From: Spinacia oleracea
Lineage: Eukaryota > Streptophyta > Magnoliopsida > Caryophyllales > Amaranthaceae
Reading direction: 5' to 3'
Length of the DNA: 64,000 nucleotides
Assembly: GCF_020520425.1 (NCBI RefSeq)
Contig: NC_079487.1
Location: 112,316,141 to 112,380,140, forward strand
The translations under genes and the position numbers were made by a program. Positions 1-64,000 of the stretch are shown in pieces (within the stretch, counting starts at the first letter, position 1; every line of letters starts with the position of its first letter). The notes under the pieces are model-generated. The model did not search any database, was not told where the DNA came from, and saw only the letters and a list, made by a program, of their open reading frames with translations.

Positions 1-255
1 TCCGTCCCTAAAACAACGGCCACATTCTAAATTTAGCAGGTTAAACTTTAAAGTTTCTTATGATCCGTATTGCCATTATTGATTATCTTAACTAAGATTG
101 TAAAAGAAAACTTACACTGGTATAACTTAATTCCTTGAAAATGATCTTGAATCAGATGTGACCGAGTAATCAAGATAAATGTCACTTTTGATTTCATTTA
201 AGAGTCAGGTATGTAAACCTCTGGAAACTTCAACCAGTCTGATTTTTTGATGCAG

Positions 256-755
256 GTGCAGAAACATTTGAACTGTTGGAAGAACCCTGTGCCATTAACA
301 GCTTTGACATTGACAAGCAGAATCACTTTGTAAGTGAGCTTTTTGGTAACTAAAAATTCAGTTGAAAGGAAGAATGTACTGAGCATTGAACAGACTAATT
401 ATCTCAACCTAACCATCTTTATACTGTCCTGCAGGAAATTACATATTTATATGCAGTTTGGAATGGGAATCGTTGGCTATACTTTGAAGGTTGTCATAGC
501 CGAGTTTTGTTACAATTATTATGTAGCTTTAAATACCAGTATGCCGTACTATGTAAGATTGTATTCTACAAGATAGACTGATGTCCATTTGTTTTGGTCT
601 GTTTAACTGTATTCGTGGCAGTTCATGACAAGTTCATATAGACTAAATCCATAGGCTCTCAGCTCAAAGAGTGTATTACTGAAGTTTTTCCACGTAGCTC
701 AGCTGTTATGAAAGTTGAGAAGATTGATATTGGTTTGCTCAATATTGTGAGCTAA
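256..755 (+). CDS. C-terminal exons of an unidentified host gene (partial)
   Basis: Three short exons can be chained: 256-329, 435-489 and 655-755. Each acceptor ends in AG (TGCAG, TGCAG, CATAG) and the two internal donors are GTAAGT and GTTGTC. The phases agree at every joint, and the chain ends at TAA 753-755. The reading is ordinary soluble sequence: AETFELLEEPCAINSF in the first exon, EITYLYAVWNGNRWLYFE in the second, and LKECITEVFPRSSAVMKVEK in the last, which ends LLNIVS. I do not recognise the family. Earlier exons lie beyond the left edge of the window; positions 1-255 read as intron. The exon chain rests on splice consensus and coding character only, since no transcript is available. 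Confidence 0.6.
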
Positions 756-1964
756 GAAGTGACTTGGCGAAACTCTTTTCCAATCAAATATTGCTCTTGG
801 TTACCTTTATCGTAATTTTAAGCACAGGGGAGAGCTCCAACTAAAGCAACACAATGGTAAATAATAGTTTTTAGCAATCCAGACGCTTCATTCAGTTCCC
901 AAACCATGTATATACCATGCTTTTTTTTTGTAACATATAGATGTATATGCCACGTTAGAGTGGAAAGAAATATTTACAACATCATTTCTAACTTGATTTT
1001 TTTCCCAATACTTTAGATACTAAAATGAGTTTATGTTTGGGTCTTTCCTTGTTTACAATTTGTTTTCATGTTTATGTGTTTTGATTTATGAAAGTGACAT
1101 CTCTAGCTGGGAGATCATGTTATCGACAATAGATGGTTAAAATGGAAGACAAAAGTGCAATTCGCATTTGTAATTTTCTGGAAGGAACAATAGAGAAAAC
1201 CTTGAAAGAAAGTTTAGTATGGAAAAGGTCACCTAAAAGTCTCAAAGCATTGGAATTATTAAAAGTTGATTTTTTTATTGTGCTGAAATTCAAAGAATGG
1301 CAGGAAAAGATATTACAGATGAGAACTAAATCAATATAACAAATAACAAAGGAGCGCCGGAGAAAAAGTATAATCTAATTGACACATATATTGGAAAAAT
1401 AAATGAAAGCCTATTTCTGCTTAAAGATTATCTGACCGTAGATCCATCAATGATTTTTTATACGTGAATCATCAAATGAAAAACAAGGAGACACAAAACG
1501 GGAGTTTTAAAAATCTCACAATTATCATTGTTTAGCAATGGAACATAGGGAGTAAATTAGAAGCTTCTCATAACATAGTAAAAGACGCACAATCTGTCAT
1601 AATTTACATAATGACTTCCGGTAATTAATTTGTTGGACACGAACCTCCTTAGATACATTGATATTGTATTAGAGTTGTTAGTCCTTGTTACTTTCCATGA
1701 TTTTTTTGTTGTTGTATGTATCGAAGTTTGGTTACGTGATCTAATGGTTAGACTACATCAAATATGTTTAGGAAGAAGGACTCCAAAAATAAAGTATACA
1801 TTTGATCTGATTTGTCACTGAAGGGTGGATACGAATTGTAAGATATACTGAAGGGCCCAATATAAATTATATTTTGTATGTATATTTATCTCCAAGTCCA
1901 AGCTTGATCATTGAAAATATGTTTGCATTTACGGTATATTTTTTTACACCAATCTTTTACATAA
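756..1964. other. 3' flank and intergenic DNA, nothing recognised
   Basis: AT-rich sequence after the stop of the left-edge gene. It presumably holds that gene's 3' UTR and then spacer. Short open frames here (for example 1133-1339) have no domain, no repeat support and no exon-like borders. I see no RNA gene. Confidence 0.5.
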
Positions 1965-2287
1965 ACCTATTCACATTACATATTTTTATATCTTAGGGGA
2001 GCGTGCAATGGCACAAAGAGAAAAAACAAAGAGTAGTTGTGTAACTTACAATTGGCTATGATCAAAAGAGAAAAAACAAAGAGTATGGAAAAAATGGTAC
2101 ATAGAGCTCCGATGCGATTACTTTGTGCCATTGCTAAAACAAAGGGTGAAGGATATTAAAGTAAAGGATGAATGATATTAGGGAGTGCATAAAGGGTTTA
2201 GCTAGCATTGAATTTATAGTGAAAACAAGATTTGTAAATTTGGAACAATAATGAGGTTATTATTCTCAAAATATTACACATTATTCT

Positions 2288-2332
2288 CATAATATCACAT
2301 ACGTAATATGGTATTACGTATGTGATATTATG
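2288..2332. repeat. Perfect 21-bp hairpin, 3-nt loop
   Basis: The arms 2288-2308 and 2312-2332 are exactly complementary, with core ATCACATACGTAAT and loop TGG. Each arm also holds TACGTA. The arm length resembles a MITE stem or a small-RNA precursor. No transcription signal is seen. Confidence 0.6.
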
Positions 2333-2380
2333 TAATGAGCTCTATGTACCTATTCACATTACATATTTTTATATCTTGGG

Positions 2381-2406
2381 GGAGCGTGCGCGCTAGCGCA
2401 CGCTCC
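2381..2406. repeat. GC-rich 11-bp hairpin
   Basis: The arms GGAGCGTGCGC (2381-2391) and GCGCACGCTCC (2396-2406) pair perfectly around GCTA. It stands out in AT-rich surroundings and sits at the end of the right 42-bp direct repeat. It could be an element terminus, as Helitron 3' ends carry such hairpins, but no CTRR end follows. Confidence 0.55.
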
Positions 2407-2624
2407 AACAACTAGTTATTAATAAAGGAGGTGAATATTAAAAGGGCAAAATCGTACTTTCTTACTTTAAACGCGGGCGATATTAGCGTACGTGGGCGTC
2501 GAATAACGATACACTTTCTTTTACGGGAGTATACGAGTACCGTACCGAAAAATTCCGAATTTAATCGCATTCATTGGAAAACTTTTCAATCTAATAACAA
2601 TTTTATAAATGTGTTTTTTTTATA

Positions 2625-3121
2625 GGATAAATTGTGTTTTTACCACCTACAAAAATCAAAAAATTATTTTCTATTACCTAATAAAAGTTTAAAACTTGTT
2701 TTTTACCATCTGAAAATTGAAAAATAGATTAAAATATTAGGTGGGGCGTCACATTAACAGTAATATTTCTAATATGTTCTCTTTTTCTAAGATTACATGT
2801 ACTTAACTATTTTCTTTTCCCCCATTTTCTTATTTTTCATGAATTTACTTAATTTTTCACCACCATATAAAATTGACAAAAATGAATGGAAGTAAAGATA
2901 GAAAGGTAAAAGGGTAAAAGAGTTAAAGAAAATTACATAGGGGTGTAAAATTTGGAGGAAAATTGAATTAGGTAGCCACACATAAAGGTTTCATCTATTT
3001 TTTCGTTTTCAGGTGGTAAACCACAAGTTTTAACTTAGGCGGTAAAATACAAGTTTTAATTTAATATGTGGTAAAAAAAATATTTTTTTGATTTTTATAG
3101 GTGGTAAAAAACAATTAGTCC
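2625..3121. mobile_element. Non-autonomous inverted-repeat element (MITE), 497 bp
   Basis: The left end (GGATAAATTGTGTTTTTACC) and the reverse complement of the right end (GGACTAATTGTTTTTTACC) match over about 45 bp with few differences. Further inside, both arms repeat the words TTTTACCACCT and AAAACTTG. There is no coding capacity. The flanks are T-rich on both sides, so a target duplication cannot be decided. A Mutator-like or other TIR family is possible; only the inverted-repeat structure is certain. Confidence 0.65.
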
Positions 3122-4577
3122 TTTTTTTTAACGCAACTACTGAGATTAAATTAGATTAGCATGTAGACTCCAAAATATGTTTGATATAAAAGGGCGTCGA
3201 CCATAAAAACTTATAGCCTCTAATTACTATATTATCCTGATTTATACTTCCAAAATAAAGTTGAAAATACTTCACAAAAGCTTCACTTAGCACCTAATTA
3301 ACTAAACCTTTGAATTTCAACTTCAGAGTTCAGACCATCCAAATTACTAGCTGATTTTCACAATGCCAGTCGGGTCTCCCATTACCTGGTTTCCTTTTTC
3401 TTTGTTGCTCCCTTCAGCCATTATCTCTTTTCCTTTGTCCTTTGTTGTTTGTTGTTGTTGTAAAATTCACTTCCCTCCTTACGGTAGTAGCAATTGAACC
3501 GAGCATAATTTGATCATCTGAAGTGTCCATTTCTTCTGGCATTTGAGTTTCTAAATTTCTAGTAATCTCAATAGCTTGTCATAATTTCTGAATTTTGTAA
3601 ATGTGATGGTGGAATAATAGGTGGTATATTTGTAGTTCTTGAGGGTATAGTAATAAATACCTATTATTAGGTGTTGGTAATCACAATATGGTTTATATGT
3701 ATAATTGAATGCGATCGACTATATATCTGTAGTTGTTGATTGTGTATTGATAAATTTTTGTTGTATAGTAATAGTTGTTGACGTATATTACATAGTCATT
3801 GATGTATTAAGAAAATGTAATGCTAATTGTATGTGAGACCATCCTAATGTCAAGTAATTAATGGAAAATCAACAATTTTTATAAAAATGTCATTCAATTG
3901 GTAAAAGAATTCCAATCACTAAGATTAACTCAGAAGACGTCTTGTGGTGGTAAGATAGGGTGGTGGTTGTGGTGCGCCGACAATGCATGGTTGGCGAGGA
4001 TGAAGGAAGAATGAAGTAGAGACTAGAGAGTGAAAGGGGTAAAGGCTGTGGTGGGTGATAGACTGATAAGAAGGAAAACATAATTACTTTTATTTATAAG
4101 GGTGGGTGTTTTATGTGAATCATGGGCGACAGATTATCACCCTTAAAACAAAGGGAATATACGACGACATCCATTGACGGGCCTCAAACCCATAAGGGCC
4201 ATAACTCTATAGAAAAAAGCCCAAACGCCGTTGACTGTGTACAAGAAGTTCGGGAACGTATTAGATAATGAGAAATTGCCAATAAAAAAAATATCAACTA
4301 TATGAGGAGCGAAGCATAGCAAGAGAAAAAAAAAATATCATAGAACAATTAATGTATTTACTTCGATCTACCACCTATAAATTTATTGTTCCTTCCTTCT
4401 CTCACCAGTTATCTATTCTCTTATCGGCTATCAAAAAAGTATACACAAACCTCTCAGAAAACTCAAATTTTCGCAGTGCACCTTCACTATCACAGATAAA
4501 CTTTATTGAACAAAAAACAACACATCATCAGAATAATGTTACTAATTCCCAGTTTTTTCGAAAATCTACGAAATAAC

Positions 4578-4579
<2 letters not shown>
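3122..4579. other. Intergenic DNA, nothing recognised
   Basis: AT-rich spacer with no open frame that looks like protein, no strong repeat and no RNA gene. A TTGTTG-rich stretch near 3440-3460 and a run of short T/A tracts are the only low-complexity features. Confidence 0.4.

Positions 4580-4638
<59 letters not shown>
4580..4638. repeat. (TA)n microsatellite followed by (CA)n
   Basis: About 25 TA units at 4580-4630 pass directly into CACACACA. This stretch is likely to vary in length between individuals. Confidence 0.95.
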
Positions 4639-4650
4639 AAGTATACATTT

Positions 4651-5356
4651 TTTTTGTCATAAAAGACCTTTTAATGTAAACATTTGTGAGAAAGAACCTT
4701 ATAAAAAAGGTTGTGAGAAAGGGCCAAAATTTAGTTTTGTGTACTACATATGTTTTCCAAATATTGGTTGAGATTGGACCTTAATCCATTTTCCAGCCTT
4801 TGACTCACTATTTCGATGTTGACCATGTGTGTGTCTGTCACGTGCCCATTAAAACCTTTTTTTTTGTTTCCTTCCTTTCCCTAACTGATTCTAACTTTGT
4901 TAAAAAACAAGAACTCTCCCTCTTCCTCAAATTGGACGATTTGTTGTGTGTGTGTGTGTGGGGTGGGGGGGGGGGTTTGCTTTTCATTGTCACTTGTTCA
5001 ATTATGCTTGAATTATATTGGGAAGGAGCCAATTTGTTTTTTTCCCAAGCTTTGATAACATGATTGATTGAAGAAGATGAGGAGAAAAATCGATTGAAGT
5101 TATGTCAGAATCACTTAGGAAATTGAGGGGAAAGAGAAAAAATGAAGAAAAATAAAATAAAATAATACTTCGTGTAATGGGAACTAGACCGCCACATGCC
5201 TAGTGAATGCCAGAATAGTGGTCAAAAGCCAGAAAATGTTTAAGGTCCCATCTCACAACACAAATCAGCTTTTTTGGCCCTTTCTCACAACCATTTTTTT
5301 ATATATAAATGAAGTCATTTCTCACATAATGCTAACTTTGAAAGGTCATTTTTGCC
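4651..5356. mobile_element. Inverted-repeat non-autonomous element, about 0.7 kb
   Basis: The left arm contains AAAAGACCTT, TTTGTGAGAAAG and GGTTGTGAGAAAGGGCC (4660-4736). The right arm contains the reverse complements GGCCCTTTCTCACAACC and ATTTCTCACA, then AAAGGTCATT (5276-5350). The interior is non-coding and holds a TG tract followed by a G run (4946-4976). The ends match imperfectly, so the borders are approximate. Confidence 0.5.
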
Positions 5357-5472
5357 AACCCCACCCCCCCTAAAAAACACTAATTAATAGAAGTAGTATA
5401 GTAATAAAAGTTGTTTTCCTTTGAATCTCCCGTTAGTTGTTACAGTTACCACTTACTCCGATCTCTCAACGC

Positions 5473-5515
5473 GTCTCCTGTGAGACCAGTCACACCATCA
5501 ACTTGATGGTGTGAC
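5473..5515. repeat. Two adjacent hairpins at the head of a minisatellite
   Basis: GTCTC-CTGT-GAGAC (5473-5486) is followed by a 13-bp perfect palindrome with a 1-nt centre, GTCACACCATCAA / TTGATGGTGTGAC (5489-5515). A weaker relative, CACCTTCAGTTGATGGTG, lies just past the tandem array near 5927-5944, so the array is bracketed by similar hairpins. Confidence 0.6.
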
Positions 5516-5535
5516 GAGCGCGAAACCAATAGCGT

Positions 5536-5912
5536 ACCTCCCCTAAAACTATATAAAAAAAAGTAACAGATCTAAACTATATAAGTAACATACCTAAACT
5601 AAAAAAGTACCTCCTCTAAAATTATTTATATAAAAAAAAAAAGTAAAATGTCTAAACTATAGAAGTAACATACCTAAACTAAAAATGTACCTCCCCTAAA
5701 ACTATTCCGTATAAAAAAAAGTAACATGTCTAAACTATAGAAGTAACATACCTAAACTAAAAAAGTACCTCATCTAAAATTATAAAAAAAAGTAACATGT
5801 CTAAACTATAGAAGTAACATACCTAAACTAAGAAGGTATCTCCCCTAAAACTACTCCGTATAAAAAAAGTAACATGTATAAACTATAGAAGTAACATACC
5901 TAAAATCACAAG
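5536..5912. repeat. Minisatellite, period about 70-80 bp, about 5 copies
   Basis: Each unit contains AAGTAACATACCTAAAC, GTACCTCCCCTAAAA and AAAAAAGTAACATGTCTAAAC. Copies of the first word start near 5583, 5663, 5741, 5811 and 5889. The units differ by small changes and by A-tract length. Confidence 0.8.
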
Positions 5913-5944
5913 TGTGAACTGGTATCACCTTCAGTTGATGGTGA

Positions 5945-6517
5945 AGACAATCTCATATAATCTTAGGCTTCGTTCTGTTAGACTTATTTTGTCTTAACTT
6001 ATCATAAAATTGATTCATAAAATTCTTAAAAGTATTGTTTTATAAAATTTTAGGTGGTCTTCAAGAATCAGATGGCATAACTCATTTTGAGGTGAAAAAT
6101 GGGTTGTTTGGACCGAGTTCACGTTAGTTTGGTTTCGGGTCATATTCGAGTGAAGAAAAAACCAGGTTTAATTTCGGGCATTGATCGATTCGGTTTAGGT
6201 CGAGCCAATATTCAGTTTATTGTCCGTAGATTTATTACGATGAAATAATTATTATTAGACATATAATCATTATTAGACACATTTTGTCGGGTTAAGTTCT
6301 GACTGTGGTCAAAATCAGCCGGGTACAATTCAATCAAGTGATTTCAGTAAAGTTTGTATCTCAGGTCGAGTGATTCGATCGGTCAGATAATCGAATACGG
6401 ATGAGTTACGCAATAATTTTTACTTACTGCCTAAACTCAAAAACAAAAAAAATTTAAAAAATTGATTAAGTTAATTTTGGACTTCTATTTTCTTTTTAGA
6501 AAAAAATCAACCCTCTT

Positions 6518-6549
<32 letters not shown>

Positions 6550-7208
6550 GCTCATTTTCGAAAACCAGTTTCTCCTTAATTAATTCTGATTTGAAAACCA
6601 ATTTCTTGAATAACTTTGGTTGATCTTCAAGAACAGGGATCAGATGGTATAAACGGGGATGCCCAAATTGTCGTAACAGGCTTAGGCTGGACACCCATTT
6701 CGCATATTAATTTGCGAAAAATGACCACTCATCATATCCCATTGTCTGCCTGAAGGATCATATTTTAATCATTAACTAAGCTTTTGGTTATAAAGCACCT
6801 CAGCAAATGATACCATCTATTATACCCGATGTGGGACGCATAATTTTTCTTAGTCTTCGTTTACTTGTGTTTTCTTTATCTCTTACCTTCTACGGAGTAC
6901 TTTGTATCTTGTATCATACTATCATATTCTTGTTCTTCTTCTACACTTCAAATCATCCGAAATATGAGACTCCAACCGTAGCTTGTAATCTTGTACGGAG
7001 TATGAATTAAGAAATTCCAGAACCCAACAATACCTTTCATCTTCAATGAAGTGGAAGTTGAATTAATAGGACCTGTATAGTTCAAATGGGAGTGAACTGT
7101 AGTGACGGGGAAAGACATTGTAATGAAAAGTGTTCCGTTATTGGAATATTGTGATGTGGTCAAGTCTTTGGATTTTGAGCCGGCATCTAAATTAGTGGCA
7201 AATACTCC
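5945..7208. other. Intergenic DNA with a (TAA)n microsatellite
   Basis: About nine TAA units lie at 6517-6545. The surrounding sequence (for example GGTTTCGGGTCATATTCG near 6130) has the composition of old repeat DNA. No gene or clear element end is seen. Confidence 0.4.
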
Positions 7209-7905
7209 ATGGCGCTGTTTAGTTAGGAGTTGTTAACTGTTATCTGATAGCTGGTTTGACTAATTGTTAGCTGTTTGTATTAGTTGCTTTGATTAGCTGG
7301 TTGCATTAGTTGTTTGTGTAAAAGTGTTTGGTAAATTAGCTGATAGCTGTTAGCTGTTTAATATGTAAAATGACCATTAATGACATTGACATACTTTGTT
7401 TCTTATTAATATTAGACAAATATTTTTATTGTGTTAATTTTTTCTCTCTATATTTTTCTAATAAACATTGACTAAATAAAATAATTTTTTAAAAAAATTA
7501 TTCTTTATTTAATTTTTTTAATAATATATATTTTTCAAATAAATAAATATTACAAATAAAATTTTAAGCATGATTGCAATATACTTCAATTGATTCAAAG
7601 TACTAATATAAAATTTATTACACCAAAAAACGAATCTAGTAAACATGGTGAAATGAAAAAGAAAGTGGGAGTAATGTTTTTAGTAGAAAAATATGTAGGG
7701 TACCAAGGTTGATAATGGTTGTAATAATAGGCAATAGTATAACAAAATAGTCATTTTCATCAACTTTCTCAAACCTCTAATTGCAAAAAACTCGTATTTT
7801 GAGCTTTTCAAATTAGCTTTTTCACCCCAAACCTCTCTTCCAATCCTCTCCAAATCAAACACTCTCAATTAGCTTTTTCTAAAGGTCAAACCTCTAATTC
7901 ACCCC
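7209..7905. repeat. Probable degenerate MITE with GCTGTTAGCTG subterminal repeats
   Basis: The left part repeats TTAGCTG/GATAGCTG words many times (7215-7350). The right part holds complementary AATTAGCTTTTT words (7813-7880). This pattern of many short subterminal repeats facing each other is usual for hAT-type MITEs. Borders and target duplication are not clear. Confidence 0.3.
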
Positions 7906-8215
7906 AAAAAACTCTTTTTCCCTTGAATTTATATGTGTTAAGACGAAATTTTCATATTAGACGATAAATGAGTATGCTCAAAATTTATTAATTATGTATT
8001 TTTTTATGAGGATAAATATTTTATTAAAAATATGGTTAAATAATAATTTTAAAATATCCTTGCGTGTACGGGATATAATCTAGTTCTGCTTAATTTCAAT
8101 GGATTTCGTTAAATGACAATGAAATTGGAGGTTTGAAAAGAGAGAAATATGTGATTTGGTGAGAGAAGATGAGGTTTGATAAGAGAGAAAATTGTGAGAG
8201 GTTAGAGGAGAGAGG

Positions 8216-9134
8216 CAGGTGCGGACCTATATGTCCCTGGAGGGGTCCAAAGGGACCCCCATTATTTGAAAAATAAATCTGTTAAATTGAAATTGATGTA
8301 ATTAATCACACTTGAATATTTAATATAGTATATTATTAATTAACTTGCCATGTAGACAATGAAATGTACTTGTAGCTTAGTGGTTCCTTGATTATTATGT
8401 CTCATAGGTTACCTGGGTTCACTTCCTAGTAAGAGAGAATGATGAACATATTTTTTTTTTCACTTTTTGCCTTTTACTTGTCCTTCTATTGATGCTCTAA
8501 ATTCTTCATCTTTTTTTTTCACCATTTTGTTGGTCGTTTGTTTCTTCATCATTTTTCTTTATTCATTTATTTTTATTTTTATATGATTCATGATTTTGCT
8601 TTTACAAAAATACAAAACATTAGTAGTGTTACTTTTTTCTTCAAAATAATTTTGTAATTGGCATAGTATATATAAATAATTTATTTTATACTCTATTTTT
8701 ATATACTTATAGTTGCATGTTTTTTAAATTTTTAAGAGGCGTAATTATATAATAGCGTAATGCCCCATACATTGAAAATGATATTCCTATTTTTTTGTTA
8801 GTGTCATATTGTGCAATTTTTTCAACGACAATTGTAATAAAAAAAATCTCCTTCAAAATATGAAAACTTGTCGTATACACTCTTTTTTTCCCCATTTTGT
8901 TTGAAATCGCGCCAAGTTAACCCTGTGATTTGGATTAGGTGTAGATTTTTATTATTATGAAACCCAAAAATTAAAGTTCCTAAATCTTCAACATATATAT
9001 TTTATTATAGCGTTTATAATATTGTAACTACTTAACTTTCATCTTTAAATCTCTAAAATGAGCACATACGAGAATTATAAAGCAAATTATAATTTTGTTG
9101 GACCCCCATTTGTAAATTCCTGGATCCGCCCCTG
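8216..9134. mobile_element. Non-autonomous hAT transposon, 919 bp, with perfect 8-bp target duplication
   Basis: The left terminus is CAGGTGCGGACCTA (8216-8229) and the reverse complement of the right terminus is CAGGGGCGGATCCA (9121-9134), 11 of 14 identical. Both are of the CAGGGGCGGA type known from plant hAT elements. The flanks are GAGAGAGG at 8208-8215 and GAGAGAGG at 9135-9142, a perfect 8-bp target site duplication as hAT transposases make. Subterminal GGGGGTCC words face each other. There is no transposase frame, so movement would need a transposase supplied from elsewhere. Confidence 0.88.
8373..8426 (+). repeat. tRNA-like A box and B box inside the hAT element
   Basis: TAGCTTAGTGG (8373-8383) fits the pol III A-box consensus. 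GGTTCACTTCC (8416-8426) is close to the B-box GGTTCGANTCC, at tRNA-like spacing. This may be a SINE remnant carried by the hAT element. There is no cloverleaf good enough to call a tRNA gene. Confidence 0.4.
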
Positions 9135-9142
9135 GAGAGAGG

Positions 9143-9611
9143 AAAACAAGTGTGATACAATGAATTACGTCATGACTACTTATATATATACTTCATCTGA
9201 TTCCTTTTAGTTGCAACACCTTTTCTTCTCACGCTTGTCAATACATATCTTGGACAATTAATGTATTTAGTTACCGATAATTAATAATTATAAAAAAATG
9301 ATTTTCGTGAAATATACATTAAGACGAATCTAACAAGACCCCACATGAATATATTTTTCCTAAAGTATAGATCATAAAAAATAAACAAAGGGAGATTATG
9401 TGAACAGTGCAAAAACAAAGTGTTGCAATAATTTTGAAACGGAAGAAGTACATGTTACTTTTAACAGACACGTGCAACGTGTGTTTCTTTTAATTAAACG
9501 ACGTCGTTTAAGCTGCACACTTATCCAGCCTTTAATAATTAGTGGTTATATTATTAAAAGGCTGATTAGCCCATACGGGTATACGGCCATACCTCACAAT
9601 TAACCCCTAAC
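9143..9611. other. Intergenic DNA, nothing recognised
   Basis: Spacer between the hAT element and the next inverted-repeat element. The short open frame at 9400-9603 has no recognisable domain. Confidence 0.4.
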
Positions 9612-11932
9612 GGATGTACCCGGGTACAACCAGCTTTGGCTGTACCCTCAAAAAGCGACGCGCGCGCCTGTATCGTTTGTTCTTTTTTGTTGTAATGTTT
9701 GTTCTTTCTTGTTGTTTTTTAAATTCAAGATAAAATTGTTCATAATTGTTGTATTGTTTGTTCTTTTTTCTTGAATTTTATGTTCTTTTCTATATTGTTT
9801 TTTTTTGTTGCTGAATTATTTGTTCTTTCTTGTTTATTGTTTGTTCACAATAATCATCTGGTTAATGTTCATAATGAAATTAAGCTTTTCATTGATCTTT
9901 TATGTTTTTATAAGCGCATGACCGTCTGTATTGTTGGTTCTTTCTTTTTGTATGGTTTATTCTTTCTTGTTGTATTGTTTGTTCTTTCATGTTTTTTTTT
10001 TTAAATTCATCATAAAATTATTCATAATTGTTGTATTGTTTGTTCTTTCTTCTGGAATTTTATGTTCATTTGTATATTGTTTGTCCTTTTTTGTTGTTCT
10101 TTTTTTTTTATTTATTTATTTAATTTGTTCATAATAATCATCTGGTTAATGTTCATAATGAAATTGTTCATACTTTTTGTTTTATTTGTTCATATCACGT
10201 GTGTTCTTTGTTCTTTGTTGTTCTATTACTGAGCATATTTTAAACCATTGTTCTTTTTATTAACATATTTTTTTTTTCTTTGCATGTTCATCATTTTCAA
10301 ATCAGTATGCATTTTTAAATTACATGTGATCATCATATCAAATTACTTACTATTTTCATTTTCAACCTACAACAATGAGGAAATTGAAACCGTGAAAGTC
10401 AAATATAATGGGTTCGTTATTATAAGTGACTAGACTTTAGCCCGTGCAATGCACGGTTTCTATTAAATTGTTATGTTAAAATAAAACTCCTACATATATC
10501 AATTGCTATATTTTATATATTAGATTAAATTGACTTTTTTTATATTTTGGATTGAATTTCATTTTAGATTTATTTTTTAATTATTATAGTGTTTGATTTT
10601 GGATGAAATTGTACATAAGAAATATTAATAATTATTTAATAAAAATATTTACGTGGCACCTAATTATTTATCTACGTGGCATTCGACTTTTTAATTCAAA
10701 AATAATTTTGAAGTCTTATTTTTCATTGGATGAAACATTAGATTTCCTACGTGGCGCTCTAATATTGGATTAATGTTTGATTTTTGATTGAATTTTATTT
10801 TAGATTAGTGTTTGATTTTGGATAAATTTTATTTTAGATTTATTTTTTTAATTATTAGAGCGTTTGATTTTGGATGGAATTGTATATATTAGTAATTAAT
10901 TAATTAATTTAAATATCTAGGTGGCACCTAATTAATTATCTACGTGGCACTCGGTTTTTTTAATTCTAAAATAAATTAAAAATCTTATTTTTCATTGGCC
11001 GAAACCATTAGTAATCCTAGGTGGCGCTCTAATAGTTCAGCAAATATGCCTCCTTTATATATGTATATTAGATTACAAGGTTTTTCTTAATGGAGCAGAT
11101 TTATTATAAACTAAATATTAAATAAATTACATAGGGAACCCCATCAAGTCTCACGACTTAACAGTTAACATTAGCACTTGTGGATAATATAAATTATACT
11201 GCACTATTTTTTGTTGCTTGTAATAACTTTATTAATCCCCTTCTCAAATTATTATTCCGGTAAAGAAAGTGAAGGACACAATCCAGGTTGTGCTATTTGT
11301 GACCATAGAATATTCGAACCAAAATTATATATGAAGTACGTAGTAACATTTTGGTTAGAAACCGCAAAAGTCAAATATTGTGTTCAAAACACATTTCATA
11401 CACATATTCAAAAGTATAAGAACTCGAGAATACATCAAAAGCAAGATTCAAGAAAAATATTATTTGATATAGAAAAATAAGTGGATGATTTCTACCAATA
11501 TCTTGTAATATAAGTACAATTTTGCATAGGCAATGCCTAAAATGTTCAATTTTTGGGTAAAATATGTTATTTGGCATGTTTTAATAGCTCAATATATGTA
11601 AATATATGTTCAAAGTAATAACATAGTAATGCAATAACTAAGTTCATTTTAAAATTAGTAAATACAATACTCATTTAACAATCAGTAGATAAATGTTCAT
11701 TTCTAAATTGGTTGAATAAATGAGGATTGTCAAATAATTAGATAAACATTCATATTCGAATGAGTAGATAAATGTTCATTTTCAAATAAATAAATAAATG
11801 TTTATTTCCAAAATAATAAATGTTTATTACCGAAATAACAAAAGGTTTATTTCCAAATAAATAAATAAATATTCATTTCCAAAATAATAAATGTTCAGTT
11901 TAAATGGGGGTACAGCCAGCTCTGGTACATCC
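9612..11932. mobile_element. Inverted-repeat (foldback-like) element, about 2.3 kb, with a nested repeat
   Basis: The left end reads GGATGTACC followed by a hairpin of GGGTACA and TGTACCC. The reverse complement of the right end begins GGATGTACCAGAGCTGGCTG. Inside, the left arm is T-rich with TTGTTTGTTCTTT words and the right arm is A-rich with AAATGTTCATTTCC words. The left arm contains a direct repeat with an offset of about 283 bp (around 9720 and 10003), including ATAATCATCTGGTTAATG. The short frames at 9771-10134 are by-products of the T-rich repeats. No transposase is seen. Confidence 0.5.
10434..11075. repeat. Nested non-coding repeat with two units of about 277 bp
   Basis: It begins near CTAGACTTTAGCCCGTGC, a motif common in dispersed plant repeats, and ends near TATATATGTATATTAGATTA. 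Two similar units follow each other (about 10549-10800 and 10826-11035). Each carries TTTGATTTTGGAT, a CTACGTGGC or TAGGTGGC word, and TTATTTTTCATTGG. Family not assigned. Confidence 0.5.
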
Positions 11933-12033
11933 AAAAATTTGCGCCTCACAATGGGCCACGATCGTAACATTATTAAATTACTCTTCTATGTAACTATTGC
12001 GTGAACCAAGCCCAAAATGGGAAAAGCAAATAG

Positions 12034-12158
12034 TTCTGGAAAACACTAGATAAAACTACTACACTCTGTATCAGTCCTCTTCTGTTCTACCGCTAACCGT
12101 CAGGGAGATCTCAAACATTCGCGAATCATCTGCGTATTCCCATCCACTACCTATAAAT
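12034..12158 (+). promoter_or_regulatory. Heat-shock promoter: two heat-shock elements and TATA box
   Basis: Two perfect nTTCnnGAAn cores lie at 12034-12041 (TTCTGGAA) and 12118-12125 (TTCGCGAA). TATAAAT follows at 12152-12158, about 120 bp before the start codon. This is the expected arrangement for heat-shock-factor control of the small heat-shock protein gene downstream. Confidence 0.75.
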
Positions 12159-12276
12159 TCGCCCTTCCAATTCGTCATTCATCATCAGGTTAAAAAGAAT
12201 TCATAATTCACATACTTCACAGTCTTCAATAGAGCTAATATACATATCATTCCACAGAAAACTAGCAATTGCAAAA

Positions 12277-12759
12277 ATGTCGCTAATTCCTAGCTTTTTC
12301 GGAAACCGACGGAGCAACGTCTTCGACCCATTCTCTCTAGATATGTTTGATCCCTTTCACGACTTCCCCTTCAATACCACCTCTCAGTCCCTCTCCATTA
12401 CCGGCGGCGACACTGCTGCGTTTGTGAACACCAAAATTGACTGGAAAGAGACTCAGGATGCTCATGTTTTCAAGGCGGATTTACCCGGACTGAAAAAGGA
12501 GGAGGTGAAGGTTGAGGTGGAAGATGGAAAGGTGCTTCAGATCAGCGGAGAGAGAAACAGGGAGCAGGAGGAGAAGAATGACAAGTGGCACCGTGTTGAG
12601 AGGAGTTCTGGAAAGTTCTTAAGGAGGTTCAGGCTGCCGGAAAATACGAAGATGGAGGAGATCAAGGCAAATATGGAGAATGGTGTTCTGACTGTGACCG
12701 TGCCTAAAATGGAAGAGAAGAAGCCTGAGGTCAAGTCAATTGACATTTCTTCTGTCTAA
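12277..12759 (+). CDS. Class I small heat-shock protein, 160 aa
   Basis: An ATP-independent chaperone of the cytosol and nucleus that forms oligomers and holds unfolding proteins for the Hsp70/Hsp100 machinery. The N-terminus [20 protein letters not shown] is diagnostic of plant class I members. The alpha-crystallin domain spans about residues 50-145, with the consensus II stretch [16 protein letters not shown] (68-83) and consensus [10 protein letters not shown] (136-144). A C-terminal IDI (155-157) is the I-x-I motif that joins dimers. There is no intron, as is usual for the class, and the length is normal. The start is the ATG giving the conserved MSLIP. Two heat-shock elements and a TATA box lie upstream. 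A close paralogue lies 3 kb downstream in the opposite direction. Confidence 0.97.
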
Positions 12760-12876
12760 TCATATTAATCAATTGTTAATGTTAATGATCAGTGGTCCGA
12801 TCTTTTAATTTTCAAATTTAGTATGTCCTTGTGGTGTGTTGTTATTCCCTATGTTTTGTAAAGAGCTAATTAATGT

Positions 12877-12882
12877 AATAAA
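12877..12882 (+). terminator. Polyadenylation signal AATAAA
   Basis: AATAAA lies 118 bp after the stop of the small heat-shock protein gene, within a T/GT-rich 3' region. This is a plausible 3' end signal. Confidence 0.5.
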
Positions 12883-12899
12883 AAGTTTCAAGTTGTTTT

Positions 12900-13397
12900 C
12901 TAGTGAAGTTTTGATCTCTGCTATTTATCCATTTTCGTCCATTTTCGTTTTTAGATGTCATTATATACAACAATCTTGTTGTTTACGCTGATGATAAACA
13001 ATGATAGCACCGAAAAATTTACCTGTAAATTGTATAAACGAGGTTAATAAGAATTGCCAATTACTTAGACGTTAATCGTTATGAAGGGGTAATTACGTTT
13101 GTGTGGGCTTGCTAGATTGATTGCCTGCTGTTGATAAAAGTTCTTTTATAAACTATGATGTGTGTACTTGATTCACTGGTCCTCCTTTGGCTCTGGTGGT
13201 ACTCAAGATGATCTTTGAAACCTCAGGTCAAGGGATCAAGGGCCGGTGGGAGAGAGAAAGAAAAGAGAAAAATGTGTCATCAAGAGGTATTACAAAATAC
13301 CTCCCCTTTTCTTCCAAAATGTCATCCTTTCATTCCTTAATTTAAGTTTTTGTTTTGTTTTTTTGTTTTAGTTCTTTACTGTTCAGGGTATAATCAC
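12900..13397. other. Spacer with a possible SINE remnant
   Basis: GGCTCTGGTGGTACTC (about 13188-13203) followed by GGTCAAGGGATCAAGG (about 13227-13242) resembles a decayed tRNA-derived SINE head. Otherwise there is nothing recognisable. Confidence 0.25.
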
Positions 13398-14124
13398 CAG
13401 CAACATTAAAGGGGTCTTATCTTAAGACTTTCTTCATATATCATGTTATCTTTCCACTAATATTTAATTAATTAATTATTGTTAAGACATCTTAAGATTC
13501 ATTCAAATTTAGTTCTTCGCCCCTCAAACTCATTTAAAACATACTAAATAATATTGACTCTTAAGTTGAGTCTTAGTTTTATTTATTTTATTTAACTCAC
13601 ATATTGACTCTTAAGTTGAGTCTTAGAGCAAGATCAAGGGGGTCTTATCTTAAGATGTTCTTCATTTGCCATGTCAGCATTTCATTAATATTAAATAATT
13701 AAATTATTGTTAAGAATCCTTAAGATTCAATTAAATTTAGCTCTTTACCCATTAAATCATTTAAGACTTGTAAATTTATGTAAAATATCATTTTATTTTT
13801 TAATTTAACTCACATACCAAGTCTTAAATTGAGTCTTTAATTTTTCAAGACTCACTTTAAGACTTTGATAAGACTTGTCTACTTCAATGCTACAATTTTT
13901 ATATGTCTGATCTTAAGACTGATGAATCATATGCCATGTCAGCACAATTCATGTCTTAAGACTTGGGGCTGATCATGCTCTTAGTTTTTCAAGACTTGAT
14001 TTAAGACTTTGTTAAGACTAACTCACTTCAATGCTTCAAATTGATTTGTCTGATTTTAAGATTACGTTAGTCATATGTCATGTCAGCAAAATTTAAGTCT
14101 TAAGACTTGACGTTGATGTTGCTC
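13398..14124. mobile_element. Outer MITE copy, interrupted by a second copy of its own family
   Basis: The left end is near CAGCAACATTAAAGGGGTC. The reverse complement of the right end is GAGCAACATCAACGTCAAG. Both arms carry TCTTAAGACTT and TGTCATGTCAGC-like words. The copy is split by the 355-bp insertion at 13626-13980. Without the insertion it would be about 370 bp. The left border is approximate. Confidence 0.6.
13626..13980. mobile_element. Inner Tourist-like MITE, 355 bp, TTA target duplication
   Basis: The left end GAGCAAGATCAAGGGGGTC and the reverse complement of the right end, GAGCATGATCAGCCCCAAG, form the terminal inverted repeat. TTA stands on both sides (13623-13625 and 13981-13983), the 3-bp duplication typical of PIF/Harbinger (Tourist) elements. 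Non-coding. Confidence 0.75.
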
Positions 14125-14421
14125 TAAGGAGTTTACAATTTTTTTTATAAGGAAGTTACACGAAAGTTAAAAAAGGTTTCTCTTAAAACTGTAACTTAAT
14201 TTATCTAGGAAATAAAATAAAAAAAACTTAATATCTACGTAAGGATCAATATCTGGGTGTGTCTGAACTTGATAACTTAAGGAGATAGGAAGGCTGGTGC
14301 GATTAGCTCCATTTATCACCTACATGCAACACATATTAATTACTTCCTTTTTTTTGGAATAATTAATCTTTTCACCCTTCTATTGTAAATTGAAATTTAG
14401 CGTGTCTCATGTGTAACTAAC

Positions 14422-14950
14422 CACATCATCAATTAACTCGATGATGTGATGCTCGTAACTAGTATGAAGAAAGTTATTGACGAGTGTTACTTGACTTTCT
14501 ATATTGATGTTACTAATTAATTGTATTCGCCGTTACTTTTCTTGTTTTACATCAATTTCTTGAATTTCGTATCAGAGATAGCTTGTATAGATGGTGTTAT
14601 TTAATTTTTTATGTTGTTATTACGTATACATTGTATTTGTTGTTTTCTCATTTTAACAGTTTCATGTTAAAAGTTTCTTGTATAGACCTGTGTTACTTGA
14701 CTTTCTATGATGATGTTACTTATATGTTGTATTCGCTGTTATTTTCTTATTTACTACATATTCGAAATTCCTTGTATAGACTGATGTTACTTGACTTTTT
14801 ATGATTATGTTATTTTTAGTTATTGCTATTTTTTTTATTGTTATTTTTGTTGTTTTATTGCATTTTCTTCTGTCATGTTAGAGGTTCTTTGTGTATACAG
14901 ATGTTACTTTATTTTCTATGCTGATGTTATTTTATTTTCTGACTTAAAAC
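14422..14950. repeat. Hairpin followed by minisatellite, period about 95-115 bp
   Basis: The arms CACATCATC (14422-14430) and GATGATGTG (14440-14448) form a hairpin. Four to five degenerate units follow, marked by CTTGTATAGA, TGTTACTTGACTTT and TATTCGCTGTTA (unit heads near 14582, 14680, 14771 and 14890). The 73-residue open frame at 14583-14804 is a by-product. The hairpin-plus-array layout matches the locus at 5473-5912, and the unit words are roughly the reverse complement of that array. Confidence 0.6.
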
Positions 14951-14953
14951 GCG

Positions 14954-15047
14954 TTAGGCTTATTTAAAAGTATATAAATTAATGCTTTAGGCTATTTCGC
15001 GTTTTAGGCTTATTTAAAAGTATATAAATTAATGCTTTAGGCTATTT
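14954..15047. repeat. Exact 44-bp tandem duplication, offset 50
   Basis: TTAGGCTTATTTAAAAG...GCTATTT at 14954-14997 is repeated without change at 15004-15047. It lies directly after the minisatellite. Confidence 0.9.
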
Positions 15048-15730
15048 AAAAGTGTGAAGACGCTACACCAATAAATTAATGGGGTTTATAAACTTTGTTA
15101 AAAATCAAATTGTCCCTGTTATTTTGAAAGTCCCAATTATTTTAATTAGAGTGAAAATTAGTTAGCTCGGAAGAGTGAGTAAATGTGCGCAAGTGGTATG
15201 TATTGTCAATATACCGGCCGGGATTTTTCCTTAGGGTATCATTTACATACATACATGTGATATGTATTGTCAATATATTTAAGTCGGCTAAGCCTTGCGG
15301 CTGGCCGAGTTCACTATTGTTGTCATAAGTGACCTTCAATTCTATAGGTTATTAAGGAATAGGCCGTGGGGAAGCCATTTGAGCACCACACACTTAGAAA
15401 AACACTTCACTCCGGTGAATGAAACTACAAAATGTACTTGATACACGAGAGTAGTGAACAATACATAGAGATTAGAGAGTACTACTAGTACATTGCATAT
15501 ACGATTTAAATTGCATGCAACATTATTGTTACCGATGCAAATATGCAATCTTAGTCCTTCGCTATACGTCCATATATTCCTAGCTTGTAACTAGGCTAAT
15601 GCCAGAACAAAACTATTTTATGTTACATGCAAGCACACATACTTATTGTTCTTACTAATTATACAACAACAAAATACACCATGCAGGCCTACTAGAAAAG
15701 CTTAACTCCTTCAAACATCAGAAGTTTGAA
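15048..15730. other. Spacer and probable 3' UTR of the minus-strand heat-shock gene
   Basis: The word TATGTATTGTCAATATA occurs at about 15198 and 15260. There is no gene-like frame. The part next to 15730 should be the 3' UTR of the small heat-shock protein gene that ends there. Confidence 0.4.
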
Positions 15731-16222
15731 TTAACCAGAAACGTCGATGGACTTGATCTCAGGCTGCTTCTCCTGCATCTTAGGAACTGTAACAGTAAGC
15801 ACCCCATGTTCCATATTAGCCTTAATCTCATCCATCTTCGCATTTTCAGGTAGCCTAAACCTCCTCATAAACCGTCCAGAGCTACGCTCCAGACGGTGCC
15901 ACTTGTCGTTCTCTTCCTGACTCTCCCTGCTTCTCTCTCCACTAATCTGCAGCACTTTTCCATCTTCAACCTCAACCTTCACCTCCTCTTTCTTTAACCC
16001 TGGAAGATCCGCCTTGAACACGTGCGCCTCCGGTGTCTCCCTCCAGTCGATGCGGGTGTTGGCGAAGCTCATTGCGTTCCCGGAGGTTGAGTTTGTGGTG
16101 TTTGGGGCAGCTGTGATTGACGTGTTGAAGGGAAAACCCTCAGATGGGTCCCATATGTCTAGAGAAAAGGGGTCTAATATGTTTGATCGACGTCCACTGA
16201 AAAAACTCGGAATCAGCGACAT
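15731..16222 (-). CDS. Class I small heat-shock protein, 163 aa
   Basis: A paralogue of the protein at 12277-12759 with the same cytosolic chaperone role. It begins [20 protein letters not shown]. The alpha-crystallin domain is at about residues 54-149, with [16 protein letters not shown] (72-87), GVLTVTVPK (140-148) and a C-terminal IDV (159-161) as the I-x-I-type motif. The open frame reaches upstream to 16351, but the ATG at 16220-16222 gives the conserved MSLIP start, so the extra 43 codons are taken as 5' UTR. No intron. The N-terminal arm differs most from the paralogue (an Asn/Thr/Ser-rich insert at 34-50). A TATA-like sequence lies 100 bp upstream, but no perfect heat-shock element was found nearby. 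Confidence 0.95.
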
Positions 16223-16322
16223 TTTTGTTTTAAATTTACTAGTGTTTAATTTGGAGCTGATTAAGGTGATCTGAATTCTGAAATGAAGTAAGGGGTGATG
16301 GGGCTTAATTAGGCTTAGGGGC

Positions 16323-16335
16323 ATATATATGTTAT
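16323..16335 (-). promoter_or_regulatory. TATA-like element of the minus-strand heat-shock gene
   Basis: The minus strand reads ATAACATATATAT here, about 100 bp before the start codon. Position and composition suit a TATA box. No transcript supports it. Confidence 0.4.
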
Positions 16336-16595
16336 AAAAGCTAGGGTGCATCAGCTAGGCTGCCAGCAGGTGGTTGATTTCTTGCATGCATCAGCTCTTC
16401 TTCTTGACATTTGTACATCTGCTTCACAGGTGGCGTTAGATTTGCATTTGTACGTTTCTGAAATGACAAATGCATGTTGTGCCACTTGTTGTAACTACGC
16501 AATTTTGTTCGCAACGACAGACCAAATTGCGTGCATTGCTCATGGTTTTAGTTTATCTCTTATAGAAAATTTCAAGGTTATTTTAGTAAATATTA

Positions 16596-16855
16596 CTCCC
16601 TCCGCCCCTTAATACTCTATCTGTTTTGACTTTTTGCACTATTCACATAATTAACTTTGACTCTATTTTATTTCAAGTATATGAAAACAAATGTTAGTAT
16701 ATAATATATTGTTGGTTTCATCTTAATATATATTTTCAAAATATTAATATTTTTATAAGTTTTTATAATAGGTAGTTAAAGAAATTGGTGGTCAAAGTTG
16801 TACATTGGCATGCGTGTTCGGTTAAAACAGGTCGAGTATTAAGGGTCAGATGGAG
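16596..16855. mobile_element. Stowaway-like MITE, 260 bp
   Basis: The ends are CTCCCTCCGCCCCTTAATAC and, as reverse complement, CTCCATCTGACCCTTAATAC. TA stands on each side (16594-16595, 16856-16857), the target of Tc1/mariner-type Stowaway MITEs. It lies about 370 bp upstream of the minus-strand small heat-shock gene. Confidence 0.85.
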
Positions 16856-16913
16856 TATTTTAGTATCGTCTATAAAATAGTGTATCGTACTCTAATTTAC
16901 AATTTGGTGATCA

Positions 16914-16960
16914 AATACTCTATCTGTTTTGACTTTTTGCACTATTCACATAATTAACTT
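16914..16960. repeat. 47-bp exact copy of the neighbouring MITE's end
   Basis: The 47 bases beginning AATACTCTATCTG and ending ATTAACTT at 16611-16657 inside the Stowaway element recur unchanged at 16914-16960, without the CTCCCTCCG terminus. Confidence 0.85.
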
Positions 16961-17030
16961 ATGCCAGCAAATTTGCAACTCATGTTATTTTCTTAAGGAA
17001 AATGAAAGCAAAATAGGATTATTTAGTTGT

Positions 17031-17189
17031 TGTTAATGAAAATAGGGAGAATAGGAGAGAGGGCAAGAGAGAAACTAACGGTAATGATCTTCTACCAATC
17101 GACATAATTAATATGTACATATACATATATCATATAGGATAAGGATGTTAGGGTATAATGGGCATCCATAATATAATATATTTATAACA
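17031..17189 (-). repeat. Element I 3' LTR
   Basis: 159 bp, with TGTTA and TAACA ends. It shares the stretch AACTAACGGTAATGATCTTC with the partner LTR at 46179-46333. Confidence 0.75.
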
Positions 17190-17813
17190 CTCCCTCTTAG
17201 ATGTCCATTATTTAAAACAATACAATGGCCCTGTAATATACATGAGATGATGCCTCATTAAAAACTTTACCAAGAAAACCCCGTGGGATAAAAACTTAGT
17301 GAAGGAAAAAAGTACAGCACTCATCATAATACGCTTGGGATGTTACCTCGTTAAAAACCTTAACAGGAAAATCCAATGGGACAAAACTTGGTTAAGGAAA
17401 AAAGAGTGCAACGCGTATTTTTCTCCCCCTTATGGATACATCATTTGAGATCTTCTAGTTCAATGAATCTAATACTATTGATAACTTTCCAAATGTAGCA
17501 ACATGAAACTCTTTGAAAATTGATTCTCCACAATTTGACTTTAATTTTCAAACGTTCACTTGTATACACTGGGACACTAGGTGAATATTTATATCACCAA
17601 ACTTATGAAAATAATAACTGAAATAAATATATTTTCTTGTACATAGTATTACAAATCATCCTTTCATATTTGACATATATAAACCTTCTTCCGGAGGTCA
17701 TAAGTAGTAATAATCAATAATATTGACCAAAATTTCTTTAGTCATATTTTCATGGCAATACATGATAGTTAACAATATCATCATCCAACTTATAGGTATA
17801 ACATGTAGGACGT

Positions 17814-18598
17814 AATACTGCAAAATCCGAAAAATGGTTAAGAAAACGCGGGTCGAATATTTGATGTATGAAAAACTGTGACGTGTTATAAAACACTGTC
17901 TTAGAAGCAAAATTCGCCCCGACTATGGTGCAATCGGAAATGGCGTTGCCCCCCAAGATTTAACACAGCGTTTCTCCAAAATGTGCACTCAACTAAGGAG
18001 GAATTTGGAACTCATAATAATGCTCAGAATTTAGATGAACAGAAGAGAAAGAGAGTTAGAATTTTCGGTGTGTTTGAAATGATCCCAAGAACTTATTTAT
18101 ATAGCAACAACATTTTGTAACCGAAAATCACATTTTAATGACGTAATAAAAACCGAAGATCGGAATTTAAATGGGAGATTAAAACGTAGGCAATAATCAA
18201 GGAACCGTTTAACGTAAATCAAGGGGCGGTTACGATTCTGTCATAAAGGTTATGGAGTGAGCTACGTAACTGAACGGTCTCATAATAACTGGACCGCCGG
18301 TTACGTCTTGGCCCAAAATGGTGCGCGCACGTGCCACAAACACGAACCGGCCGAACAGGCAGCGGCGCACGAGGATGCCCCCTTCTAGCCCACACCACTA
18401 GGGGAAGTACTTCAAAGTATAAACATTACTTCCCTATATTTAAACAAAGGGAAAAGTTCATTTTCTTTTCATGTGGGACAAAGCCCTTTTTCTTCAAATA
18501 CTCCACTTGAAATGCCTACTTTTCATTTCTACCAATGTGGGACATTTTCACAAAATGGTAAAACTCTTTCTTTGCATTATTTCCAACAATCCCCCACA
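17814..18598 (-). repeat. Element II 3' LTR, 785 bp
   Basis: It starts TGTAGGACGTAATACTG and ends TTTCCAACA. Next to it lies TCCCCCACAAATG, which on the minus strand is the polypurine tract. Confidence 0.9.
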
Positions 18599-19190
18599 AA
18601 TGCAAAGACCCATTTGAAAAAACAAGAAGAAGAATTCTGAGCATTTTTATGGAAGGTTTGATACTTAAATGTTGGTGTCTTTCGATTGAACCAACACATA
18701 GTGAAGATTAGGCAATTTCTTTATTGAGAAAGTGAACAAATCTGGAACTATCCCAACTAAGAAATAAAGCCCAATAACACATACCATACCTTAGATTATT
18801 ATGAGTTCCGCGATAGCTAATCAACAACGGCCATTATACTTGGGATGCTCATGAGTGCTCTAGGAAAACTTGCCCAAGTTTTCCATAGAAGGTGGTCAAA
18901 CCTTCACACTCAAGTAGGTGATTTCATCAAGTCTATCACATAGACCACCCATATCCTGGGATATGAAATCATTAAGAGCTATCGCTCAACCTCTCAATAC
19001 ACAAGCGGTGAACTCATCAAGTCCTTCTCATTAGGACCACCCAAATCCTGGGATATGAGTTTCATTAAAAGCTAAATAAAAAATGTACAATTCATAGGAA
19101 TGGGAAGTGTACAAGAATGAGTCTTTCCATGGCTTCGTTAGACCACAAGAAACCTTGTGTGAACAAGGTCGGGTGTCCACCATGAATTCC

Positions 19191-19830
19191 TCAACTAACG
19201 GGCTTAAGCCCCATTCCCCTCGACGTATCAAGGACTAATCTTCTATTTAGTCCCTTAGTTAAAGGATCTGCTATATTCCTCTCAGATCTCACAAACTCCA
19301 TAGTAATTACACCACTCTCTATTAGTGTTCTCACATATTCATGCCTCACATGAATATGTCTCTTTTTGCCGTTATAAGCACTGTTTTTAGCAACACAAAT
19401 ATCAGCTTGAGAATCACAATGTAGAGATATTGGTGGAGCAGGACGCCCCCACAATGGAATATCTGCCAATAAGTTTCTCAGCCACTCCGCCTCTTGGCCG
19501 GCCAAGTCCAATGCAATAAATTCGGACTCCATAGTTGACCGGGCAACACAAGTCTGTTTAGAAGACTTCCAAGAGATTGCTGCTCCACATAAGGTGAATA
19601 CATATAGTGGAACTTACCTCATCATTGTCAGATACCCAGTTTGCACCACAATAACCTTCTAAAACAGCAGGAAATCCAACATAATGCAAACCCCAATCCA
19701 TAGTACCCCTAAGATACCTTAACAAACGCCTAAGAGAATTCCAATGATCTTTACTAGGGTTATGGGTATATCGGCTAAGCCTACTCACTGCATAGGCTAT
19801 GTCAGGTCGAGTGTAATTCATGAGAAACAT
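19191..19830 (-). pseudogene. Element II reverse-transcriptase C-end and RNase H remnant
   Basis: The minus frame contains [19 protein letters not shown], the copia reverse-transcriptase/RNase H boundary motif. Further on come [12 protein letters not shown] and [11 protein letters not shown], the copia RNase H signature. It is a broken fossil coding region belonging to the element around it. Confidence 0.85.
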
Positions 19831-20090
19831 TAAACTCCCAATTATCTCTATTATATAAAGGAACAGCTGAGGGTAAATGAGTAAACACGCTTTTCGTGTC
19901 CCCTATGAATAGACGATAATACCCTCACTAACCCCAACCTTCGTTCGAAACCCTAGAGATTAACTGAGCGCACAATCTCTCCCTCCTCTCAACTCACGCC
20001 TTTTCTCTCTCCTCTCAACCCCATGGTAATTCTGCACCTCCCAGACTTCTCAAACCTCCTCATCTTCTTCCCCGGTCACTCATCTTTGAG

Positions 20091-20335
20091 TTGTACAACG
20101 TGACATATGATCATCGATCACTTATCATCACCGGCCGCCGTCGTATGCTTATCTCCACCGGCATCCACTACCCTCGCGCCACTCCCCAGGTCAGCTTTCT
20201 TCCTTTCCCCAGAAATTTGATGTCAATATTTCGATTTCAATTAAATTAACATTTCCTCCCGATTTTGGTGTAATACTACCCAATTTTCAGTTCAATTTCA
20301 ATTTCCAATTATTCTGATGTGGCCTGATTTGTTCT
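20091..20335 (+). pseudogene. Captured beta-galactosidase (GH35) fragment
   Basis: 20091-20189 reads [17 protein letters not shown] and then [11 protein letters not shown], the N-terminal start of plant family-35 beta-galactosidases, with a GT donor at 20190. A little further on, MWPDL (20317-20331) matches the next exon's beginning, but no AG acceptor precedes it and the frame stops soon after. Fragment only, without catalytic glutamates, so no enzyme is made. Confidence 0.75.
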
Positions 20336-20875
20336 CCGGTCGAAATTAAAGCCTCCAGACAAGCAGCAGGAGTTGATTCGTACTCTCTACTTAGGTACTA
20401 CTATCTCTCTAAATTTTTCTCAAATTCATAGTCATTATAATTACTTCAAAATCGAGAAAGTTGTAATTCTGGTAATTATTTGATGTAGTATTATGCAACA
20501 GGCCTAAAAATGTCAGCAATTTCGTGAATGTTGATTCCATTTTTGGTCCGGTGTGTATTTTATCTCCGATTAATTTCTTATTAACTTATTTTCCAGTTTC
20601 TTGAAGTATTATGTCACATATATTTCTTCGTTGTCATTTCTATATATTTGTAGTTGATTGTGATCTTCCAGCCAAACCTATGATTAAGGTTGTGTTGCTG
20701 TGTAAATTGACCTAAATTGATGATTTCGGCTGCATCTGTTTCCGTTGTCCGGTTATTCTATCTAACTGAGTTTTCGTTATATGATTATGCATTTTTTATG
20801 GAACAAATTTTTTATTTTTTTTGTCAGGCATGTTTGTGAGTATATTTTTATATGGGATGAAATATATTAGTGCAG

Positions 20876-21275
20876 GTGAGACAAATGTTGATTGCGATTC
20901 TAAGTGAATCTGAACTGAAGTTGTCAGATGAAATGATTGAAGGGATACTTTGTAAGGTAAGCTCAACCCGTTGCTTCATTTGCCTTGAATCAATTTTCGG
21001 TAGTGTTGCTGGGGTATTATAGAGACAGGGAACTAAGGAACTATGTCATCTACCCAGAATGGTTGCCTGTAAATTTACACCATATCCATAGAAATAATAG
21101 AAAATTTTCTAATTTGTTTTTCTGCAACAAATTCTTAACCAAAGAATGATTTATCTGAACAGGCATTCAAAGAAGCCGATGTAGATCTAGAAGGAAAGAT
21201 TTGTAGATCTGAATGGCATCAATTTACATCCAAAAATACCCAATTGTTGAAAAGAATGACTCTCCAATATCTCAA
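20876..21275 (+). pseudogene. Captured calcineurin B-like (CBL) calcium-sensor exons
   Basis: The exon at 20876-20956 (AG before, GTAAGC after) reads RQMLIAILSESELKLSDEM. The exon at 21163-21275 reads AFKEADVDLEGKICRSEWHQF and ends LLKRMTLQYLK. These match consecutive exons of plant CBL proteins, including an EF-hand loop (DVDLEGKICRSEW) and the LLKNMTLPYLK-like tail. Intron and splice sites are kept, so capture was of genomic DNA. The remaining exons are missing. Confidence 0.8.
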
Positions 21276-22416
21276 GTATGTGTGATAATCTACTCTCATA
21301 CTCAAAAATGTATAGCATTAAAAAAAATTGAAATCAGTATAGCTTGCCAAATATGAAACGCATAGCAGACTATAAGGTTCTGGAAGGTTCTTGAACTACG
21401 TAGTTCGATTGCTTAATTCCTATACGGTTTATTGTTAAAATTAGGTTAATTTTTACTGAAATTTTGTGTTTTTGTGATGATTTGAATGAAAAATAGTTGG
21501 ATTTTGATAGATTTATTCCGAATAGATCAGCTATGGATTTTGATTTTGGTTTATTTTGTGAGTTTAGTTTGATTAAAAATCGGAAGGTAGCAGTATCTAT
21601 GGGGTCCTGAATCTTCCAAGGCCGAAAAAAGGTCAGATTTTTTGCATTTTGGAATTTCTGAAATTTGCAAAAAAGGTTAAAAATATTGCACATTTGAATT
21701 TTTTTGAATGTTGTTGATTGGTGATATTGGTGTTGTTGATTTGGTGAATTTGCATTTGATTCGATTTGCGATTAGCTGGTTGACATTTTGATTTCTGTTT
21801 CGGTGTCTGATGGCTGGAAAAATAAGACATTTTGGATTGAATTAGGTTAAATTTGGATTACTAAGACATAGTGTCAAAACTGATCTCCTTTCAGGGCATT
21901 GAATTAGTATTTCTGCTTATTCTCTCTCGCATTTGCTACCAATCAAAGGGCAAGGAAACGTCTGAGAAAATTTACCCTTCCTGTCATTTTTTTTGCAGGC
22001 TTCTCGACCTTTCTCCTCTGCTCTCAGCTTCGTAAGTTCTTGATTTATAGTTTGCAAATACTTTTAGATTTTTAGTTTTTGGAGTAAAAGTTAATTCGTT
22101 TCTTTTGATACAACTGGCAACACATTAATACACCGGATTAGCCTATATGTTGCGACATGTCTTTCTCAAAGAATAGTCTGTTCAAGAATGTTAGCTACAT
22201 TCTTTTTGTCAAATGCATCCAGTGACACATAATCTTTTTTATTTTTGTTGTGATATGTCATGGCCTACCCCGTTCCTCTAACTATATATTTCTTTTATTG
22301 AATATTGATTACAGATGTAAAAAAGATTTTCCAGAAAATTCGCAGAAAATTTAAATTTGAAAGGGTAAACAACAATATAATATTGCTAATGAATTGGTTT
22401 GTTTTGGTGAAATCAG

Positions 22417-22580
22417 GAGAGGAGAAGTTGAGAATGAATGCATGTCAGCTGCACTAGGGAGTCGAGCAGTGAGGGAGCCAAGAGTTGTAGTCAAACAACA
22501 AGTGATATTGATTTCTTAGATGATGGATATAGATGGAGAAAATATGGCCAGAACGTGGTTAAGGGAAATCCTGATCCAAG
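22417..22580 (+). pseudogene. Captured WRKY transcription-factor exon
   Basis: The end of the exon reads [22 protein letters not shown], interrupted by GTAATT at the intron position conserved in WRKY domains (after the NPR). Upstream, VREPRVVV matches the usual linker, but one base is missing between it and the domain, so the two parts are in different frames. The usual WRKYGQK has N for K here. The zinc-binding half of the domain is absent. Confidence 0.85.
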
Positions 22581-23084
22581 GTAATTAAATTCAATCTCTA
22601 AATGGAGAATTGGTTGCCACTGCCTTGGGGAACTTATGATGTTTGTGGTTTTAATTGATCGTTTCTTTGTTGTTATGTTTTACTGTTCTGGTTTATTTGT
22701 GTGATTAAGGAGTTGTTTCTTGACCCAATGTTGATAAATGGTTTACATGGGTTGATATAATGTCTGGAATTTGATTGTGGGTATCGTTAAAATCAGTAAA
22801 ATCATGTGGGTTTTGGTGGTGAGAATTATGGACTTGAATTGAGGTTAGTTCAGACAAAACCTTAAACCTTATGTACATGTAGTCATGATTGTGAATTTTC
22901 GTAGTGGCGAACTTAAATGGTTTTAGTGTTGTTGTGATGAATTTTTATGTACACAAATTGCGGGTTCAATGCGGGTAAGTGAAATAGGTTGGTTAATTCA
23001 TGGTTTTGTGAGAATTGTTGGGGCAATTTTGAGTAAGATTTCTGGTGGCAATTTCCCAGTCAGTTTATTCTCTGACAAGTCTAA

Positions 23085-23450
23085 CAGAGTCATAGTTGAT
23101 GACTTGCCAAGATTTTGGGGAACTTCCCCCGTCAGAAAGTTGGAGTAGATAGATAAGAAGCTCAAAGCCTCAAAGTCTTTTAGTTTCCCAAGACAGATGT
23201 AATTTCTCCAGTGGCTGTCTGTTGTAAATCTGTAAGCCCCGGAGTTTAGGAAAGCGACATATTGAATCTTCCTGTCAATTTGTTGACTGACATATCCAGA
23301 TCTGTCAGCTCCGTCAGATTACCCAACTCTTCTGGTATTGTACCTGTGAGCTCATTATAGTAAAGCATGAGGGACTTGAGGTTCTTAAGCCTTCCTAGCT
23401 CATGTGGAATCCAACCTCGAAGGTAGTTTCCACTCAGCTCAAGGTTTTGT
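23085..23450 (-). pseudogene. Captured leucine-rich-repeat (receptor-type) fragment, reversed
   Basis: The minus strand reads [20 protein letters not shown], then [13 protein letters not shown], then [20 protein letters not shown]. These are consecutive 24-residue plant extracellular LRRs (LxxLxLxxNxLxGxIPxxLG). The frame is lost further on. Opposite in direction to the other captured pieces. Confidence 0.75.
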
Positions 23451-24131
23451 GTGATTTTTTGGTGTTCACAACAATATGATGAAACTGTGGTGTTAGTTGT
23501 TCAGATTTTTTGTTTTGGTTTGGCTTGCTTTGGTTCCTGTTATTGGCTTGCTTTGGTTTCTTTTTTGGCTTATGGCCTGGCTGTTGTGGCTCTTGGTTGT
23601 TTCAGGTTCTTTCTTCTGGCCTTGCAGGTTTTTTACAGGCTGCTTTCTGGTGAAGTTTTGCTTCTCCTACATTGTTGTCCTGCTGCACTGTGGCTTTGCT
23701 TCTGCTGCAATGTTGTTTTGGTTCATCTGTGTGCTCCTGTTGTGTCTTTGGCCTGCTGCTGCTGCTGCTGGGGTTCTACTGCTTTGTGGCCTTGCTGTTT
23801 TTTTTGGCCTGCCGGTGCTGCTTTGTTTTTCTTAGCCATTTTGTTGTTGTTTTGCTGGTTGTGTATGTCAGTTAGGGATGCGGGGTGTGCTCCCCTAACT
23901 GAGGTCTTTGCTTCTTTGTTTTGGATTTTAAGTTTTTACTTCCTTTTGCTCATTAGTTGCAATAAAATGATTTAAAGTTCATATATTATCTCGCACGCAT
24001 CGCGTGCATACAAGACTAGTTTTAGCATATTCAGACTGAGACACATTATTGCCTTTATTCTTTTTCAAGTGTATGCTAGCATCATAAGGAGTTTTAACTG
24101 GCACAACATCAAAACTGTTAAATTTATTTTT

Positions 24132-24374
24132 TTAACACTTTTTCCACATAGTGAGATTGAGACAATGAGAAATCATTACTAGTTTTGGTGACTTTACACC
24201 CCAAATCACATTAGTTTCACCCATGTCTTTCATTTCAAATTTAGAGGATATAAACATTTTATTCTCATTGATAGTATCAATATGTGTACCAAAAATCAAC
24301 ACATCATCTACATATAAGCAGACGATAACACAATCAGAACCAAACATTTTTTTGGTACACACAAGCATCATCAC
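24132..24374 (-). pseudogene. Element II reverse-transcriptase core remnant
   Basis: The minus frame contains VCLYVDDVLIFG, the YVDD box of copia reverse transcriptase, followed by FEMKDMGE. It is the other side of the region into which the Helitron inserted. Broken fossil. Confidence 0.85.
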
Positions 24375-25037
24375 GGTTCACAATGAATCCAAAACTCAAT
24401 ATAGTTTTATGAAACTTTTCGTACCACTGTTTTGGAGCCTATTTCAAACCATCAAAGATTTCTTTAACTTACAGAATGTATGTTCCTGTCTTGGAACTAC
24501 AAAACCAAGAGGTTGAACCATATATAATTCCTACTCTAAGTCGCCATTAAAAAAACAGTTATTACATCCATCTGATGCACAATTAACTTGTAACTTGAAG
24601 CTAAAGAAAGTATATCATGAATAGTGGCGAACTTAGTTACAAGTCAGTAAGTATAAAAGAAATCAACACCAAAATTTTAAGCGAAACCCTTAATTACAAA
24701 CCTTGCAATGTACCAGTCAACTGCACCATCAGTTTTCATTTTCCTTTTTAAAAAAAAAAAAAAAAAGAAACCATTTACAACCAATGGCTAACTTTACTAA
24801 CTTTAGGTAATTTAACTAGTTCTCATCTATGATTAGACATAATGGACTTTATTTCATTGTTAACCGCCTCTTTCTAAAAACTAGCATCGATTGAACTCAT
24901 GGCCTAATTATCAAAAGTTTTAGGCTCATCATCAAACAAGTGAATAAATACAACTAACTCATCTATTTCATCCACATCATTGAGTTCAGATAAAACCACA
25001 GTAAAAAACCAAGACCATAGCTAGTTTTAGTCCGACG

Positions 25038-26377
25038 TGAAGGAAATAATGCCCTTGGTCCAAGTATGCATTCTATGTTAAGTCTAATAAATGCGGTTCA
25101 GTATTAATTAACAAGTTAATAATTCAGTGAGATCAAGTGAGCTGAATGCCTAGCTAGAGGCCGCTTCAGTTCAAGTGGAATTAATGATATTAATCCACAG
25201 CTTACTCTTGACTGAACCCGTAGGGTCACACAAATAGTACGTAAACGGATCAAGTATTTAATGGCATTAAATACTCCATCTATGAATATTCGGAACCGAC
25301 GGATCTTGGTTTCAGTGGGAGCTAAGATCGTCACAGGCAAGAAATGAATACTCCGGAAACGATGATATTGCCGGAAACGGAAATATGGATCGTATCGGAA
25401 ATATGAATATTATCCAAGTCGTAGATGTTGCCGGAAACGGAAACATGGTACGTATCGGAAAATATTGTTGGAAATGGAAATATTACCAGAATCGGAAATA
25501 TTGCCGGAAACGGAAATATTGTCAGAATCGGAAATATTACCGGAATCGGAAAATAATTCCGGAAACGGAAATATTAAATATTTGTTCGAAACGGAAATTA
25601 ATTCCGGAATCGGAAATATTAAATATTGTTCGTATCGGAAATAGATTCCGGAAATGGAAATTTAATCGGAAGCGTATCGTACGAATTAGCATCGGACGAG
25701 GCCTGCCGGACGAAGGCCCAGCACGAAGCCAGGCCATCGCCCAGCAAGCACGCACGCCACAGCCCAGCGCGCACAAGGCCACGCATGCGTGGGCCGCGCT
25801 GCGTGGGCTGCTGCTCGCATGCGTGGGCAGCCCTTGTGGCTGCCGTGTGTGTGTGAGTTTGAGCTCATGCGAGATTCCTGAATCTGCAAGAGTCAGTGTA
25901 TGATTAAATGTCTATTCCTATTGGATAAATTGATTAAGTAGAATTCATGTAGAATTCTAATTCCAATTAATTCGCATCCTACTAGGATTACGATTCCTTT
26001 TCCATAACTCTATAAATAAAGGCCTAGGGGTCATAATTTATACACAAGTTTCAAAGTATTCAAAAGTGAGTTTTTTGAGAGAAAATTCAAACACCCATCT
26101 TGCCCCAAAAGTGCCGAATTTTCTGAGTACCTTAAGGGCGATTCTAGTTGGTCAATCTTAAGGCGGATCCGGACGTGCTGTGGACTATCTACGGAGGGAC
26201 GACACTTGGAGTCCTAAAAGACTTGTTCTTGTTCGGTTCGGGCGCAGCTAGGGAAGGCACGCAACAAAGAGTATGCATCTAAACTATGCTAAATGATTAT
26301 GTGTAAATAATATGTTTCCTGGGTTAATGGTTGTTTCCGCATGATCTATGTAATGTCATATGTATCATAACCTAACA
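25038..26377 (+). repeat. Element III 5' LTR, 1340 bp
   Basis: It starts TGAAGGAAATAATGCCC and ends CATAACCTAACA. It contains an array of short units built on CCGGAAACGGAAATATT (25360-25660), a GC-rich block (25690-25850) and a TATAAATA near 26011, probably the LTR promoter. Confidence 0.93.
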
Positions 26378-27419
26378 GTGGTATCACGAGCCCCTTATTA
26401 TTTTCATAATCTAAATTGCATGAACATGGTTAAATATTACAAATTTGCAAGAATTAAAAGGGGTGATTAATTTTCGTAATTGTTAATTAATTGCAAATTG
26501 CGTTTATTTAATTATACGTACGCAGTTTTTCGGCAGTTTCTTCATTACTCATCCGAATTGAGTGATTTTTGTGTCAATTCCGCATGTAAAAGGCATTCTA
26601 AAATTTTGACAAAAATAGTTTTTTTCTGCCGAACCCAGAATTCTCAAATTCGAAGCCTAACTATGACTTTTCGAAGGTTTTAGTTTTTCGAATGCAAAAT
26701 TTCGTAAATTTAAGATGTTAAATTAAATATTTGCGATTCTTGTTGATAAATCTTGAATTTTTGATTGACCTATTGCATATGTTTAACAAGTTTGAATGCC
26801 TAGTCTTGTTAATTATGCAATCTAATTTGTAATTATGATTAATTTGTTGAAAATTAGAATAATTTAGAATTAATTTGATTTTCATAATTAATTGTAATTT
26901 AATTAGAAACCTATGATTAAAAACCACCATAAAAATTGTAAATTTACGATAAATTTTAAATTTTTATGACCTAGACTTGAATCCATATCAATCGGAAATC
27001 AATTGGATAATAAATTTTCGATTTTTTCGCCCTAAAATTATGAAATTAATATTATTTATTAATTTGTCATTAATTTTAAATATAAATTTTAAATTTTATG
27101 CGATTCGTTCAAATAACTTGCACGCGCGAAGCAATGGACGCTTCGTGTTACCCTTAAGGGGTGTTGTATAATGCGGGCATGCAACGACGAGCAAGGGAGC
27201 TCGTCGCCCGTGCGGCACGAATGCAATGAGCAAGGGCGTAGTGCACGAGCACAAGGCAGCAGCCCTGCCTTGTGTCGTGTGCCACGAGCAATGAACGTAT
27301 GGGCATGGGCGAGGGGCGAGCCAAGGCAGTCGCGTGTGGGCAGCAAGCGAGCTGCGCCACAGCGCGCGCTGCCTCGCACAACAGCGCGCAGCCTCGTGCG
27401 CAGCGAGCGCAAGCTCGCG

Positions 27420-27660
27420 TGCCACGAGCGCTGCGCCCAGCATCACTCGCGCGCACCAGCGAGCGATCTCGCGCGCCAGCGCGCGATCTCGCGCGCCAGC
27501 GAGCGATGCAGCGCCCCAGCGAGCGATGGCTCGCGCGCACCAGCGAGCGATCTCGCGCGCCAGCGCGCGATCTCGCGCGCCAGCGAGCGATGCAGCGCCC
27601 CAGCGAGCGATGGCTCGCGCGCACCAGCGAGCGATCTCGCGCACCAGCGAGCGCGGTAAC
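27420..27660. repeat. GC-rich tandem repeat, 84-bp period, in element III
   Basis: Units start at 27451, 27535 and 27619, each made of four variants of a roughly 21-bp word such as CGCGCCAGCGAGCGATCTC. 84 is divisible by three, so open frames run through in several frames on both strands (27096-27859). They have no domain and are read as by-products. Confidence 0.85.
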
Positions 27661-30600
27661 GCGCGCGCGCTGCGAGCGATAGCTCGCGTGCGGTGGGCGC
27701 TGTGCGGAGGCTTGCGTATGGGACAGCAGCAGCTATGCAACGAGCGCATGGGCTGCGCGCACATGGCCAGCAATGGCTGTGTGCGTACAGCCCATGGGCG
27801 TGCAACGCGTAGGGTGTTTGCGTTACGATTAGATCGTTTTGAATGTTTAATTTGAAAATTTCAGTTCACGTAAATTTTAATTGATTTTAAAATTAATAAT
27901 TTGAATTAATTTCTTGGATTTTAATTTTGAATATTATAATTATAATAAATGGCATTTATTCTAATTATTTTACTAAAATTAAAATCATAAATTAATTTAA
28001 ATGTGACTGAAATTAAAATTAAATTTTTGGATTCAATTATAAATTTATATGAGCTTTAAATTTTAATTAAATTTGTATGTTTCCGGTTAGACTAGAAATA
28101 CAATTTTATGTTTAAAATTAGTAAAGCATACGAATTTATTGGTTTGAGTGGGAGTGCTTTTAGTCATAAACTCTTGATTAGGTCTACAAATCCTTAAGGT
28201 TAAAACAACTCGATTAGAATTAATAAGGACTGAATAATTGGTAGATTATTGGTGCCCTTGATTAATTGCTGCAAATGTTTACGTGATGCATAATGTGTTT
28301 AACTAACCAGCTATGTGGGCCATTCATGATAATGAATGGGTGAATGGTATATATTGTATATGTACTGTTTTGCAGGTTATGAAGTGACTAGTATGGCCCA
28401 AATAGGATAGAAAATATGGTCTGCGTACCATTAATTTGAATGTAATTGGTCTAAAGTACCAAAGTTGTTTTTCAATTCAAATATGGTCTGCGTACCATCA
28501 AATAGTTGTAATTAGTTATAGCTTATCCTATTTGAAGAAAATGGTGCCTCCCACGGAGATTTTCAAGACGGACTTTGAAGTTAAAGCTTCAAGATGAAGT
28601 CGGGCCATACTAGATCACAAATATCTTATGCATGTTTTAAGTTATTTATTGTTTTAAATATGTCTTAAAATGCATGAGATCAAAAGCTTGATTATGTTGC
28701 ATGATTAAGGATTTTAGTTCACTTAAAATCTAACCAACATAGTAAGAGCCTTAAGTTCCAAACTTAAAAATTGAGTTAAAAGGTGCCATGCCAAAATATA
28801 CACTTGCTTGGATATCCTTTACATCAATCTAGTAATAGTTTTCGCTCAGCGAGGTGTTACTTATTGGTCCTAAAGGGGCAAGGTACACAAATAATTGTGA
28901 GTACATGTTAGTTTTGGTGAAACTCAACGATATAAGTAAGGAGTCCTTTTATGTCGTGGCAAAATCGATAGGTTTACCTAACAAGTTCTTAGACGTACCT
29001 ATCAACCAAGAGTAGTTTCTAGACTATTAGCAAAAGGCTTTTGCTTACCTAAAATGTTTTAGAATTGAGTCGACAAACTGTGCTTAATTCTTCAATGGTT
29101 TTAGGATCTTGGAATCATTTTATTCACACCTGCCGGAACAATAAAATCGAATAAAATGCTAATAACTTGTTTGAATTGCATGGTTGCTTTAATTTCAAGT
29201 TATTATTCATGATAAATGTTTAGACTTTGCATGCTTCAATGTATGTTTTAATTATTGTTTATAATTAAATATCTTGCACTGCAATAAATCCTTTTAGAAA
29301 GGTAACAGTAAATTTCCTCGATTGGTAGTGAATCCAAGAACGATTCACGGAAAAGAGAGAAAGTGAGCAATTTAAAATGTACGTTTCTTATATCGACTTT
29401 TATGGTTGTTTTCGAATATCAAAATCGAATGGCAAACCAGTTGGTGCTTGTGAATTCAAAATACACTGTAGTTTTGAGATCATAAAGCATTGAGTTTAAT
29501 ACGCTCAGCTTTACCAATGGTTAACAACCTAATATCTTTGTCCATTTAATTCTCGAATGAGTCTAGTCCCTAGACATTCAAATAGATCGGTGCTTAGAGA
29601 ACTTTAGAAGCTTCTGGTAAGATCATCTAGTTGGAACAAAATATTCAACATAAATGGTAAAGAACCTTGTTGGTGACATTGGACATGTCTAACAAAGTAT
29701 AAAGGTCAACACTAAAGAATTCAATTCTTAAGACTATAAGAAAGGGTACAAGAAATAGGAAGACGAGGAACAATGAAAGGAATTTACGATTCCGTTTCTA
29801 CCTATAAGTTTATATTTAAAGAGAAGTAACCTAGCAATCAAACTTCCTTGGTATCATATACCGCTTGAGGTTCTTACTTCGGTAATAACTCAAACAATGG
29901 AAGCTAGGATACACTAATGACCTACAAGTGGGAAATGAAGCATGGCATTGCTACATTAATTGTAGGGTCATCTAGTTTGTTTTAAGTCCTTTCAAAGGCT
30001 GGAACTTAATGGCTACTTTGTTCCATAATCAGCATACCTAAATTTCTGTTTCAAACACAGAAAGACTCACATTCAGAAGAACAAAAACAATGTTTGTTTG
30101 TTTATTTGAATGAAATGGTCAATTACTGGTTGAGTCAATATGCTTGATTAAAACAAACAACTCTTTAAAGAACTTTACTAGGTTCAAATCAAACCCTTGA
30201 TTTGAGTTCCATTAAATCTTTGGCATTGTTGCTTAGACCATATCAACAAGTTAACATTCATAAGCTCTATTTTGATGGACTTTTGAAAGTTGGTTGATTT
30301 CTAGATCAACTTAAGACAAGCTAGTCTTACTTGTTGAAAGTAACAAAAGATGTGAACTATTGTTAGAACGCCTAGACAATAGAGTTCAAAGCTAAAGAAA
30401 TATTTTATGACTTTATTATTTCGCATGGATTTGAGTAAATGTAGGTTTATTTACTCAAATGTGATATAAGTTGAATCTGTTTGGCTAGTTCAAAGATTCA
30501 GAAGTATAAAATCCACTTGGCAAGAAATCATAAAGATCTAGGTTAGATCATGTTAATGATTACTTGAGACCAAATATGATCATCAATGATTGTGTGTTGT

Positions 30601-31007
30601 AATTTCACAATCTAACTCCATAAGATATGGCATATCTTAGTTGGAATAATTGAAGTCAATTAGTACTTGATTCGATTAATGATGAATCATAAAGACTTTT
30701 CCTATAATTTCTAAAACAAAATGCTCAACTACCACCAAACTAAACCAAATTCGTCAAAGCTATTGAAAAGTAATTTCAGAGTAACTTTTCATAAAATATA
30801 TCTAGAGAGTTGCAAAACTCAGTGGGAGCTTAGTGTTTGTCATTCGACAAACTAAGGCCCAAGTATAGATATATGTTTCATTGTGATTTATTCAAATGAG
30901 ACACAAGGGTATTGTTTCTACCACGAATTTTTTGAGAACATAATGTTTGTTTGCTCGAAATAATGTCCTTTTGGAGATTCGTTTCCAAAATGACAAGTGG
31001 GAGAAAA

Positions 31008-31349
31008 TAGACCTCGAAAGTCTTCGAGGCGAACAACAAACATAAACGGACATTCCGGAGGCTTTTCGAAGTGCTTCAGAAAATCCGAACTTATTCTTTA
31101 AGACTTTAGAAGTGGCTTTAAAGAATAGACTTCTCTTAGAAGACTTTACAAGTGCTTCAAGGAGAACAGAATATTAAATAGACCTCGAAAGTCTTCGAGG
31201 CGAACAACAAACATAAACGGACATTCCGGAGGCTTTTCGAAGTGCTTCAGAAAATCCGAACTTATTCTTTAAGACTTTAGAAGTGGCTTTAAAGAATAGA
31301 CTTCTCTTAGAAGACTTTACAAGTGCTTCAAGGAGAACAGAATATTCAA
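31008..31349. repeat. Near-perfect 171-bp tandem duplication inside element III
   Basis: The unit beginning TAGACCTCGAAAGTCTTCG at 31008 is repeated from 31179 almost without change. Within each unit AGACTTTAGAAGTGGCTTTAA and AGACTTTACAAGTGCTTCAA echo each other. Confidence 0.9.
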
Positions 31350-33079
31350 AGGACTTTCAAGTGGCTATTGATATTCTATTGTTTGATGTTCTATACCCTA
31401 GTAGGCATAGAGTTCAAGTCACTGGAACTATGAGATTCTTCTATTAGATAGTGAAGAAACGTGGAGTTCAGGTCATTGAAGCTATGCGATTCTTCCATCA
31501 GATAGTGAAGAAACCTACAACTTGCAGTCAAACTATTATCATGTAGATTAATGAGTTTGTGACTTGTAAGAAAGCTATGACGAAACCCAGATTCCCTAAA
31601 ATGGTTAGAGGCCATATATAGACTCAAATGTTTTAAATGGTTAGAGGCCATAAAACATACTCAATGTTTTGATGACAAAATTGAAATTTTGTTGATTTGC
31701 AAGAATAGTTTCACACCTATTGGTTGCAAGTTTGTTTTAAAGGATAAAAAACCATCAAACATTGAATTGTGTTCACACACAAAGCTAGATTAGTTGCTAA
31801 AAGTTACAAGCAAATTCACGATGTGGATTGTGTTGAAACCTCATGCATAATCGTAATGCTCAAGTCTATAATTCAAGAAATGATTGCATATTGGTACATA
31901 TAGCAATTGGATGACAAAACGTATTCCTCAATCAAATGTTGGAATAAACTATGTACATGGTATGTCATAGGATTTGTGGATCCAAATAAATGCTTGAAAA
32001 AGAAAGCTAGCTTATGAAATCTAAGTACATATTTAAGCAAGCAATTGGGAATTAGAAATGTATTTTAGTGAAGCTAATAAGTATTTTAGTTTCATAAAAG
32101 ATACATGATTCTTATAGATATATAAGAAGTTTAGTGGGAGTACTTAAAACTTAATTGGTCCTATGTGTATTACACACATATCTCTCTATTGTGAAATAAC
32201 ATTCAAATGCTAATGACTTAGATTTGAAATAATTCATCAATGATGGACCATGGCGAAACTTAGTACATACTGGGTATTAAGATCTATTTACAAAAATCTT
32301 ATGATATTGTTTTGGATTAAGTAATGGCATTTACTAAATCAAACACGAAAGTCTCCATTGGAGATATTCGACCCATGTGAATAAATCTAAGTAAAGGATG
32401 TTTGAACTATGTATAAGCATTTACTAAGTTAAACATCAAAGAGTCTAAATGAGATTCTTAACCTATATTATATGTCAAAGAATTTAGCTGGATTCAGTAT
32501 CTACTGAAACTAGATAAGCTAAAGTTACATGAATAGAATTCAATTGGGAATTATTCTCCAAAAGAATTTATCATGTATGATATAATATGAGGATCGCCAA
32601 AAACGTATCGTATGACTTTAGGCATGACGAACATATACCAGTCTCTATTGATCTAAGTGAAGATCAACTAGATTGAGATCAAGAATACTTATGGTACTTG
32701 AAAAGGTACATAGGAATAGTTCTTGATTCAAGGAAATAAAGATATGCTAAATATTGATGCTACACGCATAAACACTGGCAAAGGATCAAGCAAGACCCTT
32801 TGGAGTTAACCATTGATAAGGACGAGCTATAGAGCATCGTGTTTTGAAATGGCAACATGGGTTGGAGACCATGAGTTGTTGCGTGGGAAATTAAAATATT
32901 AATTTCTATGTTCTAAGATACAGCTGGAAAGTCTTCCACATATCTGTGAACTGCTTGGATAAGTAAATCCAAACAAAGCATCACTAGCAACCTAAACAGT
33001 TGAAGTAAAAGTAATTATTGCCTAAGAAGCAATAAAACAGGGTTGTTTAAAGTTCTTCACTGAACTTGGGTAGATCACC

Positions 33080-33206
33080 TGTCTGCTGGCTCGATGGTTC
33101 TTCATTGAAAAATGCGTAGAACCACTCTTGAAGCAAGAAAAACGTCTGCTAACTTGATGGTTCTTCATTGCAAAATGAGTAATACCACCATCGAAGTAAG
33201 AAAGAC
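33080..33206. repeat. Degenerate 65-bp tandem duplication inside element III
   Basis: GATGGTTCTTCATTG occurs twice about 65 bp apart, each followed by AAAATG(C/A)GTA and CCAC. Confidence 0.55.
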
Positions 33207-34235
33207 TAGATCACATAATAAACAAACTCGAAAAGATCTTATCATCATATCTCGAAGAACATTCGATGAAAAGGATATTAAGATTGGCAAAGCATGATAA
33301 CTAAACCTATGCAACAAGTGAGAAGCAACACTCATGTTGTAGCACTGGAAATCAAGCATAGCTTTGAATTCCATGAATTGTTTTAGAAGATGGGTTTGAG
33401 GCCCATGGTTATAAAACATTGGGGTTGAACATTTATCATATATGAAATGTATTTTCATATTCCATTTAATCTTGGTTTAGTATTAAATGATGAGTCCCTT
33501 CAAATTTGACGATATATTCAAGATAGACTGTCAGGACCAGTCCTGTGACTAAGAAATGTCTATCAAGTGAACTTGAATGTCAAAGGTTGAAAATGGTCCC
33601 TAATCGGAGTTTTCTATAAAATTGGACGCATAGAAAACGTTAGACGATTAGAATGCAAGATGACTAGTAGTTCTGTTTCTTGAACTATGTGGACATGGCA
33701 ATGTCATAATCATTTGCATAGATACTTACTTTGGGAAGACTAGTATCGGACAAGACCTATGAAACTTTACTGTAAGAGATGAAAGTCTGTCATAAGTAAA
33801 TTTCATTAAATTATTAGACACTAAATCCTCAATACCTGAGTGATTTGAGATTACTTGTTTGAGAACTGGTTGCTTTGACGTTGACCAACCGTCGCACCGT
33901 AAAAGGAGGCTATAAAGGCAACGCTCAGGTAATCACCTATCAAACGAAGTCTAATCTCAAGATCGCAAGATTGGGATTGTCCTCCCATAAATCGGGATGA
34001 GATGCTCAAAAGTTGTACAAGGCCACTCGGAGAGCTAGAAACTGTGAAATGCATGGCCGTGCTCGGATGAATCATAGGCTATGATTATCTGTTTATTTGA
34101 TCAGTTGAACTCTGAAACCGAGGAACACCTCTGGACATAATAAGGATGACAACTCTTACCTTATGTTCAAGAGCAAGCATCGAGCGACAAAGGAATTAGG
34201 AAATGCACACTTGTCCCTAAGGACAAGTGGGAGAC

Positions 34236-35574
34236 TGAAGGAAATAATGCCCTTGGTCCAAGTATGCATTCTATGTTAAGTCTAATAAATGCGGTTCAGT
34301 ATTAATTAACAAGTTAATAATTCAGTGAGATCAAGTGAGCTGAATGCCTAGCTAGAGGCCGCTTCAGTTCAAGTGGAATTAATGATATTAATCCACAGCT
34401 TACTCTTGACTGAACCCGTAGGGTCACACAAATAGTACGTAAACGGATCAAGTATTTAATGGCATTAAATACTCCATCTATGAATATTCGGAACCGACGG
34501 ATCTTGGTTTCAGTGGGAGCTAAGATCGTCACAGGCAAGAAATGAATACTCCGGAAACGATGATATTGCCGGAAACGGAAATATGGATCGTATCGGAAAT
34601 ATGAATATTATCCAAGTCGTAGATGTTGCCGGAAACGGAAACATGGTACGTATCGGAAAATATTGTTGGAAATGGAAATATTACCAGAATCGGAAATATT
34701 GCCGGAAACGGAAATATTGTCAGAATCGGAAATATTACCGGAATCGGAAAATAATTCCGGAAACGGAAATATTAAATATTTGTTCGAAACGGAAATTAAT
34801 TCCGGAATCGGAAATATTAAATATTGTTCGTATCGGAAATAGATTCCGGAAATGGAAATTTAATCGGAAGCGTATCGTACGAATTAGCATCGGACGAGGC
34901 CTGCCGGACGAAGGCCCAGCACGAAGCCAGGCCATCGCCCAGCAAGCACGCACGCCACAGCCCAGCGCGCACAAGGCCACGCATGCGTGGGCCGCGCTGC
35001 GTGGGCTGCTGCTCGCATGCGTGGGCAGCCCTTGTGGCTGCCGTGTGTGGTGAGTTTGAGCTCATGCGAGATTCCTGAATCTGCAAGAGTCAGTGTATGA
35101 TTAAATGTCTATTCCTATTGGATAAATTGATTAAGTAGAATTCATGTAGAATTCTAATTCCAATTAATTCGCATCCTACTAGGATTACGATTCCTTTTCC
35201 ATAACTCTATAAATAAAGGCCTAGGGGTCATAATTTATACACAAGTTTCAAAGTATTCAAAAGTGAGTTTTTTGAGAGAAAATTCAAACACCCATCTTGC
35301 CCCAAAAGTGCCGAATTTTCTGAGTACCTTAAGGGCGATTCTAGTTGGTCAATCTTAAGGCGGATCCGGACGTGCTGTGGACTATCTACGGAGGGACGAC
35401 ACTTGGAGTCCTAAAAGACTTGTTCTTGTTCGGTTCGGGCGCAGCTAGGGAAGGCACGCAACAAAGAGTATGCATCTAAACTATGCTAAATGATTATGTG
35501 TAAATAATATGTTTCCTGGGTTAATGGTTGTTTCCGCATGATCTATGTAATGTCATATGTATCATAACCTAACA
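34236..35574 (+). repeat. Element III 3' LTR, 1339 bp
   Basis: Almost base-for-base the same as the 5' LTR at 25038-26377. Preceded by the purine-rich tract. Confidence 0.93.
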
Positions 35575-35599
35575 CGACGCCTCTTACTTTTCCTAGGTT

Positions 35600-35827
35600 C
35601 TACAATATCACTTTGAATATCAGGAGAAGGTAAAGGCATAGAAGAGGAAGAGGGAACAGACACAGATACATCATGTGAAACATCATGAGAATCACCACGT
35701 GGAATATAATTTTCCTTAAGGGGGAAAATATGTCAAAGAATTTAGCATCTCTAGATTCACGCATTGACCTATCATTCAACCACATGAACATATACGTTGC
35801 ATTGTTTCCAGCATAACTAACAAACAC
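35600..35827 (-). pseudogene. Element II pol segment remnant
   Basis: The minus frame reads LNDRSMRESRDAKFFD, a motif found between integrase and reverse transcriptase in copia polyproteins. Fossil fragment of element II, separated from the rest by element III. Confidence 0.65.
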
Positions 35828-37310
35828 AACATCAAGAGTCTTTGACCAATGTTTTCCCGTTTAAAAGAAGACAAACCAACTTTAGCTAAATACCCCATAC
35901 TTTCAGATATTTCAGGTTGGGTCCATTCCCTTTCCACAACTAATGAGGGGTTTTGTCTAACTTCTTATGTGGTACTTTGTTCGAGTGAATTAATCCAAGC
36001 AATTCGGTTAGTCTAGAAGTAATTGGATTAAAGTAAGTTCTAGAAGGTTTAGCATCAACACATTGTGAGAATAATAAGTCTAACTAGACTCAATCATAAA
36101 AAAAAAATCTTAAACAACACCATACTAATCATGACATGATTAATGGTCCAATTCCCAAAAGTATAGTGACTAGAAAATTAGGTAGACACCCAAGAAAACA
36201 TTATGCTTAACTCTTCACAAAGAAATTTCCCAAGGAAAAAGATTTTAACTTAGTTTGCTTTCATAATCTCAATCTCTTAAGAAATAGGAAGTCATCACAA
36301 ACTTCCAAAAACTAGCTCAAATGGGTACACATACAACTCCAATAAATATCCATATTGCCAACAATGTATAAGGAACATTTAGGAAGTTACATACCCAAAA
36401 TGCATGGTAATTAAACGGATTTGAAATCACGTATTCCATTTTTACCATGACTAGAGCATACTTTGAAATAACAAGGTACAAAGATTAATAATCTAATCAT
36501 CACTAGAAATAAACTACTTGCTAAATACCTTATTAGCAAGTACATAAAGATTCTATCAACAACATTATTCTTTCAAAGACCAAGCATATATCTCATAAAA
36601 TTAGGGTCTCGTCATGAATTTAAGCATGAAACCATAATAAACTAGAGAATCCAATAACATGCTCATACACAACTAATAATCCAAGTCTTATACTTTCTAG
36701 TAATAATTCCAACGAATCTCATATGACAATATAAACATCAATCTTATTGTTGTCAACTTCACAAAAAAAATATGTTGAAATGGATACTAGAAATGAACAT
36801 GTTAAGATAATCATAATAACTTTAAAAGAGTTAGTTTCGAATGAACCTCCCTTGATATTAAATCAAAGATGTGTATTGTATGAAATTCCAAAATCTTCAA
36901 GCAATTCTCTATCACGACATCTAGCCACCACTCATCAATCATCTTCTCCAAGAATCTACTTTTAACTTTTCGTGTTCAGAAAAATCAGGTCTGATGTTGT
37001 AGCTGTAACTGACGATCTAAATCATCAATTGACAATCCGACCGTTGAAAATCAAGCCCAAGATCTCCCGGATATTGTGTCAAAATTTCAAGACAATCGGA
37101 CTAGGGATGACCCTCGATTGGGGTCAATCTTTGAGACTGCTCCCAGAAAAACGTGAATAAAATATCTATGGAAACCCTTTTTAAATTTCCATTATCTCTC
37201 ATTCAAAAACTCTAATATCTTTCCCTTACTAATCATAAAAAGATCATAAATTTTTGAGAAGAGAAGAAACCATAATCAGATTTCGCAGATGATAAATTTT
37301 GCTTCTAAAT

Positions 37311-38094
37311 TGTAGGAAGTAATACTGCAAAATCCGAAAAATTGTTAAGAAAATGCGGGTCGTATATTTGATGTATGAAAAGCTGTGACGTGTTATAAAA
37401 CACTGTCTTAGAAGCAAAATTCGCCCCGACTATGGTGCAATCGGAAATGGCGTTGCCCCCCAAGATTTAACATAGCGTTCCTCCAAAATGTGCACTCAAC
37501 TAAGGAGGAATTTGAAACTCATAATAATGCTCAGAATTTAGATGAACAGAAGAGAAAGAGAGTTAGAATTTTCGGTGTGTTTGAAATGATCCCAAGAACT
37601 TATTTATATAGCAACAACATTTTGTAACCGAAAATCACATTTTAATGACGTAATAAAAATCGAAGATCGGAATTTAAATGGGAGATTAAAACGTAGGCAA
37701 TAATCAAGGAACCGTTTAACGTAAATCAAGGGGCGGTTACGATTCTGTCATTAAGGTTATGGAGTGAGCTACGTAACTGAATGGTCTCATAATAACTGGA
37801 CCGCCGATTACGTCTTGACCCAAATGGTGCGCGCACGTGCCACAAACACGAACCGGCCGAACAAGGTGGCAGCGCGCGAGGATGCCCCCTTCTAGCCCAC
37901 ACCACTAGGGGAAGTACTTCAAAGTTTAAACATTACTTCCCTATATTTAAACAAAGGGAAAAATTCATTTTCTTTCCATGTTGGACAAAGCCCTTTTCTT
38001 TAAATACTCCACTTGAAATGCATACTTTTCATTTCTACCAATGTGGGACATTTTCACAAAATGGTAAAACTCTTTCTTTGCATTATTTCCAACA
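37311..38094 (-). repeat. Element II 5' LTR, 784 bp
   Basis: Partner of 17814-18598, with the same ends (TGTAGGA... and ...TTCCAACA), followed by the TAACA duplication. Confidence 0.9.
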
Positions 38095-38099
38095 TAACA

Positions 38100-40720
38100 T
38101 ATGTAATACTGTTATTTATGGTTCTTCTGGACCATAAAATTAAACTCATTGTAATAATATTATATGTCTTTCTCTTATATTTTGAATCAACTCATATTTG
38201 TACAAGAATTCTTCCGTGAATTAATTAATATGTATATTTCATAATTCTCAAGTACTCAATCTACTGGTTGAGACGATAATTCAAAAAACTCTTTAAGAGT
38301 TTGATAATATCTCATCAAGGTTGTGATATTCATATGCAAAACTTAAATGGCTAGATATTAAGAACATCATGTATAAGTTCTTCAGGAACTCATCTTATTT
38401 GCATTATTCATAACATTCTATTAAATAAACATTACATATTTCTTTTGCAACTACTAGCCCAATGATCATGAAGCCATAACCGCCTCTTATAAATTTCCTT
38501 AAAGTTGCAAATACTTCTTACCATTCTATGGTGCATATTCATATACGACATCATAATAGTTTTGAAACATGTAATATGAAATTATAACTGGATAAATCAA
38601 AGTCATACCATGATAACACAAAATTAAGTGCATGATGAATGATGCATTTACCTATTAACTACACATGTATATGAATTTAAGTTTCAAATGCAAAATACTA
38701 TACAGTGTGGATATTTCAAATCCATAACTTGTTGGACTTCAGGTCCATGAGCTCATTTGATCACTATAGTTATGTCTACGTCGAAATAGACATAGTTTTA
38801 CGATCCCCTATTCAAATTCCATTATTTCTCGAATATTCATTATAATTCGGTTTCATCATATACCGGTATCATCAAAAATTACTTTACATGCTATTCACCA
38901 ATGATATCTGAATACTTATTCAATAGGTACCATTTATATTTTCTCATGAGCCATCTATTATAATTCAGATATCTATACCACTTCAAGGGTATTTCATACA
39001 CTATATATTAATGTTTTCTTTATTTTCAATAATATCATCAACTGCATTATCTTGCTCTTTTCATATAAATAAATCTATATCTTATCACTATTTTGAAACC
39101 GTATATACAATCTACACTTCAGGTATGTAGAGATTTAAATAAATATTGGCAAGATATATATTTCTCAACACTTACTATATGTAACATCGAGCATTATGAC
39201 TATCATATACATTTATGTCTCTAGACATGTAAAACTTAACATAATTACGTCATGGATATTTATGTCCAAACATATTTTGAGGACATAAAGCTGTCATGCA
39301 CACTTACTCATATGTGATCAATCTATTATCTTTCAAGTTTGCCAACTTATTCTAGCTCGTCTCCCCCTAAGTTGGGAAAATATTTTAAATATATTATGGG
39401 GGATAAAATCCTTCACCAACTAAAAATACACTTTTCAATTTGTATTTTAATAAATGTTTCATACTTTCGTTCTCTTCTGAAGATTAACATTGATCATGGG
39501 GAGTAGATGCACTGTGCGGTTGTATTTTTTTCTTCTTCATATTTTCTCATTTCGTGCTGACATGTGATTGCCCCAATCAAGAGATGTATGATACTTAAAT
39601 CAATCACAAAACGCTTGTAAACTTTTTGGTGATCTTCAAGTCACCTACTATCATTATGGTGAATTTCAGGTCACTTACTATAATGGTGAACTTCAAATCA
39701 CCTATCGTTATACAAGTTTTCAAAGTCATTAATATCTATTATATTTATTTTCTCAATCTATTCATTATAACTATTCGATTGAAATACAACTCAACCTCAT
39801 CATTATGTCTTGCATTTGAATATATAAAACATATGAGGAAGTGTACATCGACATGTCAGCACACAAACTTTTATTTGACAAGAATTTTCAAATTCTCATT
39901 ACAGGTGTTCTTAAATCCGGATGGCCAGAATTATCACATCGTACGTATATAATATCATATAATATATTTCATTCGATAACCGTCGGTTATCTTCCCGAAG
40001 TGATCATTGTAATTATAAAATACTAAAATTTATATTGTGATGTGATATAACGACACAAATTGGTGTCTCGTTTGTAATGGCAAGACAATTCACAAAACTT
40101 ATGGAAAGATAACTTGCACTCTTATGGAGTATGCGTTATAATTGTGGTACATATCAATTTCAATAAACATATTCATTTTTATTCATCTTCAGGATGGTAT
40201 AATAATATCATAAATTCATACTCGTGTTCATAAAAAGAGTTAATGAAATATGAACAACACGTGTAACACATTTAACGTCATTATATCATTTTGATCCATA
40301 TACCACTATTTTTGAAAACTTAAAAGCTATCTCTCCTGATCCTTGAATATATTCCATTCTCATCTATTGTAAGAGAAATTATTCTACCCACTGAATACAT
40401 CTCTTCATGATCTATTCTCATTAGTGTATGAGGGGGCATACGTGACTTTAATAACCCGTTATTTCCTTCGGGAGTGATGATCAAGAAATCAAAGCAATTA
40501 CTATAAATATATATATAAAAAAATACAAAAATTGATATTGCTGCACGATTAGCGGTTACTAAAATTGATATTGCATGCTATATTGCACATCAAAACACGC
40601 GTACTGCCATGAAACAATGATAAACACTACGGAGTACGGAGTAGTTGATAATTCGATTAGTATTTTGAAGTATGGCCGCATGAAGTATGCAACACATCAA
40701 ATAAAATCCGTAACTAATAA
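38100..40720 (-). other. Body of element I, no readable coding
   Basis: AT-rich sequence lying between element II and the SINE, so by position part of element I. No domain can be read on either strand. Short repeated words such as ATGGTGAA(T/C)TTCA appear near 39655-39705. Confidence 0.4.
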
Positions 40721-40733
40721 AACAAACAAATTA

Positions 40734-40924
40734 CCAATTGAGGTTGGCATGAGTGGTTAAGGGCCTCTTGCTCCTTAACCAAGGTCTCGGGTTCGAGCCT
40801 TGGGAATGGAAAAAATCTCAACTGGGAGGGATGCTGCCCATCGAGGTACCCATGCAAACTTCCACGGGAGATTACCTCGCCGAAAGCGGTGGGAACTCCT
40901 CGTAGTAGAACCAAAAAAAAAAAA
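40734..40924 (+). mobile_element. tRNA-derived SINE with poly(A) tail, 191 bp
   Basis: The head contains an A box (TTGGCATGAGTGG, 40744-40756) and a B box (GGTTCGAGCC, 40790-40799), the internal pol III promoter. The body ends in a run of A. The 13-bp AACAAACAAATTA stands before (40721-40733) and after (40925-40937) as target duplication. Non-coding; it depends on LINE enzymes for movement. Confidence 0.9.
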
Positions 40925-41354
40925 AAACAAACAAATTAATAAAAGCATAATAATCTTGATCAATCAGAAAAACGAATTTCTATATTCCTGTGATATGCAC
41001 CCATACACATTAAAAGATCCGATAAAGTTCTTTTTTTTTTCTTAAAAAAATAAAATAAAATAAAAATCATAAGAGATAATAGTATAAATTATATGCATAA
41101 TCGCTTACTTCCCGCAAGATATAAAACAACCGAATCAAAGAATGAAGATTGTAGGACTTGAATCTTAAGAAACCGCCACCAATCATATATTCATACTACT
41201 AACCGCCCACTAAAACTAATTATTTATATAAAAAAAATAAAATCAAACATGATGGCAAATATTTCTCACATGGTATCAGAGTAGGTTCTCGATTACCTAA
41301 CCCTAGCAGCCGTTCTTCTTCTCCTTCTCAACCGTCCCTCTTCTCTCCTCTGTC

Positions 41355-44300
41355 ATGGCAGACATTGCTAAACTCCACCCTGCCACAACCGTCCCCAACA
41401 TCAAAACCTGTATTCCAATAACTTTGGACTACGAAGGCACTCAGTATAATAACTGGTCCACCCTTTTCCAATTGCACTGTCGTGCAAACCTGGTTATAGA
41501 ACACATCGTCCCTTCTTCCACCACTCCTGCTTCTGACTCTTCTGAATCCGACGCTGATAAGGCTGCTGCAAGGCTGCAATGGCAGCGCCTGGATGACATA
41601 GTGCGTCAGTGGGTGTATGGCACCATCTCAAATGACCTCCTCAACACGATTCTTAACCAGGACGATTCCGCTCTCGATGCTTGGAAACGATTGGAGCGTT
41701 TATTTCAAGGTAACAAATCTGCTAGGGCCTTGCACCTTGACTCTCAATTCACCACCACCAAGCTTGATCAGTTCTCCGGTGTCAAGCCATACTGCACCCG
41801 TATCAAAGTTCTGTCCGACAGTCTTCGTAACGTCGGCCAACCTGTGTCAAACGACCGAATGGTCCTTCGTCTCTTGCAGGGGCTCACCCTCGAGTACAAG
41901 TCTTTCCGCACGAATGTTCAACATCGTGTTCCCCTTCCACCTTTTGAGGAGGTTCGATCCATGCTAGAGTTTGAAGAGGAGTCCCTCCTCGACGGCGGCG
42001 ACACTGGTATTACCTCCGACTCTGCTCTCATTCACTCTCATTCTAATGACTCTGCTAGCCATGAACAAGCACAGGTTTCCCATCATGGAAATCCCAACAG
42101 ACATAACAATTCTAATTACAAGGGCAAGAAAAACAACCGGGGCCGCGGTGGTCACAACCACCGTAACAACCACCGGCACGGTGGTCAGTCTGGCAACCGC
42201 AACCAGCAGCCTCGCCCTTCGGACCAACAGCAACAAAGTCCAGCTCCGCCCTACTGGAAGTTCCCTCCTTGGGCTTCTCATTGGACTCCTCAACCGTGGG
42301 CCACCCCACCGTGTCCATACCCCTCCTCGAGCTTGCAATACCGTCAACCAGCCCCACGCCCACCGCCACATGCCGGGATTCTAGGTGCTCGGCCACAGCA
42401 AGCTTACTACATGTCTGCCCCTGCTCCTCCAACGAGCTACACCCCAACTGACATTGAGCAAGCTATGCATACTATGTCTTTTCAACCACCGGACGACAAT
42501 TGGTACATGGATACCGGTGCCACGTCTCATATGACGTCCTCTCAAGGTACTCTCTCGTCCTATTTTCAATTGAGCAAAGATAAAAATAATGAAATTGTTG
42601 TTGGAAATGGTAGCACGATTCCTGTTAATGGTTATGGGAGCACTTCTCTTACTAAAACCGATCCCCCATTAACCCTTAGGAATGTCCTTCATGCCCCCAA
42701 GCTTATCAAAAACCTTATTTCTGTGCGAAAATTTACTACTGATAATATGATTTATGTTGAATTTGATCCTTTTGGGTTTTCCGTGAAGGATTTGCGGACG
42801 GGGAACAACCTAATGAGGTGTGAGAGCTCGGGCGCCCTTTATCCCTTCAACAACAATTTCCGGCCACCACCATCACTTTCACTTCCTTCTGCTTTTCATG
42901 TTGCTTCATCAGAAATTTGGCATTCCCGTTTGGGGCATCCGGGCAATGTTATTCTTAGTACTTTACGTAGAAATGCTTTGATTAAATGTAATAAGGCTTC
43001 GAACCAGTTTTGCAATTCCTGTCCTTTGGGAAAATTAATTAAATTGCCTTTTTACGATTCTTTGTCATTTACTACTTTGCCATTCGACATTGTTCAAAGT
43101 GACCTATGGACATCTCCCGTAGTCACCACATCCGGTCATAAATATTATGTTCTATTTTTGGATAATTATAGCAATTTCTTGTGGACTTTTCCCGTTGCTC
43201 AAAAATCACAAGTGTTCAACCTATTTCTATCCTTTAGGACATATGTTCGCACCCAATTTGAAAAGGAAGTCAAAACATTTCAATGTGACAATGGCCGTGA
43301 ATTTGATAATCATCTCTTCCATAAATTTTGTGAACAACATGGCATGTCTTTTCGGTTTTCTTGTCCCTATACATCTCCCCAAAACGGAAAAGCGGAACGT
43401 AAAATTAAGTCCATTAACAACATCGTCCGTACCTTGCTTTGTCATGCCTCTCTACCTCCCACCTTTTGGCACCATGCTTTAGAAATGGCCACTTATCTTC
43501 TCAATATACTCCCCACTAAGGTTTTGAATTACAAGTCTCCGACCCAAATTTTGTACCAAAAAGATCCCACATACTCTCATCTACGGGTTTTCGGTTGCTT
43601 GTGTTTTCCTCTATTCCCATCAACCCAAATAAATAAGCTACAAGCTCGATCCACACCTTGTGTCTTTCTTGGGTATCCATCCAACCACCGGGGGTATAAA
43701 TGTTATGATATTTCAAGTCGTAAAATTATTATTTCGAAGCATGTATGGTTTGATGAGAAGCAGTTTCCGTTTGCCAAAATTAACTCTTCATCTTCAAACA
43801 CTTCATATGATTTTTTGGGTGATGATGTATCTCCTTTGCATTTTCATTATCTACATGGCCTTGCAAATACTCAACCACCTCAAATAGCCCAACCCAATCC
43901 AGCAGCTCATGTTGGGCCAACTCCCCCTTCCTCCCCCTTGGCCCAACACGCCAGTCCCCCTCCTGCAGGAACACCACACAATGTGGAGCCCAACTCTCAT
44001 TGCTCCCCTACTCCTAGCCCACCGCAGCTGCGACTTGCCACCCAGCCCAGCCAAAACCCGCCAGCCCTGCCCCGGCCCAGTCCATCACTGCAGCCCACCC
44101 AGCGAATGGGGACCCGTAGTCAGCATGGGATATTCCGACCTAACCCCAAATACAAAAATCACGCCTTACATGCCTCTACCCAATCCATTTCCCCTATACC
44201 AAAAAATCCCATAAGTGCTCTTAATGACCAAAATTGGAAACATGCTATGCAGGATGAATATAATGCTCTTATTGAAAATGGGACGTGGGACTTAGTACCA

Positions 44301-45743
44301 CGTCCACCTGATGTTAATGTGATTCGGTCATTGTGGATTTTTCGGCATAAAAAGAAATCTGACGGTTCTTTTGAGAGGCATAAAGCCCGTCTTGTAGGTG
44401 ATGGTCAGACTCAACGGGAAGGCATTGATTGTGATGAGACTTTTAGTCCGGTAGTCAAACCGGCTACTATCCGGGTTGTTCTTAGCATTGCTTTATCTCG
44501 TTCTTGGTCCATTCATCAGTTGGATGTCAAGAACGCTTTCTTACATGGTAATTTGAATGAAACTGTCTACATGTATCAGCCCATGGGATTTCGGGATTTG
44601 ACTCGGCCCAATCATGTATGTCTTTTGCGGAAATCTCTTTATGGCTTGAAACAGGCACCCCGGGCTTGGTACCAACGGTTTGCTGATTATGTTGCTAACA
44701 TTGGTTTCTGTCACAGCCAGTCGGACAACTCTCTTTTCATTTACAGTCATGGTGCTGATATTGCTTATATTTTATTGTATGTCGATGATATCATCCTTAC
44801 TGCTTCTTCAGATACTCTCCGGCGCTCCATCATCTCTCAACTGAGCTCCGAATTTGCTATGAAGGATTTGGGTCCTCTGAGTTATTTTCTGGGCATTGCC
44901 GTCACCCGGGATAATACTGGTCTCTTTATGTCTCAGAAGAAATATGCAGAGGATATCATTGACCGTGCCGGCATGTCACAATGTAAGCCTAGCCTCACTC
45001 CGGTTGATACGAAAGGCAAGCTTAGCGCCACTTCCGGCGCCGCTTATTCTGATCCGACACATTACCGGCGTCTTGCCGGTGCCCTCCAGTACTTGACATT
45101 CACCAGGCCCGACATCTCCTATGCGGTTCAACAAGTTTGCCTGTTTATGCATGACCCAAAAGTTGGCCATATGGAAGCTTTGAAACGCATCCTTCGTTAT
45201 ATACAAGGTACAATTGACTTTGGCCTACATTTGCATTCTTCCCCATTGGATACACTTCTCTCTTACACAAATGCTGATTGGGGTGGATGCCCGGACACAA
45301 GACGCTCTACCTCGGGGTATTGTGTATTTCTTGGAGACAACTTAGTCTCTTGGTCGGCCAAACGACAACCTACGTTGTCAAAATCTAGTGCCGAAGCTGA
45401 GTACAGGGGAGTGGCTAACGTTGTATCTGAATCTTGTTGGATCCGTAATTTGTTACTTGAACTACATTGTCCCATCTCTAAGGCCACATTGGTTTATTGC
45501 GATAATGTAAGTGCTATTTATCTCTCTGGTAATCCGGTACAACATCAACGCACTAAACATATTGAGATGGATATTCACTTTGTTCGTGAAAAAGTAAAAC
45601 GTGGTGAAGTACGTGTTCTACATGTTCCGTCCCGCTATCAGATTGCTGACATTTTCACTAAAGGGCTTCCGCGCGTCCTATTTGATGATTTTCGGGACAG
45701 TCTAACCGTACGTAAACCTCCCGCTTCGACTGCGGGGGTGTGA
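41355..45743 (+). CDS. Copia gag-pol polyprotein of element IV, 1462 aa
   Basis: This is the single polyprotein of a Ty1/copia element. The order is: gag (UBN2-type) in about the first 250 residues, then a basic Asn/Arg/Gly/Gln-rich linker; aspartic protease with WYMDTGATSHM; GAG-pre-integrase IWHSRLGHPG; integrase core with SDLWTSP and CDNGREF; a Pro-rich linker; reverse transcriptase with QLDVKNAFLHG, YGLKQAPRAWY and LLYVDDIILTA; and RNase H with CDNVSAIYLS. The frame looks uninterrupted for its whole length, so the insertion is probably fairly recent. Many overlapping frames on both strands are shadows. Lineage is perhaps Ale/Retrofit-like, which is not certain. Confidence 0.95.
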   Translation: MADIAKLHPATTVPNIKTCIPITLDYEGTQYNNWSTLFQLHCRANLVIEHIVPSSTTPASDSSESDADKAAARLQWQRLDDIVRQWVYGTISNDLLNTILNQDDSALDAWKRLERLFQGNKSARALHLDSQFTTTKLDQFSGVKPYCTRIKVLSDSLRNVGQPVSNDRMVLRLLQGLTLEYKSFRTNVQHRVPLPPFEEVRSMLEFEEESLLDGGDTGITSDSALIHSHSNDSASHEQAQVSHHGNPNRHNNSNYKGKKNNRGRGGHNHRNNHRHGGQSGNRNQQPRPSDQQQQSPAPPYWKFPPWASHWTPQPWATPPCPYPSSSLQYRQPAPRPPPHAGILGARPQQAYYMSAPAPPTSYTPTDIEQAMHTMSFQPPDDNWYMDTGATSHMTSSQGTLSSYFQLSKDKNNEIVVGNGSTIPVNGYGSTSLTKTDPPLTLRNVLHAPKLIKNLISVRKFTTDNMIYVEFDPFGFSVKDLRTGNNLMRCESSGALYPFNNNFRPPPSLSLPSAFHVASSEIWHSRLGHPGNVILSTLRRNALIKCNKASNQFCNSCPLGKLIKLPFYDSLSFTTLPFDIVQSDLWTSPVVTTSGHKYYVLFLDNYSNFLWTFPVAQKSQVFNLFLSFRTYVRTQFEKEVKTFQCDNGREFDNHLFHKFCEQHGMSFRFSCPYTSPQNGKAERKIKSINNIVRTLLCHASLPPTFWHHALEMATYLLNILPTKVLNYKSPTQILYQKDPTYSHLRVFGCLCFPLFPSTQINKLQARSTPCVFLGYPSNHRGYKCYDISSRKIIISKHVWFDEKQFPFAKINSSSSNTSYDFLGDDVSPLHFHYLHGLANTQPPQIAQPNPAAHVGPTPPSSPLAQHASPPPAGTPHNVEPNSHCSPTPSPPQLRLATQPSQNPPALPRPSPSLQPTQRMGTRSQHGIFRPNPKYKNHALHASTQSISPIPKNPISALNDQNWKHAMQDEYNALIENGTWDLVPRPPDVNVIRSLWIFRHKKKSDGSFERHKARLVGDGQTQREGIDCDETFSPVVKPATIRVVLSIALSRSWSIHQLDVKNAFLHGNLNETVYMYQPMGFRDLTRPNHVCLLRKSLYGLKQAPRAWYQRFADYVANIGFCHSQSDNSLFIYSHGADIAYILLYVDDIILTASSDTLRRSIISQLSSEFAMKDLGPLSYFLGIAVTRDNTGLFMSQKKYAEDIIDRAGMSQCKPSLTPVDTKGKLSATSGAAYSDPTHYRRLAGALQYLTFTRPDISYAVQQVCLFMHDPKVGHMEALKRILRYIQGTIDFGLHLHSSPLDTLLSYTNADWGGCPDTRRSTSGYCVFLGDNLVSWSAKRQPTLSKSSAEAEYRGVANVVSESCWIRNLLLELHCPISKATLVYCDNVSAIYLSGNPVQHQRTKHIEMDIHFVREKVKRGEVRVLHVPSRYQIADIFTKGLPRVLFDDFRDSLTVRKPPASTAGV

Positions 45744-45884
45744 TAGAATACATAATTTGTAATTAATGTAAATTAATTATTTTTGTAATTTTGTAATTTC
45801 TAGAATAGCCTTAGCTAAACCCTAACCTAGCTATGTATCTATTCTGAGAAAATTAATGAGAAAGCACGGCAAATATTTCTCACA
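45739..45884 (+). repeat. Element IV 3' LTR, 146 bp
   Basis: It begins TGTGATAGAATAC right after the G-rich tract and ends GGCAAATATTTCTCACA. The same last 17 bases stand just before the primer-binding site. Confidence 0.8.
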
Positions 45885-46178
45885 ATTTTAAAGTAATCAA
45901 CCACAATAATTACAAGTGGAAAAACTTCATGAAAACACCGGCAAACATCATAAAAGAAATAAAGTATATTAATCATGTGAAAATCTAGAAAAACATAATG
46001 TGAATTGTTTACAAACGACACAAATATTAAGCCCCATAACCGCAATCCCAAATATTGAAACACGTATTGAATAATCAAAACAATTAAAGTAGACTTACAT
46101 TACGTAGATAATTTCCTTTGTTTTTCGTTTGTAATTCTCGTTCTTATCTTTCCTCGGTTAGCGATGGTGATGATAACG

Positions 46179-46333
46179 TGTTATGAAAATAGGGAGAAAA
46201 TGGGAGAGCTGAAGAAAGAAACTAACGGTAATGATCTTCTACCAATCGACATAATATGTACACATACATATATTATATAGGATAGGGATGTAAGGGGTAT
46301 AATGAGCATCCACAATACAATATATTTATAACA
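46179..46333 (-). repeat. Element I 5' LTR, 155 bp
   Basis: TGTTATGAAAATAGGG to TTATAACA, matching 17031-17189. Read on the minus strand, the sequence just inside is CGTTATCATCACC, similar to the CGTTATCAGCAC primer sites known beside some plant copia LTRs. Confidence 0.75.
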
Positions 46334-46626
46334 GTTGCAACCGTTATTCGGTAAAGATGTAAGTAATAAATGTAATATTCACTTTTCAAGATCCAAGTAA
46401 ATACAAAGTACTAAAATGCATCATATATACGTTAAAATTAAATGTAGTATTCGCTTTTCAAGATTAGTAGCACACAAAATGAGTATTAATTATACGCAAG
46501 ATGTAGGGAAAAAAAATTACGCTTTACTCGGTACAAGATTAATATCCAATATAGAGTACTAAAAGCATAAAATTACGCCTTTTGAAATTATTTTATTTTT
46601 AAGATGGTTAGTTTTATTTTAAAATT

Positions 46627-46734
46627 ACCACCTTAAATTTGTCTAAAATTTTAAAATTACCACCAGTTAACATAAAATTTAACGATTTCTATTAAATGGT
46701 GATAATTTTAAAATTTTAGATAAATTTAAGGTAG
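46627..46734. repeat. Inverted repeat (foldback) flanking the Stowaway insertion
   Basis: ACCACCTTAAATTTGTCTAAA (46627-46647) pairs with TTTAGATAAATTTAAGGTAG (46715-46734), and the inner parts AAAATTTTAAAATTACCACC and GGTGATAATTTTAAAATTTT also pair. Arms of about 38 bp, loop of about 31. Confidence 0.7.
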
Positions 46735-46736
46735 TA

Positions 46737-47062
46737 CTCCCTCCGTCCCTTAATACTCTCACCGGTTTGACCGGTGCGGAGTTTAAGACATCTGAATTGA
46801 CTTATTAATTTAATGGTGTTAGTTGATAGTGGGGTATTTTTTTTAATATAGTTAGTGGAAAATGTGTAAGATTTGGGGAGTGGTGAGTGGGGGTGTGAAT
46901 TTTTAAATGATTTTTTGTAGGGAATAGGGATGTAGGTGGGGTTAGTAAGTAAGTGTGAGAAATAATATAATGTAGGTATAAATTTTCATTTATAGAAGCG
47001 GTGCAAGTATTAAGGGACGACCCGAAAAGAAAAGCGGTGCGAGTATTAAGGGACGGAGGGAG
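46737..47062. mobile_element. Stowaway-like MITE, 326 bp
   Basis: The ends CTCCCTCCGTCCCTTAATAC are nearly identical in inverted orientation, and TA stands on both sides (46735-46736 and 47063-47064). An inner copy of the end motif (AGTATTAAGGGACG) occurs near 47008. Inserted at the edge of a foldback repeat. Confidence 0.88.
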
Positions 47063-47176
47063 TAATTTTTAAATAAATTTTATAAAATGATAAGTTTGAA
47101 AAGCTAAACTTTATAAGGTGATAATTATAAAAAAAAATTATAATAAAAATGGGTGGAGGGAGTACATAGGTACGTG

Positions 47177-47715
47177 CCTTGACTTCCGACCCGTTCTTCT
47201 CTCCTTTTTTTAGGGTTTTCAAAAGCTAGAGTTTTTTAGGGCGGAAATAGCCAAATTTCTTCGAAAATTTGGTGATTTCTGACCCGTTCTCTTCAATTTT
47301 GTTATGTTTTTGCTTTACATCTCAATAAACTACATATTGTTAGAATAGTAAGTACCCCTATGGTGGGTTTGATTCTAGTTAAGTTTTTTTTGTTTAGTTT
47401 AGTTCAAGTTGTTTCTTTGGTAAAACTTTGTGCGGGATCAAAGAGGAGGTCAATCTTTCGACTACAATCAGATGAATCAGACATAAATCATATTTGTCAT
47501 GGCTTCAACAGATCTATAGACCCCTCGCCGAACAAGGCTGTAAATCACAACGATATAAATCATGTTTGATATACTATGATCGTAGCTATGGTGAAAGAAA
47601 GTTTTTATTTGATTTATTTGTTATTATGTATTTGTTAGATTTAAATCTTTATGCAGATTTCGTATGAATTTTTATCAATGAATTATTTTGATTTATTACC
47701 AAAAAAAAAAAAAAA
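47177..47715 (+). mobile_element. Possible poly(A)-tailed retroposon (5'-truncated LINE end or retrosequence)
   Basis: The stretch ends with TTTGATTTATTACC and a 15-16 nt A run (47700-47715). GTACGTG directly follows it, and GTACGTG also occurs at 47170-47176, a possible short target duplication. The 3' end resembles plant L1 tails. There is no reverse-transcriptase coding. Confidence 0.35.
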
Positions 47716-48726
47716 GTACGTGACTTACTTATCTAATAAAGAAAAATAAAAGTCCACTTTTACTCTATGTAGTAAAAAAAATCAAGGACAAATCCGTAAA
47801 TTAACTGTAATGTTTTTTTTTTTGGTAACATTTGGTTGGGACCCAATTGGTAAATCGGCGACGGCACGGCAATCGTAAAATTCTGCCCCGCCGACCGTCG
47901 GTTTTCAGTTCATCCAATTTCGGAAACTTAATAATCTCCGACGTTTTGCCAAACCCTCCATAACCTCTATTCTCATCACCGCCGCCCTCTTAAACACTGT
48001 CATTGAATGGGGAAAAGACGCCGGAGCCTTACATTTTGTGGAATGCGAAGGAAATTAAGGCCCCTAATGGAGAAGGCTGAAATCAAAATCAGTTAACCTA
48101 CCTGGTTAGGTTAGATCAATTTCCAATCCATTTTCTGTGTTTGATTTATTTAACTCTTAAATTGATTGCGAATGTTTGCATTGCGTTTAGGTAGGTAAAT
48201 GAAGGTTTAATTTTATATCCATTGTTTTTATGTTGTTTGAAAAGCTATCACTAACAAATGTTACATACTACTCCGCACTATATCAATTTTATACTCGTCT
48301 GACTTATTATTTTGTTGAATTATTGTGATTGTCGTCTACTCCCTCCGTTGATAAATAATAATTACATATGGTCATATGGTGATGAAGTGCTATTTTATAA
48401 TGTTTCCTAAATTGCAATTGTTTATGATTGGGTTTTCCAAAATGCCACCTTCAGATTGATTGGCGCGAAGAATATGAGAATGATCTAACTATTACAGCGG
48501 ATCTTTTAATAGTGTTATGTCGTATTACATTTATTACGAAGGGTTTGAGACAATGAGACTGCTATTTCGTTATGGTTGGAGTATTGAAAGCTGTGATCCT
48601 GAGTACTAGATTAGTAGGCTGTTGCTCGATTTTAGTACTTGATCAAGCAAATTTGTTTATGGCACATTTTCCTCGGTTTGGAATGAAATAAGGAAAATCC
48701 AAAAGAAGTATAGTTTGATTCCATTA
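47716..48726. other. Spacer, nothing certain
   Basis: A solo CTCCCTCCG word at 48339-48347 looks like a broken Stowaway end. The more GC-rich stretch 47850-48110 has the look of an old 5' UTR or first exon but cannot be assigned. Confidence 0.35.
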
Positions 48727-49125
48727 GTTAAAGCTAGTGGCGACAGGCCCAGCAAACGCATATAGAGGATCTGCAATCAGGGCAGCACTAGGCTCCTGGT
48801 TTGCAGCATCGAGCAAAATCTGAGACAAGCAACCTCAAAAGGGTTCTGTGCGGCGATTGTTCATGGTAGATAGAACTGTGTAAGTGTCCGCATCAGGAGA
48901 CTTGATATAGGTATCAAGGAAACTGTCATCCAAGATGTGGAAGGTGAAGTGTGGGAAATGGACAGGAGTTATAGAGTTGTAATGGATTTGGATGATGGTT
49001 ATGGAGAAGTCTTTAGAGTAGAGGAGAGTAGCTAGAAGAAGCAGTGGGTTTATATGACCTGTCAAAAGTGCAGGTACTAGTAGTATTCTACGGCTTAGCT
49101 TTCTCTGCTGGATTACTTCTTCCAT
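48727..49125 (-). pseudogene. UDP-glycosyltransferase pseudogene, first-exon fragment
   Basis: From 49125 the minus strand reads MEEVIQQRKLSRRILLVPAL, the glycosyltransferase N-terminus with GHINPLLLLATLLYSKDFS (the catalytic His lies in GH). After TEPF (48835) a TGA stands where the paralogues have CGG or CGA for Arg (EPFRDCLSQIL), a likely C-to-T nonsense change. The reading then continues GCLSQILLDAANQEPSAALIAD to 48727, where similarity ends. The intron and second exon are missing. It is closest to the first exon of the gene at 56474-58226 (shared VLSxMNN). Confidence 0.85.
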
Positions 49126-50111
49126 TGGAACTTTTGTTTAATTCCTCAAGATTTGTTTGTGGAGTTTTCTTTGTGTTGAATGTTCAGTTGTATTATTAGG
49201 ATTTGGGGTTTGCTGCTGGTGCTTTCTTAAGCTGGTGTCAAATAAAAATCAGTCCGGTTCATTGACTTAAGATACATATTCCAAAACCATACATATGCTT
49301 TTTAATTTTATTTTAAGTAAAAACAGTAAATGTGTTTTTCCCCCTAAAAACGTTACTGTAAAGGTTTTAACTCCTTTTCTCGAAAGTATAATCATTTTGG
49401 GACAAATAACAAACAATACGGACTTACGGAGTAACTTTTATACGTTTATAAAAAAAAAAAAATCATGTTAGTTTTTGTGTCTCTGACAGATTTGACACAT
49501 TGCATTATGGAGTTACTGTCAAATTCCTGAATTCAGTGATTCGTGGGACCAGTAGGCCTAATTCTGCCACTCCATTATCTTGCTCATTTGTTGGGGCGTC
49601 ACAAGAATCAGGTAAAAGGAAAATGGTCTTTATTTATAAAACATTTGTATTTACAGAAATGATTTACCACCACCATAATGTACAAATTTATTAATAAGGG
49701 TTTCTGAAGAACATTTTTAACTCGCAAACAAACTGCAACTGTATAATGTAGCAAGTTGTCTAAGTGTACAATTGTACAAACCATTTCCATTAATTTTCTT
49801 CTGATTTGATTGTATGTCTAGTATGTAGATGCTCTGCTAAATGTTTGATGGAAGGTCTATGGAAGACATGTCCAGCTTTCTAAAGCAGTGAAGAAACGAT
49901 GGGCATGAGTGATGACTAGCAAGATGCATGGAGAGCAGAGGGAGGAAGTGGAGTTGAAGAGAGAAACTATATATTTTGATTTTTCTGTTTGAAATGAGAA
50001 AAACTAGTTGCATATACAATACATAGGGACGCTATGTCAAGGGGAAATAAACGAGATCCGGTGCATGATCCACCATTTATTTGCTGATTCTCTGACGTTG
50101 TCTGAGGTTAT
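49126..50111. other. Spacer between array members
   Basis: Holds the former upstream side of the pseudogene at 48727-49125 and the 3' side of the gene at 50112. No further gene or repeat is recognised. Confidence 0.4.
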
Positions 50112-51927
50112 TTAACTCCTCATTTTTTCAACACCACAAAATGATAAAATGTGACTAATCAGTCTATCAAATGATTCATATGAAGACTCTCCTTTCATGA
50201 GGCAACACTCTGCTTTCTCTTTCAAAGCAGTTATTCTTTCTCTCATCTCTTGGCCTTCCTTTTCCACCATTAATCTTCTGATCACCCTGTCTATTTCTTG
50301 TCTCTCAAGTTCCTTTTCCAACTGCAATCCAATCTTCAGAACATCGCTTATGTGTCTAGCATTCATCTTTTGATCGCCAAAAAATGGAAGGCAAATCATG
50401 GGTACCCCTTCACAAATGCTCTCGATGGTTGAATTCCACCCACAGTGAGTCCAGAATCCTCCAATGGCAGGATGAGCCAAAACCTGTTGCTGTGGTGCCC
50501 ATGAGACAATGTGGCCCCTCCTGTTCACTATCTCTAAAAAATCTTCTGGAAACAAGTCATCATTTTTCTCTGACCCATTGATCAGCCTGGGTCGAGTCAC
50601 CCAGAGAAAGGGCTGCTGGCTTTTGGCCAGTCCCCAAGCCACTTCCAAGAATTGTTCCTTGCTTATTGCTGCAAGAGTTCCAAAGCTGACATAGAGTACT
50701 GAATTTGGTGCTTGTTTATTTAGCCAAGTTATGGAACTTTGGTCTTGAGTGACTTTTCTACACGTAGAAGTTGGAGAGATTTTGTGTAGTGGACCTATCA
50801 GGAAGATAGGCGTAGCAAGAAAATTTCCACGAACTCTGTCCAGTATTGACCCTTCAAGTTCCTTGAATGTGTTGCAGATGATACCCTGACAGTTATTCTT
50901 GGTTTCTTTAACCATGCTAAGTAATACATCATGATGTACCTCCGGAGGAAGGTCTTTTACTTTAAGAGGTGGAACCTCCAACACTGGTTCTTCTTTTTGA
51001 GTATCTGAAAGACATGACACTACAAGAAATGAAGAAAAACAAAGACTGATTCTTGTGAATGAAATACGACAATTTCAGCGCGCTATATTCTTTTCTGATC
51101 TGTGTAAGCTTACTTGCGGTGCTTCCATTTCATTAGGGTGGTTAGTTAAGTCTCAGACTTATGTGTTAATTCTTTGGAACACTTGTGTGTGCATGCATAG
51201 CTAGCTAGGCTCTGCTTCCAATCCAAAACTCATGTTTTATACACCTTTTGGCTTGATGTTAATTTTACTACTAGAACTGAGAAAGAGCTAATTAATAAAA
51301 TCCTTATTATTACACTGAAATGATTGCCTTTTCTCATTTCTTAAATGTCTCTTGGTTACAGATTTTCTGATATATTAATTTGATTAATGAATATATCGAA
51401 AATGATGTTTTGTGTTTTTTAGGTAATCAGGAAGTACCTTGGAGGGGGAAGTAGCCTTTTTCCTGCAGTAGTGGCAATGATTCATACAGAACGGAAGCCA
51501 ACAGGCCGCCAGTTCTTAGCGCCAGCCTTGGGAGGTTGAGTTGGTCAGCAACTACCCCTGCAAACTCCCACAAAGGGTCTGATATCAAGCATGCAACTGG
51601 CTCCTTGTCCTTGAATGCGTCCTCCAGAATCTGGGATAAGCAATTCTGGAAAGACTCCAAACAGTTCTTATTAAGGATAGTTATGGTATCCAAAGAACCT
51701 GACAAAGGCGTTTTAGCTTTTGACAGGACATCTTCAATGAAGTGAAAGTTGAAGTTGGGGAATTCAATAGGATCCGGAGAGTTGAAATGGGTGTGAATAA
51801 CAGTGATGGAAAAGCCCTTAGAGTGAAGGGCGTTTCCCAGGTTCAGCATTGGGGTTATGTGGCCTGTATATGGCTGTGGAAATAATACCACTCTGCAACA
51901 GAGCTTGCTCTCTTTCTGCTTCTCCAT
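50112..51927 (-). CDS. UDP-glycosyltransferase, UGT76-like, 460 aa (array member A)
   Basis: Exons 51438-51927 and 50112-51004 are joined across a 433-bp GT-AG intron in phase 1, at the position shared by the whole array. GT1-fold cytosolic enzyme, expected to move glucose from UDP-glucose to a small acceptor. The catalytic pair is His23 (PYTGH) and Asp117 (LISD). The PSPG box is residues 332-375, starting WAPQQQVLAHPAIGG, with THCGWNS and ending FFGDQ; the final Gln favours UDP-glucose. Length is normal. Start ATG 51927 gives MEKQ, as in member E, its closest relative here. The second-exon frame seems to begin MSCLS, but those codons are intron; the acceptor is TTTCAG at 51005-51010. A TATTTAT/AATAAA-type TATA region lies about 60-80 bp upstream. 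The acceptor substrate cannot be told from sequence; UGT76 relatives act on cytokinins, isoleucic or salicylic acid, and terpenoids. Confidence 0.93.
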
Positions 51928-53917
51928 TGGTGGCTTTGGTGCTTTAGTGCTGGCTGCCTACTGTAGATTTTTTTGCTGCCTTTTATTGGCATAAATACAG
52001 AATGGTTCAGCCGTGCGGACTTTCTTAAAAGGTAATGGCTGTAATCTGCTTTTCTTTTCTATGCTACATGTCTTGCTTAAGATGGTAATGTTAGGTTGAT
52101 AAACCTTTTGGCAAAATAGTCCACATGCAAGAAGAAGAATTTTCTGCTGCCATGCCGTTTGCCATTGTGCTACTGCTAGTTAGAGTTATCGATCTGTTCC
52201 TCATCCACATTCCTTTTCTGTGAAATTTGTCACCTCAAGGTTTAGTATCAGTTTGTTGAATTACCCTAGTTAGAGAGCATTAGTTGTTGGAGGAAGAAAA
52301 GTTTGTTTTGAAAACTTTAGTAGACCAAACTGAAAGAGTTACTTGAGAAGAATTTACGAGGTTCATGCTTTTTAGGACCATTCTTTTTGTGGAGGTTGAT
52401 TAGTGGTACCCAACTTTCCGAGTGAGTTGATGTTAGTTGTCTTTTGTTAATTGTAATTTCGTTGTCAAACCTGAAATAACATAGACAACATGATATTCAT
52501 TTTCTACTTATTTAGTAACAAGTCTAGACAAGACTTATTTTCAATCGTTAAACAACAATTTTTGTTGTCAAACCTGAAATAACATAGAGGATACGAAATT
52601 CAGTTACTACTAACTTAGTAACAAGCCTAAACAAGGGTCATCTTCAATAATAATAAAAGAAACATTCTGGAGAACGGGTAAAATTTAATTGCCTTTTAGT
52701 AGTTATCAACTGATCCTGCATTTAATTCTCCTAATCTCCATATAGTATTCTATGGTAATACTATTTTTAAGGTGAATTAAACAACATTTATGTATAATCT
52801 ACATTATTTTAGATGCATTTACACTTAATTTTATTATTAGCACGCTATCCTCACCTATTTACAATATTAGAAGTAATAGTATACTGCCATTTTGGAGTAA
52901 CTTCCCTTGGGAAGATAATTCAAAAACCACAAATAGCTATTAAGATGTATGTCTCATCATATCACCCTCAATCTAAGAAAATAAGAATACTTGTATAAAC
53001 TTATTTGTGATAATCAGGAAAAGGTGGTGTTGGTCACCAATATAGTCTATAGCATTCAGAATACAGATCACATTCTAAATTTATCAGTAAAAGAAGGTGC
53101 AGATATGAAAAGTTTTTTGTACCAATAAGAAGAGAAAAATACACCCCTTTTAAATATGAGAAGCCAAAGGGGTGTTAAGAGCTGTTAGAAAGTTGAGAAG
53201 ACTCTTTCTGTCCTGATTGTTTAGCGTCTCTTTCTAATAGAGAGAAATATAATTGACATCACCACCAGAGAAAGCCTCACGGTTTGGATGATGGCATAAC
53301 AAAAACTATGGCACTTTTGATAAAACACAGCAAGTTATAGAAGTCTAATTATATTTTGTACAATGATGGTCGAAGTTTTGCATTTGCTTAGGTAAGTTAA
53401 AATTTATTACGAAGACAAAAAAACAAGAATATGACGATTTCAAATATACAGTTGAAATTGTTGAATATACAATCAGAAGGAGTACAAATGTACAAAGGAG
53501 TATTATTTTCTCCTCAATTTATGATGCTATATGCAAGTAAAATCAGTGTGCTTCAACATACGATCAAAGTTGTTGCTTATACAACAAAATAGTATTGTGA
53601 TATGCAAATTAAGACCAATCTCAAATCCATTTTTCTTATCTTTGTTTCAAAGACAATTGAATTTGCCTCTTGAAGGTGGCATGTACCTCGATCTTAGTTG
53701 CTTTTCACGAGTGAAAATAAGATGTTATGAATGAGTAGTGACTAGTGGAGTTAATCATTGCTAACTTCCTGTTGTGTATTAACATATGTTACTTTAATGG
53801 CTTGTTAAATGCTGCTCGGATTTTGTTCTTCATTCTGCAAATTTAGTAGGTATATTCTGTTCTTGCAATTTGTCTGAAAAAATTAAGTTGTCCCCGATGG
53901 CACAATAGATAAGTATA
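51928..53917. other. Spacer with a 103-bp direct repeat
   Basis: GTTGTCAAACCTGAAATAACATAG at 52461 recurs at 52564. The following 80 bp (TTAGTAACAAG(T/C)CTA(G/A)ACAAG) are also similar, so there are two tandem units of about 103 bp (52455-52661). No gene is recognised in the remainder. Confidence 0.5.
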
Positions 53918-55645
53918 CTAAAAAGTTAGTAGGCAGCTAGTGAGGTTTTCCAAGGATTTGTACGAGGAGCCGTTTTCCATGAAAGAAAGAATTGCCTTTT
54001 CCTTCGGAGCTGTGATTCTGTTTCTCATTGCTTCACTTTCTTGTTCCAGTTTTCTGATTGTGCTCTCTATATCTCCCCCATCCATCCCCTTCTCTAGACG
54101 CAAACCAATTTTCCAATTGTCACTTAGGTGCCTCATGTTCATAATTTGGTCAGCAAAGCAAGGTTGGCATAGCATTGGGACCCTTCCACTAGTGCTCTAC
54201 ATGATTGAATTCCATCCACAGTGTGTCCAGAAACCTCCAACAGCGGAGTGGCCTAAGACCTTGTTTTTGAGGTGCCCAGTCGACAATGTGTGCTCTTTGA
54301 CGTACCATGTCTATATAACCCTCTGGCAACAAGAGTGGATCATTTTCTTTCTGATCCTTCAATCAACCCGTTGCGAACCACCCATAGCAAAGGCTGTTTG
54401 CTATTAGCCAATCCGTAGGCTATCCAGAAAACCAGCTTTGCTCACTGCTGCAATGCTTCCAAAACTGACATACAGAAGAGACTTGGGTGCTTGTGTATTT
54501 AGCCATGAAATGGAAGTATGGTCTGGTGTCCATATACTCACCTGAGAACTTGGTGAGTTCTTATGTATTGGGCTTAGTGGAAAGATGGGGATGGGAAGGA
54601 CTTGGTGTATTCTTGTTATATAGGAATCTTCAAGCTCCTTGAATGAGTTGCAGATGATTGAGAAGTTTCCATCTCTTTTACTATATTGACCAGTAGGTTA
54701 TGTTCTGCCTCTGGAGGTAGATCTTTGACTCTGAGAGGTGGAAGCTCCGGCACTGATTTGTTGAATTTAGTGTCTGAAAGTTATTGAGTGTTAGAAAGGG
54801 AATGTTCTAAAGATGGATAGAAAATTTTCTAATCAGCATTTGTTATTTATGACCTCCATCCGTTTGTTTTTAGTGTCTTACAAAATCGGTATATGATTGA
54901 TGTTGTCTAGTTATTGTGATCAAAGTTGAGAAGGCCATTAATATTCTTTCAATCCCTAAAATTTTGGTGTGTAACAGTTAAAGTCATATTTGAGGTGAAA
55001 CCTTAACCCATATTTTATGCTGATACAGTGATACCAGATTTTTACTCTGAATGGTTCTGTTCAGTAACAAGCTGACAAAAGAAATTCAGACTTAAAAGAA
55101 TTCATTTAAAGCCCTGTAGACAAAATCCAGCCTCGCGGGACCAGATTTAAGAGAAGCAAAGATGTTGAGGTTAGTACCTTGGATAGGGAAGTAGCCCTGT
55201 TTGTGGAGAGATGGCAGGGACTGATAAACATAAAAGGTAGACATGCTAGCACACACCAAACATGATCCTTGGAAGGCTGAGGCTACTGGCAACAGACCCA
55301 GCAAATAACCACTCAGGATCTGCAATGAGGCAACCGATGGACTCCTGTTGTGTGGCAGCATTCTTGCTTAAAATGCCGGACAACAAATTTCTGAATGGTT
55401 CTAAGCAGTTTTTATTAAGGGAAGCTAGGACTGTGATTATATTGCTTGGTGCAGATGTGACATCGTAAAGCCATCATCCAGAAAGTGGAAGGCGAAATGC
55501 GGGAAATGGGTAGGATCAAGAGATTTGTATTTTGTTTGGATGATGGTGATGGAGAAGCCTTTTGAATGGAGAATAGTGCTAGGTGAAACATTAGTGTTAT
55601 ATGGCCTTGAAATGGTAAAGGAAAAAGGAGTAGTCTTAAACCCAT
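53918..55645 (-). pseudogene. UDP-glycosyltransferase pseudogene, full length (array member B)
   Basis: The first exon lies between 55645 and about 55175. It begins MGLRLLLFPLPFQGH, and after at least two frame changes continues into FYVYQSLPSLHKQGYFPIQG (55236-55177) at the intron border. The second exon runs from 54773 (acceptor TTTCAG) to 53918 and begins with LPPLRVKDLPPEAEHNLL. It loses frame after EMETSQ and again near the PSPG box (WAPQKQ), and has a TAG where paralogues have Glu of the NSTxES motif. The C-end from MLCQPCFADQ to LLTF is again open. It resembles member D most. With several frameshifts and a stop it cannot make an enzyme. Confidence 0.9.
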
Positions 55646-56179
55646 CTTAGTTTGCTGCTTCTCCCTCCTCTGGAATGTTGGTTAATATCTAGGATATTAA
55701 TTCAAAGCTTCACTGTAATCAGTATTTATACATAACCATGTATTTCTTTCTTAGAAGGGTCAAATGAGGGTAATATGAAATCTTAGTAAACCATCTTTTC
55801 AAGGTACGTGTTATCACACTGCTTTTGAAATTTGCCTATTGAAATTTGGTTGGAAAATGACAAATGGAGAAGAGATCATACATGTTTGCGTATAGCATCG
55901 TGCACTGCTTAATGTTATATAGCACGTGATTTATGGCTCAACTCTTCCATTGGTCTTTGTTCTGTTACCGAGTCTGCTGCGTCTCAGATTTTAACCTCAA
56001 CATGGTCCAGTACGGTACTAGCAGTGTGTGTAATTAGCAATTTGGAGAGAAGGTATGGGAGATTGAGAGGAGATAAAGAGCCTTCTTTTCCGGGGATCAA
56101 GAGTTAAGAAAATCAAAAGACAAACACCTATATTTGGTTGATGTCAATAAACAATGATACAGTGGATAGATGAATCCAA

Positions 56180-56310
56180 ATGGTAGTAGGTAGCTGTTAA
56201 GCCTTTCTAAAGATACATATGAAGAACCATCTTCCTTGACACAAAGAACTGCCTTCTCCTTCAAAAATGCGACACAAAGAACTACCTTCCAGCATCAGTT
56301 TTCTGAATTC
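56180..56310 (-). pseudogene. C-terminal UDP-glycosyltransferase fragment
   Basis: The minus strand contains KEKAVLC-like and EDGSSYVSLE-like words matching the last 40 residues of the array proteins (compare KEKATLCLQEGGSSNKAI of the neighbour at 56474). It was left by a partial duplication or deletion of a further gene copy and lies just downstream of member C. Confidence 0.6.
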
Positions 56311-56473
56311 ATGAATAAGTTTCAGACTCTACTGTATGATTGATATGGAACTTTGTTTCCTCTGTTTAAGCTTCAGGTTTCTGGATTTATGAATAGGTTC
56401 CAGTGTTCTTAATCCAACAAGTTTCCTCAGCTTTGATTGATTGATGCCAATATTTGATGATACAGAGAGATGA

Positions 56474-58226
56474 TTAAAACGATAGTAGGTAGCTGGTAAG
56501 ACTCTTTATAGCTTTGTTCGAAGAGCCACCTTCCTGGAGACAAAGTGTAGCTTTCTCCTTCAAAGTTGTGATTCTGCTCCTTGTCTGTGCACCTTCTTCT
56601 TCCAGCATCAGTTTTCGTATTTCCCTTGCTATGTCTTCCCTCTTTAGGGCCTTCTCCATTTTCAATCCTATCCTCCAACCATCACTCACGAGCCTCGCAT
56701 TCATATCCTGGTCAGCAAAGATAGGCTGGCAAAGCATTGGTACTCCTTCACAAATACTCTCCAAAGTTGAGTTCCATCCATTGTGAGTCCAAAACCCTCC
56801 AACAGCTGGGTGGGATAAAACCTCTATTTGAGGTGCCCACTTGACAATATATCCTCTTTCACCCACCATTTCAAGGTAGCCTTCTGGCATTGAGTCATTG
56901 GCTTCTGACCCTTGAATCAATCCGGGGCGGACTACCCATAGGAAAGGCACCATGCTTTCAAGCAATCCCCAGGCTAGGTCAAGAAATTCAGCTTTGCTCA
57001 TTGCTGCAACACTCCCAAAACTCACATACAGTACAGACTTGGGTGCTTGGGTATTAAGCCAAGCAATGGAAGTTTGGTCTTGCTCCCATATGCTGACAGC
57101 AGAAGTTGGTGAGTGTTTGTACATGGGACCTATAGGAAAGATTGGGATTGGAAGGAATTGGTGTACTCTAGCTATTGAAGAATCTTCTAGTTCCTCAAAG
57201 GTATTGCATATAATTCCTTGTGAAGTCTTGGTTTCTTGGACTAGAGCTTCCAGTAGGTCATGTGTAAACTCTAAAGGAAGGTCCCTGACTTTAAAAGGAG
57301 GAAGATCTGGCAGTAGTTCGTCTAATCTGTTATCTGAAATGCTTGAGAAAAAGAGAGAGAGGGGTGAAGGATTTGACAGAAATATAATGACTTAAAGTTC
57401 AGTAATCATTAGTAAAACAGCTCGACACATACAATTTCTTTCCATCCTTATCTTTCCTATCTACACATAACATTTGTACACCAGCTGAAAAGCCATTGAG
57501 TATACCTACCTTTAGGTACACTTGGGTGTACAGTACGATAGAATTTGTGCCAAATATACTTTTTGTTTAGTACATCAATAAATTGGAAGTAGAAAATCAG
57601 GCATCTGGCAAAAATCTCTTGAAATTTTTTTTCCTAAAATCCAACCGAGTTCGACCTTCTGACTAGACAATATCTAGGGAAAGAATAGATATCAAGATTT
57701 GAACTTTGAAGTTACCTTGTGGAGGGAGATAGCCCTTTTCTCGTATAGAAGGCAGGGAACAATAAAGCAGTAGAGTTGACATGCTACCTGTCCTCAGCAC
57801 CAGCCTAGGAAGGCTAAAGCTTGTAGCGACGGAGCCAGCAAATTTCCACATTGGATCTGCTATCAGAGCCGCAATAGGATCCTTGTCCGCAGCAGCAGCA
57901 GCTTCCGCCTCGTGCAAAATTTGAGACAAGCAATCTCGGAATGGTTCTGAGCAGCTATTATTCATGACAGATAAGACAGCAAAAGAATCAGGTGGAGGGG
58001 ACTTAGAATATGACTCAAGCAAGCTGTTGTAGAAGGAACGGAAGATGAAGTGTGGGAAATGGGTAGGATTTATAGGATTATAAGGAGTTTGGATAATGGT
58101 AATGGAGAAACCTTTGGAGTGTAGGAGAGTTGCTAGATGAAGCATTGGGTATAGATGGCCATGAAATGGTGCAGGAAACAATAGTAACCTACGTCCCAGC
58201 TTGCTCGGCTTGTTCATCCTTTCCAT
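56474..58226 (-). CDS. UDP-glycosyltransferase, UGT76-like, 456 aa (array member C)
   Basis: Exons 57716-58226 and 56474-57333, with a 382-bp GT-AG intron in phase 1. The catalytic pair is His24 (PFHGH) and Asp124 (LIAD). The PSPG box is residues 336-379: it begins WAPQIEVLSHPAVGG, has THNGWNS instead of the THCGWNS of its neighbours, and ends FADQ, so UDP-glucose is the likely donor. An Ala-rich insert EAEAAAAADKD (106-116) sits just before the catalytic Asp and is not in the other members. Start ATG 58226 (MERM); a second Met follows three codons later. A TATA-like ATATAATAA lies about 100 bp upstream on the minus strand, close to a TGACG word. Acceptor unknown. Looks functional. Confidence 0.92.
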
Positions 58227-59655
58227 TGAAGCTTTTTGTTGTTTCCTCTAGATTCAAGCCCCTACATTTACTTTGGTGGTCTTTTGTTCTGTTAGATGTG
58301 AGACTTTGCCGTCATATTATTATATGGAGTTAGGTTTTTATGTGCGATATTCCCTTTATTCCAAAATAATCACACCCTTTTATTATCGGAGGTCTCAATC
58401 AGAATGCTCTTCATTTTCATCCTGCTTATCCTTTTCTTTGTCTTTTACAGTATTGTCTTTTGTTTGTGTATGTGTGACCAAGCACTGTCTTGTTCTCACT
58501 TCTCAATGCCTACCTTGTTGTGTAGTTGCATGCTTCTATGTACTTTAGATTTATATGTTTGTTGGTTTCCCACCGTATTTGTTCTCTAAACTTTGTTAGT
58601 TTAAGACATGAACTTAATTTATATATGTATACTATAGAAAAGGCACTAATTCCAGAATTTGTAATGTTAACTGTCGAATTCATGGGAGCAATTTGGCCTT
58701 GTTCTCGACTTTCGACGTAATTGTCTTATTTGTTTGTTGGGCCGAATTTGAACCGGGTTGGGGAATCCAGACCTGGTTAGACTGGGTTGTTCATGGGTTG
58801 TCTGGGGCTTACCCAACTTGGGTTGGGCTGTGTGCTGGGTTTGGAAGCAAGTTTTGGTGTTCCCCCCCCCCTGAAAATTGGGTATTTGTCTATTTGATAG
58901 ACCGGTTGAGGCCAAAATCAACCCCCGGAGACATACCAGGTCGGACCTGATTGTCCTATAGACTGAGTTCCATACTTCCATATAGCATCTTTAGTACGGA
59001 GTAAGAAAGTAAAGACCAAATTAACAATGTTCTCTGTTTAGAGGAACTCTATGTTCTCAAATTAGTTGCTAATTGCTACGGTACATTTAACTTTTCATTA
59101 TCTCAGAAAATAAAGGAAAAATTCTCAAATTAACAATGGTGTTTGGTTGTATTGCTTACTCTTGGTAAATAATATCAATTCTTATTTGCCAAAAAAACAA
59201 TGGTTTCAAATCAGTACCTAAATATTGTAATTTGGTACGAACCCTCCTACAAGAGAGGTGGGTAGCATTTTCATCTTATGACTCGTGATTTATCTAAAAC
59301 AATATTGTTTGGTATGAAGTAAAATTTGTGTTCAATGTTATAAGTTTTGTTCTTTTAATGTTTATTTGGTACTGTAGATTGCCTAATTATTCTTGCCTTT
59401 CTGAAAGTCGTATAATGAACACTAATCCACTGTTGTATTTATGACTTTACAAGTTAACTAATTATCTCTGACATTTATTTGATAATACAAAATTAATTAC
59501 TTTTTACTTGGTAGAAAAAATTTCGTGTTAATTTGAAAACTGTGATTCAGAACTAGGAAGAATGATGTGCATCGTACTAATTGGTGTTAGGCATTTTTCT
59601 GTTCTAATGAATTTTCTGAATGAAATAACTAGTCTTCAATAATACAGTGGATATG
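58227..59655. other. Spacer between members C and D
   Basis: Contains the probable promoter of member C next to 58227, a (C)10 run at 58862-58871, and a GGGTTGGGC-rich stretch (58740-58860) that looks like old retroelement DNA. No gene is recognised. Confidence 0.4.
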
Positions 59656-61185
59656 TCAAAATGATAATAGGTAATTAGTGAGGAATTCTAAGGACTTGCA
59701 AGAGGAGCCACCTTTCATAAGAGAAAGCGTTGCCTTTTCTTTCAGAGCTGTGGTTCTGTTTCTCATTGCTTCACCTTCTCCTTCGACCATCAGTTTTCTG
59801 ATTGCCCTCTCTATTTCACCCCTTTTCACTCCATTCTCCAGCTGAAATCCGATTTTCCAATTGTCAATTACATGCCTCGTGTTTATAGTCTGGTCAGCAA
59901 ACAAGGGCAGGCAAAGCATTGGCACCCCTTCGCTGATGCTCTCAATAATTGAATTCCATCCACAATGTGTCCAGAAACCTCCTATAGCAGGGTGGGCTAA
60001 AACCTCTTGTTGAGGTGCCCAGTTGACAATGTTCCCTCTTTGGCCTATCATGTCTGAGTAACCCTCAGGCAAGGGTAGTGGATCAGTTTCAGTTGATCCT
60101 TCAATCGAGCCACGACGAATCACCCATAGGAAAGGCTGCTTGCTGTTGGCTAATCCGTAGGCTATCTCTAGAAAATCAGCTTTGCTCACTTCTGCCATGC
60201 TCCCAAAACTAACATAGAGTACAGACTTTGGTAACTGTGTATTAAGCCATGAAATGGATGTATGGTCTTGCGTCCATATGGTCGCCTGAGAACTTTGTGA
60301 GTTCTTGTGTAACGGGCCTATTGAAAAGATGGGGATGGGAAGTGCTTGTTGAACTCTTGTTATATAAGAACCTTCAAGCTCCTCAAATGTGTTGCAGATG
60401 ATTCCTTGAGAACTCTCCATCTCTTTCATAATATCAGCCAGTAGGTTATGTTTTGCCTCTAGAGGTAGATCTTTGACTTTGAGAGGTGGAAGCTCTGGTA
60501 CTGGTTCGTCAAGTTTAGACTCTGAAATATGTGTGTGTAAGAGAGAGGGAGAGCCGAAGAGGAGGTCAAACCATTAAGGAGGGACAATTAGAATTTTTTA
60601 ACATTAAACATACAGATGTTAGGAGTTGTTTATTATGTAGTGAATTAGAATTCAAAGTTGCAAGTAATAATGGATTGGCATTTTAAATCGTCAGGTAATA
60701 AAGATGTTGCGTTTATTACCTTGGAGAGGGTAGTAGCCCTTTGCTCGGAGAAATGGCAGGGATTGATAAATATAATAGGTAGACATGCTAGCACACCTCA
60801 GCACGATCCTAGGGAGGCGGAGGCTACTGGTAACAGAACTTGTGAATGACCACATAGGATCTGCAATAAGGCAAGCGATGGGCTCCTGGTGTGTGACACC
60901 GTTGCTCAAAATCTGGGACAAGCAATTTCTGAATGGTTCTGAGCAGTTTGTGTTAAGGTCGGTTAGGACTGTTTGATTACTTGGTCCAAATATGGCATTA
61001 TCAGGTAATCCATCGTCCAAGAAGTAGAAGGTGAAGTGAGGGAAGTGGGTCGGATCGAGAGATCTATAGTTTGTTTGGATGATGGTGATTGAGAATCCTT
61101 TTGAGTGGAGAAGAGTTGCTAGATGGAACATTGGTGTAACATGGCCTTGCAAGGGTAGAGGGAATAGGACTACTCTTACCCCCAT
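59656..61185 (-). CDS. UDP-glycosyltransferase, UGT76-like, 443 aa (array member D)
   Basis: Exons 60720-61185 and 59656-60521, with a short 198-bp GT-AG intron in phase 1. The catalytic pair is His15 (PLQGH) and Asp109 (LIAD). The PSPG box, residues 323-366, begins WAPQQEVLAHPAIGG, with THCGWNS, ending LFADQ. Start: the ATG at 61185 (MGVRVVLF) has a strong context (A at -3, G at +4) and the same Met is kept in pseudogene B, which lacks the upstream one. An in-frame ATG at 61239 would add 18 residues and cannot be excluded. Cytosolic glucosyltransferase, acceptor unknown. A TGACG word (TGA-factor half-site) lies about 210 bp upstream on the minus strand, as also before member C. This is weak evidence for stress or salicylate control. 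Confidence 0.9.
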
Positions 61186-61239
61186 ATTGCTTTGCTGCCT
61201 CGCTCCCTCCTTTGGATCTTTGGTTAATATTTGAGACAT

Positions 61240-61772
61240 TAGTTCAAAGGCTTCTCTAGTAGTCTTGTTTTCTGTAATATGTTGTATAGAGTTGAGTACG
61301 CCCTGAAATGGCCACTGCTTCAGCAGGAAATTTATAGAGGATGTAGAATCTGAAACTTTGTCTATTGAAAATAACCAAATGGAGAAGGATCCGTGCATGC
61401 GTCACAACACTATGTTTACTACTCATTCCCATGCATGGGACAACTGTAGACTCCAAGCTATCCCCCTCCCACGGTCCCCACTGCATTGGTGTGTTTGGCT
61501 GTCAAGGGAATTTGCAAATGCCACTTCATTACATTTTCCACCCAGAATGAAAAACTGCAACTGACATTTGCAAATTCACTTGACAAAATTGGACCTGAAA
61601 AACAAATAAATTATGTAGAATGTAGAAAATTGAGTCCAAGCTACAGCCTTGAATGTTTAATACTTTGGAACACATTATAGATTCGAAAAAAAAAAGGGGG
61701 GGGAAAGCTAAAGGCCCCCGTTTTATCTCCTTGAGTCTCTTGTAACTCAAATAAATATGATTTACTTGAATT
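61240..61772. other. Spacer between members D and E
   Basis: Promoter side of member D and 3' side of member E in only about 0.5 kb. An A run followed by a G run lies at 61686-61704. No further gene. Confidence 0.4.
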
Positions 61773-63786
61773 TCATCTCCTATGTTTTTTAGGAATTTCA
61801 GCAGAACAAAAGGATAAAATATGATTAGTCAGCTGATCTAGTGCTTTAAATGATGATCCTCCTTCCATGAGACAACTTTGTGCTTCCTCCTTCAAAGCTG
61901 CTACCCTTTCTCTCATCTCTTCACCTTCTTTTCCCAACATCAGTCTTCTGATAGCGCGCTCTATATTCTGTCTCTCAATCCCCTTTTCCAAGTGCAGTCC
62001 GATCCTCAAGATATCACTTACATGTCTGGCATTCATCTTCTGATCCCCAAAAAATGGAAGGCAGATCATGGGGACCCCTTGGCAAATGCTTTCAATTGTT
62101 GAGTTCCAGCCACAGTGTGTCCAGAATCCTCCAACACTTGGATGTGCCAAAACCTCTAGTTGTGGTGCCCATGTTACAGTATAGCCTCTCCCACTCACGG
62201 TCTCCAGGAAACCGTTGGGGAATATATCATTATCATCCTTAACCAAGCCATTAATCATCTTAGGTCGAACCACCCATAAGAAGGGCTGTTGGCTTTTGGC
62301 AAGACCCCAAGCTACCTCTAAAAACTGTTCCTTGCTTATAGCTGCAATTGTCCCAAAGCTCACATACAGTACAGAATTTGGTGCTTGGGTGTTTAGCCAG
62401 GTGATGGAGCTGTGTTCTTCATCAAGTTTTTCGCCCATATAAGTTGAAGGGTACTTGTGCAGTGGGCCTATTGGAAATATAGGAGTACCAGGAAGACTTC
62501 TACCAAATAGATCTAAAAAAGACCCTTCAAGTTCCTTGAATGTATTACAAATGTATCCAAGACGATAAGTCTTGGCTTCTTTAACCACGACAGCAAGTGT
62601 ATCATGAATGGCCTCTGGTGGAAGGTCTTTCACTTTCAGTGGTGGAATCTCCGATACTGCTTCTTCTTGTTCACTCTCTGAAAGATAGTGGCACTTAGAG
62701 GAAAGGAAGGGAATATAAAATACAGATGTATAGATTACATATGCCGATTAGTATGTTTTCTTCTTGTTTGCAGCACCCATATTGGTTAGAAATGATTGGA
62801 GAGACTTTTATCTGTGTGTGCTTGTAGTAGTACAGTACAGTGATAGTAGGTTTATTCAAAAACTTATCAGGCCTTCATGTTGATCTTTTTTGTTTCACTT
62901 TTTTTTCCATCTTTATTCTTTATACAGAGTGTTATTCTACTGTCTACATTGAAGAAAATGACTTGATTTGCATGTTTAATGTATAATAATGTCTTAGTTG
63001 TATTAGAACTGAGAAAAGCTAGTGATTATTAGATCTTTCAGCATTTGCTGACACTTAAGTCTTTTGTTGTATACAGGTCAGGATGAGTTACTTGAGGATA
63101 TAGAGGTTGAAAATTTTCCATGTCAATGGTACTCAGTTACAGTTGGGCCTAAAAAGCTGCTGTAATTTTGTTCATTTGGAGAATAAAATGAGCAAAAAAA
63201 AAACACCTATATATTTTGTATAGAAAGTTAGGAAGCATTGCATACCTTGGATGGGGTAGTAGCCCTTTTGCCGTAAAAGTGGCACTGAATCATACAGAAC
63301 AAAAGCCAACAGGCCACCAGTTCTTAGTGCAAGCCTTGGGAGGTTCAATTCATCAGCAATTGTTCCTGCAAAATCCCACAGTGGATCTGATATCAAACAG
63401 GCAACTGGCTCAATGTCCTTGGAAGCGTCCTCCAAAATCTGGGACAAGGAATCCCGAAAAGGCAACGGAAAACTCTTATTTAGTAAAGTTACAGCCTCCC
63501 AAGGATCCGGTACGGAAGCGAGAGCTTCTTGACTCCACAGTGCTTCTTCAATATAGTGGAAAGTGAAGTTGGGAAATGTAGTTTGATCTGATGAATTGAG
63601 ACGAGTTTGGATAACGGTGATGGAAAACCCCTTTGAGTAAAGGGCGTTTCCTAAATTGAACATCGGTGTTGTGTGCCCAACATATGGATAAGGAAACAAT
63701 AGCACTCTGCAACCCAGCTTGATTACTTGTTTCTCCATTGAAGCTGTTGCTGTTGCTGTTGCTGTTGCTATTGCTAGTTTACCCAT
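61773..63786 (-). CDS. UDP-glycosyltransferase, UGT76-like, 481 aa (array member E)
   Basis: Exons 63246-63786 and 61773-62677, with a 568-bp GT-AG intron in phase 1. The catalytic pair is His38 (PYVGH) and Asp134 (LISD). The PSPG box, residues 350-393, begins WAPQLEVLAHPSVGG, with THCGWNS, ending FFGDQ; ESICQGVPM has Gln where the others have Glu. Start: the first ATG (63786) has a good context but adds GKLAIATATATATAS, coded by a CAACAG-type microsatellite. The second ATG (63738) gives MEKQ as in member A and would make a 465-residue protein. Closest to member A at both ends, so A and E are probably a duplicate pair now separated by B, C and D. Probable cytosolic glucosyltransferase, acceptor unknown. 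Confidence 0.92.
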
Positions 63787-63790
63787 TTCA
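63736..63790 (-). repeat. Hexamer microsatellite at the start of member E
   Basis: The plus strand reads GAAGCTGTTGCTGTTGCTG and so on (63740-63770). It codes for an Ala-Thr run between the two candidate start codons. Length changes by 6 bp would keep the frame. Confidence 0.7.
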
Positions 63791-64000
63791 GATCATTTTA
63801 GCAACAATAAGACTTTTATTTGACAGTGACTGGTTTCTAAACTCCAAACAACTTTTGTTGGTTGTTTGGGTTTTTGTTTTTTAATGGTGCAAAGGTTGTC
63901 TTGGTTCATCGTATGAAAGGATAGGAACATAGGAATATGCTGCTGTCACTGCTGCTGTCATCTCGGCTTTGTGCCTGTAGGATTTGTAAAACGAAGTAAA
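63787..64000. other. Upstream region of member E
   Basis: On the minus strand an AAATAAAAG word about 35 bp before the first ATG could act as TATA box. A minimal upstream frame ATG-ATC-TGA directly precedes the start. Nothing more is seen to the window end. Confidence 0.35.

Follow-up and report, generated by a model that had tools for sequence, protein, structure and literature searches.

Introduction

Helitron insertion makes no target duplication, and a Rep and helicase (RepHel) protein is expected of autonomous Helitrons and is not required of their non-autonomous members. According to one published description, the hallmarks of a Helitron are a 5'-TC and a CTRR-3' terminus, a GC-rich hairpin of 16-20 nt sited 10-15 nt before the 3' end, an AT target, and ends that carry no inverted repeats (PMC6591975). 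Capture of host gene fragments by such elements is well documented, most of all in maize; a gene-capturing Helitron has inner pieces of host origin, ideally with introns that agree with those of the donors. In maize, each Helitron holds zero to nine gene fragments that are thought to have been gained stepwise (PMC3288121), and chimeric spliced transcripts have been documented (PMC4528327). A rice survey found pieces of two genes in 337 of its 552 predicted elements (61%; PMC2575219). A study of Brassica napus puts at least two fragments in 35.25% of gene-capturing Helitrons, a count of exon fragments that need not come from different genes, and assigns 73.26% of captured exons to untranslated regions (PMC11986588).

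Here, we describe an insert at positions 19845 to 24019 of a 64,000-nucleotide stretch of spinach (Spinacia oleracea) DNA, referred to as the window. We read it with high confidence as a non-autonomous Helitron that has pieces of four plant-type genes aboard and that inserted into a copia element.

Results

The joined copia flanks fix the borders of the insert

The insert (19845 to 24019, forward strand; 4,175 bp) lies between an A and a T inside a Ty1/copia element on the minus strand (17804 to 38094), which has the target duplication TAACA on both sides and LTRs at 17804-18588 and 37311-38094. An empty-site test was possible inside the window itself, since the insertion hit a copia coding frame. 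When the two copia flanks are joined without the insert, the RT/RNase H frame is continuous, with SEYAK meeting IIGSL at the junction, and it stays open for more than 35 residues before the junction and more than 60 after it. The joined segment aligned with the intact copia ORF at 41355-45743 of the window over 135 positions with 30% identity (E 1e-18), and a Pfam search of the separate flank pieces returned RVT_2 in one (E 2e-9) and no match in the other. Two details were counted against the Helitron reading, namely a stop in the decayed copia flank, 37 residues before the junction, and two opposite one-residue gaps in the alignment, which fall near the junction and not at it. Given that the two flanks join in frame exactly at these positions, the borders of the insert are fixed, and the internal empty site is decisive evidence for Helitron insertion. 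A first-pass annotation made from the letters of the sequence had placed the borders at 19845 and 24019 and had proposed comparison with an empty site; both positions proved exact, and the borders passed that comparison when it was made on the copia coding frame within the window.

Termini of the insert

The T of the initial TCTC is position 19845 and the G of the final CTAG is position 24019, with borders reading A/TC...CTAG/T. The 5' terminus, TCTCTATTATATAAAGG (19845 to 19861, forward strand), is the sole match to this string in the window at up to 3 mismatches. The 3' terminus (23990 to 24019, forward strand) presents the hairpin GCACGC-ATC-GCGTGC, an 8-nt spacer and CTAG. This GC-rich hairpin has a 6-bp stem and is located 12 nt from the 3' end; its length of 15 nt is one base under the published 16-20 nt and was counted slightly against the Helitron reading, and its 8-nt gap to CTAG falls inside the 2-10 nt range of EAHelitron. 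The last 35 nt of the insert fold at -6.9 kcal/mol, a value equalled or bettered by 1 of 200 shuffles. TC and CTRR termini stand at the exact borders of an insertion into an AT site, and a search for target duplications of 2-11 bp beside the insert found none. No terminal inverted repeat was found either, the best match between the ends being 8 of 15 positions.

The window was also scanned for the hairpin motif (a stem of 6 bp or more and, within the next 4-14 nt, CTRR-T). This recovered seven sites, one of them the Helitron's own, whereas 20 first-order Markov windows had 0.35 on average. Six of the seven were inspected: the copia ORF holds one at 42004, GC-rich repeats hold another, and two more resemble additional Helitron ends. 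Since the motif is not rare in this window and is not decisive by itself, the Helitron call rests mainly on the target.

Searches for further copies gave no match in the window, whether for a second copy of either terminus at up to 3 mismatches, for the exact gapped pattern of the 3' end, or for any part of the insert by blastn (E 1e-5). Exact patterns of the 3' end had 0 matches in viral contigs or prokaryote genomes, although a plant element would not be expected there. The six frames of the insert contain 42 stop-free stretches of at least 45 residues, the longest with 182 residues, and each was scanned against Pfam. None of the 42 matched a Rep or helicase (RepHel) family, and none had a match above cut-off to any family beyond the four described below; the sub-threshold matches in the insert were Polysacc_syn_2C, RepB (12.9 bits) and TPR_XPO7 (14 bits). 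Two open stretches of the insert were compared with the PDB without a match, and an Rfam search of the whole window placed nothing in the insert and one snoRNA outside it.

The insert carries pieces that match four gene families

Three of the four putatively captured genes run along the forward direction of the Helitron, and the LRR piece is reversed. The most 5' of them is an exon piece of a beta-galactosidase of family GH35 (20085 to 20189, forward strand), which ends at a GT donor and whose part at 20094-20189 matched the PDB entries 6ik6/3w5f (E 9.3e-7); in Pfam, its GH35 match (E 0.024) reached 14.7 bits, under the cut-off of 27. It is followed by two exons of a calcineurin B-like (CBL) gene on the forward strand. 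The first (20876 to 20956) has both an AG acceptor and a GT donor, and the second (21163 to 21275) has an AG acceptor and a donor that is apparently one base short. The intron that separates them has GT and AG borders, and the two exons joined matched CBL2 (1uhn) without a gap across 65 residues (E 7.7e-14). In Pfam, the first CBL exon alone had no match, and the second gave EF-hand matches under cut-off. The third piece is a WRKY exon (22417 to 22580, forward strand) that encodes the N-terminal portion of the WRKY domain, with an AG acceptor and with a GT donor after the residues GNPDPR. Its best PDB match was WRKY4 (1wj2, E 1.3e-13), and its Pfam WRKY score of 29.3 bits lies above the cut-off of 21 (E 1e-6). 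No PDB match was obtained for the frame upstream of the WRKY domain, where we assume that a 1-nt frameshift is likely.

The fourth piece, on the minus strand (23031 to 23449), derives from the ectodomain of an LRR receptor kinase. It is frame-broken, extending over at least two reading frames, with one Pfam LRR_1 match per frame (E 2.7e-10 and 2e-5), and the best PDB chains for both frames were LRR receptor kinases. An NCBIfam search with 4 pieces of the insert showed an LRR-type likeness to bacterial LRR proteins, far under the cut-offs. A further captured exon may lie at 21999 to 22031 (forward strand), where 33 nt are bounded by AG and GT; the open stretch around them had no match in Pfam or the PDB.

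Six of the seven splice borders expected in the putatively captured exons are present, these being the beta-galactosidase donor, the acceptor and donor of the first CBL exon, the acceptor of the second, and the acceptor and donor of the WRKY exon. The 3' border of the second CBL exon reads CTCAA^GTATGTG; the expected donor is presumably CTCAAG^GT, so that one base appears to have been lost. The first-pass annotation had named pieces of a beta-galactosidase, a CBL sensor, a WRKY factor and a reversed LRR protein, several of them with intact splice sites. All four assignments were borne out by the PDB and Pfam matches, and the border count agrees with its remark on splicing. With plant-type families matched at the protein level, the best reading is that the pieces were probably captured from host genes.

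The Helitron is younger than its copia target

The two copia LTRs are 97% alike, differing at 23 of 783 positions (K2P 0.030). At substitution rates of 2.5e-8 to 7e-9, the copia element would be about 0.6 to 2.2 million years old. The Helitron is younger than the copia element because it is sited inside it. The copia LTRs also show 3 gap runs per 783 aligned positions over two lineages, a rate that predicts at most some 1.7 indels in the roughly 890 bp of putatively captured exon for the time after the copia insertion. Firm frame breaks in the cargo are few, with the LRR piece lying in two frames and the WRKY break a presumed one. Therefore, such small numbers give no dating of cargo decay relative to the last jump.

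A second, younger LTR element (25038 to 35574, no strand assigned) is nested in the same copia element and has the target duplication CGACG. It is 10.5 kb long, its 1.34-kb LTRs are 99.9% alike, and GC-rich tandem repeats occupy 27.4-27.7 kb; among the listed ORFs of at least 130 residues, none in it is long and pol-like. It is very young and apparently non-autonomous.

Discussion

Other routes could also bring several gene pieces into one place. Double-strand-break repair can also yield multi-gene inserts without target duplication, which was counted in favor of a patchwork of filler DNA, in which copies of parts of several genes would have filled a break in the copia element without any transposon. 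That no second copy was found, either of the termini in the window or of the 3' end in the viral and prokaryote collections, fits such a patchwork as well and was counted against the Helitron reading. However, the insert starts with TC, carries its hairpin 8 nt before CTAG, is flanked by A and T and leaves the copia frame intact, and we consider the filler-DNA origin very unlikely indeed. A short element with the same layout in the window (11072-10430, minus strand) was in turn counted for the Helitron reading. Pack-MULEs are TIR transposons with target duplications, and a Pack-MULE or another TIR transposon carrying gene pieces can hardly account for an insert in which the ends match at best at 8 of 15 positions and no 2-11 bp duplication is present, even though capture of host coding DNA is common to both and is reported for Pack-TYPE transposons (PMC8903248).

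A third alternative accepts the Helitron but takes what it carries for a working chimeric gene. Splicing the four forward exons in silico (beta-galactosidase, two CBL and WRKY) yielded a 113-codon ORF in which the beta-galactosidase and CBL frames are kept and the WRKY exon is entered in the frame read as native. The frames agree over the junctions, the splice sites are present, and 2 of 1000 shuffled exon sets reached 113 codons. Nevertheless, nine combinations of phase, made with 0-2 extra bases at each of the two inter-gene junctions, gave ORFs of 66 to 126 codons, one of them longer than 113. The ORF is long because its exons are coding, and the in-frame chimeric ORF was rejected as anything special, given the long ORFs reached in other phases. 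In addition, two or more ATGs in other frames come first (with the first exon started at 19957 by the analyst's choice), the ORF ends short of the WRKY domain, and its Pfam matches are to EF-hands only, all under cut-off. A working chimeric gene is thus highly unlikely. It is likewise very improbable that a transcribed and spliced beta-galactosidase/calcium-sensor/WRKY message gives a new small EF-hand-like protein, or that small RNAs from it act on several signalling genes simultaneously; the cargo is broken, and most likely no working protein is made.

For the non-autonomous Helitron that we favor, movement would have depended on rolling-circle proteins from another element. Its gene pieces may have been gained in earlier rounds, probably one at a time as in the model put forward for maize, before the element inserted between A and T in the copia element, the step that the joined flanks show. 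Were the Helitron transcribed, small RNAs directed at the donor genes could arise, or a chimera could be spliced together, as the first-pass annotation had suggested.

In having Helitron ends around several unrelated gene pieces, the insert is like the gene-capturing Helitrons of maize and differs from them in its gene set and, going by its neighbouring genes, in what looks to be a dicot host. It shares multiple captures with the Helitrons of Brassica napus, counted there as exon fragments. By contrast with the mostly untranslated captures reported in B. napus, the recognised pieces here are coding exons. The first-pass annotation had held four captures in one copy to be notable. The maize range and the B. 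napus proportion weaken this judgement, and four pieces per copy is a good example of a well-documented process and not a new kind. Among the titles and abstract openings screened, we found no literature on a Helitron with this gene set, and a literature search for the hairpin string gave one match, for its shorter form, in a CAPS-marker paper. Knowledge of Helitrons is unchanged by this element. Its value is that of a clean single-locus multi-capture Helitron whose empty site can be read from one window, together with a limit on how old it can be, and in which several coding exons are shown travelling together with splice borders.

Other features of the window

The sequence around the copia element contains further features of its own. 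Another 3' end resembling that of a Helitron occurs at 2381-2415, where an 11-bp GC-rich stem is followed by CTAG/T; no 5' end was identified for it. The short Helitron-like element at 10430-11072 (minus strand, 643 bp) reads A/TCTAATATACATATATAAAGGA...CCGTGCATTGCACGG-GCTAAAGT-CTAG/T, with its 5' end placed by eye. Roughly 1.2 kb downstream of this element is an ORF at 12277-12759 (forward strand), which together with another at 15731-16351 (minus strand) forms a pair; the two are convergent, small heat-shock-protein-like by reading, and 80% alike over 324 bp. The snoRNA found by Rfam, Z279/snoR105/snoR108, is at 6636-6740 on the minus strand (91.6 bits). Downstream, the stop-free copia-type ORF at 41355-45743 has 1,462 codons and possibly belongs to an intact element, its family being assigned by reading. 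Finally, glycosyltransferase-like genes and partial copies, also classified by reading, form a tandem array at 48800-63800 on the minus strand.
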